Under the pieces are notes generated by a model. It ran no database searches and was not told the origin of the DNA. It saw only the letters and a program-made list of their open reading frames with translations. A DNA stretch of 39,888 bases from Verrucomicrobiia bacterium (lineage in GTDB: Bacteria > Verrucomicrobiota > Verrucomicrobiia > Limisphaerales > UBA11358), in assembly GCA_030038175.1 (NCBI GenBank), contig JASHPN010000152.1, forward strand, positions 1 to 39,888, read 5' to 3'. The position numbers were made by a program, and so were the translations under genes. Of the stretch, positions 1-39,888 are shown piece by piece (within the stretch, counting starts at the first letter, position 1; the number at the start of each line of letters is the position of its first letter).

Positions 1-266
1 CCGCCTTCGCTCGGCTACGGCGCGACAGGCGCGCGACTTCGCAAATGGCGGCAGAATTTTAGGGATCGCTACCTGGGGTGGCGCTTCCGCCTTCGCCAAG
101 GCTCCGGCGGACAGGCGCAGACTCGCTTACCCCAGGCTATATATCCTGTGCCCCGTCAGGGCACTCAGTTAGCGCCTGCGGCGTAGCGTAGCGTCAATTA
201 GCGGCTCAAATTCCGTCCCGCCCTTCGTTTCCCCGTTGCTAAACCCACGCACAGAAAATGTGTGTG
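1..266. repeat. 266-bp direct repeat, copy 1 (may continue left of window)
   Basis: Bases 1-266 recur at 389-654 with a constant offset of 388 and only a handful of substitutions. The unit contains several short GC-rich palindromic pieces (for example GGCTACGGCGCGACAGGC) and ends in an ACGCACA...TGTGTGTG imperfect palindrome. No credible ORF runs through it. It starts at the window edge, so the true left boundary is unknown. The spacer 267-388 carries an inverted GTATGCTCC-type motif (about 268-291) that recurs near 3548, 4775 and 21786. Confidence 0.9.
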
Positions 267-388
267 CAAGGGGGAGCATACGCGCCTTCGCCTGTGTCGT
301 GCGCGCCTCGCGCTCAATGGGAGGGGAGGATTGAGGGGTGAAGATCGGAGCGCAATTGGACACGGCCGCAAATGAGACACGCGCTATT

Positions 389-654
389 CCGCCTTCGCTC
401 GGCTACGGCGCGACAGGCGCGCGACTTCGCAAATGGCGGCAGAGTTTTAGGGATTGCTACCTGGGGTGGCGCTTCCGCCTTCGCCAAGGCTCCGGCGGAC
501 AGGCGCGGACTCGCTTACCCCAGGCTATATATCCTGTGCCCTGTCAGGGCACTCAGTTAGCGCCTGCGGCGTAGTTTAGCGTCAATTAGCGGCTCAAATT
601 CCGTCCCGCCCTTCGTTTCCCCGTTGCCAAACCCACGCACAGAAAATGTGTGTG
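389..654. repeat. 266-bp direct repeat, copy 2
   Basis: Second copy of the unit at 1-266. Its right end (CGTTTCCCCGTTGCCAAACC followed by ACGCACAGAAAATGTGTGTG) also resembles the reverse complement of 21378-21422, so parts of the unit are dispersed more widely. No coding signal is seen. The stretch from here to 678 holds nothing recognisable before the 3' end of the XRE gene. Confidence 0.9.
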
Positions 655-678
655 TAGGCGTGACGGATGAGTTGCTTG

Positions 679-1032
679 TCATGCGTGGTTCATTTTCCTT
701 AGGCGTCTGGAAGATCGGGATGCGGGTGACAGGCGAGAACGGGCCTTGGCTCCGGACTCAAATACGATGTAAACGGTTGCGCCCATCGCTTCGGCGACCC
801 GGCGCAGCATCCGCAATGAATGACCTTCATACGCCGGTGATTCAAGGCGGCTGATTTGCTGCTGCGAGGTTTTTAATTTGCGGGCGAGGTCCTTTTGAGA
901 AAAGCCGGCTCTTTCGCGCAAAGCAGCAATTTGCAAGGCCACATCCCAGGCTTTGCCTGCCTTCTCAAAGCGTTCCGCAAAGCCGGCATCCTTCATCTGT
1001 TCGGCAAGATACTGGTCAAAATCCGTGTTCAT
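679..1032 (-). CDS. XRE-family helix-turn-helix transcriptional regulator
   Basis: This is a 117-aa protein with a helix-turn-helix at about residues 37-90 (RAGFSQKDLARKLKTSQQQI then SRLES), the classic Cro/C1 fold, followed by a basic tail. The N-terminal stretch NTDFDQYLAEQMKDAGFA resembles HigA-like or orphan antitoxin regulators. I chose the ATG at 1032 because it begins this conserved stretch. An in-frame ATG at 1053 overlaps the kinase stop as ATGA, lies behind a GGTGGA sequence, and would add seven residues through translational coupling. It is third in an operon after the response regulator and kinase. No toxin gene is adjacent, so I infer a regulator rather than an antitoxin. Confidence 0.8.
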   Translation of the reverse strand: MNTDFDQYLAEQMKDAGFAERFEKAGKAWDVALQIAALRERAGFSQKDLARKLKTSQQQISRLESPAYEGHSLRMLRRVAEAMGATVYIVFESGAKARSRLSPASRSSRRLRKMNHA

Positions 1033-1049
1033 CTGTGGTAAAAGTTTTC

Positions 1050-2102
1050 TCATTCCACCGGCAATCGCACCGTGACGGCGGTTTCTTTGCCGGGTTCGGA
1101 GGCGAAGCGAATGGTGCCGTGATGCGCGGCGACGATCCATTGCGCGATGCTCAGGCCCAGGCCGCAGCCGTCCACCGCGCTGGAATGGCTGCTGTCGCCG
1201 CGGAAAAATCGCTCGAACACGCGCGGTTGCAGCTCCGGCGCAAGGCCCGGGCCGGTGTTGACAATCTTTAGCTCCGCCGTTCCATTGTTCCGGCAGAGCG
1301 ACACTGTGACGGTCCCGGCCGGACGATTGTGTTTGATGGCGTTGTCCGTCAAGTTCAGCAGCAGTTGCCGCAAACGATGCCGGTCTCCGGATATGCACAC
1401 CGGTTCGCAGGCGGTCAAATTCACCTGGATATTTTGCGGCTGCGCCAGGATCTTCGCGTCGGCGAAACTTTCCCGGAGCAATTCGTCCAGATGGATGGTC
1501 TCCAAATTCAAGGTGATTTGCCCCGCGTCCGCGCGAGTCAACAGCGTCAGCGCATCCACGATTTTGGCCAGCCGCTCGATTTCGTCTATCTGGCTCAGGA
1601 GCCGCTCGCGTTGCACCGGCGTGAAATTTTCCTCGCGCAACGCCGTCTCCAATTCCCCGCGCATGACCGTCAGCGGTGTTTTGAGTTCATGCGAAGCGTG
1701 CAGGGTAAACTCGCGGATGCGTTGGAACGAGCCGTCCAGCCGCGCCGTCATGGCGTTGAACACTTCCGTCAGCCGGTCCAGTTCGTCGCCGTTGCCGGTG
1801 CGCGGCAACGGTTCGCGCAGGTTGCGATCGTGGATTTTTTCGACGGCTTCGGTGAGCCGGGTCACGGGCGCCAGCGCCCGGCGGGTGATCCACCAGCCGC
1901 CCAGCAAGCCCAGGACAATGGCGGGCAGTCCGACCTGAAAGACCATCTCGCTCGTCTCGTTCAGGGCATGTTCCCAAAGGTGCTGCCGGTGGTCATGGCG
2001 CATTTGCTCGGCAATTTGCTGATAAGTGCCCACGCCCATGAGGATGAGCGAAACGATCAAAATCGTCGCATACCACAAGGTCAATCGTGTCCGGATTTTC
2101 AT
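1050..2102 (-). CDS. Sensor histidine kinase, CusS/heavy-metal type with a very short periplasmic loop
   Basis: This 350-aa membrane kinase has an N-terminal membrane helix (about 9-27), a second one near 55-75, and a HAMP region ending near 125. The HisKA domain has the phospho-acceptor H138 in HASHELKTPL. The HATPase domain has an N-box (NLTDNAIKHN) and a G-box (GLGLSIAQWIVAAHHG). The loop between the membrane helices is only about 25 residues, so an extracytoplasmic ligand domain is essentially absent. Sensing is probably in the membrane or through a partner. It starts 15 bp after the regulator stop, in the order regulator, kinase, XRE. It belongs to the copper/silver/envelope sensor superfamily, but the stimulus is unknown. 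The PepSY lipoprotein encoded upstream is a candidate partner by proximity only. Confidence 0.92.
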   Translation of the reverse strand: MKIRTRLTLWYATILIVSLILMGVGTYQQIAEQMRHDHRQHLWEHALNETSEMVFQVGLPAIVLGLLGGWWITRRALAPVTRLTEAVEKIHDRNLREPLPRTGNGDELDRLTEVFNAMTARLDGSFQRIREFTLHASHELKTPLTVMRGELETALREENFTPVQRERLLSQIDEIERLAKIVDALTLLTRADAGQITLNLETIHLDELLRESFADAKILAQPQNIQVNLTACEPVCISGDRHRLRQLLLNLTDNAIKHNRPAGTVTVSLCRNNGTAELKIVNTGPGLAPELQPRVFERFFRGDSSHSSAVDGCGLGLSIAQWIVAAHHGTIRFASEPGKETAVTVRLPVE

Positions 2103-2117
2103 TTGTTCAACTGACTG

Positions 2118-2789
2118 TCAACGTGCGGCCAGCACATAGCCGGCGCCGCGAACGGTGTGCAGCAGTTTGGGTTCAAAGCCGCCATCAATCTTTTCGCGCA
2201 GGCGTTTGATATAAACGTCCACCAGATTTGTGCCCGGATCAAAATCGTAGTCCCAGACTTTTTCAATGATGCTCATGCGCCCGCACGTCCGGCCCGCCGA
2301 ACGCATTAAAAATTCCAGCAGCCGGAACTCGCGCGCCGTTAAATCGAAAAACTGTCCGCCGCGTTCCGCCCGGTGCAAAATGGTGTCCAGCGTCAGGTCG
2401 CCGACCCGGAGCACGGGAACCTTCGACTCGGCGCCCCGCCGTCCGAGTGCGCGGACGCGCGCGACCAGTTCGGCGACGGCGAACGGTTTGGGCAGATAAT
2501 CGTCGGCCCCGGCATTCAGGCCTTCCACGCGTTCGTTCACTTCGCCGCGCGCGGAGAGCAGCAGGACGGGCGTGTGATTTTTCCCCTCACGCAGTTGCCG
2601 CAGGACGCTCAAACCGTCGCGCCCCGGAAGCATGATATCCAGGACGATGCCGTCAAACGGCGTGGCCGCCGCCGCCGCCAGCGCGTCATCGCCGCGGTCG
2701 CAGACGTCCACGGCAAAGCCGTCCGCCTGGAGCGCTTTACGAATGAACGACGCGGTTTTTTTTTCGTCTTCAACCACCAGCACGCGCAT
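2118..2789 (-). CDS. OmpR/PhoB-family response regulator
   Basis: This 223-aa protein has a receiver domain (about 1-118) with the acidic pair in VVEDE, the phospho-acceptor Asp in FDGIVLDIMLPG (about D51) and the Lys in YLPKPF. A winged-helix DNA-binding domain follows (about 125-220; LTAREFRLLEFL, VDVYIKRLREKI, VRGAGYVL). This is the standard OmpR layout and length, closest in style to CusR/CopR-type regulators. It is the first gene of the regulator-kinase-XRE operon, so the promoter should lie in 2790-2841, just upstream of a palindromic repeat. Target genes cannot be told from the sequence. Confidence 0.95.
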   Translation of the reverse strand: MRVLVVEDEKKTASFIRKALQADGFAVDVCDRGDDALAAAAATPFDGIVLDIMLPGRDGLSVLRQLREGKNHTPVLLLSARGEVNERVEGLNAGADDYLPKPFAVAELVARVRALGRRGAESKVPVLRVGDLTLDTILHRAERGGQFFDLTAREFRLLEFLMRSAGRTCGRMSIIEKVWDYDFDPGTNLVDVYIKRLREKIDGGFEPKLLHTVRGAGYVLAAR

Positions 2790-2841
2790 AACGTCATGTT
2801 ATCGCAAATTTTCGCGCTCAAATCAAATCCCTGTTTCGGTT

Positions 2842-2975
2842 GGAGCGCGGCTGTGTCTCCCGATTGATCGGGAGACCAGCCGCAGCACGTCCGCAATGCG
2901 ATGAGCCGTGGCCATACGCAAGACCTCTGGTTGGCTGCGCGCTGCGGCTGGTGCTATCGCACACAGCCGCGCTCC
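2842..2975. repeat. GGAGCGCGG-ended palindromic element (family 1)
   Basis: The element starts with GGAGCGCGGCTGTGT and ends with its reverse complement, ACACAGCCGCGCTCC. Inside, CCAGCCGCAGC near the left end is mirrored by GCTGCGGCTGG near the right end. This copy therefore looks like two left ends facing each other around a variable centre, and a TCCCGAT/ATCGGGA hairpin is nested in the left arm. Other copies are at 8080, 24436, 28396, 32414 and 32574. The rest of 2790-3167 has no gene. Confidence 0.85.
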
Positions 2976-3167
2976 GGTCGAAATCGAACACTGCGAAAAG
3001 CGCAGGGCAGGCATCAGCCTGCCGGTTATGGCGGCTTCCAGCCGCCTGTTGCCCCTTTGCAAACTAACCGGCAGGCGGGATGCCTGCCTTGCTGGAACCG
3101 GACAAAGCCGTGAACCTTGAACGCCGAATTTAATCAGGGCTCCACAGAGGGTCGCCCCACCCGATTA

Positions 3168-3479
3168 TTAATCGTTGTCTTGTCCCACCGAAATGACGCC
3201 GCCAGTGATGGCGTCAATGTTGACTTCCGTGGTTTCGCGCGAACCCGGCGTGCGCATGTCAAATGACCATTGTAATTTGCCGTTCTCCTTTTCCAGTTCG
3301 GCTTCCTTGATCGTGCCGTTCGGCACCTGGGCCATCGCGATTTTTTCCGCGTCCGCCTTGCTGATTTTCGCCTCGGCGGCCTTGTCTTCTTTCATCGAGG
3401 CGCAACCGGCGATCAAGCCGGCCGCCAAACCCGCGCAAAGCGCGGCCTTCACCTTTACCATCGCATTTTTTGTCATCAT
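3168..3479 (-). CDS. Small PepSY-domain lipoprotein
   Basis: This 103-aa protein has a type II signal peptide: positively charged start, hydrophobic stretch, and a LIAGC lipobox with the modified Cys near residue 26. The mature part, from about residue 38, is a single PepSY-like domain: ISKADAEKIAMAQVPNGTI, then a WSFDMRTPGS strand and EVNIDAITGGVISV. PepSY domains are small secreted modules often found beside two-component systems or as protease inhibitors. The gene is on the same strand as the kinase operon but separated by 378 bp with a repeat. A role in envelope sensing is inference only. Confidence 0.85.
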   Translation of the reverse strand: MMTKNAMVKVKAALCAGLAAGLIAGCASMKEDKAAEAKISKADAEKIAMAQVPNGTIKEAELEKENGKLQWSFDMRTPGSRETTEVNIDAITGGVISVGQDND

Positions 3480-3547
3480 GGTTTTCTTTTTTGTCTAACC
3501 GAAATGATTTATTTGACCAGTCCAATTGGGCGCGAGGCGCGCCCAAT

Positions 3548-3573
3548 CACACGCGAGGGCGCGTATGCTCCCC
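3548..3573. repeat. CACACGCGAGG...GTATGCTCC short dispersed motif
   Basis: A 26-bp motif (CACACGCGAGGGCGCG followed by TATGCTCCCC) lies in the intergenic stretch 3480-3696. Related copies are at 4775-4800 (inside a coding start), about 21786-21806, and inverted near 268-291. Nothing else is recognisable in this intergenic stretch except the ribosome-binding region of the next gene. Confidence 0.6.
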
Positions 3574-3696
3574 CAATGAACATCAAGGCCGGATAAACAC
3601 AAAATGAATTTTTTGTCATTTGGGTTTTTTTACTCGCCGACCACAGGCCGCCTTGCAAAGATTATTGAAATATTGAGAACGCTCTCAAGGATCCTT

Positions 3697-4746
3697 ATGA
3701 AAACAAAACTCACTACGTTTCCGGCAATGGCTGCCGCTGCAGCCGGACTTTTTTTGGGCGCGACCTGCCAGGCGGACGGTCCCTATCATTACCTGACGCA
3801 AATCCCGATTCCCGGCGAGGGCGGATGGGATTACTTGAGCATTGACCCGGCCACGCACCGTCTGTTTGTGTCCCATGCCACGGAAGTTGTGGTCATTGAT
3901 TTGAAGAACAACCAAATCGTCGGGGACATCACCAATACGCCCGGCATTCACGGTGTGGCCATTGCTTCGAAACTCGGCCTGGGACTCACCAGCAATGGCC
4001 GGGAAAACAAGGCCGGCATTGTGGACCTGAACACCCTCCAAACCCTGGCCAAAGTGGACACGTCCGAAGGTCCTGACGGATTCTGTTACAATCGGGCGCA
4101 TTCGGAAGTCTATGTGTTCTGCGGGCGCGCCCAGGCGGCGACGGTGGTGGATCTGAAAGGCCAAAAAGTCGTTGCCACAGTTCCCCTGGCTGGCCGGACG
4201 GAGTTCGCGCAGGCCGACCCGAAGGCGGACCGCGTCTATGACAACCTCGAGGACCAGAGCGAAGTCGCGGTGATTGACGGTGCGGCGCACAGCGTCGTGA
4301 CCAATTGGCCGATTGCGCCGGGCGAAAGCGCGTCGGGCATGGCGATTGACGTAAAAGATCATCGTTTGTTTATCGGTTGCCATAACCGTCTGATGGTGAT
4401 GATGGACAATACCGACGGCCATGTGGTCGCAACGGTTCCGATCGGCGATGGCGTGGATGCGAATGCGTTTGATCCCAAAACCAAACTGGCCTTTGCCTCC
4501 TGCGGCGACGGCACCACCACCATTGCGCATGAAGATTCGCCGGACAAATTGACCGTCGTCCAAACGCTCGAAACCCAGCGCGGCGCGCGCACGATGGCGC
4601 TCGATCCCGAGACGCACAATATTTATCTGGCCACGGCGCAGTTCGAGTCCTCCACCAACGCGCCCGCCGCCGGCGAACGGCGCCACCGCCCGAAGATCAT
4701 TCCGGGCACGTTCAAGATTCTGGTGTATGGCATGGGGCAGCCGTGA
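3697..4746 (+). CDS. Exported YncE/YVTN-type beta-propeller protein
   Basis: This 349-aa protein has a Sec signal peptide (residues 1-27, ending CQADG) and then about seven YVTN-like blades. Recurrent phrases are LSIDPATHRLFVSH, VVVIDLKNNQIVGDI, AATVVDLKGQKVVATV, FIGCHNRLMVMMDN and MALDPETHNIYLAT. Such propellers are periplasmic or surface binding scaffolds, sometimes tied to metal or redox proteins. I chose the ATG at 3697 over an upstream in-frame ATG at 3604 because it opens a proper signal peptide and sits just after AAGG. The next gene's ATG overlaps its last 20 bases, so the two are probably translationally coupled. No catalytic residues are evident. Confidence 0.88.
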   Translation: MKTKLTTFPAMAAAAAGLFLGATCQADGPYHYLTQIPIPGEGGWDYLSIDPATHRLFVSHATEVVVIDLKNNQIVGDITNTPGIHGVAIASKLGLGLTSNGRENKAGIVDLNTLQTLAKVDTSEGPDGFCYNRAHSEVYVFCGRAQAATVVDLKGQKVVATVPLAGRTEFAQADPKADRVYDNLEDQSEVAVIDGAAHSVVTNWPIAPGESASGMAIDVKDHRLFIGCHNRLMVMMDNTDGHVVATVPIGDGVDANAFDPKTKLAFASCGDGTTTIAHEDSPDKLTVVQTLETQRGARTMALDPETHNIYLATAQFESSTNAPAAGERRHRPKIIPGTFKILVYGMGQP

Positions 4747-5530
4747 GGTTCTCGAACGCGAGGGCGCGGTCGAGCACACGCGAGGACGAGTATGCTCCTC
4801 GTTTCTCCTGGGAATTGTCGTTGCATTTTTCGCGGCAACGGCCCGGGCCGGGCCGCCGTTGATTACGGACGACCCTGATACCCCGGGACCAAACCATTGG
4901 GAAATTAACGCCGCGATCACGTCTGAGTACGCCGGCCATGAATGGCAACTCGAAACACCGTTGATGGACAACAATTATGGCGTCGGCGACCACATCGAAT
5001 TGACCTACGAAATCTCATGGGATGAGATTGCCCCGGACGATAGTGGCGCCCGCAGCGGTCTGGGTGACTCGCTCTTCGGCGTCAAATGGCGTTTTTTGGA
5101 CCAGGAAAAATCGTGGCTCGATGTTTCGGTTTATCCGCAAGCGCAATTCAATAACCCGACTTCTTCGGCCAGACGCGAAATTGTCAACGAAGGAACGAGC
5201 GTTATTGTTCCGTTCGAGATCGGGCACAAATTCGGGCCATTGAACATTTACACCGAACCCGGGTACACATGGAACCAGCGCAGCGCCGCGCAGGGGTTCG
5301 AGGGCATCGCCGCGGAATATGAATTGAGTGAAAAGTTCACTTTGATGGGCGAATTGCATTATGACTTTGTGAACACCTTTCAACAGAACGAACTTCTTTT
5401 CAACATCGGCTTTCAGCAGGTGCTCACCAAACACATCAGCCTGATTGGCTCCGCCGGGCGGGCGATTTTCGGGCCGTCCGCCGAAGCGCCGGCTTTTATG
5501 AGCTATCTGGCGCTCCAATTCACGTTTTGA
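4727..5530 (+). CDS. Outer-membrane beta-barrel protein (Phenol_MetA_deg-like)
   Basis: This 267-aa protein has a signal peptide ending near residue 41 (AATARAGPP), then the phrase LITDDPDTPGPNHWEINAA. It continues as alternating amphipathic strands to a terminal aromatic strand (SYLALQFTF) typical of BAM-inserted barrels. TDDP...HWE near the mature N-terminus is typical of uncharacterised MetA-pathway/transporter-like barrels. The only usable in-frame start I see is the ATG at 4727, inside the previous gene. It gives an unusually long, charged pre-signal segment, and residues about 17-25 are encoded by a dispersed repeat (4775-4800). The original start may have been lost when that repeat arrived. 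Confidence 0.78.
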   Translation: MAWGSREVLEREGAVEHTRGRVCSSFLLGIVVAFFAATARAGPPLITDDPDTPGPNHWEINAAITSEYAGHEWQLETPLMDNNYGVGDHIELTYEISWDEIAPDDSGARSGLGDSLFGVKWRFLDQEKSWLDVSVYPQAQFNNPTSSARREIVNEGTSVIVPFEIGHKFGPLNIYTEPGYTWNQRSAAQGFEGIAAEYELSEKFTLMGELHYDFVNTFQQNELLFNIGFQQVLTKHISLIGSAGRAIFGPSAEAPAFMSYLALQFTF

Positions 5531-5578
5531 CATTAAATTTTTCTTCTTTTGGGGCACGCAATGTATTAAATAATTCAG

Positions 5579-8053
5579 ATGAAATCTTCTGCCGTTTCGA
5601 ATCCGTTTTCCCGTCGTGAATTTATCCGGACTTGTTCGCTGGGAACAGCCGCATTGGCGTCCGGTTCCGTTCTTGGTTTTTTCAATGCCGCAAAAGCCCT
5701 GGCCGCGTCACCATCCGGCGCGGCGAGTTATTTGTTTTCCCTGGATCAAGACTGGCTTTTCGGCGGCCGATGGAATGGAGACTCGGATTACCTCCAGCCC
5801 GGCTATCCCGACAGCGGCTTTTCAACAGTCACGCTGCCGCACTGTGTTTCGAAGCTGTCCTGGGAGGGCTGGACGCCCTCCGATTGGTCCGGTATTTGGC
5901 TTTATCGCCGCCATTTTGCCTCACGGGAGGAGTTTAAAGACCGCCGCGTGTTTCTCGATTTTGACGGCATCATGACGCGCGCGATGCCCGCCTTCAACGG
6001 CCACGCCCTGCCGGAATATTGCGGCGGTTATTTGCCGTTTCATTACGAAATCACCCATTTGCTCAAAGAAAAAAATACTTTGGCGGTGGCGATTGATTCC
6101 CGTTGGCTGAACGTCCCCCCGGATGGTTATCCCCAGGGACCGAACGCGATTGATTTCTACGAACCGGGCGGGATTGTGCGTTCCGTAAGGTTGCGGGCTG
6201 TGCCGCGCATTTTTATTTCCGATGTGTTCGCCAAGCCGGTGAACGTCACGGAACCCAGCCGCCATATCGAAGTCACCTGCACAGTTGATGCAGCCGTCCT
6301 TCCTGATGGGCCATTGCAAATTCGGGCTGAACTGATGGATGGCGGCCGCGCCCTGGCCAGCGCTTCAAAAGCCTTCACCCTGGACCAACCGTGCGAAACG
6401 CAGGTCCAATTGACGCTGTCCGATTTGGGCGACGTCAAGTTGTGGGACCTGCATGCGCCGCACCTATGCGACGTCGTCGTGACCCTGCTTTCCGGCGGCA
6501 CGCCGCTGCATAATTATCGCGTGCGAACGGGTTTGCGCGAGGCGCGTTTTGAATTGGACGGCTTTTTTCTCAACGGCAGGCGCCTCCAGATCTTCGGGTT
6601 GAACCGGCATGAACTGTTTCCGTATGCCGGATTTGCCATGCCCCCACGGGTGATGCGCCGCGACGCGGAGATTTTGAAAGGGGATTTTAATTTAAACATG
6701 GTTCGTTGTTCCCATTATCCGCAGAACCCCGCCTTTCTCGACGCGTGCGACGAACTGGGCCTGATGGTTTGGGAAGAAATGCCGGGCTGGCATTTCATTG
6801 GGAATGACGCCTGGAAGGACCTCGCGGTGCGCAATGTGCAAAGCATGGTGCGGCGCGATCGAAACCGTCCCTCCGTGATCATCTGGGGCGTTCGGATCAA
6901 TGAATCGGCGAATGTTCCCGATTTTTACAAGCGCACGACCGCCGCGGCCAAAGAACTGGATGATTCGCGTCCGGCTTCCGGCGCGATGGACCGTTACGGG
7001 CTGAGTGGATGGTCGGAAGACGTTTATGCTTTTAACGATTATCATCAAAATAACAAAACCGGCGAAATGGAATTGAAGCCTCCGCTTCCGGGTGTGCCCT
7101 TTTTCTTTACGGAAGGCGTCGGTCAGTTGATCGGTCCGGGGTCGAGCATCGGGCACAAATACCGCCGCGCCGGGGACATTGTCTGGCAGGAACGACAGGC
7201 GATTTACCATGCGCAAATGCATGATCAGGCCGCCCGGCACAAACAATGCGCCGGCGTGGTTGCCTGGTGCGCTTTCGATTACGCGAGTGGAGAAAATCCT
7301 TTTAATAATATCAAATGTCCGGGTGTGGCGGACATTTTCCGCATTCCCAAGCTGGGCGCGACCTTTTATCAGGCCCAGGTCAGCCCAACCGTGCGTCCCG
7401 TCATCGAGCCGAATTTTTATTGGGATTTCGGACCAGACACGCCCCGTGGCCCGGGCAGGAACGTGGCCATCTTTTCCAATTGCGAGCGGCTCGACATTTT
7501 TGTGGCCGATAAAAAAGTGGCGTCGGCGACGCCGAATCGCTTCAGCTTCCCGCACTTGAAATATCCGCCGTTCTTCTGTGATCTCGATATTGAGGTCCCA
7601 ACGGTCAAAAACAAGGCGGTATATCCCGAACTCCGCATTGACGGATACGTCGGCGCCGACATGGTTCTTTCGAGGTCTTTTTCGGGAGACGTGGCCAAGG
7701 ATGACTTTTTCCTGAAAGCGGATAATACCGTATTGATGGCCGATGGCGCGGATGCCACGCGGGTGGTCTTCCGGGTGGTGGACCAATACGGAGCGCCACG
7801 TCCATTTGCCAATGGCGCCGTGACGTTCAAACTCATGGGGCCGGGAATCCTGGTCGGCGATAATCCGTTTACGCTATTGGATGACAGCGGCGGAGTCGGC
7901 GCGGTTTGGGTTAAAACACTGGCGAATCAAACGGGAAACATTGTCCTGGAGGCGCTTTATTCAATCTGGAACGGTGATTCCCAATGGAGCAACGCCAGGA
8001 CCATTTCCATCAATGCTTTGCCGAATCCGGGGCGGGCGATGACGATTGTGTAG
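5579..8053 (+). CDS. Tat-exported GH2 glycoside hydrolase (beta-galactosidase-like)
   Basis: This 824-aa enzyme has a twin-arginine signal (SRREFIRTCSLGTAALASG, residues 11-29). A GH2 sugar-binding jelly roll follows (about 45-210; FDGIMTRAMPAFNGHAL), then an Ig-like domain (about 215-315) and a TIM barrel (about 320-600). In the barrel, E442 in WGVRINES aligns with the acid/base of GH2 and E512 in FFFTEGVGQ is the likely nucleophile. The C-terminal part is beta-sandwich (VVFRVVDQYGAPRPFANGAV, about 710-815) like the invasin/Big-type tails of GH2 enzymes. GH2 covers beta-galactosidase, beta-mannosidase and beta-glucuronidase, and the substrate is not decidable here. It follows the barrel gene by 48 bp. 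Tat export suggests folding before secretion to the periplasm. Confidence 0.9.
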   Translation: MKSSAVSNPFSRREFIRTCSLGTAALASGSVLGFFNAAKALAASPSGAASYLFSLDQDWLFGGRWNGDSDYLQPGYPDSGFSTVTLPHCVSKLSWEGWTPSDWSGIWLYRRHFASREEFKDRRVFLDFDGIMTRAMPAFNGHALPEYCGGYLPFHYEITHLLKEKNTLAVAIDSRWLNVPPDGYPQGPNAIDFYEPGGIVRSVRLRAVPRIFISDVFAKPVNVTEPSRHIEVTCTVDAAVLPDGPLQIRAELMDGGRALASASKAFTLDQPCETQVQLTLSDLGDVKLWDLHAPHLCDVVVTLLSGGTPLHNYRVRTGLREARFELDGFFLNGRRLQIFGLNRHELFPYAGFAMPPRVMRRDAEILKGDFNLNMVRCSHYPQNPAFLDACDELGLMVWEEMPGWHFIGNDAWKDLAVRNVQSMVRRDRNRPSVIIWGVRINESANVPDFYKRTTAAAKELDDSRPASGAMDRYGLSGWSEDVYAFNDYHQNNKTGEMELKPPLPGVPFFFTEGVGQLIGPGSSIGHKYRRAGDIVWQERQAIYHAQMHDQAARHKQCAGVVAWCAFDYASGENPFNNIKCPGVADIFRIPKLGATFYQAQVSPTVRPVIEPNFYWDFGPDTPRGPGRNVAIFSNCERLDIFVADKKVASATPNRFSFPHLKYPPFFCDLDIEVPTVKNKAVYPELRIDGYVGADMVLSRSFSGDVAKDDFFLKADNTVLMADGADATRVVFRVVDQYGAPRPFANGAVTFKLMGPGILVGDNPFTLLDDSGGVGAVWVKTLANQTGNIVLEALYSIWNGDSQWSNARTISINALPNPGRAMTIV

Positions 8054-8079
8054 GGGGCGAAACTTTCCGTTAACCGGGC

Positions 8080-8191
8080 GGAGCGCGGCCTTTATGCCGC
8101 TTCATCGTACGATAACCGAGGCGCCAATGTAGTACGTGAATCTCACAACATCGTCCGCCGAAGCGACCCCGCCTCTGCGGGGTCGCGCTCC
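8080..8191. repeat. GGAGCGCGG-ended element, divergent copy (family 1)
   Basis: The segment begins GGAGCGCGGCCTTTATGCCGC and ends GCGGGGTCGCGCTCC, so the terminal inverted sequences match family 1. The interior is unrelated to the 24436/28396/32414 copies and contains its own GACCCCGC/GCGGGGTC hairpin. It lies in the 337-bp gap 8054-8390 after the GH2 gene. The rest of that gap is GC-rich with no ORF, plus a GCATCTCATCTTTGA stretch at 8346 that resembles the end of the family 2 element. Confidence 0.65.
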
Positions 8192-8390
8192 GATAGATCG
8201 CCCGATTGCCTGGGATGACGGATGACCGCATTAGTCCACGGTACCAATGCATCCTTGAAAGGAAAGCGGGCTTACCGTGAACCGTGGCAGGGGCGACCTG
8301 CGGGTTGGCCCCGGACCCGCAGCGGCACGTTCCCACTATCCCGGTGCATCTCATCTTTGAATTTCCCAATCCATTTGTTATTATGGTTCT

Positions 8391-9599
8391 GTGAGTTTTG
8401 CTGCTGAATTTAAATCATTTGCGCCGGCGCAGTTTGTCCAACATTCATTGGCTGCGACCGCGGCGGACGTCCGCAACAGTTTGCTGAAAAGCAAATTGTC
8501 ACTGGCGGATTTCGCCTGTCTAATCTCGCCGGCGGCGGCCGAATTTCTGGGTTCCATTTCAGTCCGATCTCAAAAAATGACGCAACAGCGTTTCGGCAAG
8601 GTGGTTCGCCTGTTCGCGCCCCTTTATCTCTCCAATGAATGCGTCAACAACTGTGCCTACTGCGGTTTCTCCCGGGACAACCCGATCCTGCGGGTGACGC
8701 TTTCGGTCGAGGAAGCGTTGCGGGAGGCCCGCGCTTTGCGCGACCAGGGATTTCGGAACATTTTATTGGTGGCCGGCGAACATCCCAAATTTGTCTCAAA
8801 CGATTATTTGCGCGCTTGCGTGGCGGCCTTGCACGAGAACAGCCCGTCCGTCTCGCTGGAGGTCGGCCCGATGGAAACGGACGATTACCGTCCGCTGGTG
8901 GCCGCGGGCGCTGACGGACTGGTCGTCTATCAGGAAACCTATGACCGGGAAGTGTATGCCAAAGTGCATACCGCCGGACCCAAGAAGGATTTTGACTGGC
9001 GGCTCGACACTCCCGAGCGCGCCTATGCCGCCGGATTCCGGCGCCTGGGAATCAGCGCGCTTTATGGCCTGGCCGATTGGCGTTACGAGGCAATTTGTGT
9101 GGCGGCGCACGCGGCCCATTTGCTGCGCCATTGCTGGCGCGCCCAGGTAACCATTTCATTGCCGCGATTGCGTCCCTGTGCCGGCGAGTTTCAACCACTC
9201 ACGCAAATATCCGACCGTGAACTGACGCAAGTGATCTGCGCGTTCCGCCTCATGTTTCCGGACGTCGGGCTGGTATTATCCACGCGCGAATCTCCACGCC
9301 TGCGCAACGGCCTGATCCCGCTGGGCATCACGATGATGAGCGCCGGCAGCCACACTGAACCCGGAGGCTACACCGGGGCCGGCCGGGAAAAACTTCATCA
9401 CACCGTCCGCGGAAAGATTGTGGAACTCCCGGCGGGAATGAGAATCAACGGCGAAGGCGCGAGCGAGTGGGCGGGCGACAGCCGTGCTACCGGACAGTTT
9501 GAAGTTTCCGATGACCGTTCTCCGCAGGAAGTGGCCAATTTGATCGTCCAACTCGGCTACGAACCGGTCTGGAAGGATTGGGATACTGCGCTTGCATGA
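8391..9599 (+). CDS. thiH: 2-iminoacetate synthase (radical SAM, thiamine thiazole synthesis)
   Basis: This 402-aa cytoplasmic enzyme cleaves tyrosine with SAM to give dehydroglycine (2-iminoacetate) for the thiazole ring of thiamine. The radical-SAM cluster motif is C84-x3-C88-x2-C91 in ECVNNCAYCGFSR. FRNILLVAGEHPK, SLEVGPMETDDY, VVYQETYDREVYAKVH and LPRLRPCAGEF are ThiH hallmarks. Its length is close to the usual 370-400. Translation starts at GTG 8391; no closer ATG fits. It overlaps thiS as ATGA, so the two are coupled. ThiG and ThiF, the other partners, are not in this window. Confidence 0.95.
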   Translation: MSFAAEFKSFAPAQFVQHSLAATAADVRNSLLKSKLSLADFACLISPAAAEFLGSISVRSQKMTQQRFGKVVRLFAPLYLSNECVNNCAYCGFSRDNPILRVTLSVEEALREARALRDQGFRNILLVAGEHPKFVSNDYLRACVAALHENSPSVSLEVGPMETDDYRPLVAAGADGLVVYQETYDREVYAKVHTAGPKKDFDWRLDTPERAYAAGFRRLGISALYGLADWRYEAICVAAHAAHLLRHCWRAQVTISLPRLRPCAGEFQPLTQISDRELTQVICAFRLMFPDVGLVLSTRESPRLRNGLIPLGITMMSAGSHTEPGGYTGAGREKLHHTVRGKIVELPAGMRINGEGASEWAGDSRATGQFEVSDDRSPQEVANLIVQLGYEPVWKDWDTALA

Positions 9600-9799
9600 A
9601 TTGCGTCATTGCCAACGGAAAATCCATTACGGCCAAACTTCCCTGTTCGATCGAGGAATTTTTGGCGGCCCAAAAGCTTTTGCCGCGCAGCGTCGTGGTG
9701 GAGCATAACGGCCAGGCCGTGGCGCCGTCGGAATTCGCGAATCGCGAATTAAAAGCCGGGGACAGGCTGGAAATCGTCAAGATCGTCGCCGGAGGGTGA
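9596..9799 (+). CDS. thiS: Sulfur carrier protein ThiS
   Basis: This 67-aa ubiquitin-fold protein ends in the GG tail (EIVKIVAGG) that is adenylated and thiocarboxylated to deliver sulfur for thiazole formation. The start ATG at 9596 overlaps the thiH stop (ATGA), and the protein begins MNCVIANGKSI. An upstream in-frame ATG at 9578 inside thiH would add only six unlikely residues. The central segment (RSVVVEHNGQAVAPSEF) and length match ThiS. The usual order is thiS-thiG-thiH; here thiS follows thiH and thiG is absent. Confidence 0.93.
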   Translation: MNCVIANGKSITAKLPCSIEEFLAAQKLLPRSVVVEHNGQAVAPSEFANRELKAGDRLEIVKIVAGG

Positions 9800-9887
9800 A
9801 CCGCTCTATGGATTACTGGATTGTTGGGCCAGGGAGGCCAATTTTGACATTTCACGTTTTCCGCCCGTGGTTTAAACTGCGTTCAGT

Positions 9888-10367
9888 ATGGACTGGTTGA
9901 CTCATTTTCTGTGGAACGACATTATTTGGCACGCCGGAAAATTTCTGGACATCGAATGGAGCGTCTGGAAGGTGATCGGATGGATGGGCAATGCCACGTT
10001 CTCATCGCGCTTTATCGTGCAATGGTATGCCACGGAAAGGAGCAAGAGGGTCGTTGTCCCGGCGGTTTTTTGGTGGTTGAGCCTGCTCGGCTCCCTGTTG
10101 CTCCTGGTTTATGCGCTGCGCCAGACGGATTCGGTTTTCATCTACGCCTATTTGTTTCCGTGGATTCCCTACACGCGAAATTTAATCATTCATTATCGCC
10201 ATCAAAAAGCGCACAGCGCCTGCGGCGCTTGCGGCAGCCGGGTCCCTCCTCAATCGAACTTCTGTCCCCAGTGCGGGGCGAAATTGGTTAGTGATTCTGC
10301 GGTTTCGCCGTTCCAGGCGTCCAGCCGTACTTCCCCAAAACCCGCTGCCCAAAGTCCCGGTGGGTGA
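9888..10367 (+). CDS. LAB_N-domain membrane protein fused to a C-terminal zinc ribbon
   Basis: This 159-aa protein has three hydrophobic segments (about 25-45, 58-78, 84-102) containing WMGNATFSSRFIVQWYATER, FWWLSLLGSLLLLVYALRQ and WIPYTRNLI. That is the pattern of the lipid-A-disaccharide synthase N-terminal-like (LAB_N) domain, often linked to glycosyl-lipid modification. It continues into a cytosolic zinc ribbon (C-x2-C at CGAC, C-x2-C at CPQC, about 111-130) and a Ser/Pro-rich tail. The fusion is unusual: LAB_N proteins normally end shortly after the third helix. The last 80 bases overlap the opposite-strand gene tail to tail. Function is unknown; the membrane topology is inferred. Confidence 0.85.
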   Translation: MDWLTHFLWNDIIWHAGKFLDIEWSVWKVIGWMGNATFSSRFIVQWYATERSKRVVVPAVFWWLSLLGSLLLLVYALRQTDSVFIYAYLFPWIPYTRNLIIHYRHQKAHSACGACGSRVPPQSNFCPQCGAKLVSDSAVSPFQASSRTSPKPAAQSPGG

Positions 10368-10629
10368 GCGCGTAGTTGCTGATGTCCTGGTCAAACTTTT
10401 TTATGGTCGGCGCCTCCCGTTGATAGTTGCCAATCAATTCCTTGACTCGCGGACGGCTGGTTTCCAAATCGTTGCCCAGAACGCGCGATTGATAACAAAG
10501 ATAAAATACCACGGTGGCCGCGACGATAATCAGAGCCAGCAGCAGCAGGAACACCTGCCGTTGCAATGATTCCACGACTAACTCCAGATCGGAATTGCGT
10601 TCGGAGGAATGAGTTTCAAGATCGTTCAT
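10288..10629 (-). CDS. Hypothetical single-pass membrane protein
   Basis: This 113-aa protein has a charged N-terminus (MNDLETHSSERNSDLE), one strong membrane helix (about 25-47, VFLLLLALIIVAATVVFYLC) and a coiled, mostly helical C-terminal part ending in KYGWTPGTAKPQNH. I do not recognise a family. It lies 4 bp downstream of another small membrane protein gene, so the two are co-transcribed. Its 3' end overlaps the LAB_N gene by 80 bp in convergent orientation. The ATG at 10629 starts the compact hydrophilic N-terminus; longer upstream readings run into the neighbouring gene. Confidence 0.72.
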   Translation of the reverse strand: MNDLETHSSERNSDLELVVESLQRQVFLLLLALIIVAATVVFYLCYQSRVLGNDLETSRPRVKELIGNYQREAPTIKKFDQDISNYALTHRDFGQRVLGKYGWTPGTAKPQNH

Positions 10630-10633
10630 GGTA

Positions 10634-10891
10634 TTAGCGGGTGGCTGGTTTGGGCTGGAATGGTTGGAGAATGCGTCCCAGGTCCGCGTCCGGATGGGCA
10701 TTGTAATAAGCCCGCGAATCATTGATGACGGCTTGGGTCTGAAGCAGAGCCGTATTGGCAAAATTCGCCTGGGATTGCAGCGTGCGGAGTTCGTGGGTAA
10801 TAAAAACCACTTTTAGCGCGAAAAACACGCCCAGAACCAGCAGGGCGCCTAACACAACAGTCAGGATGCCGTTTAATGCTTCACTTTTCAT
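10634..10891 (-). CDS. Hypothetical small membrane protein
   Basis: This 85-aa protein begins MKSEALNGILTVVLGALLVL, with one membrane helix at about 8-32, followed by a helical segment (LRTLQSQANFANTALLQTQA) and a short Pro-rich end. It resembles its downstream neighbour in plan: one helix plus a helical soluble tail. The ATG at 10891 begins this compact form; extending upstream adds a basic stretch with little support. Function is unknown. It is divergent from infA across about 150 bp that should hold both promoters. Confidence 0.7.
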   Translation of the reverse strand: MKSEALNGILTVVLGALLVLGVFFALKVVFITHELRTLQSQANFANTALLQTQAVINDSRAYYNAHPDADLGRILQPFQPKPATR

Positions 10892-11040
10892 GGTGGGCGT
10901 GAATTTAGCGGATTGGCGGCGGTTGTCCACTCGTTTTTTAGGGTCTTCCGGACTCGGCAGACCGGCGCAAAGCAACACGCAAAGCAAAAACAATTGCTTT
11001 TTATTTGGGAAGTGCGGTAAATAAAAGGTTTAGGCTTCTT

Positions 11041-11259
11041 GTGCCCAAAGAAGATCCAATCGAGTTGACTGGAAATGTGACGCAGGTGTTGCCCGGCACC
11101 ATGTTCCGCGTGGCGTTGTCCAACGGTCACGAAGTTCTGGCCCACATTTCCGGAAAGATGCGAAAAAACTTCATCCGCATTTCCGTGGGCGACAAAGTCA
11201 ACGTCGAGATGTCACCCTACGATTTAAACAAGGCCCGCATCATTTACCGCCATCCCTGA
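11041..11259 (+). CDS. infA: Translation initiation factor IF-1
   Basis: This 72-aa OB-fold protein binds the 30S A site during initiation. [40 protein letters not shown] and [20 protein letters not shown] are standard IF-1 strands, and 72 residues is the canonical length. I place the start at GTG 11041: it gives the usual MxKED start and has TAGG six bases upstream and AAAAGG further up. The longer in-frame reading from 11005 adds 12 residues with no counterpart in IF-1. It stands alone, not in a ribosomal operon. Confidence 0.95.
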
Positions 11260-11335
11260 GCCGAAATGATCCGGTTGGGTCACGTGAAATCCATTTCGAT
11301 TTGACGTCGCGCCGGATAGCCAACATTGTTGGGCG

Positions 11336-12730
11336 ATGCAAATCCATTTTTTCGGCGCGGCGCGCACCACCACCGGCTCGAGGTATCTGTTTGAGCTGAA
11401 CGGAAAAAAACTGCTGCTCGAATGCGGCCTGTTTCAGGGCCATCGCGAGGAGGAAACGGCCCGCAACTGTTGTTTTCCATTTGATCCAAAACAAATAGAC
11501 GCCGTGGTATTGAGCCACGCGCACATGGATCACGCCGGCAATTTGCCAAATCTCCGCCGGCAGGGCTTCGCGGGAAACATCCATTGCACGTTCGCCACCC
11601 GCGACCTGGCGAGCATCATGCTGGTGGACTCCGCAAAAATCCAAATGGACGACGCCGCTTTCGTTTCCAAACAGCGGGCCAAAAAAAATCTTCCGCCCGT
11701 CCCGCCGTTGTACACCGTTGCCGACGCCGAGCGTGTGCTCGAACAATTTGTCTCGGTCAATTACGAGCGGCCAACGCGCGTCATGGACGGCGTGACTGTC
11801 ACTTTTCGCGATGCCGGACATATTCTGGGCTCGGCGCAGGTGATTTTGGACATCGAGGAAGGCGACAGAAAATTCCGCTGGCTCTTCAGCGGGGACGTTG
11901 GCCGCGGCGGCGACGATATCTTGCGGGACCCGGCGCCCACTGAAAACGTGGATTATCTGCAAATCGAATCCACCTATGCCGGGCGCGAGCATACCGCCCG
12001 TGAACATGCCGACGAGGTCATCCGCCGCCTCGTCTCGGAAACGCTGCAACAGAAAGGCAAAGTGATTATCCCGGCGTTTTCCGTCGGGCGGACCCAGCAA
12101 ATTGTCTATGTGCTGCACCAGCTCACGCTTGCGGGCAAGCTGCCCCGCGCTCCCATTTTTGTGGACAGCCCGCTCAGCGTCAATGCCACCGAGATTTATC
12201 GTCTGCATCCCGAATGTTTCAACGACACGATCAATAAATTTTTGCACGAAAAGGAAAACCCGTTCGGCATGGCCAACCTGACTTATATCCGCGATGCGGG
12301 CCAATCCCGGAAACTTAATGACTTAAAGGAGCCGGCCATTATTATCAGCGCCTCAGGCATGGCGGAGGCCGGCCGCATCCGGCACCACCTCAAGAACCAC
12401 ATCGGTTACGCCAACAATTTGGTCCTGTTTATCGGCTATTGCGCGGAACATACCCTGGGCGCGCAAATTCTGGCCGGGCGGAATCCCGTGAACATTTTTG
12501 GCGAACCGCACCAGGTTCGCGCAAAAATCGCCTCGATCGATTCTTATTCGGGGCACGCTGACAAAAACGAATTGAAACGTTACGTGGAGCGCATTTCCGG
12601 GAATTTGAAGAAAATCATCTGCATTCATGGCGAGGAATCCCAGTGCCTTGCCCATGGTGAAACCCTTCGGGCGATGAAACCCCAATCCGAGGTGCTGGTA
12701 CCGCAATACGGCCAGACCGTCACGGCATGA
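11336..12730 (+). CDS. Beta-CASP metallo-beta-lactamase-fold RNase-like protein
   Basis: This 464-aa cytoplasmic hydrolase has the metal site HAHMDH (about 61-66), a DAGHILGSA motif and FSGDVGR as further ligands. The beta-CASP insertion carries VIIPAFSVGRTQQIVYVLHQ and SASGMAEAGRIRHHLK, and the RMMBL end has SYSGHADKNEL and IHGE. This layout belongs to the CPSF73/YsdC-like exonuclease group (COG1236) that cleaves RNA. The exact substrate is not predictable. The protein starts right at the fold (MQIHFFGAARTTTGS). It is downstream of infA by 76 bp and probably has its own promoter or shares read-through. No obvious terminator hairpin follows. Confidence 0.93.
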   Translation: MQIHFFGAARTTTGSRYLFELNGKKLLLECGLFQGHREEETARNCCFPFDPKQIDAVVLSHAHMDHAGNLPNLRRQGFAGNIHCTFATRDLASIMLVDSAKIQMDDAAFVSKQRAKKNLPPVPPLYTVADAERVLEQFVSVNYERPTRVMDGVTVTFRDAGHILGSAQVILDIEEGDRKFRWLFSGDVGRGGDDILRDPAPTENVDYLQIESTYAGREHTAREHADEVIRRLVSETLQQKGKVIIPAFSVGRTQQIVYVLHQLTLAGKLPRAPIFVDSPLSVNATEIYRLHPECFNDTINKFLHEKENPFGMANLTYIRDAGQSRKLNDLKEPAIIISASGMAEAGRIRHHLKNHIGYANNLVLFIGYCAEHTLGAQILAGRNPVNIFGEPHQVRAKIASIDSYSGHADKNELKRYVERISGNLKKIICIHGEESQCLAHGETLRAMKPQSEVLVPQYGQTVTA

Positions 12731-12793
12731 TGTTTTTTTCGACATCTTTGGAAGTGAGTGACGGTTACGGCAGCTCTTTTTTTGCTATCCTTG

Positions 12794-12808
12794 GGACATT
12801 TAATGTCC
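12794..12808. promoter_or_regulatory. Perfect 15-bp dyad upstream of the PAS-kinase operon
   Basis: GGACATT-T-AATGTCC is a perfect 7+1+7 palindrome located 120 bp upstream of the sensor operon start, in the otherwise featureless gap 12731-12928. It is AT-rich at its centre, unlike a GC-rich terminator stem, so an operator is more likely than a terminator. No second copy was seen. Confidence 0.45.
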
Positions 12809-12928
12809 ACTAGCGCCTCAAACGTCCAATTTTAGAACACGGTTCGGGTTTAGGCGGCCCCAAAAGCGCCGATATCAAGCTTGGCATCCCAGGCAGGCAT
12901 TCAAGTTGCTTAATTGGCCCAAAGCCAT

Positions 12929-15214
12929 ATGGAACCTATTCAGGAACCAGCAGTTGAAACCATTCAACGTCCGAACAGTCCGGTGAATGGCCGGCCGGAG
13001 AGTCTATCTCCAGCCGCCAGTTATGCGGAACTGGCGCGGGAGAACGCGCAACTGAGGCACGAACGCGACCTGCTGCAAACGGTCATTGACAGCCTGCCGG
13101 ACCCCATTTTCGCCAAAGATATTGCCGAATTGACCCGCGCCAAAAAAACATCGAGCGCGGAACTCCAAAGGCGAACGATCGAACTTTCCCGTGACCGCCT
13201 CCTCTTGCGAACGCTGATAGACAATCTGCCCGACTGCATTTACGCAAAGGACACGGCCGGCCGGAAAATTTTGGCCAATCCCGCCGACTTGAAAAATCTC
13301 CGCTGCAAAACCGAAGCCGAGGCCATCGGTAAAACCGATTTCGATCTTTTTCCACGGGAAATGGCGGAAAAATTCTGGGCTGATGATCAAAAGGTGATCG
13401 GGGGTGAACCCGTCATTGATCGTGAGGAGTTTTTGCCTGGCGAAGGCGGCCACAAAGTCTGGCTTCTGACGAGCAAGCTGCCCTTGCGGGACCAAAGCGG
13501 ACAGCTTGCGGGCCTGATCGGCATTGGCCGGAACATCACCAAACAAAAAGAGGCCGAAGCCAGATTGGCCTATGAACAGCGTTTATTCCGGCAATTGCTG
13601 GAGGCGTTGCCGGAAAACATTTATTTCAAGGACCGCGAATCGCGGTTTGTGCGGGTGAGCCATTCGAAGGCGGAATCCACGCTGCAAACCGTCCGGGAAA
13701 GGTACCAGGCGGCGCACCCGGAGGTGGCGCCGGACGCATGGCCGGCCCATCTGACGAGCGTCAAATTATTTGCCGATTGGTTAATCGGCAAAACGGATTT
13801 CGACACGTTTTCCGAGACCCACGCGCGCATGGCTCATGAAGACGAGCAGGAAATTATTCGCAGTGGTAAATCCATTACCGGCAAACTTCAAAAAGTGGAA
13901 TATCCGGGAAGGACCGCCGCCTGGTGGCTCTCCACCAAGATGCCCTGGCGGGATGCCGAGGGAAATATCATCGGCACTTTTGGCACGTCACTGAATGTGA
14001 CCCAGCTCAAGCAAGTGGAAGAGGAGTTGAACCGCGAGCGCATTTTGTTGCGGACCTTGATTGACCGGCTGCCGGACGCGATTTACGTGAAAGACGCGGC
14101 CGGACGTTTCATCTTGAACAACGTCGTCCATGCCAGGCGGCGCGGCCTGAATTCACCGGAAGAAATGAAGGGCAAAACCGATTTCGACTTTTTCCCGAAG
14201 GCGGTGGCGGAACAATTTGCCGCGGACGAACAAAAAATTATTCAAACGGGCGAACCCGTCATTAATCAGGAACAATGCGTTCCCGCGGGCGAGCATTCGA
14301 GTGAAATGCGCTGGACGGCGGTGAGCAAAGTCATCTGGAGGGATGATGCGGGGGACATTCTCGGGACGATCGGGATTACGCACGATATCCATGAGTTTAA
14401 GGTGGCCCAGGAAGCGTTGCGGGCCAGCGAGGCGAAATTGCGGGAGTCCGCCACCCGCCTCGAGCGCAGCAACCGCGAGTTGCAGGATTTTGCCTATGTC
14501 GCCTCTCACGATTTGCAGGAGCCATTGCGAAAAATTGTCGTTTTCGGCGATCGTCTTAGGGAAAAGGCCGCCAGCCGCCTCGATCCCGAGACCCTGGATT
14601 ATCTGGAGCGCATGCAAAAAGCGGCCTCGCGCATGCAAAACCTGATCAACGATCTTCTGACGTTTTCACGCGTCACCACCAAAGCGCAGCCGTTTGTGCC
14701 GGTTCACTTGTCGAAACTGGCCGGCGAAGTCATCGAAGACCTGGAAGGCAGGATCGAAATGACGTCCGGCCGCGTGGAACCGGGCGCTCTGCCGGTGATT
14801 GACGGGGAGCCGGTGCAATTGCGCCAATTGTTGCAGAATCTCATTGGCAATGCGTTAAAGTTCCGCCGCCCGGACGTTCCGCCGGTGGTGAAGATCGAGG
14901 CGAGAACCTGGTCGGGAATCCCGCCGAGAGTTGAGGCCAAGGCCGGACCCCAGGAACTGTGCGAACTCACCGTGAGCGACAATGGCATTGGCTTCGATGA
15001 AAAATATTTGGACCGCATTTTCAACGTGTTCCAGCGCCTCCACACGCGCAATGAATACGAAGGCACCGGCATGGGCCTGGCCATTGCCCGGAAGATAGTC
15101 CTTTACCACGGGGGCGAGATTACCGCCAAAAGTGTCCCGGGGCAGGGCGCCGCATTTATTGTAACATTGCCCGTAAAACAGCCAAAAACCCCAAACAACG
15201 AAAGTAAATTATGA
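12929..15214 (+). CDS. Multi-PAS phytochrome-type sensor histidine kinase
   Basis: This soluble 761-aa kinase has three PAS domains, each opening with a LIDNLPDCIYAKD-like phrase (about 95-215, 220-350, 360-490) and sharing the KTDFDxFP helix. A coiled coil (LRESATRLERSNRELQDFA) leads to HisKA with H527 (ASHDLQEPLRKI), then a HATPase domain (NLIGNALKFR, DNGIGFDEKY, GTGMGLAIARKI). A fourth PAS at about 50-70 is collapsed: its first strand DSLPDPIFAKD runs straight into the IAELTRAKK end phrase. I chose the ATG at 12929; a TTG at 12914 is also possible. It overlaps the following receiver gene by 4 bp, implying a phosphotransfer pair. Confidence 0.92.
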   Translation: MEPIQEPAVETIQRPNSPVNGRPESLSPAASYAELARENAQLRHERDLLQTVIDSLPDPIFAKDIAELTRAKKTSSAELQRRTIELSRDRLLLRTLIDNLPDCIYAKDTAGRKILANPADLKNLRCKTEAEAIGKTDFDLFPREMAEKFWADDQKVIGGEPVIDREEFLPGEGGHKVWLLTSKLPLRDQSGQLAGLIGIGRNITKQKEAEARLAYEQRLFRQLLEALPENIYFKDRESRFVRVSHSKAESTLQTVRERYQAAHPEVAPDAWPAHLTSVKLFADWLIGKTDFDTFSETHARMAHEDEQEIIRSGKSITGKLQKVEYPGRTAAWWLSTKMPWRDAEGNIIGTFGTSLNVTQLKQVEEELNRERILLRTLIDRLPDAIYVKDAAGRFILNNVVHARRRGLNSPEEMKGKTDFDFFPKAVAEQFAADEQKIIQTGEPVINQEQCVPAGEHSSEMRWTAVSKVIWRDDAGDILGTIGITHDIHEFKVAQEALRASEAKLRESATRLERSNRELQDFAYVASHDLQEPLRKIVVFGDRLREKAASRLDPETLDYLERMQKAASRMQNLINDLLTFSRVTTKAQPFVPVHLSKLAGEVIEDLEGRIEMTSGRVEPGALPVIDGEPVQLRQLLQNLIGNALKFRRPDVPPVVKIEARTWSGIPPRVEAKAGPQELCELTVSDNGIGFDEKYLDRIFNVFQRLHTRNEYEGTGMGLAIARKIVLYHGGEITAKSVPGQGAAFIVTLPVKQPKTPNNESKL

Positions 15215-15666
15215 AAAAGGACGGAAAAATGATCACAATTCTGCTGGCGGACGACGACCCGGACGATCGAAAACTAACCCACGACGCATTCATGGAAAAT
15301 CGCCTGGCCAATGAATTTCACGCCGTGGAGGATGGTGAAGAACTGCTCGACTATCTGCATCGCCGCGGCAAATACGATTCTTTGCGGGGAGAGCCGCTGC
15401 CGGGACTGATCCTGCTGGATTTGAACATGCCGCGCAAAGACGGGCGCGAAGCCCTCAAGGAAATCAAGGCTGACCCCGAATTGCGGCGCATTCCGGTGGT
15501 CGTCCTTACCACGTCCAAGGCGGAGGAAGACATCGTTCGCACTTACGATTTGGGCGTCAATTCCTATGTAACCAAACCGGTGACCTTCAAGTCGCTCGTG
15601 GAACTGATCAAGGTCCTGGGACGTTATTGGTTCGAGGTGGTGGAACTGCCGCCGGACGAAGGTTGA
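15211..15666 (+). CDS. Single-domain response regulator (Rcp1-like)
   Basis: This 151-aa receiver has no output domain: LADDDPDDRKLTHDAF (acidic pair), phospho-acceptor D70 in LLDLNMPRKDG, TTSKAEED, and Lys in YVTKPV. The insertion of about ten residues between strands (DYLHRRGKYDSLRGEPLPG) is the hallmark of Rcp1/CheY-like partners of phytochrome-type kinases. Its ATG overlaps the kinase stop (ATGA). An internal ATG at 15229, preceded by AAAAAGGA, might be the real start and gives MITILLADDD. It is predicted to carry phosphate from the upstream kinase to the hybrid kinase or an Hpt protein elsewhere. Confidence 0.93.
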   Translation: MKKDGKMITILLADDDPDDRKLTHDAFMENRLANEFHAVEDGEELLDYLHRRGKYDSLRGEPLPGLILLDLNMPRKDGREALKEIKADPELRRIPVVVLTTSKAEEDIVRTYDLGVNSYVTKPVTFKSLVELIKVLGRYWFEVVELPPDEG

Positions 15667-15669
15667 ACC

Positions 15670-17628
15670 ATGAGCGTTTTGCCCTTCAAGGTCCTGCTGG
15701 TGGATGATGATGAAGATGATTATCTCATCACCCGCGATCTGATTTTACAGATCCGCGGCCGCCAGTATCACCTCGATTGGGTGAACAATTACGACGATGG
15801 CCTGACGGCGGTAGGACGCCGGGAACATGACCTTTGCCTGCTGGATTATCGCCTGGGAGCGCGCACGGGGCTTGAGTTGTTGCGCGAAACACGGTCCGTC
15901 AACGATCGGGCGCCCATCATTTTGCTGACCGGGCAGGGCGACCAGGAAATTGATATCGAAGCCATGAAAGCCGGGGCGTCCGATTACCTGGTCAAGAGCC
16001 GGTTGTCAGCCGATACGCTCGAACGCGCCATGCGTTTTGCGGTTGAGCGCAAACGCGCCCAGGAGAGCCTGCGCCAGGAGCACGATTTCGTCAGCCGAAT
16101 CATGGAGACCAGCCCGTCCGGCATCCTGGTTACGGATTGCGACGGGAAAATCACCTTTGCCAATCGCCGCGCCAGCCAGGTCTTGAGGCTTTCCCAGCAT
16201 CCGGAGCACGCGTCCAATGTTTTGAACTGGCGGGTTGCCGATATCAACGGCAGTCCCTTGCCGGGACAACGGTCCGTCTTGAAAGTAGTCCTGGGTTCCG
16301 CGCAGCCGGCGCTGGATATCCATCATGTCATCGAATTTCCGGGCGGCCAGCGCACCATTCTTTCCACCAATGCCACCCCTCTTTTCAAAGGCCAGGGGCG
16401 CATTGATGGAATGATTGTCACGGTGGAAGACATCACCGAGCGCCTGGCCCTTGAAACGCAACTGCGGCAGTCGCAGAAAATGGATTCCCTGGGGCAACTG
16501 GCCGCCGGCGTGGCGCATGACATCAACAATATTTTGACCGTCATTCAGGGGCACGCCGGTTTGCTGCTCAATGCAGCCCCGCCGGATTCCGATGGGGCCA
16601 AATCGGCCTCTCAAATTCTGGCCGCCTCCGAGCGCGCGGCCGGTTTCATCCGGCATTTGCTCGCGTTCAGCCGCAAACAAATCTATCGCACCAAAATTAT
16701 TGATCTCAATGCGCTGCTTCACAACCTGGAATCTCTCCTGCCGCGCATGTTGGGCGGCCACATTGCGCTCGAAACGCGCTACTGCTCCCAATTGCCTCAT
16801 ATCGCCGCCGACACGGCTTTGGTGGAACAAATCGTCATCAACCTGGCGATCAATGCCCGCGATGCCATGCCCAAAGGCGGCAAACTGTTGATTGAAACGT
16901 CGGCCATGGATTTGGATTTGGTGGCCGCGCGCCGCCATGTGGATGGCCGACCGGGGCGGTTTGTTTGCCTGACCGTCGCGGACAATGGGTGCGGGATGGA
17001 ACCCGGCGTGCTCCAGAAGATCTTTGAGCCGTTCTTTACCACGAAGGAAATGGGCAAAGGAACCGGGCTGGGGCTGGCCACGGTTTATGCGGTCGTCAAA
17101 CAGCATCACGGCTGGGTTGAAGTTCAAAGCGAAATCAATCTTGGCAGTGTGTTCAAGGTTTTCCTCCCGGCCTCCGAGCAAACGGTGGCCGCCCCGGTCG
17201 CACCGTCGCCGGAGACGGAAAAGGTCCAGGGCGGAAAAGAAACGATTTTGCTGGCCGAAGATGAAAAGGCCTTGTTGGAACTTTTGCGGCGCGTCTTGTC
17301 CGGCTACGATTACAATATCCTGGCCGCCGCATCGGGCCAGGAGGCGCTGGAACTTTGGGATAAGCACGATGGCCGCATTGACTTGCTGTTAACCGATATG
17401 GTCATGCCCGGCGGCATGTCAGGCCGCGAACTGGCGGCGGAATTAAAAAAGAGGGACCCGGAATTAAAGGTCATTTTGACGAGCGGTTTTAACGCGGCGA
17501 TGGCCGGCAAGGAATGGGGCAACGCGGGAGACACCACGTTTCTGTCCAAACCGTATTTGCCGGATGTCGCCGCCAAACTCATTCGCAATACCCTCGACGG
17601 AAATTCAGCTTCCCGTTGCTCCGCGTGA
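15670..17628 (+). CDS. Receiver-PAS-histidine kinase-receiver hybrid
   Basis: This 652-aa soluble signalling protein has an N-terminal receiver (7-125, D59 in LLDYRLGA) and a PAS domain (about 143-262). HisKA follows with H283 in [20 protein letters not shown], then HATPase ([47 protein letters not shown]) and a C-terminal receiver (about 525-640, D576 in [10 protein letters not shown], Lys in LSKPYL). The kinase core is the NtrB-like VAHDxNN class. It starts 3 bp after the single-domain receiver and closes the operon, so the three proteins probably form a phosphorelay. No DNA-binding output is encoded. The short tail after residue 640 is Ser-rich and featureless. Confidence 0.93.
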
Positions 17629-17633
17629 CAGTA

Positions 17634-17772
17634 CCAGGGTGGCAGGGACGTGCCCTGCGCCGTCACCGCCCGTAAAGCGGGCGGAAGAACGTCCGTTTAT
17701 CGGGCAATTGTTCTGCAGACGGTTGCGCCGCTCTGCGCGGCGCGGACGCCGCAGCGTGGCGTCCCTGCCTGG
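17634..17772. repeat. GGCAGGGACG-ended inverted-repeat element (family 3)
   Basis: About 139 bp with inverted ends: CCAGGGTGGCAGGGACG on the left and CGTCCCTGCCTGG on the right. The interior has GCCCG...CGGGC hairpins and a GTTGCGCCGCTCTGCGCGGC arm. It starts six bases after the hybrid kinase stop, so it may act as a terminator. A related partial copy occurs near 31482-31578. The remainder to the rhaB start has no gene. Confidence 0.7.
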
Positions 17773-17863
17773 ATTCGCCCTCGCCGCGCATCTGTTGTTT
17801 CCTGCAAGCGCAAAAGCCGCTATCATAACCCCGGCATAATCAAAACACGCAATCATCGGCTCA

Positions 17864-19348
17864 ATGAACCAATTGAATCATACGAAAATTTGCCTGGCGA
17901 TTGATTTGGGCGCGGGCAGCGGCCGCGTGGTGGCCGGGCTTTGGAATGGCACACGGCTGGAACTCGACGAACTCCATCGCTTCCCCAACGACCCGGTCAA
18001 GGCCGCGGATGGATGGCATTGGAATTTTGAAAACCTCTTTGCCGACATCAAGCGGGGTATCGCCTTGGCGGCCAAAAAATACGGCAAGGCCGTGGTTTCC
18101 GCCGGCGTGGACACCTGGGGGGTGGATTATGGGCTGCTCAATGGCGATGGAAAATTGACCGGCGCGCCCTTTGCCTATCGCGACGCGCGCACGCTGGGAA
18201 TGCCGGAGAAAGCGTTTGCGCGGATGCCTCGCGAAGAAATCTATCGGCGGACCGGCCTCCAGTTCATGCGGTTTAATACCCTGTTTCAATTGCTGGCCGA
18301 AACCGGACTCGACCGGGCGGAACGGTTGCTGTTCCTGCCCGAACTGCTTCATTATTTTCTAAGCGGCGTTCGTGCCAACGAACGGACCATCGCCGGCACA
18401 AGCCAATTGCTCAATCCCCGGACCCGCGACTGGGAACGTGACATCATCCGCGCCATGAATTTTCCGGGTAAAATTTTTGGGCCGCTCCTGGACCCCGGGA
18501 CGGTCCTGGGGAATTTGCTGCCGGATCTTGCGAAGGAGACCGGCGCCGGGGAACTAAAAATCATCGCTCCGGCGGCGCATGACACCGCCTCGGCCGTGGC
18601 GGGGGCGCCGGCCGCGGAGGACGAACCGGTTTTTTTGAGTTCGGGCACATGGTCCATTGTCGGCCGCGAACTGAAAGCCCCCGTCATTTCCCCGGAAAGC
18701 CAGCAGGCTTGTTTTGCCAATGAGATCGGCGTGTTTGGCACGATCCGTTTTCTTAAAAACATCGCCGGCATGTGGCTATTGCAGGAATGCAAACGCGCCT
18801 GGGAAGCCGCCGGGAAAAAAGTGAGTTACCAGGAGCTCGAAGATGAAGCCGCCAAATCGCCTCCGTTCGTGACGTTGATTGATCCTGACGCCGAGGAATT
18901 TCAGGCTCCGGCAAACATGCCTCAAGCGATCGCGGAATTTTGCCGGCGCACCGGGCAGACCGTGCCGGAAAATGCCGGCGCCTACACGCGCGCGATTTTT
19001 GAAAGCCTGGCCTTGAAATACCGGGTGGTCAAAGAATCATTGGCGGCGCTGACCGCCAAACCGGTGGAACGGGTCTATGTCGTGGGCGGCGGCTGCCGGA
19101 ACCATTTGCTCAATCAATTCGCCGCCGACGCTTTGGATTGCCCGGTCGCCTGCGGCCCGGTTGAAGCTACTTCCATCGGCAACATCATGATGCAATTGTA
19201 TGCGCTGGGCGAAGTCCGTTCGCTCCCGGAAAGCCGTTCCATCGTTCGCCGTTCCTTCGAGGCGAAACATTACGAGCCCCAAAATGCCCGCGCATGGAAG
19301 GACGTTTTCGGACGTTTTCAAAAAATATTGGCGTCTTCGGCGGCCTGA
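17864..19348 (+). CDS. rhaB: Rhamnulokinase
   Basis: This 494-aa FGGY-family sugar kinase phosphorylates L-rhamnulose at C1 in L-rhamnose catabolism. It has the phosphate-1 loop (AIDLGAGSGRVVAGLW), the sugar/catalytic region VDTWGVDYGLL, SSGTWSIVGREL, the long helix FLKNIAGMWLLQECKRAWE, and the adenosine motif VVGGGCRNHLLNQFAADAL. These phrases and the length match RhaB (E. coli about 489 aa) rather than xylulokinase or glycerol kinase. No rhamnose isomerase, aldolase or regulator lies beside it, so the pathway is scattered. In context it links to the glycosidases in this window, because pectin and plant gums release rhamnose. Confidence 0.94.
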   Translation: MNQLNHTKICLAIDLGAGSGRVVAGLWNGTRLELDELHRFPNDPVKAADGWHWNFENLFADIKRGIALAAKKYGKAVVSAGVDTWGVDYGLLNGDGKLTGAPFAYRDARTLGMPEKAFARMPREEIYRRTGLQFMRFNTLFQLLAETGLDRAERLLFLPELLHYFLSGVRANERTIAGTSQLLNPRTRDWERDIIRAMNFPGKIFGPLLDPGTVLGNLLPDLAKETGAGELKIIAPAAHDTASAVAGAPAAEDEPVFLSSGTWSIVGRELKAPVISPESQQACFANEIGVFGTIRFLKNIAGMWLLQECKRAWEAAGKKVSYQELEDEAAKSPPFVTLIDPDAEEFQAPANMPQAIAEFCRRTGQTVPENAGAYTRAIFESLALKYRVVKESLAALTAKPVERVYVVGGGCRNHLLNQFAADALDCPVACGPVEATSIGNIMMQLYALGEVRSLPESRSIVRRSFEAKHYEPQNARAWKDVFGRFQKILASSAA

Positions 19349-19381
19349 AAAATCGAAAAGTCCCGGGCTGGCAGACTTGGT

Positions 19382-19623
19382 GCATCTCGATTTTTGAGAA
19401 GCAAAGAGACAGAAGATGTCGCCCCGATGGGGCTTGGGATTTTATTGAATTTTTTACTACAAAGATGTCGCGCCGACGGCGCTGGGGGCTTCCCCCCTGG
19501 CCATTCGGTCGTGCGCGTCCAAGCCCCGTTTAGGGGCGGAATATTTGTAGAAAACCGGCCAAGCAGGAGAAAAAGCCCCGTTAGGGGCGACCTCGTCTGG
19601 CGACCGTCAAAAAACTGAGATGC
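19382..19623 (+). repeat. 242-bp four-hairpin element, copy A (family 2)
   Basis: The ends are inverted: GCATCTCGATTTTTGA on the left and TCAAAAAACTGAGATGC on the right. Inside are GTCGCCCCGATGGGGC, GATGTCGCGCCGACGGCGC, GCCCCGTTTAGGGGCGG and GCCCCGTTAGGGGCGAC arms, which can fold into several hairpins. The same order is found at 25131 and, inverted, at 21054. There is no ORF. This looks like a non-autonomous mobile or structured repeat with no transposase in the window. Confidence 0.85.
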
Positions 19624-19658
19624 TGCCGGCTTGCCCGTTTAAGCGAGCGTTCATTTTC

Positions 19659-19962
19659 CTATTTGCTTCGTATCTTAAGCAGCTTTGCCGGCTCATCAAA
19701 TCCCGGACGCACAAACGCCCGCGCGTTGGGAAACAGTTTCTCCGCCTCGCGCCGGATGGCGGCCAGTCGCGCCAGCAAATCTAAAATTTCATCCCGCTCG
19801 TTTTCCCCAAGTGACTGGCGCAAACCTGACCAGGCGGCAATCGAGCGAGCCATCACTCTTGTTTGAGAGCGGACATCGCTCGCACCATCGGTCGCAGTAA
19901 TTGTAAATGCCTGGAATGAAATTCGGATTTCGCGCCAGCTTGCGAAGGTCTTTGGTTTTCAT
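19659..19962 (-). pseudogene. Frameshifted small Cys-rich protein gene (CDRWCERC motif)
   Basis: From the ATG at 19962 the minus strand reads MKTKDLRKLARNPNFIPGIY then NYCDRWCERCPLSNK, a Cys-rich N-terminus (C-x3-C-x2-C) that I recall as recurrent in Verrucomicrobiota hypotheticals. At about 19860 the meaningful reading shifts by one base into VMARSIAAWSGLRQSLGENE and continues to the stop at 19659 as a helical, charged protein ending LLKIRSK. The unshifted frame ends after about 57 residues. A one-base insertion near 19855-19870, or a sequencing error there, would explain it. It lies 12 bp downstream of the methyltransferase gene on the same strand, so it was likely co-transcribed. Confidence 0.65.
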
Positions 19963-19974
19963 GCCGCCTTTGGC

Positions 19975-20988
19975 TCACGGCCTGGTCGCCAGCACGAGCG
20001 GCGATACCGCGGGCACTTCCAGCAATCGCGGATTGCGGAAACCGGCTTCGCGCAGCCAGCCGCTCATTTCGTTGAAGCTGAAGGTGTCGCCGGCCTTCGT
20101 GTTCACCAGCATGTTCACGGCGAAGAGCAGGCTCATCGGCGGGCCGGAACGGTCGTCGTTCACCATAAATTCCATGATCGCAATCGTGCCGCCGGGGCGC
20201 AGGGCCGCAAAAACCTTTTTCAAAAGGCGGCGGCTGCGGTCGCGGCCTTCGCTGTGCAGGATATGGCCCAGCGTGGCGATGTGATGGCCGTTGCCATAGT
20301 CCACTTCCAGAAGGTCGCCCGGAATGTGGGTCAGCCGGTTGCCGACTCCGTGCCGGTCGGCCATTCGTTGCGTGGTTTTGAGCACCAGGGGCCAGTCCAC
20401 GGCGGCAATGTTTACCTGCCGCGATTGTTTGGCCAGGGCGATGCCCCAGACACCCGAGCCGGCGGCGATATCCAGCACGTTCACGGGAGTACTGGCTTTG
20501 GAGATTTTCAGGTGTTCGCCGAGGACGCTGGCTGCCGGAAAGCTCAAAGGGAACAGCGATTCGACGAAATCGGCAAAGAATTTGGCGCCGTCTTTTTCAT
20601 TGTTCACGGAAAAAGCGGGTTTGCCCGTGCGAACGACGTTTCGGAGTTGAAGCCATTTGGGAATCAGTTGTTCGGTGGTGTGGCGGAAGAACTCGCCGTA
20701 GTAAGGCGCGCGCATGGAGACCAGGAAGGCCGCGCTTTCGGGAGCGAGCGCATAGCGATGGCCTTTGCGGGTGAGCAGTTGCAGACCCACCAGCGCGTTC
20801 AGAATGGCGGTCAGGCCGCGTTCGGTCACGCGTGCTTTTTTGGCAAGTTGCGCGGCTGTTTTCGGCGAGGAATGAAGCGCGTCAAACACGCCATTCCGAA
20901 CGGCAACCTCGATGATCAGGGGCGGCGCATAACCCCAGGCCATCTGCATGATCCGTTCCGGTGTGACCTTATTTGGTGATTTTTTCAT
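19975..20988 (-). CDS. O-methyltransferase family 2 (SAM-dependent, winged-helix dimerisation domain)
   Basis: This 337-aa enzyme has an N-terminal winged helix (about 15-95; AAQLAKKARVTERGLTAILN, LQLLTRKGHRYAL) used for dimerisation and substrate covering. A Rossmann SAM domain follows: motif I VLDIAAGSGVWGIALA near 166-182, AAVDWPLVL, GDLLEVDYG, and LRPGGTIAIMEF. Members methylate small aromatic or polyketide hydroxyls, or act in pigment and quinone pathways. The expected catalytic His region reads GHILHSEG. The substrate is unknown and no biosynthetic cluster surrounds it. The promoter would lie in the repeat-rich stretch 20989-21053. Confidence 0.9.
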   Translation of the reverse strand: MKKSPNKVTPERIMQMAWGYAPPLIIEVAVRNGVFDALHSSPKTAAQLAKKARVTERGLTAILNALVGLQLLTRKGHRYALAPESAAFLVSMRAPYYGEFFRHTTEQLIPKWLQLRNVVRTGKPAFSVNNEKDGAKFFADFVESLFPLSFPAASVLGEHLKISKASTPVNVLDIAAGSGVWGIALAKQSRQVNIAAVDWPLVLKTTQRMADRHGVGNRLTHIPGDLLEVDYGNGHHIATLGHILHSEGRDRSRRLLKKVFAALRPGGTIAIMEFMVNDDRSGPPMSLLFAVNMLVNTKAGDTFSFNEMSGWLREAGFRNPRLLEVPAVSPLVLATRP

Positions 20989-21053
20989 GCCAATCCATAA
21001 CCGATGTGTGACCGAGCTTCAATTAAAAAGCACGGCTGTGCTGGAGCGGGAGT

Positions 21054-21292
21054 GCATCTCAATCTTTGTCAGGCGGATTCTGAATATGTCGCCCCTAACG
21101 GGGCTCTTTTTTTTTCGAGGATTTTCTACAAATATGCCGCCCCTGAACGGGGCTCGTACGCATGCTACGGGGAGTCAATGGCTGGTTCCGAGCGCCGTGG
21201 GCGCGGCATCTCTGTAGTAAAGATCCATTAAAATCCCCAAGCCCCATTAGGGGCGATATCTTCTGTCCCTGTTAGCGCTCAAAAACTTCCGT
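21054..21292 (-). repeat. Four-hairpin element, copy B, inverted (family 2)
   Basis: This matches the reverse complement of copy A: GTCGCCCCTAACGGGGCTC comes first, then ATTTTCTACAAATATGCCGC, then the middle arm GAGCGCCGTGGGCGCGGCAT, and last GCCCCATTAGGGGCGATATC. The left end again reads GCATCTCAATCTTTG; the right end is more degraded. The outer ends converge in sequence even though the body is inverted, as expected for terminal inverted repeats. Confidence 0.75.
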
Positions 21293-22039
21293 CGCGAAAG
21301 GCAACTGAGTTGCTGAAATCCGCCCCTAGCGCAGTGTGGGGTTAAAAGCTGAATTGCTGACTCTGACGGCCGGGCGTGCGCACACATTTGTTGTGCGCCG
21401 GTTTGGAAACGGGGAAACGAACCTGCCTTTGCTCCCGCCGTCGCTGCGCTTTGGCGCGGCAAGCAGAGCTACGGCAAGGCAGGCCCGCCTTCGCTCGGAA
21501 GCTTTGGCGCGACAAGCGGGACACATTTCATTTGGGTATAGGGTGTGAACGAAGTAAACGAAGGGTTTTTTAGCCGCCTCGATCACAATAAGTTGTTTGT
21601 TTATAGATAGTTGCGACGCAAGCGCGTTCGGCTGGCCGGTGTGAACGAAAATTCAATTTAAAGTTAAAAATTTCAGATGGAAACGGTTAAATGGGGCGGC
21701 GGAAAGTCTCACGCAAAGGCCGCGAAGGTCGCGAAGCATTGGAAACGACCCGCCTTCGTCCCGCTCGGAGCGGGACTACGGCGCGGCCGGGGGCGCGTAT
21801 GCTCCCCTTGGTTTAGTTTTTGAGCGGAGGATATCGAGCAGAACTGCGACCGCCAGCCGGGCCATAGTCCCACACCGGGCGGGACGACGGTTGGTGAGGG
21901 AGCGGCCATTGTCACACGTTTGCAGATCACTCTCGCGTTTCAGCGGCTCATTTTCGGCAGCACGAGTCTGCACCTTCTTTGAATGATTCAACGTTGCCTG
22001 GTATCTGACCCGCGACCGGCGAGAGAACGCCCGGCGGAT
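21293..22039. other. Gene-free repeat-rich stretch
   Basis: No convincing CDS. The stretch holds degenerate dispersed pieces. At 21378-21422 is the reverse complement of the CGTTTCCCCGTTGCC / ACGCACA...TGTGTG end of the 266-bp repeat. At 21480-21530 are CCGCCTTCGCTCGGAAGC-type palindromes. At 21710-21740 is a CACGCAAAGGCCGCGAAGG repeat. At about 21786-21806 is another GTATGCTCC motif. These look like a graveyard of small repeats between the methyltransferase and the PEP-CTERM gene. Confidence 0.6.
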
Positions 22040-22075
22040 GCGTGAGGATCACGCAGATGCGTGAAATTTTCACGC
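22040..22075. promoter_or_regulatory. Two tandem GCGTGA...TCACGC dyads
   Basis: Bases 22040-22054 read GCGTGA-GGA-TCACGC, and 22059-22075 read GCGTGAAA-T-TTTCACGC. Both are perfect dyads with the same half-site, with centres 20 bp (about two helical turns) apart. They lie about 245 bp upstream of the PEP-CTERM gene. Equal spacing on the same DNA face suggests a cooperative operator, though tandem hairpins in RNA are possible. Confidence 0.55.
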
Positions 22076-22319
22076 AAGTGGCCGTCTCTCAAAAATCGAA
22101 AGAAAGGATTCATTGGGGTTTCCGTAAACATATAAGTTGGAACGAGGTATGCTTGCGAAATTGGCATCCATTGGCTTAAGAATAAGCGTATCATCGGCGT
22201 TCGTGAGCAAAGCTTCAATAGAGTTGACGCGGAGACCTGGAATTCTTCAAAGTCGGGCTGCGCCCAGGGAGGGGCGAAGTTCTGGCGGAAACATCAAAGC
22301 TCATTTCGGGGTGGCTTTC

Positions 22320-22997
22320 ATGAAAAGGCTAACGACGATGCCCGTTGTCTTAATTGCTTCCGTCATTTTAGCGTACGGCCAGGGTTTTTCGAACCTGAAC
22401 TTTGAGTCCGCTTACGATTTGCCCGCGAATCCGGATGGCGAGGGCGAGCTTGTTCCTGTTACGAGCGCCCTTCCGGACTGGACTGCTTACGAGGGTAGCC
22501 TTGCTTTGTCGGAAATTTATTATGTGAGTAATACTTTGGGAAATGTCTCCGGAACAGTCGAACGGGAAGGTGGCTCTCTGGCGCTAAGTGGAAATAATTT
22601 GAGCGTCGGACTATATGATGGCGGTTCCATCAGCCAAACGGCTATGGTTCCGGGCAACGCCGAATCTTTGGATTTTGAGGCTTTTTTGCCCGGGCCTGCT
22701 GCCAATCTCGTGGTTACCCTGGGCGGGCAAAAGCTTTCATATTCGGCTCTCTATGATGGGCCGAATTATATCGAGTATGGCGCGAATATTCCTTCTGCCA
22801 TGGAGGGTCAGACGGAAGCGTTAATTTTTTCGTGTAATGAGGGGCCGGGGTCAGGAGGCGCTATATTAGATAACATTCAGTTTTCGCCTTCGGCCACGCC
22901 GGAGCCGGGGGAAATGGCGTTGATTGGGCTTGGGGCGGTTTTGTTTTACATGAGCAAACGGAGAAAACAGAGTGGGGCGGGCAACGAGGATGGATGA
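22320..22997 (+). CDS. PEP-CTERM sorted secreted protein
   Basis: This 225-aa protein has a Sec signal peptide (MKRLTTMPVVLIASVILAYG), a beta-rich central part (about 22-195; SNLNFESAYDLPA, ISQTAMVPGNAESLDFEAF, AILDNIQFSPS) and a C-terminal PEP-CTERM signal. That signal is TPEPGEMALIGLGAVLF with a following YMSKRRK basic cluster, recognised by exosortase for surface or EPS attachment. The ATG at 22320 is chosen because it begins the signal peptide; an upstream in-frame reading from 22137 is not signal-like. The central domain looks like a PEP-CTERM jelly-roll type of unknown ligand. The exosortase is not in the window. Confidence 0.85.
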   Translation: MKRLTTMPVVLIASVILAYGQGFSNLNFESAYDLPANPDGEGELVPVTSALPDWTAYEGSLALSEIYYVSNTLGNVSGTVEREGGSLALSGNNLSVGLYDGGSISQTAMVPGNAESLDFEAFLPGPAANLVVTLGGQKLSYSALYDGPNYIEYGANIPSAMEGQTEALIFSCNEGPGSGGAILDNIQFSPSATPEPGEMALIGLGAVLFYMSKRRKQSGAGNEDG

Positions 22998-23457
22998 TTG
23001 ACCCGCCTTCGCTCAGAAGCTACGGCGCGGCACGCCCGCCTTCGCTGGAGCTATGGCGCGGCTTGGGGCGGCGGAAACATCGAACCTGCCTTCGCGCAAG
23101 GCTATCCCGATAAAAAGCATAGGGACTTGCAGCGGCGGGCAGGCAGCGGCGGTCCGCGTCGGCCGAAAATTTGCGCAGTAAAACAAGATGGAAGAGATAA
23201 TGCGACAGGTAAAAATGCAGCGCTACCGAGCCGCTGCTACGATGTGCAATGTGAGGCGAATTTTTTTTCTGCGAATGGGCGCAAATAAGAATGCCCAAAT
23301 CAAAAAGCATTGGTGGAAGTGGGCGCAATTGGCAATTTCGTTGCCTTTTCTCTGTTTTCTCCGCCATCTCCTGTTCAAAAAGGTGACCGTTAAGTTGATG
23401 TTCGGTGTTTGGCGTTCGCCGTTCGTTGTTGGTTGTTCGGTGTTTTCTCCGTGCCCC
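22998..23457. other. Intergenic stretch with degenerate repeats, no gene seen
   Basis: This 460-bp stretch carries two CCCGCCTTCGCTSRRAGCTA-type palindromic pieces (23000-23060) and a low-complexity GTTCGGTGTTTGGCG / GTTGGTTGTTCGGTG run (23398-23445) next to the pseudopilin stop. Open frames here have no family-like features and overlap these repeats. No promoter or RNA structure stands out. Confidence 0.5.
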
Positions 23458-24459
23458 TCAATCCGCCGTCTGGAGGCTCCACATGCCGCTGGGAGCGGTG
23501 GACGGGGTGCCCCGGGGGCCGGAGGGAGCGGCGGTCACGGTTTGTTGCCACATGAGCGTTTCGACGTGGCCGTCGTGGAAGGCGTAGTTGAAGCGGTTGC
23601 GTTGCGCCGGATATAATTGCAGGCCTTCGCTGGCGCCGGTGGTTGCCAGGCTCTGCGGAGTTTGCGGGTCGCCGGCCTCGATTTGGTAAAGCCCGGAGCC
23701 TGCGCTTGAATAATACGGGCCGAAACAAAAACTCGGCCAGGAATTTCCTTCGACGTCCTGGCTGTTCGCCAGTTCCACCAGCATGATCGTGCCGGCCGGA
23801 TGGAGGACCACCGATACCGGATAACCAGGCGGACTCATGTCCGGTGTCGTGTCGCCGGTGCTCAACCAACTGATACCCACACCCATAAAGCCCGAGGAGT
23901 AAATACTCGTCAATCCGTTCGCGATGGGCACGTCCCAGCCCGTTCCGTAACCTTGTCCGGCGGCAACCATTTCATAGGTTCTGATGGAAAAGTCATTTTC
24001 CGTCACATAGGTCTCTTTCGTAAAAGTGTCGAACGGACAGGCCAAAATCTTGAGTCCGAGGGGACAGCCAATGGCGTCGGCGCTGACCGAATCATTGCAA
24101 TAAGCTCCGGCCGTCAAAAGAGTCGAGGGGACGCCGCTGCCGCCGCCAATGTAGTTGTAGAGCAGCGTATCCCAACTGACCGTCCCGCTGGACCCATACC
24201 AATCGGCGGGCGGATAGGCATTGTTGTGGTCGTCGCAAAAGAGAAACATGCCGGTGGCCAATTGCTTCATATTGTTCATGCACTGGGCGCGTTGCGCCGT
24301 GATCCGGGCATTGGACAGGACCGGCAGAAGAATCGCCGCCAGGATCGCGATGATGGCGATGACCACCAGAAGTTCGATGAGGGTGAAGGCGGATTGATGA
24401 ACGCGGATTGCGGATGGCGTAGAACAAAATTTTCCGGAGCGCGGCTGTGTGCGCAGCAC
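23458..24459 (-). CDS. Type II secretion/type IV-like pseudopilin (DUF1559-like), copy 1
   Basis: This is about 333 aa if started at GTG 24459. A basic leader ends at QSA, followed by the prepilin helix [20 protein letters not shown] (about 25-46). The prepilin peptidase would cut before the Phe. The helix leads into the conserved [20 protein letters not shown]. The globular beta-rich domain ends with the [11 protein letters not shown] signature seen in H-X9-DG type pseudopilins. No ATG lies between the helix and the repeat at 24436-24593; the nearest candidate start, this GTG, is inside that repeat. The frame stays open through the whole element. Such pseudopilins are multi-copy in Verrucomicrobiota and Planctomycetota and their cargo is unknown. 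Confidence 0.82.
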
Positions 24460-24593
24460 CAGCCGCAGCAGGGTGGCATTCGGAAGATTTGCGCATACGG
24501 CGCGGTTCACCGCTTGCGGAGGTGCTGCGACTGATCCCGCCATGCGGGACACCCGCCGTCGTGGTACTATGGCGCGGCAAGCAGTCGCGCTCC
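24436..24593 (-). repeat. GGAGCGCGG-ended element overlapping a pseudopilin start (family 1)
   Basis: A 158-bp unit bounded by GGAGCGCGGCTGTGTGCGC and GGCAAGCAGTCGCGCTCC. It is closely similar to 28396-28553, with the same internal TGCTGCGACTGATCCCGCC and GCGGGACACCCGCCGTCG stretches. A second, truncated left end (GGAGCGCGGTTG) begins immediately after, as in the tandem at 32574. Its left part contains the only available start codons for the downstream minus-strand pseudopilin. Confidence 0.88.
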
Positions 24594-24629
24594 GGCGGAG
24601 CGCGGTTGATGGCAAATGGCGCGGAAGAT

Positions 24630-25046
24630 TCATTGGGTTGAACTGACGAGAACAATGAAGCCTCTTTGGCCAAAGGCATATTTTTGCCCGGGCGGCGGGG
24701 GCGGTATCTTGACGTCTGTGGTTCCGGCAAATTCTTCAAAGGTCTGCGGATGCCGATGATTTTTCATTTCCCATCCGACGAGCGCCCGATTGAGCACCTG
24801 AAGTTCGGTCAGGCCCGGTTTGGGGGAAGCGGATGGGGGCGACGGTTGCATCCGGTCGGCCGGGGGTGTCGTTGTTGGCGCGGCAGCGACGGATGTTGCG
24901 GCGGGCGGCGGTTGGGACACAACCGGGGGCGGCGTATTATCTGACTTCCCGCATCCCGCGCCGGCGGTTAAAGCGAGGACAAGGCAAAGCCTTCCCGCTC
25001 CCGGCTTCCATGCGTCGGGCCTGCAAAAATCGAGAATAGCTTTCAT
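24630..25046 (-). CDS. Small proline-rich lipoprotein
   Basis: This 138-aa protein has a lipoprotein signal with lipobox near TAGAGC (Cys about 32). A low-complexity Pro/Ala/Thr linker follows (about 38-78), then a short helical domain ([20 protein letters not shown], then [10 protein letters not shown]) and the terminal [17 protein letters not shown]. The C-terminal part resembles a domain I have seen after pseudopilin-associated regions, with a YAFDxxGYKV-like end, but no named family is claimed. It is on the same strand as the pseudopilin at 23458 and 170 bp upstream of it, with the repeat between them. A conserved 22-bp dyad lies 52 bp before its ATG. Confidence 0.78.
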
Positions 25047-25098
25047 GCGGACGACTGTCTGGATGTGCTAAAGAATAGCGCCAAATAGCATTCAATCA

Positions 25099-25120
25099 AA
25101 GTAGTGAAAATTGACGACAA
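25099..25120. promoter_or_regulatory. TGTCGTCAA-type regulatory site 1 (one half conserved)
   Basis: The minus strand reads TTGTCGTCAATTTTCAC, matching the left half and centre of the 22-bp dyad found at four other promoters; the right half (GACA) is not conserved. It lies 52 bp upstream of the lipoprotein ATG at 25046. Confidence 0.5.
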
Positions 25121-25130
25121 TTGCGTGGGC

Positions 25131-25370
25131 GCATCTCAATTTTTGACCAGGAAAAGAGGTGGAAGATGCCGCCCCTGACGGGGCTCGAGATTTGCGTGGG
25201 TTATTACTACAAAGATGTCGCGCCGACGGCGCTGGCAGTTTCCCATTAACCGTCCTATCGCCAGGTGCGAGCCCCGTTCAGGGGCGGAATAATTGTAAAA
25301 AACCGGGCAAAATGGCGAAAAGCCCCGTCAGGGGCGACATCGTCCGGTTACAGTCGCAAAAGATGGGTAC
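25131..25370 (+). repeat. Four-hairpin element, copy C (family 2)
   Basis: Same order as copy A: GCATCTCAATTTTTGA, GCCGCCCCTGACGGGGCTCG, TACTACAAAGATGTCGCGCC, GCCCCGTTCAGGGGCGGAAT, GCCCCGTCAGGGGCGACATC. The right end (GCAAAAGATGGGTAC) is a degraded inverted copy of the left. It fills most of the gap 25047-25534. After it, 25470-25500 carries a GTCCCGCTCAGAGCGGGACTA palindrome. Confidence 0.85.
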
Positions 25371-25534
25371 AATTATGGATCGGCCGTAACTGCGCAGGTA
25401 TTTTACTGGATCTTTTTGCGCAAGGACGCCCATTGTTTTTCGCTCGAAAATGGACGCTCCCTCACCAGCCGTCGTCCCGCTCAGAGCGGGACTATGGCCC
25501 GGCAGGCGGTCGCGGCTCGGTTGAGGGCGTCCAA

Positions 25535-27523
25535 TTACGGCAGGGGCGGGCCGACGATGGCGCGGTAAAAGCGCACGGAACCGGTCGCGGCAGAATCCTG
25601 CCACGTGAAGGGCATGGCGGGAAAATTAGTGATGAACGCCGCGCTCCATTGCGTCAGATTGGTGGAGACTTGAATTTCGTAATCCGGGCCGGTCTCGCCA
25701 CTGATTTGCATGGCGAATTGCCCGTTGCTGAACGAAACGGCGGTGAGGATGGGCGGAGTGTTGGTCTGCAGCGGAATGGCCAGCTCGGCCACGGTATAGG
25801 CCGGCAAAGTGACGCTCAATGAATTGCCGGACACAGAAATCATGTTGGTCGTTGGTGAAGAAATCGGGATATTTCCGTCCGCGCTCGAGGCGCTGAAATT
25901 GTTGGCGCCGAATTGAATTTGTGTCGCGGAACTTGCGAGATTTGCGTTTGGAATGGAAACGTTCACGGTCTGGCTGCCGGTCATGTTTTCGTTCAAAAGC
26001 AGGACGCCAATATTTCCGCTTTGCTGCACGGCGGCGTGAACGCGCAATCCCGTGGCGCTGGACGTCGCGCTGACAAGCTGGTCGCCGGGGCCGGCCATGG
26101 CGCGCGCCATTTGCACGGCGTAATAAACACAGCCGGGCATCGGCGGACTGTTGCCGCCCAGGTAGGTGTCGGCGCTCATTTCCAGCCAATCTATATTGGC
26201 CACGCCGAGTTCGAGCCAGGTGGCGTAGCTGTCGGCGGCAAACAGCGCGTTGACCGGGCCGGTGATGGGCTCGCCATTTTCGGCATTGGTGAGGCTCCCG
26301 GAATAGCCAAATTCCGTGATGAAGATTTGAACGTTCGTGGTGTCGGCGCGGTAGGCGGCGATTTCGTCCTTCAATCCGGCGGTGGATCCGTCGGTGTGCG
26401 CGCCCGTGCCGTTGACCATCGCCGGGTAAAGCGAAGCAGGGATGGGCAAGGTTTCGACGCCGTTGTCGAGGTCTCCGTTGTAGGGATAGGAATGGGCGAT
26501 GACGAAATCCATGTTGGTGGCGCACTGCATGAGCACCTGGTCGGTCCAGTGCTGTCCATCATAGCTGTCCCAACTGTAATCGTCGGGCGGCGTGGAAACG
26601 ACCGCGCCAATTTTTATGGTGGGATCAACGGCTTTCATCAGGATGGAAAAGTTCTTCAGGCATTTGCCGTAGGTGGCGGGGGAAAGGCTGGCATTGCCGT
26701 AGCGCCGATCGCTGGTGTACGGATACGGCACGGCATAATTGACAGAATAACCGTTGTCGCCGCCGGAGTCGTAATAACCGGAGCCGTAGGTCTCATTGCC
26801 GATTTCCCAGTATTTGATGCCGATGGGCGCTTTGCGGCCGATGCGCAGGAAATTATAGCCATCGTCCGTGGCCAGGGGCGTGGCGGCGCGCAGCATGGCC
26901 CAAAAACCGGCGGTCTTCCAATTGTTGCCCTGGGAATCGGAGCCGAGTGTGACGTCACTGGCCGTGCCGTAAATGTTCGTATTGGCATTGGCGTAGGCGA
27001 CCCAGGCGGCGGCCTCCGGCGGTTCCGCGTTGGTGGTTGGAAAAGTCATGCTGTCATCGGCGCTGCTGCTCCATTTTTGCCCGGAACCAAAATCCACAGT
27101 GATCAGCGCCTGGCATTGGGCATTGGTGAGCACGCGCACCCAACTGCCGAAGTCGCTATCGGTTCCCATGTAGCCATAATTGCCGCTCTCGCCGAACCAG
27201 GGGGACATGCCGTAGCCATTGCCGCTTCCGAGCGCGGGCCGGGACGCTGACCAGTGAAATACGTCCGCATAACCGCCGCCCGGATAGCGCATGACGCTGA
27301 TGCCGCCCTGGCTCAAATCGCCAGGCAAAGCCGAACTGCCAAAGTTATTGGCATAGACGGAGGTATGAATGCCGTACGCGGTGGCCGGCACGACGGCGAG
27401 GTTGCTTGAGACATTGACGGTGACATCGGCCGTGCCGGCGAGCGACGTGAGTTGGGCCAGGAACATCCAAAAGAGCAAGGATGCAATGATTATGGAAGGG
27501 CGGTGGTGTGCGATTGTAACCAT
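25535..27523 (-). CDS. Secreted clan GH-A glycoside hydrolase, GH51-like (alpha-L-arabinofuranosidase type)
   Basis: This 662-aa enzyme has a signal peptide (IIIASLLFWMFLAQLTSLAG). The TIM barrel follows (about 40-470), with the acid/base E244 in WEIGNETYG and the nucleophile E404 in IFITEFGYSG. A beta-sandwich (about 475-585) leads to a C-terminal module with YEIQVSTNLTQWSAAF and RFYRAIVGPPLP. The early stretch VMRYPGGGYADVFHW matches the RYPGG motif of GH51-type arabinofuranosidases and relatives. GH44 or GH39 remain possible. It would act outside the cytoplasm on arabinose-containing plant polymers. I chose the ATG at 27523 (MVTIAHHRPS); its first 34 bases overlap the end of the upstream pseudopilin gene, so the pair is coupled. 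Confidence 0.82.
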   Translation of the reverse strand: MVTIAHHRPSIIIASLLFWMFLAQLTSLAGTADVTVNVSSNLAVVPATAYGIHTSVYANNFGSSALPGDLSQGGISVMRYPGGGYADVFHWSASRPALGSGNGYGMSPWFGESGNYGYMGTDSDFGSWVRVLTNAQCQALITVDFGSGQKWSSSADDSMTFPTTNAEPPEAAAWVAYANANTNIYGTASDVTLGSDSQGNNWKTAGFWAMLRAATPLATDDGYNFLRIGRKAPIGIKYWEIGNETYGSGYYDSGGDNGYSVNYAVPYPYTSDRRYGNASLSPATYGKCLKNFSILMKAVDPTIKIGAVVSTPPDDYSWDSYDGQHWTDQVLMQCATNMDFVIAHSYPYNGDLDNGVETLPIPASLYPAMVNGTGAHTDGSTAGLKDEIAAYRADTTNVQIFITEFGYSGSLTNAENGEPITGPVNALFAADSYATWLELGVANIDWLEMSADTYLGGNSPPMPGCVYYAVQMARAMAGPGDQLVSATSSATGLRVHAAVQQSGNIGVLLLNENMTGSQTVNVSIPNANLASSATQIQFGANNFSASSADGNIPISSPTTNMISVSGNSLSVTLPAYTVAELAIPLQTNTPPILTAVSFSNGQFAMQISGETGPDYEIQVSTNLTQWSAAFITNFPAMPFTWQDSAATGSVRFYRAIVGPPLP

Positions 27524-28431
27524 GGCAAATCCGGGCCGGACGAGGCGTGGGGTTTTTGTATTTCCTGGCCGGCCCCCCCGTAAACGGGATGGTCGCGAAC
27601 CCAGGGATCGCTCCAAACGCGAGTTTCGGCATGGCCATCGCCAAAGGCCAGCGAAGTGCTTTCGCCGTGGTAACTGGCGGGAACGTCCTCCCATTGGGTA
27701 TTGCTATCGAGCAAGTTGACCCAAAAGAATCCGTCATTAATGGAGTCGCCGTGCTCGTCAATCATGACCCAGAGGTCCACCGGCCCGGGAAAGAGCATCT
27801 GGCTGACCGCCTGGTAAAGGCGATACGAGGTAACGCTTCCTCGCGGCCCTGAACCGGAAGTAATATTCCCGTTGCCGTCCGTCGTATTTCCGTTGAGATA
27901 TTCGGATTCCGAGGACCAGCCGTTCATCATGCTGTTCATCGAATAGCTCCGGACGCGTTGTCCAAAAGGCCCGGGCACGGTGTCGCCCGGGCATTTGAAA
28001 ACGGCGCACGTTTTGCCCACGTAATTGCCGAACAAACCCTGGTGGTCGGCCACGAGGCCGGGGCCATTGGTGACCGTGGTCGTTGGGTTCGCGTCCGCGG
28101 CCATATAATTTGCCAGGCCATCCCAACTGGGGCCGGTCTGCCAGGCGCCGGAACTGGTTGAAACGTTGGGAACCAGTTTTCCGCCGCAATCGTCGGGGTA
28201 CATGATCCAGGCATATCCCAATTGGCGCATGTTGTCCATGCATTGGACGCGCTGGGCCTTGAGCTGGGCCGAATGCAGCACCGGCATGAGCAAGGCGGCG
28301 AGAATAGCGATGATAGCGATGACAACGAGGAGTTCGACGAGGGTGAAGGCGGATTGCAGGTCGCGGATTGGGGATGGCGCAGAACAAGATTTTTCGGAGC
28401 GCGGCTGGGTGCGCAGCACCAGCCGCAGCAT
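27490..28431 (-). CDS. Type II secretion/type IV-like pseudopilin (DUF1559-like), copy 2
   Basis: About 313 aa from ATG 28431 (or GTG 28419, the position equivalent to copy 1). The leader ends at LQSA before the helix [20 protein letters not shown] (about 29-50), followed by HSAQLKAQRVQCMDNMRQLG. The globular domain carries AVFKCPGDTV, VMIDEHGDSINDGFFWVNLL and the LAFGDGHAETRVWSD end typical of the family. As in copy 1, the start lies inside a GGAGCGCGG-ended repeat and the linker from repeat to helix is nearly identical. It overlaps the glycosidase gene by 34 bp. The 260 bp to the LamG gene upstream hold the repeat. Confidence 0.84.
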   Translation of the reverse strand: MLRLVLRTQPRSEKSCSAPSPIRDLQSAFTLVELLVVIAIIAILAALLMPVLHSAQLKAQRVQCMDNMRQLGYAWIMYPDDCGGKLVPNVSTSSGAWQTGPSWDGLANYMAADANPTTTVTNGPGLVADHQGLFGNYVGKTCAVFKCPGDTVPGPFGQRVRSYSMNSMMNGWSSESEYLNGNTTDGNGNITSGSGPRGSVTSYRLYQAVSQMLFPGPVDLWVMIDEHGDSINDGFFWVNLLDSNTQWEDVPASYHGESTSLAFGDGHAETRVWSDPWVRDHPVYGGAGQEIQKPHASSGPDLPWLQSHTTALP

Positions 28432-28553
28432 GTTGCCCGCCGGACGACTTGCACATACGGTGCGGTTCATTGCTTGCGGACGTGCTGCGACTGATCCCGC
28501 CGTGCGGGACACCCGCCGTCGTTGTACGATGGCGCGGCAGGCAGTCGCGCTCC
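28396..28553 (-). repeat. GGAGCGCGG-ended element overlapping a pseudopilin start (family 1)
   Basis: A 158-bp unit nearly colinear with 24436-24593, bounded by GGAGCGCGGCTGGGTGCGC and GGCAGGCAGTCGCGCTCC. A further isolated right end (CAGTCGCGCTCC) follows at about 28632-28645. ATG 28431 and GTG 28419 of the pseudopilin lie inside it. Confidence 0.88.
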
Positions 28554-28690
28554 GACGGCGCGCGGCAAACCTTAGACGACCGTAAACCTTGCAACGATCT
28601 AAGATTTCGCCGCTGCGACTGGCTTTCAGCACAGTCGCGCTCCGTCGGATGGTCCTGCGGCCGGCTTCGGTCATAGTCCGGTTATGAGGA

Positions 28691-31393
28691 TTACCGTTGA
28701 ACCCGATAGAACATCCGCGGTGTTCCGGGAACGGGTTGGACGGTAAATGGCGATGTGGCTCCGGGCACGGGCAGGTAAGGTCCCAGGACATTGGTCGCGG
28801 AGACCAGCGCGCCCTCCGGCCAGTGCAGCACCAGGCCGCCGGCGGAGTTGGTGAAGGTGACCAACTCCCCCATGGCCGCAAAATAGATTTGATTAACCGT
28901 CGCGGCGGACAGGGCATTGGTAAAGATGGCGACGTCGCTCATATAAACGTTTGCGCCGTCATAGGCATCGCCCTGCGCCTCAGCCCAGGGATAACCGCCT
29001 CGCCCGAGCAGTATGGGAAAATCATTCTGGTAGCTGGTGCCCGGATAATTTGGATCCATGCTCGGCACGGTGGCGGTGGCGGAAGTCAGCGGGCCATTGC
29101 TGTTGCCCAGGTACATCGTAGCGCTATTGGACGCCGTCCAGACCATGGCCAGGAAGTACCAGCTATTGGTCGGCGGGAACAAGCCGCTGTACCAGTAGTA
29201 GCCGTAGAAAGGCGCGTCGGGATTTTCCGCGCCGCCACCCCAGCGATAACATAATTGGCCCGTCTGGGTCACGGCCCCCGACGAATTGGTTTCCTGGATG
29301 TAGCTCAAACCAAAAGCATTGCCATAGCCGCCATCGTTGTTGTCATCGCGGTTGAAGAGGAAGCCGGGTTCACCCCAGGGATTCTGATTGGGGGCGGGCG
29401 CATAGAGCCAGAGCATCCAGGTCAGGTTCGGGCCATAATTGGTCAAACCGGGAAGGTCCGCCCGGGCAAGGACTCCGTTATTGGGGATAAATAAGCCGAC
29501 ATGGTTGGCCGGGAATCCGGCGTAGGGGGCAGCCGGCTGATCCTGAAACACGCCGCCCAATACATAGTTGGTGCCAACGAGAACCAGATTCGTCGTGTCG
29601 AGGATGGATCCATCGTTGCCGCCAAAATAATCGTGCAGGTTGGTGGTTCCGTAATTTTCATCCAGACGCCAATAACCCCAGGGCGTGTTGCTCAGGACCA
29701 GCGCCGCATAGCCGCCCGCAGCCGGAACCATGGCGCTGAAGGGAACGGGAGCACTGTTGGTGGCCCCGTAGGGATTGGACACGTTAACAAAATAGCTGCC
29801 GGCGGCGCTGGTGGGAATCGGGGCGGTCAAAGTGTAGCTGGTGAAGCTGGCGTTGGTGGATTGGGTCAACAGCAGATTGGTGACGCCACCGCTGATTTGA
29901 TACCAGTTGTACGTAAAGGGCGGTGTCCCGATAACGCTCACATTGAAGGTAAAGGGAGCGGCGCCCGGCACGGAATACCGGCCACCCGGCTGCGGCGCGA
30001 CGACGATAATCGGGGCGCTGGGAGCGGTGATATTGAGATAAATCGGCGCACTGGTGACAATGAGCGTGGATCCCGATTCCCAGCCGTTGGAAAATGCCAG
30101 GTTATAATAACCGCTGTTGGCAATGACCGGACTTGGAAGCGCGAAGGTATTGCTGCCGAGGCCGGCGACATTCAGGGTCGCATTGCTGTTATAGAGCCAT
30201 TCGTACCAGCCGGCGGGCGGTGTGCTGTCTATGTTCGCAACCCCATTAAATGTGATCGGCGTGCCCTGGAAATAGGTGTTGGTAGGATTCGACGGAGTGA
30301 TCGTGGGCGGCTCGACTTCTTCGCCCAAAATCTCGGACCATGTGCTGGCCACGCGGATGCCGTCTATGGTGCAGGGATTGAAATGATTATTTCCATACAT
30401 CCAGACCAGGAGATAATCGAGGTTGACGGTGTTGGTGTAATAATAGATGGCGTCCCATCCAGTGGCGGGATTTGGGCTGGTGTCAACGGCAAAGGCCACC
30501 GTGTCCTGGCCGGAATAATTTTTAACGTCAATCTCCGTTGCGCCTCCAACCGAGGTGATAATCCGGCCCACGAGGATGCCGCCGATCATGTATTGGTCGC
30601 TGCTGTCTGAGGTCGGATAGCCGCTGGTATAACCTTCGCATTGATTGATGACGCCCGAACCGCTGCCGTCACCGGCATAGGCGCGGACATAGTACGGCCC
30701 GCCGGAATCGCCGGGATGTTCCGGATAGCCGGCCTGGCCGAGGGTGCCCGAGGTAATGTACGGCGTATCGCCGATGTCCGCGGAGCCGGTGAGGTTGGTG
30801 TATCCCGTGCCGTCGTAGGTGTTCTTAGCAACGGACCGGGTGACGCCGATGCCGATGAACGCAGAACCGGACGAATTGCCGTTGGCGAAACCGAGGCCAA
30901 ATCCCGCGTCGTCTTCTCCATATCCGTTGGTGCCGCCCACCGTGTAGAAAAAGGAACGTTTGACCCAGCGACAGGCGAAATAATTTGTGCTGCTGGAATT
31001 GAGATGGATCCACGAGGTGGATGCCATTAAGCGGGTGGCCCAGGTTCCGGAATCCCAGCCGTTGGTATTTGGCTGGGGCAGCATCAAACAACCGGGAACC
31101 GTCCACTCCACCGGCAGGTCGGGGTAGATATAATACAAATACTCAAAGGAATCGTTGAGGTTGTTGACCAGAAGGGCATTGGTGGCGTTTGGATCGGCGG
31201 GGTTCACGTTCCAGATGCCGAGCAGGCCGGAGGTGGTAGTTCCATTGCCCTGGCTTTGCAGAGGATAATAACCCTGGGCAACCTGGGTTCCGTTGGTGAC
31301 ATTGTCCCACAGTTCGCGCACGAACAAGGTGGCCCGCGATTGAATTGTGCCGGCGAGAATTAAAAGGATGGAAAGGGCAAAAATACGTTTCAT
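28691..31393 (-). CDS. Large secreted protein with Ig-like and LamG domains
   Basis: This 900-aa protein has a signal peptide (RIFALSILLILAGTIQSRAT). An N-terminal beta-rich domain (about 20-360; WIHLNSSSTNYFACRWVKRS, GGILVGRIITSVGG) is followed by an Ig-like domain (about 365-460, PPTITPSNPT) and a second one (about 465-575, GTPPFTYNWYQISGG). A LamG/concanavalin-like domain (about 580-830) opens with GYWRLDENYGTTN and contains NPWGEPGFLFNRDDNNDGGY. The C-terminus ends TNVLGPYLPVPGA...FYRVQR, like the tail of the glycosidase at 25535. It probably binds carbohydrate or cell-surface polymer; no catalytic motif is seen. I chose the ATG at 31393 because it opens the signal peptide. A 22-bp dyad sits 47 bp upstream. 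It heads the LamG-pseudopilin-glycosidase run. Confidence 0.85.
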   Translation of the reverse strand: MKRIFALSILLILAGTIQSRATLFVRELWDNVTNGTQVAQGYYPLQSQGNGTTTSGLLGIWNVNPADPNATNALLVNNLNDSFEYLYYIYPDLPVEWTVPGCLMLPQPNTNGWDSGTWATRLMASTSWIHLNSSSTNYFACRWVKRSFFYTVGGTNGYGEDDAGFGLGFANGNSSGSAFIGIGVTRSVAKNTYDGTGYTNLTGSADIGDTPYITSGTLGQAGYPEHPGDSGGPYYVRAYAGDGSGSGVINQCEGYTSGYPTSDSSDQYMIGGILVGRIITSVGGATEIDVKNYSGQDTVAFAVDTSPNPATGWDAIYYYTNTVNLDYLLVWMYGNNHFNPCTIDGIRVASTWSEILGEEVEPPTITPSNPTNTYFQGTPITFNGVANIDSTPPAGWYEWLYNSNATLNVAGLGSNTFALPSPVIANSGYYNLAFSNGWESGSTLIVTSAPIYLNITAPSAPIIVVAPQPGGRYSVPGAAPFTFNVSVIGTPPFTYNWYQISGGVTNLLLTQSTNASFTSYTLTAPIPTSAAGSYFVNVSNPYGATNSAPVPFSAMVPAAGGYAALVLSNTPWGYWRLDENYGTTNLHDYFGGNDGSILDTTNLVLVGTNYVLGGVFQDQPAAPYAGFPANHVGLFIPNNGVLARADLPGLTNYGPNLTWMLWLYAPAPNQNPWGEPGFLFNRDDNNDGGYGNAFGLSYIQETNSSGAVTQTGQLCYRWGGGAENPDAPFYGYYWYSGLFPPTNSWYFLAMVWTASNSATMYLGNSNGPLTSATATVPSMDPNYPGTSYQNDFPILLGRGGYPWAEAQGDAYDGANVYMSDVAIFTNALSAATVNQIYFAAMGELVTFTNSAGGLVLHWPEGALVSATNVLGPYLPVPGATSPFTVQPVPGTPRMFYRVQR

Positions 31394-31440
31394 ACGATGG
31401 TTGCGTGTGGCACACCATATCGAAAAGCACCCGAATTTGC

Positions 31441-31462
31441 ATGTCGTCAAAAATAATGACGC
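31441..31462. promoter_or_regulatory. TGTCGTCAA-type regulatory site 2
   Basis: The plus strand reads ATGTC-GTCAAAAATAAT-GACGC, a TGTC-N12-GACR dyad. It lies 47 bp upstream of the LamG-protein ATG at 31393. Confidence 0.6.
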
Positions 31463-31481
31463 TCTGTCGGTATAAAGCGGG

Positions 31482-31578
31482 CGGAAGGAATTGCGCGTCC
31501 GGAAAGGCGGCTGGCATACCAGTTGCGCCGCTGAACGCGGCGCTGACGGCGCAGCGCGCCGTCCCTACCACAAGAATG
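31482..31578. repeat. GGCAGGGACG-family element, partial copy (family 3)
   Basis: It shares AAAGCGGGCGGAAG, CAGTTGCGCCGCT and GCGGCGC...GCGCAGCG...CCGTCCCT with 17634-17772 in the same order. The left inverted end is missing. It ends a few bases before the stop of the minus-strand PEP-CTERM gene. Confidence 0.55.
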
Positions 31579-31589
31579 AGCCGGCCAGT

Positions 31590-32309
31590 TTAGCTCTTGC
31601 GTCCGCGGCGAATCAGCGCCAGCCCGCCCAGGCCGAGGCCCATCAAAGCCAGCGTGCCCGGCTCGGGCACGGATTGGACTAAAATGTCGTCAACATGGAA
31701 CGGCAAATCCGGCGCATAATTGCTGTTATACATGACGCCGAATCCAAATCCATTGAACGAGCCGGCTGCGATGGTATAGGGGATGGTGGCCTGATAAACT
31801 TCTTCGCCGTTGTCATCCTGGATGCCAAGGTCCGTCGTTGAGCTGGAGAAAAAGGTCCCGTAGTAGCCATCGGCACTGTACTGCAACAGGACGCCCAACT
31901 GGAAGTAGCCGCTGCTGCCGACTTCGTTGTCCGGAAGGGAAAAGTCCATAAGAAGGTTGCCGGAATACGCGACCGAAGTGTTTCCGGAGCACCCGGGATC
32001 GATCGCCGATAGAAACGCCGCATTGCCGCCCTCGCTGGGTGCGGCGGCGATCTCATTGAAGGAGCCGACACCCGATGCCCAGGTGATTGAAAGTGAACCG
32101 GATGTGCCTGTGCCGCCCGCGGCGGAAGTGTTGCCAAGGCCGTTAATCGTGCTGGTATCAGCGCTCCATAAGCCGTCGGCGGAGACCGTGCTGCCGGCAT
32201 TGGCAGACCATTGTGAAAAGTCGTTTTCGGTGGTGAAAAGGGTCTGGGCAGGAGCGCTTTGCAACGCGAATGCCACTATGCCAGCCGAGAATAATACAAG
32301 TTTCTTCAT
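31590..32309 (-). CDS. PEP-CTERM sorted secreted protein
   Basis: This 239-aa protein has a signal peptide (KKLVLFSAGIVAFALQSAPA), a beta-rich domain (about 24-205; FSQWSANAGSTVSADGLW, FQLGVLLQYSADGYYGTFF) and a C-terminal PEP-CTERM signal. The signal is SVPEPGTLALMGLGLGGLAL plus a basic RRGRKS end, processed by exosortase. No enzyme motif is visible; it is likely a surface or matrix protein. Codon use and style match the other secreted genes. It is transcribed alone, with a 22-bp dyad 60 bp upstream of the ATG, and is separated from the regulator gene by tandem repeats. Confidence 0.88.
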   Translation of the reverse strand: MKKLVLFSAGIVAFALQSAPAQTLFTTENDFSQWSANAGSTVSADGLWSADTSTINGLGNTSAAGGTGTSGSLSITWASGVGSFNEIAAAPSEGGNAAFLSAIDPGCSGNTSVAYSGNLLMDFSLPDNEVGSSGYFQLGVLLQYSADGYYGTFFSSSTTDLGIQDDNGEEVYQATIPYTIAAGSFNGFGFGVMYNSNYAPDLPFHVDDILVQSVPEPGTLALMGLGLGGLALIRRGRKS

Positions 32310-32369
32310 AGATTTTGCGATGTTTCTGTGAAATCGCTCAATATTATCCCTTTAAATGGCGTTTAAGTC

Positions 32370-32391
32370 ATGTCAACAAAATTGACGACAT
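32370..32391. promoter_or_regulatory. TGTCGTCAA-type regulatory site 3
   Basis: The plus strand reads ATGTC-AACAAAATTGAC-GACAT, a perfect ATGTC-N12-GACAT dyad with a nested GTCAA/TTGAC arm. It lies 60 bp upstream of the PEP-CTERM ATG at 32309. Confidence 0.65.
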
Positions 32392-32413
32392 CCGGGGGCG
32401 GGAGACAAAAATC

Positions 32414-32573
32414 GGAGCGCGGCTGTGTGCGATAGCACCAACCGCAGCGGCACGACGAAGCCTAAACCACCGTACTTCCTGCAAGCATCCCGGACGTGCG
32501 TGCTGCGACTGGTTCCGCAGACGGAACACCCGCCGTCGTTGTACTATGGCGCGGCAAGCAGTCGCGCTCCGGC
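32414..32573. repeat. GGAGCGCGG-ended element, tandem unit 1 (family 1)
   Basis: A 160-bp unit, duplicated head to tail with the next one with about three substitutions. It begins GGAGCGCGGCTGTGTGCGAT and ends CAGTCGCGCTCCGGC. Internal CGACGAAGCCTAAACCACCG is specific to this pair; the right part matches the 24436 and 28396 copies. Confidence 0.92.
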
Positions 32574-32733
32574 GGAGCGCGGTTGTGTGCGATAGCACCA
32601 GCCGCAGCGGCACGACGAAGCCTAAACCACCGTACTTCCTGCAAGCATCCCGGACGTGTGTGCTGCGACTGGTTCCGCAGACGGAACACCCGCCGTCGTA
32701 GTACTATGGCGCGGCAAGCAGTCGCGCTCCGGC
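32574..32733. repeat. GGAGCGCGG-ended element, tandem unit 2 (family 1)
   Basis: The second unit of the tandem, with period exactly 160 bp. Near identity to unit 1 implies a recent duplication. It ends 2 bp before the stop codon of the minus-strand response regulator, so it may serve as that gene's terminator region. Confidence 0.92.
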
Positions 32734-32735
32734 CT

Positions 32736-33413
32736 TTACGGCAAAGTGCTGCGCGGTCGTCCGCCGACAGCGCCCTGGACCTGGGTAAACCGGGCCACGG
32801 CCTGGGAGCGGGAGCGCACGTGCAGTTTTTCGTAGATGCGCCGGATGTAAGTATTTACAGTCGGCACACTGATGTGGAGCAGGTCGGCGATTTCCTTGTA
32901 AAGATAGCCTTTGGCCAGCAATTCGAGAACTTCGCGTTCGCGGGATGACAGTTCCGCAGCTTCGCCGAGTTGTTGGGCGGGCCTTTGAAATGACAGGACA
33001 ACTTTGCGCGCAATGTTGCTGGTCATCGGTGAACCGCCGGCGTGAACCTCTTTGATTGATTCCAGCAGTTCGCCGCGAGGCGTTTGTTTGATCAAATAGC
33101 CGGTGGCGCCCGCCGCCAGGGCGTCGAAGACGTGGTCCACGTCCTCATAAACCGTCAGCATCAGGAATTGGGTGTCGGGCAACAAGGATTTGAGGCGGCG
33201 AACGCCTTCGATGCCGCTCATCCCCGGGAGGTTGATATCCATCAAAACGACGGACGGTTTTTCCGCCGGCAGATGTTCGAGGGCATGTTCCGCGGTTTCA
33301 TGCTGGCCGGCGCATTTAAAGCCCGGAGCATGCCGGAACCAGTCCGCCAGGATTTCATTCGTGGGCGCATCGTCCTCAACTATGGACACGGAAATAGACA
33401 TTCTGCTCTTCAT
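32736..33413 (-). CDS. NarL/FixJ-family response regulator
   Basis: This 225-aa protein has a receiver (about 5-122) with VEDD, D59 in VVLMDINLPGMSG, TVYEDVDH and Lys in YLIKQTPRGE. A LuxR-type helix-turn-helix follows (about 150-215; LSSREREVLELLAKGYLYKE, IADLLHISVPTVNTYIRRIY). The C-terminal Arg/Pro tail is short. It lies 61 bp downstream of the propeller kinase on the same strand and is its obvious partner. A site of the 22-bp dyad family lies in that 61-bp gap, so it may have an autoregulated promoter. Start choice: ATG 33413 or the internal ATG at 33401 (MSISVSIVEDD). I infer that it binds the TGTC-N12-GACA sites. Confidence 0.94.
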   Translation of the reverse strand: MKSRMSISVSIVEDDAPTNEILADWFRHAPGFKCAGQHETAEHALEHLPAEKPSVVLMDINLPGMSGIEGVRRLKSLLPDTQFLMLTVYEDVDHVFDALAAGATGYLIKQTPRGELLESIKEVHAGGSPMTSNIARKVVLSFQRPAQQLGEAAELSSREREVLELLAKGYLYKEIADLLHISVPTVNTYIRRIYEKLHVRSRSQAVARFTQVQGAVGGRPRSTLP

Positions 33414-33438
33414 GATACTCCTGAATGATTTCTTCGTA

Positions 33439-33460
33439 TTGTCGTAATTTTTGATGACAG
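33439..33460. promoter_or_regulatory. TGTCGTCAA-type regulatory site 4
   Basis: The plus strand reads TTGTC-GTAATTTTTGAT-GACAG, a perfect TGTC-N12-GACA dyad in the 61-bp gap between the kinase stop and the regulator start. It lies 25 bp before ATG 33413, or 37 bp before ATG 33401. Confidence 0.6.
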
Positions 33461-33474
33461 AGCAGCGAGATGAT

Positions 33475-36462
33475 TTATGGGCGCAATGGCACGACGAATG
33501 TCACGGACGTTCCAACGCCCGGCGTAGAGCAAATATCGCACGAGCCATGGATTTCCGCAAGGCGGCGGGTCATGTTGGCGAGGCCGTTGCCGCGGGCAAT
33601 TCGGTCTTCTTTGGACCGAATTTTTTGAAGATCGGCCGGGTCAAAGCCGCGCCCATTGTCCGCCACAATGAGGATTAATTTTGACGGCTCCAATTGCAGC
33701 TGCACGCGGACCTCGTCGGCCAGGGCGTGTTTGACGACGTTATGCAAGGCTTCTTTGAAGGCGAGGAACAAATTATGGCGGACGTCGGCGGCGACGGGGA
33801 TGGAGGGCAACTGCAGCGCGACGTCGAGCCGGCAGCGGATTTTCGCCACGCTCAGATATTCGTAAGCGAATCGGCTCAAATAATTCGCCAAACTGTCCAG
33901 CCGGTCGTGGCGCGGATTCACCGCCCATACGATTTCGTCCATCGCCCGCGTCAATTCGCGCGCCGTGCGGTAGATGCGGTCCAGGTTGATGGTGATCGGT
34001 TCGGGCAGGCGGGCATCGCCGTGCACCGATTCGCTCAACATGACGATGCGCGTCAGGCTGGCGCCCAGATCGTCGTGAATGTCCTGAGCAATGCGGGAAC
34101 GTTCACGCTCGATGTCGCGCTGGCGCTCCGCGCGTTCAAGCCGGCGGCGCATCCGCCGCCGCGTATCGAACCAGACTACCCCGCCGGCGGCCAGCACGGT
34201 CGCCAGTCCGCCGCAAACATGGAACCAGGTTGTCTGCCAGAAATAGGGAAGGACCTCAAAGGCCAGGCTCGCGGCGTGTTCATTCCACACTCCGTCATTG
34301 TTGCAGGCGGTCACTTGAAACAGATAATTTCCGGGCGGGACGTAATTGTAAGTGGCCACCCGTTTCGCGCCGGCGTCCACCCAATCGGGCTCCAGATTGT
34401 TCAGCCGGCATTTGAACCGCACCTTTTCGGGCGTGACAAAACTCAGGCCGGTGTATTCGAACTCGATGCGGTGGCGGCCCGGCGGAACTTTAAAGGGCGC
34501 GGCGAACGGATGATCGTCCACCACCATAGACTCGATGACGACCGGGGGCGGCAAAGAGTTTGTTTTCACATTGGCCGGATCAACCGACACCAGCCCCTTG
34601 GCCGTGGCAAACCACAGCCGTCCATCCGCGGTTTTGCAGCCGGCCGATTGCAACCCTTCCGAACACTCCAGCGTCGGCATGCCTTCATTGATGCCGTACG
34701 TCAAAAATGGAACATTGGTAATGCCGCCGTCGGCGCAGCGGTTTAAATCCTCTTCCCGTGCGCGCAAAACGCCGCCGTAGGATCCCATCCAAAAATAGCC
34801 GCGGCCGTCCGATTCGATGTGGCCGATGACGCCGTTGGGCAGGCCTTGCGCCCGGTTGATGACGGAGAATTTTCCGTCCTTGAACCGGTCCAACCCGCCG
34901 CCAAACGTGCCAATCCAAAGCGACTGGTTGTCCCCAAAATGAAGGCACTCAATGAAATCCGAGGAGAGACCGTCGGATTTTGTGAATCGGCGAAATGTGC
35001 CGTCCTGGAGGCGCACCAGGCCGGTCCCCGCGGTGCCGAACCAGAGCGCGCCCGCGTGGTCCCGCGCCAGGGCGCGCACATCGCCGAAGGGCTTGCCGTC
35101 TATTTCATTGAGCTGTTCCAGTTTTCCATGTTGATAGCGCGCCGCGCCCTCCGATGCGCCGATCCAAAGCCGGCCTTCGGTAAATAAGAGAGCCGGAATC
35201 GGCAAAAGAAAATTTGTGAGACCCGGCGCAAAGTCAAATCGGTCGTCCTTCTGCGCAAACAATCCGCCGCCCCAGGTGCCGGCCCAAATTTTGCCCTGGT
35301 GGTCCGCCGCGAGCGACCAGATGTAGGAATTGCGGATGCCCTGGGCGCTGTCGAAGTTCGTCCACTTGCCGTCTTGCAGGCGATACAAGCCGGCTCCTTC
35401 AGTGCCCACCCAGAGCGCGCCGTTGGGCGCCGGCAACACGGAAAGGACGGGACAGCTCCTCCATTTGTCCGGCGGCGAAACCGTCTCCAGATTGCTGGGG
35501 CGGACGAGCACCAGGCCCTCGCCGGTGCCGCACCACAGGTTTTCCTCGCGATCCTCGCAAAGCGAAATCACCCAATCGGACGGCAAGCCGCTGGCGCGGT
35601 CAACGTGCAACGCCGGGGTGTTCGTGGCATGGGGAGAAACCAGCCAGAGGCCGTCATCCGACATGCCGCCGGCCAGTACGCCGAAGGACGTTTCCATGAG
35701 GTTGGCCACGACGCTCCACTGCCACGGCGCGGGGCCCAGGTCGGCCACCCATTTGCCTTCCTTCCATTTGCGGATGCGTCCATCGCAGGCGACCCAAAAC
35801 CCGCCGCCCCGGGCGGGGCAGAAACCCTGCACATAAATATTCGTGAAGATTCCGGGTGTCAACCGGCCGTCCTTGAGCGCGGACACCGCCCCTTCGCGTC
35901 CGACCCAGATCGTCCCATCCTCGCCGCGCGCCAGGGACACAACTTTAGAAACCCGGTCCGAGGGCGGCGAAAGAACTTTGCCGTCCCGCGCGCGCGCCAG
36001 TTCACCCGCTTCGTTCAACAGCCAAATGTCACCGACATTGTCGGCGGTAATCGCGTAAATTTTTCCGCCGCTCCAGTGGGCGTGCAACGGCACCGCGGTA
36101 AATTGGCCGTCCTGGTATTGCGAAACATCTCCGCTTTCCGTGCCAATCCAGAGCGTGCCGTCGGCGGCTTCAAACAGGCTCGTGATGCGGCTGCTGCGCA
36201 ATTCCGGAGTGTTGTTGTCGTCGAAGACCGTGAAGTGGACGCCGTCGAACCGGGCCAGTCCGTTGTAGGTGCCGACCCACAAATAGCCGTCGCGGGCCTG
36301 GACCACGGCGGTGACCTTGTTTTGCGGCAAACCTTGCTCCACCTGCCACGTGCGCGTAAAATAATCCGGCGCGGCGATCGCGGGAAAAAAATCGAAGGCG
36401 AACACCGCGATGAAGGGCGCCAGCCGGCAAAGCAGTTTGCCTGGAGTCGCGTGGAGGAGCAT
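33475..36462 (-). CDS. Two-component propeller sensor histidine kinase (Reg_prop / Y_Y_Y / HisKA_3)
   Basis: This 995-aa inner-membrane sensor has a signal or first helix (about 8-32) and about 12-14 Reg_prop repeats (LWVGTYNGLARFDG, LWIGTESGDVSQYQDG, LWVGTEGAGLYRLQDG, LWIGTFGGGLDRFKDG). These probably form two beta-propellers in the periplasm. A Y_Y_Y domain follows (about 640-725; RIEFEYTGLSF, VPPGNYLFQVTACN), then a membrane helix (about 730-752), HisKA_3 with H796 in AQDIHDDLGASL, and a HATPase domain (FKEALHNVVKHA, DNGRGFDP, GNGLANMTRRL). It lacks the C-terminal receiver/AraC part of Bacteroidetes HTCS; the regulator is a separate gene. In known systems this sensor type binds oligosaccharides. 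ATG 36462 is chosen as the start of the signal region. Confidence 0.93.
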   Translation of the reverse strand: MLLHATPGKLLCRLAPFIAVFAFDFFPAIAAPDYFTRTWQVEQGLPQNKVTAVVQARDGYLWVGTYNGLARFDGVHFTVFDDNNTPELRSSRITSLFEAADGTLWIGTESGDVSQYQDGQFTAVPLHAHWSGGKIYAITADNVGDIWLLNEAGELARARDGKVLSPPSDRVSKVVSLARGEDGTIWVGREGAVSALKDGRLTPGIFTNIYVQGFCPARGGGFWVACDGRIRKWKEGKWVADLGPAPWQWSVVANLMETSFGVLAGGMSDDGLWLVSPHATNTPALHVDRASGLPSDWVISLCEDREENLWCGTGEGLVLVRPSNLETVSPPDKWRSCPVLSVLPAPNGALWVGTEGAGLYRLQDGKWTNFDSAQGIRNSYIWSLAADHQGKIWAGTWGGGLFAQKDDRFDFAPGLTNFLLPIPALLFTEGRLWIGASEGAARYQHGKLEQLNEIDGKPFGDVRALARDHAGALWFGTAGTGLVRLQDGTFRRFTKSDGLSSDFIECLHFGDNQSLWIGTFGGGLDRFKDGKFSVINRAQGLPNGVIGHIESDGRGYFWMGSYGGVLRAREEDLNRCADGGITNVPFLTYGINEGMPTLECSEGLQSAGCKTADGRLWFATAKGLVSVDPANVKTNSLPPPVVIESMVVDDHPFAAPFKVPPGRHRIEFEYTGLSFVTPEKVRFKCRLNNLEPDWVDAGAKRVATYNYVPPGNYLFQVTACNNDGVWNEHAASLAFEVLPYFWQTTWFHVCGGLATVLAAGGVVWFDTRRRMRRRLERAERQRDIERERSRIAQDIHDDLGASLTRIVMLSESVHGDARLPEPITINLDRIYRTARELTRAMDEIVWAVNPRHDRLDSLANYLSRFAYEYLSVAKIRCRLDVALQLPSIPVAADVRHNLFLAFKEALHNVVKHALADEVRVQLQLEPSKLILIVADNGRGFDPADLQKIRSKEDRIARGNGLANMTRRLAEIHGSCDICSTPGVGTSVTFVVPLRP

Positions 36463-36515
36463 CTTTTTATTTTGACAACCGGCCGCCCGGGGCAGCAAGT
36501 CAATTTAACCTTTTC

Positions 36516-36537
36516 GCCTCATGTATTTTGACGACAT
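36516..36537. promoter_or_regulatory. TGTCGTCAA-type regulatory site 5, between divergent genes
   Basis: The minus strand reads ATGTC-GTCAAAATACAT-GAGGC, matching the dyad family except in the last half. It lies 53 bp from the kinase ATG (36462) and 65 bp from the GH31 ATG (36603), so it could serve both. Confidence 0.6.
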
Positions 36538-36602
36538 GACGAATGCGCGTGAGTCGGCCAAATTGAACAAATATTGTCCGCTCAAAGAAATTCCGGATTG
36601 AC

Positions 36603-39017
36603 ATGATTGCCCTGAACAAAACCACGATCGCGAGTTTCCTGGGCCTCGCCGCCACAGCAGCCGCAGCAGCCACAGCGGCCATGGCCGCCACCTCGCCGCT
36701 GCTCAATGAGCCGGTGGATATCAGCCCTGATTTTCGCGATTTTGCCAATACCTATTTTCTGGCCGACCAGCTTGCCGATTTTGACCCCGCCACCGGCCAG
36801 GGCCAAATCCAGTGGCAGCGCGCCCAGTATTTCACCCGGCAGGCCTTCGACAACATGCTGGCGGGCATCAAGCCGGTGGGCCCGAACGAATTTCCTGACA
36901 CGGAATATGCCGCCAACCCAACCCTGCCCTTTTCCATTCAGTTCGTTTCGCCGCGCACGATCCGGCTGCGCATCACCAGCGGCCCGCAATTTCACCGGTC
37001 CGGGGAGGAACTCATGCTCGATGGCCCGGTGCCGGAGGATCATTCGTGGAACTATCAAAAAATCCCCGGTGGCTACCGGTACACGGGCGCGTTCGGTTCG
37101 GTGGCGATTCTGGAAAATCCGTGGCACATCGAGATTCGCGACGCCACTGGAAGGTTGTTGACCCAAACCGATCACGCGTCCGACAACGCCACGACGTTTA
37201 CGCCGATTCTGCCGTTTTCCTTCGTGCGCCGTTCCTCGGATTATTCGCGCAGCATGGACGCGGTGTTCACGCTTTCGCCGGGCGAAAAGATTTTCGGCTG
37301 CGGCGAATCCTTCACCGCGCTGGACAAGCGGGGGCAAAAGGTCGTGCTCTGGACCACCGACGCCAACGGCATCCAGAACCAGCGAATGTACAAGCCGATC
37401 CCATTTTTCATGAGCAGCCGCGGCTACGGCATGTTCGTCCACACCAGCACGCCCATCACCTGCGATTTCGGATATTCGTTCAGCGGCGTCAGTTCGCTGA
37501 TGGCGGGCGACGATGAACTGGACCTGTTCATCTTTCTGGGCACGCCCAAAGAAATCCTGGGCGAATACACCGCGCTGACGGGGCGATCGCCGATGCCGCC
37601 GTTGTGGTCGTTCGGCCTGTGGATGAGCCGCTGCACCTATAACAGCGAAAAACAGGTGCGCGACGTGGCCGCTCAATTGCGTGAAAACCGGATTCCCTGC
37701 GATGTGATTCACCTGGACACCGGATGGTTCGAAACCGATTGGCGCTGCGATTATCTATTTTCAACGAACCGCTTTCCCACGCCCCGGCGGATGATTTCCG
37801 ATTTGAAGGACGAGGGTTTCCACATTTCCTTGTGGCAATTGCCGTATTTTGTCCCGAAAAATTCCCTCTTCGACGAATTGGTCACGGACGATCTGGTGGT
37901 GCGCGACGGCAAAGACAACCTGCCGCAGGAAGACGCGGTGCTGGATTTCTCGAATCCGCGGACCGTCACGTGGTACCAAAGCCATCTCGCGACGCTTCTG
38001 AAAATGGGCGTGGGCGCCATCAAAGCGGATTTCGGCGAAGCGGCGCCGTTGAACGGAATATACGCTGACCGGCGCTCCGGATTTTACGAGCACAATCTCT
38101 ATCCGTTGCGCTATAACAAGGCTGTCGCGGACATTACCCGGCGCGTTACCGGCGAAAACATCATCTGGGCGCGCAGCGCGTGGGCGGGCAGCCAGCGTTA
38201 TCCCATTCATTGGGGCGGCGACGCCGAAAGCACGGACCAGGGTATGTCGGCCGAATTGCGAGGCGGCCTTTCGCTGGGCTTGTGTGGCTTTTCCTTTTGG
38301 AGCCATGACATCGGTGGTTTCACGGCCAGTTCCGTCGCTGCCATGGACAAAAACCTTTACTTGCGCTGGCTGGCCTTTGGCATGCTGACGTCGCACAGCC
38401 GTTGCCACGGCGAGGCGCCCAAAGAACCGTGGCACTACGGCGCGGATTTCATGGACAAATTCCGCGCGATTGACGATTTGAAATACGAGCTGATGCCCTA
38501 CATCTATGCGCAGGCCAAAGATTGTTCCGAACGCGGGCTGCCGATGCTGCGGGCGCTATTCATCGAGTTTCCCGGTGATCCCGGCTCATGGCAAATTGAC
38601 GATGAATACATGTTTGGCTCGGACATGCTGGTCGCGCCTTTGATGCACGAAGATGCGACGGGGCGAAATGTCTATTTGCCGCCGGGGAACTGGGACGATT
38701 TTCAGACGGGCAAAAGCTATTCCGGGGGGTGGAATCAAATCGAGGCCGGCGAAATCCCCGCCGTCATTCTGGTGCGCGACGGCTCGGCGATTCCCGAAAT
38801 TAACCTGGCGCAATGCACCCGGGACATGGATTGGTCAAAACTCGCATTGCGCGTTTTCGCCAAAAATACGCCGACCGCCGGCGGTCTCGTTTACTTGCCG
38901 GGCGAGACGGAATTGCATCATCTGACGCTGCAATCGGAAAATAGCGCCTTTCAATTGGTCAACGATCCGCTGGCGGGAAAAGTTGCGTGGACAATATCCG
39001 ACGGCGAAGTTCATTGA
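36603..39017 (+). CDS. Secreted GH31 alpha-glycosidase (alpha-xylosidase-like)
   Basis: This 804-aa enzyme has an Ala-rich signal peptide (FLGLAATAAAAATAAMA), an N-terminal beta-sandwich (about 60-310; GCGESFTALDKRGQKVVLWT), a TIM barrel (about 325-660) and C-terminal beta domains. The nucleophile is D476 in AIKADFGEAAP and the acid/base is D540 in HWGGDAEST, both in the YicI-like context (KxDFGE, HWGGD). WSFGLWMSRCTY and HLDTGWFE are also alpha-xylosidase style. GH31 includes alpha-glucosidases, but the KADFGE context favours xylosidase, i.e. release of xylose from xyloglucan. It is divergent from the propeller kinase across a 140-bp region carrying a regulatory dyad, and followed 2 bp later by the next gene. 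Confidence 0.93.
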   Translation: MIALNKTTIASFLGLAATAAAAATAAMAATSPLLNEPVDISPDFRDFANTYFLADQLADFDPATGQGQIQWQRAQYFTRQAFDNMLAGIKPVGPNEFPDTEYAANPTLPFSIQFVSPRTIRLRITSGPQFHRSGEELMLDGPVPEDHSWNYQKIPGGYRYTGAFGSVAILENPWHIEIRDATGRLLTQTDHASDNATTFTPILPFSFVRRSSDYSRSMDAVFTLSPGEKIFGCGESFTALDKRGQKVVLWTTDANGIQNQRMYKPIPFFMSSRGYGMFVHTSTPITCDFGYSFSGVSSLMAGDDELDLFIFLGTPKEILGEYTALTGRSPMPPLWSFGLWMSRCTYNSEKQVRDVAAQLRENRIPCDVIHLDTGWFETDWRCDYLFSTNRFPTPRRMISDLKDEGFHISLWQLPYFVPKNSLFDELVTDDLVVRDGKDNLPQEDAVLDFSNPRTVTWYQSHLATLLKMGVGAIKADFGEAAPLNGIYADRRSGFYEHNLYPLRYNKAVADITRRVTGENIIWARSAWAGSQRYPIHWGGDAESTDQGMSAELRGGLSLGLCGFSFWSHDIGGFTASSVAAMDKNLYLRWLAFGMLTSHSRCHGEAPKEPWHYGADFMDKFRAIDDLKYELMPYIYAQAKDCSERGLPMLRALFIEFPGDPGSWQIDDEYMFGSDMLVAPLMHEDATGRNVYLPPGNWDDFQTGKSYSGGWNQIEAGEIPAVILVRDGSAIPEINLAQCTRDMDWSKLALRVFAKNTPTAGGLVYLPGETELHHLTLQSENSAFQLVNDPLAGKVAWTISDGEVH

Positions 39018-39019
39018 GT

Positions 39020-39888
39020 ATGAGGGTGAAAGAGACATGGCTGATGGCCGCCGCGCTGCTCTGCGTTCCGTGGTTCTGCCGGGCGGGTAGTTATACCAAC
39101 TTTAACGTCGCGGTTTACATTCCCGTCAACATCGTCCACAGCTTCGAAGACCCGAGCGTGTTGAACCGCCAATGGGACACCATCAGCCGGCAGTTGAAGG
39201 TGGACAAAGTTTATATCGAAGTTCAGCGCGACCGGCAAACGAACAGCGATGCGCTGCTGGAAAGCGTCAAACAATTCTTTCTCGCCCGCGGCGTGCGTGT
39301 GGCCGGCGGCATGGCACTCTCCGACGGCAGCGACGGCGGCCAGTTCAAATCATTTTGCTATACCGACCCCAGGGACCGCGCGTTCATCGAGGGCGCCTCC
39401 GAACTGGCCGCGCGGCATTTCGATGAAATCATCCAGGACGATTTCTTTTTCAGCACGACCAAAAATGATTCGGACATCGCCGCTAAAGGAGACCGGACCT
39501 GGACGCAATTCCGGCTGGCCCTCATGGATGATGCCGCGGAAAATTTGATCATCAAACCGGCGCGGGCGGTCAATCCGCGGGTCAAGCTGGTGATTAAATT
39601 TCCCAATTGGTACGAGCATTTTCAGGGGCTGGGCTATGACCTGGACCGCGAGCCCCGGCTTTTCGACGGCATTTATACCGGGACGGAAACACGGGACCCG
39701 GTCATCACGGACCAGCATTTGCAGCAATATGAGAGCTACGAAGTTTTCCGCTACTTTGAAAACGTCGCGCCCGGGCGCAACGGCGGGGGGTGGGTGGACA
39801 CTTATAGCCTCCGTTATCTTGACCGATATGCCGAGCAGTTGTGGGACACGCTGTTCGCCAAAGCGCCGCAAATCATGCTTTTCGAATG
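39020..39888 (+). CDS. Uncharacterised secreted protein (partial, runs off window end)
   Basis: From ATG 39020 the frame is open to 39888 (at least 289 residues, no stop). There is a signal peptide (WLMAAALLCVPWFCRAG), then a TIM-barrel-like run of strands and helices: NVAVYIPVNIV, VDKVYIEVQRDRQ, RGVRVAGGMALS, FDEIIQDDFFFS, NPRVKLVIKFPNWY, FDGIYTGTETRDP, KAPQIMLFE. Acidic pairs sit at strand ends (IIQDDFFF, IYTGTETRD), suggesting a glycoside-hydrolase-like active site. I recall similar unassigned proteins in polysaccharide loci but know of no function. It starts 2 bp after the GH31 stop, so it is in the same operon and probably acts on the same substrate. The start is unambiguous. Confidence 0.85.
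   Translation, partial: MRVKETWLMAAALLCVPWFCRAGSYTNFNVAVYIPVNIVHSFEDPSVLNRQWDTISRQLKVDKVYIEVQRDRQTNSDALLESVKQFFLARGVRVAGGMALSDGSDGGQFKSFCYTDPRDRAFIEGASELAARHFDEIIQDDFFFSTTKNDSDIAAKGDRTWTQFRLALMDDAAENLIIKPARAVNPRVKLVIKFPNWYEHFQGLGYDLDREPRLFDGIYTGTETRDPVITDQHLQQYESYEVFRYFENVAPGRNGGGWVDTYSLRYLDRYAEQLWDTLFAKAPQIMLFE

Follow-up and report, generated by a model that had tools for sequence, protein, structure and literature searches.

Dyads at five promoters around a propeller kinase and LuxR-type regulator in a Limisphaerales bacterium: a candidate local hemicellulose regulon

Genes and dyads at the locus

The window, meaning the whole 39,888 nt stretch analysed, comes from contig JASHPN010000152.1 of assembly GCA_030038175.1, a Verrucomicrobiia bacterium (Limisphaerales, UBA11358). 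It contains a 20-bp dyad, TGTCGTCAA-WW-TTGACGACA, at five positions: 25100, 31442, 32371, 33440 and 36517; these correspond, as 20-mers and to within 1 bp, to the five shared sites that a first-pass annotation had claimed. The relevant features are listed below, with bit scores from a matrix of orthologous promoters and E values from a dyad-plus-promoter model; offsets are measured from the dyad centre.

23458..24510, minus strand: second pseudopilin-like DUF1559 protein, perhaps co-read with the lipoprotein gene
24630..25046, minus strand: small lipoprotein, Cys after LTAGAG
25100..25119, minus strand: site 1, dyad TGTCGTCAATTTTCACTACT, before the lipoprotein gene, 22.6 bits; -10 hexamer TATTCT at 25072-25077, offset 32; R1 match (dyad-plus-promoter model) at 25071-25120, minus strand, E 0.056
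25535..27466, minus strand: secreted glycosidase-like protein, GH51-like by a weak, below-cut-off match
27490..28431, minus strand: pseudopilin-like DUF1559 protein, with a longer ORF from 28917 and its start uncertain
28691..31393, minus strand: large secreted protein, Ig/LamG-like; the Ig_3 match falls below its cut-off, LamG through homology to L188
31442..31461, minus strand: site 2, dyad CGTCATTATTTTTGACGACA, before the LamG/Ig protein gene, 23.8 bits, E 2.3e-4; -10 hexamer TATGGT at 31414-31419, offset 32
31590..32309, minus strand: PEP-CTERM secreted protein; PF07589 28.8 bits (cut-off 20.7), TIGR02595 26.8 bits (cut-off 16)
32371..32390, minus strand: site 3, dyad TGTCGTCAATTTTGTTGACA, before the PEP-CTERM gene, 23.1 bits, E 0.16; possible -10 TAATAT at 32341-32346, offset 34, or alternatively GATAAT, offset 32
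32736..33401, minus strand: response regulator, receiver (EDD, LMDIN, LTVYED, LIKQ) plus GerE/LuxR HTH
33440..33459, minus strand: site 4, dyad TGTCATCAAAAATTACGACA, in the kinase-regulator gap, 24.8 bits, E 0.042; -10 hexamer TATCAT at 33412-33417, offset 32, overlapping the ATG at 33413
33475..36462, minus strand: sensor kinase, Reg_prop propeller, Y_Y_Y, HisKA_3, HATPase_c
36517..36536, plus strand: site 5, dyad CCTCATGTATTTTGACGACA, between the divergent kinase and GH31 genes, the weakest at 19.0 bits; weak -10 CAAATT at 36559-36564 on the GH31 side, offset 32; R1 match (dyad-plus-promoter model) at 36519-36558, plus strand, E 0.062
36603..39017, plus strand: GH31, nearest YicI-type alpha-xylosidase

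The dyad centre lies 63, 58 and 71 bp from the start codon at sites 1, 2 and 3 respectively, 36 bp at site 4 (or 48 bp to the second ATG), and at site 5 either 76 bp from the GH31 start or 64 bp from that of the kinase. Site 1, previously described as keeping only one half, is instead a weak dyad (AGTAGTGAA / TTGACGACA). The kinase had also been named as a target of site 5, which was not borne out: no -10 was present where one was looked for on the kinase side, and by its predicted promoter site 5 points at the GH31 gene.

The kinase reading frame opens at a TTG at 36498, with an ATG at 36462, and the phospho-accepting histidine is His808 counted from 36498. The HisKA_3 histidine and HATPase_c domain of the kinase, and the receiver with phospho-acceptor Asp and GerE HTH of the regulator, all scored above cut-off, whilst a domain scan of the kinase found no receiver or DNA-binding domain; the proposal that sensor and regulator are separate proteins is upheld as a prediction. 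The -10 runs over the regulator's first ATG, at 33413, so translation probably starts at 33401. Its scores against the 25 curated regulator models listed all fall below cut-off. Of 29 regulator neighbourhoods inspected, that of the window among them, 13 (counted by hand) have a kinase gene directly upstream in the same orientation; in two more it adjoins on the other strand, and two regulators lie at a contig end.

Among the putative targets, the protein behind site 3 carries the C-terminal PEP-CTERM motif, and the GH31 domains scored above cut-off; as the curated alpha-xylosidase model NF007940 gave 497 bits, below its cut-off of 606, we call this protein alpha-xylosidase-like. The 25535-27466 protein matched the GH51 model NF051901 with 25.6 bits against a cut-off of 625 and had no Pfam or PDB sequence match; it has a C-terminal 72-aa domain common to enzymes of relatives. 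A GH51-like label was rejected for proteins of over 1000 aa in L194 (14012-17833), L198, L200, L202 and L213 (2458-5679), and for one of 994 aa in L203, because these resemble the window protein solely over its C-terminal 72 aa or so; the L194 protein (14012-17833) is a GH5. A partner of the lipoprotein in L212, 48% identical over 58 aa, also lies behind a dyad.

Specificity in the window and the genome

When the window was scanned with the orthologue-promoter matrix, which contains no window sequences, the five sites ranked first at 19.0-24.8 bits, although the test is not wholly blind because the orthologue sites were initially located with a window-derived matrix. The sixth place scored 9.2 bits, in agreement with the earlier remark that no equal site precedes 25 kb. 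Allowing up to three mismatches, TGTCGTCAAWWWTNNNGACA matched the window eight times, always at the five sites, against an expectation of 0.52 and a maximum of three in 100 shuffles.

Throughout the 5.39-Mb genome, TGTCRTCAAWWWTN3GACA matched exactly at sites 3 and 4 only. With up to two mismatches it matched 28 times beyond the window, at 27 places, compared with seven for the reversed pattern; of the 23 places examined, those of at least 11 bits were mostly inside long open frames, and a correctly spaced TAnnnT was present at a single one, C191. Outside the window there are eight exact copies of the half-site TGTCGTCAAWWWT; at one of these copies (C85) the second half is nearly complete, but it falls inside a 247-codon open frame. 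The genome-wide scan that the first-pass annotation had proposed gave hits that were not scattered: a model of the dyad plus -10 trained on relatives only, from 44 promoters picked for having TAnnnT, recognised the five window sites and a single place elsewhere, with seven of its eight genome matches at E≤10 falling at the five sites.

Recurrence and promoter geometry in relatives

The window and 36 stretches from relatives, together 601 kb, contain 90, 77 and 62 sites at thresholds of at least 13, 16 and 19 bits respectively. The corresponding means were 4.4, 0.8 and 0.2 in 10 dinucleotide shuffles, and 4.1, 0.5 and 0.1 with 20 column-permuted matrices; 81 of the 90 sites are intergenic, though 86% of the DNA is coding. 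A dyad lies upstream of the regulator in 35 of 46 homologues (at least 62% identity, window included, three further rows left out), although many of these promoters belong to close relatives and so do not count independently. The other 11 lack a dyad within 130 bp upstream of the regulator; in L042 a dyad lies farther upstream, in L043 and L044 dyads precede only other genes of their own contigs, and in the remainder none was seen. The products of genes behind dyads in relatives include GH5, GH51, GH2, GH3, GH29, GH130, PEP-CTERM and LamG proteins as well as the regulator itself. Conservation at orthologous promoters, on which the first-pass proposal depended, was thus found, and its suggestions of autoregulation and of surface-sorted or secreted outputs are both supported as predictions. 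The predicted dyad arrangement recurs around plant-fibre enzyme genes of related bacteria. Of 20 strict palindromes in the genus, eight are off the regulator's contig, and four of the seven of these that were read are inside a called gene.

The genome encodes 23 homologues of the regulator, itself included, so the dyads could be a class II operator whose cognate protein is one of the 22 paralogues instead of the neighbour; the dyad-plus--10 model does recognise C191, a promoter bearing sister-clade letters. We consider this improbable, as the relatives' sites lie around and upstream of orthologues of this regulator, whereas 43 loci of homologues below 60% identity (590 kb) are poorer, with 25, 10 and 6 sites at 13, 16 and 19 bits. 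The genome's own paralogues also lack the dyad at their regulator promoters: the 76 kb around the 22 genes held one 13.1-bit place, away from any such promoter.

Of the 72 intergenic sites of at least 15 bits, 48 have a -10-like TAnnnT at 31-32 bp from the dyad centre; the other 24, including window sites 3 and 5, lack one at that spacing. Among 143 oriented segments, 50 carry it at offset 31 or 32, whereas the mean for other offsets is 1.1. In 45 of the 50 a called gene start lies ahead, no more than 300 bp away; the window lipoprotein gene, being absent from that gene list, is counted with the remaining five. In 24 of the 35 homologues with a dyad before the regulator, TAnnnT is at offset 31-33. 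The dyad and -10 are conserved, but the bases between and around them little so. This pattern, the scarcity of sites in shuffles and with permuted matrices, and the predominantly intergenic placement make it extremely improbable that the dyads arose by the spread of a mobile or repeat element, or as AT-rich inverted repeats by chance, short and alike as they are and in spite of the excess of two-mismatch matches outside the window; such an origin appears already largely excluded.

Since the -10 lies 31-32 bp from its centre, the dyad would be centred near -43, overlapping the -35 region, which is the geometry of a class II activator, as at the lux box. The lux box is centred at -42.5. Across the family, a dyad of about 20 bp lies at a fixed distance upstream of a predicted -10 and overlaps the -35 region. 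Repression through the dyad, blocking at the regulator's own gene either its transcription or read-through from the kinase gene, was first suggested by the short distance from dyad to ATG (at site 4, 36 bp to the nearer of the two ATGs; in the training orthologues, 19-56 bp to the assigned start). It was dropped because the -10 offset is the same at regulator and target promoters and the arrangement is that of a class II activator; the likelier start codon, moreover, is often further downstream, and we regard repression as unlikely.

The predicted regulon and comparable systems

We consider it highly probable that the dyad is the operator of the adjoining LuxR/NarL-type regulator, governing a local hemicellulose regulon by class II activation. 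The outer propeller of the membrane kinase would sense a hemicellulose-derived oligosaccharide, and the kinase, judging from its domains, would phosphorylate the separate regulator, a dimer of which would bind the 20-bp dyad and activate transcription. The predicted regulon comprises five promoters within 12 kb, serving GH31, the regulator, the PEP-CTERM protein, the LamG/Ig protein (with pseudopilin and glycosidase downstream) and the lipoprotein (with the second pseudopilin). In relatives the -10 of the regulator promoter is often just 5-10 nt before the start codon; as the promoter then ends almost at that codon, the regulator mRNA is predicted to be nearly leaderless, with positive feedback also predicted.

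The arrangement resembles LuxR-type class II promoters (lux box; GacA/UvrY, NarL, DevR) in its 20-bp dyad near -43 over the -35 region, single -10 at a fixed distance and GerE-type HTH, but differs in the half-site TGTCGTCAA, the propeller-kinase partner, the hemicellulose targets and the often nearly leaderless regulator gene that is predicted. Sensors of the hybrid two-component systems (HTCS) in Bacteroides polysaccharide loci carry a propeller and Y_Y_Y. As described for HTCS in PMC11253607, a sensor kinase and transcription regulator would control polysaccharide-use genes. However, kinase and regulator are here two proteins, with LuxR-type instead of AraC-type DNA binding, and do not form the single polypeptide of a hybrid system that unites kinase, receiver and AraC-type HTH; none of the 27 window ORFs scanned matched SusC or SusD, so the window holds no SusC/SusD locus. 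AbfS/AbfR is a two-component system of Cellvibrio japonicus for plant polysaccharides. Two-component control of xylan or xyloglucan genes, as by XygS/XygR of Ruminiclostridium cellulolyticum, is named in titles of works that PMC10766802 cites. Both pairs share two-component control of plant-polysaccharide genes with the predicted system here but belong to other phyla.

Among the matches listed in a search of the open literature there was no paper on this operator. Verrucomicrobia are known degraders of plant and algal glycans, and there are few descriptions of how they switch on their polysaccharide genes. With an operator of defined sequence and fixed geometry, regulons and likely substrates would become predictable across uncultured genomes from DNA alone; it also brings propeller kinases, PEP-CTERM proteins, DUF1559 pseudopilins and glycosidases together in a single prediction that can be tested.

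A broader interpretation, which we hold to be evenly balanced between right and wrong, is that a Limisphaerales family of LuxR-type regulators has kept one class II geometry whilst, from clade to clade, the inner letters of the half-site and the recognition helix have changed in concert. The (mostly) PTVNTY-type clade with TGTCGTCAA, tied to propeller kinases, would run local hemicellulose regulons with a nearly leaderless mRNA of its own, and the ISYETVHTY/TGTMACCA sister clade would control a small RNA, conserved, single-copy and predicted at about 65-165 nt, giving Verrucomicrobia a Gac/Rsm-like wiring. The dyad of this sister clade reads TGTMACCA-N4-TGGTGACW and, with its spacing unchanged, precedes a probable small RNA.

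Inverted repeats in the window and the genes behind them

The first-pass annotation had described a shared dyad in front of five promoters, and five 20-bp inverted repeats, candidate operator sites, are indeed present:

25100-25119: site 1, before a lipoprotein gene
31442-31461: site 2, before a gene for a large Ig/LamG-like protein
32371-32390: site 3, before a PEP-CTERM protein gene
33440-33459: site 4, before the LuxR/NarL-type response regulator gene (32736..33401, minus strand)
36517-36536: site 5, between the propeller sensor kinase gene (33475..36462, minus strand) and a divergent GH31 gene

Their consensus is TGTCGTCAA-WW-TTGACGACA. Allowing up to three mismatches, TGTCGTCAAWWWTNNNGACA has eight matches in the window, every one of them at the five dyads, while shuffled sequence gave a mean of 0.52 and a maximum of 3. 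The regulator carries a receiver and a GerE domain, and the expected residues are present. In the kinase, a domain scan found Reg_prop repeats, Y_Y_Y, HisKA_3 and HATPase_c, but neither a receiver nor an HTH match. The GH31 protein is closest to YicI-type alpha-xylosidases, with a score under the curated cut-off. A pseudopilin gene and a glycosidase-like gene lie downstream of the Ig/LamG-like gene; the name 'GH51-like' first given to the latter has a weak match as its sole basis.

Between the regulator and PEP-CTERM genes (32430-32735), a sequence of about 160 bp is seen by eye as two near-identical tandem copies. A separate cluster at 12914-17628 encodes a PAS-type kinase, a receiver-only protein and a hybrid kinase with receivers; scanning the window with the dyad matrix found no dyad of the regulator's type there. 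The 25535 protein ends in a domain of about 72 aa (residues 648-719; 25535-25753), closing with FYR-x3-GPPLP or alike, which is common to otherwise unlike secreted proteins and enzymes in nine fetched loci (L187, L189, L190, L194, L198, L200, L202, L203 and L213). Identity among the window protein and those of relatives is roughly 45-57%, and this is perhaps a sorting or anchoring domain.

Conservation in relatives and the putative substrate

Almost all named relatives of the regulator belong to Verrucomicrobia, and many of these assemblies are Limisphaerales or subdivision 3. Homologues at E<=1e-40 were found in 95 of 117 relatives searched; a collection search yielded the best 80 of 524 loci. 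Including that of the window, 35 of 46 homologues with at least 62% identity carry a dyad in the 130 bp that precede the conserved N-terminus, a count that omits three more rows in which this N-terminus was not found. A matrix built from 28 relatives' regulator promoters (25 distinct) puts the five window sites at the top, with 19.0-24.8 bits and the next place at 9.2; as the promoters were selected at >=12 bits with a window-derived matrix, this test is strong, though not fully blind.

Across the window and 36 relatives' stretches there are 90 sites of at least 13 bits, the training sites included, against means of 4.4 in shuffles and 4.1 with permuted matrices; 81 are intergenic, though the DNA is 86% coding. 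Twenty relatives' proteins, mostly encoded directly behind a site, were scanned against Pfam: nine had no match, and the remaining 11 matched GH5 (three), GH2 (two), GH3, GH51, alpha-L-fucosidase (GH29), GH130, a sodium:solute symporter and LamG. GH31 proteins at 67-75% identity occur in three relatives' stretches, with a 72% fragment in a fourth, and adjoin the kinase in two. Taken as a group, GH5, GH31, GH2, GH3, GH51 and GH29 look like a set for xyloglucan, and GH130 is suggestive of a mannan set; a hemicellulose would be the putative substrate.

On single contigs of two relatives (G021:C69 and G041:C174), sites extend across tens of kb, at about ten and seven places respectively among the matches listed; hence a local regulon can be larger than the one in the window. 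No paper on the operator was found among the open-literature matches listed. According to excerpts of PMC10766802, the systems that commonly control such genes are hybrid two-component systems, ECF sigma factors and catabolite repression; AraC-type hybrid systems are treated in an excerpt of PMC11253607.

Promoter geometry

Among 72 intergenic sites of at least 15 bits, read in both directions (143 distinct segments), the -10 hexamer TAnnnT occurs 16 times at offset 31 from the dyad centre and 34 times at offset 32, other offsets having a mean of 1.1. Of these 50 promoters, 45 point to a called gene start at most 300 bp away. If the hexamer starts at -12, the centre of the dyad would be near -43. 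In the window, TAnnnT stands at offset 32 for sites 1, 2 and 4, and TAATAT at 34 for site 3. Site 5 had been proposed to serve both the kinase and GH31 genes: the GH31 side has CAAATT at 32, and the kinase side has no such hexamer.

TAnnnT lies at 31-33 in 24 of the 35 regulator promoters with a dyad, and in 23 an in-frame start codon follows the chosen hexamer by 5-10 nt (20 of these with the hexamer at 31-33). With transcription starting some 7 nt past the -10 hexamer, as is typical, the regulator mRNA is predicted to be nearly leaderless, with a few nt of leader or none; the kinase transcript may be a second source of the regulator. Three genes encoding relatives of the 25535 protein (L194 at 13983, L205 at 16757, L213 at 2366) have their ATG 43-45 bp away from the centre of the dyad, and these too would be nearly leaderless.

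Genome-wide matches and a sister-clade element

Of 49 genus genomes, 12 contain the strict palindrome TGTCRTNANNNNTNAYGACA, at 20 places in total (reversed control, 2). Twelve of these 20 places share a contig with a close regulator homologue; seven of the other eight were read, and four of the seven lie inside a called gene (L215, L218, L220 and L221). A sequence-only dyad-plus-promoter model was made from 44 sequences of relatives, selected to score >=17 bits and to have TAnnnT at 31/32. Matches at E<=0.01 occur in 20 of 25 genus genomes whose best listed regulator homologue reaches 66%, 18 of the 20 having contributed model sequences and two (G024 and G036) none, and in one of 23 (G035) without such a listed homologue.

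In the window's own genome (5.39 Mb in 431 contigs, the window being contig C290), the model gives eight matches at E<=10: seven fall at the five window sites, in keeping with the local regulon first suggested, and one at C191:6439. The 22 own-genome paralogues of the regulator lack the dyad; 76 kb of their loci hold one place of 13.1 bits, away from the regulator promoters. Outside the window, TGTCRTCAAWWWTN3GACA with up to two mismatches has 28 matches vs 7 in the control, a smaller excess with these looser letters; the fetched looser-pattern matches of at least 11 bits are mostly within open frames.

The sole extra match, on C191, is the palindrome and probable small-RNA element of a sister clade, in which homologues with the recognition helix ISYETVHTY carry the palindrome TGTMACCANNNNTGGTGACW; the nearest own-genome homologue (L149, 59%) sits on another contig. 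TAnnnT follows at 31/32 in all ten of these palindromes in the best-80 collection loci, and each of the nine inspected lies upstream of a probable RNA whose terminator is conserved. This probable conserved small RNA ends in GTTCTCATTG-GGCCGGAGTAGTGTCCGGCC-T-run, is often just 3' of a sister-clade regulator gene and follows a palindrome TGTMACCANNNNTGGTGACW that has TAnnnT at offset 31:

L087, L099, L101, L105, L113, L116, L122, L137, L139, L143 and L260-L274: predicted small RNA
G000:C191:6439-6560 (L027 1501-1620): predicted small RNA of the own genome

No Rfam family matched in the 11 loci searched. A stricter dyad-terminator pairing retained seven loci, including the own C191, with predicted RNAs of 65-165 nt, and missed six terminator-bearing loci (L089, L107, L122, L123, L137 and L141). 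The terminator core has exactly one copy per genome in 15 of 49 genus genomes; in at least eight of the 15, comparison of coordinates places it no more than about 0.3 kb from a regulator homologue. In 12 of the 15 a palindrome with TAnnnT at 31 stands upstream of the terminator, ten of the 12 with ACCA.
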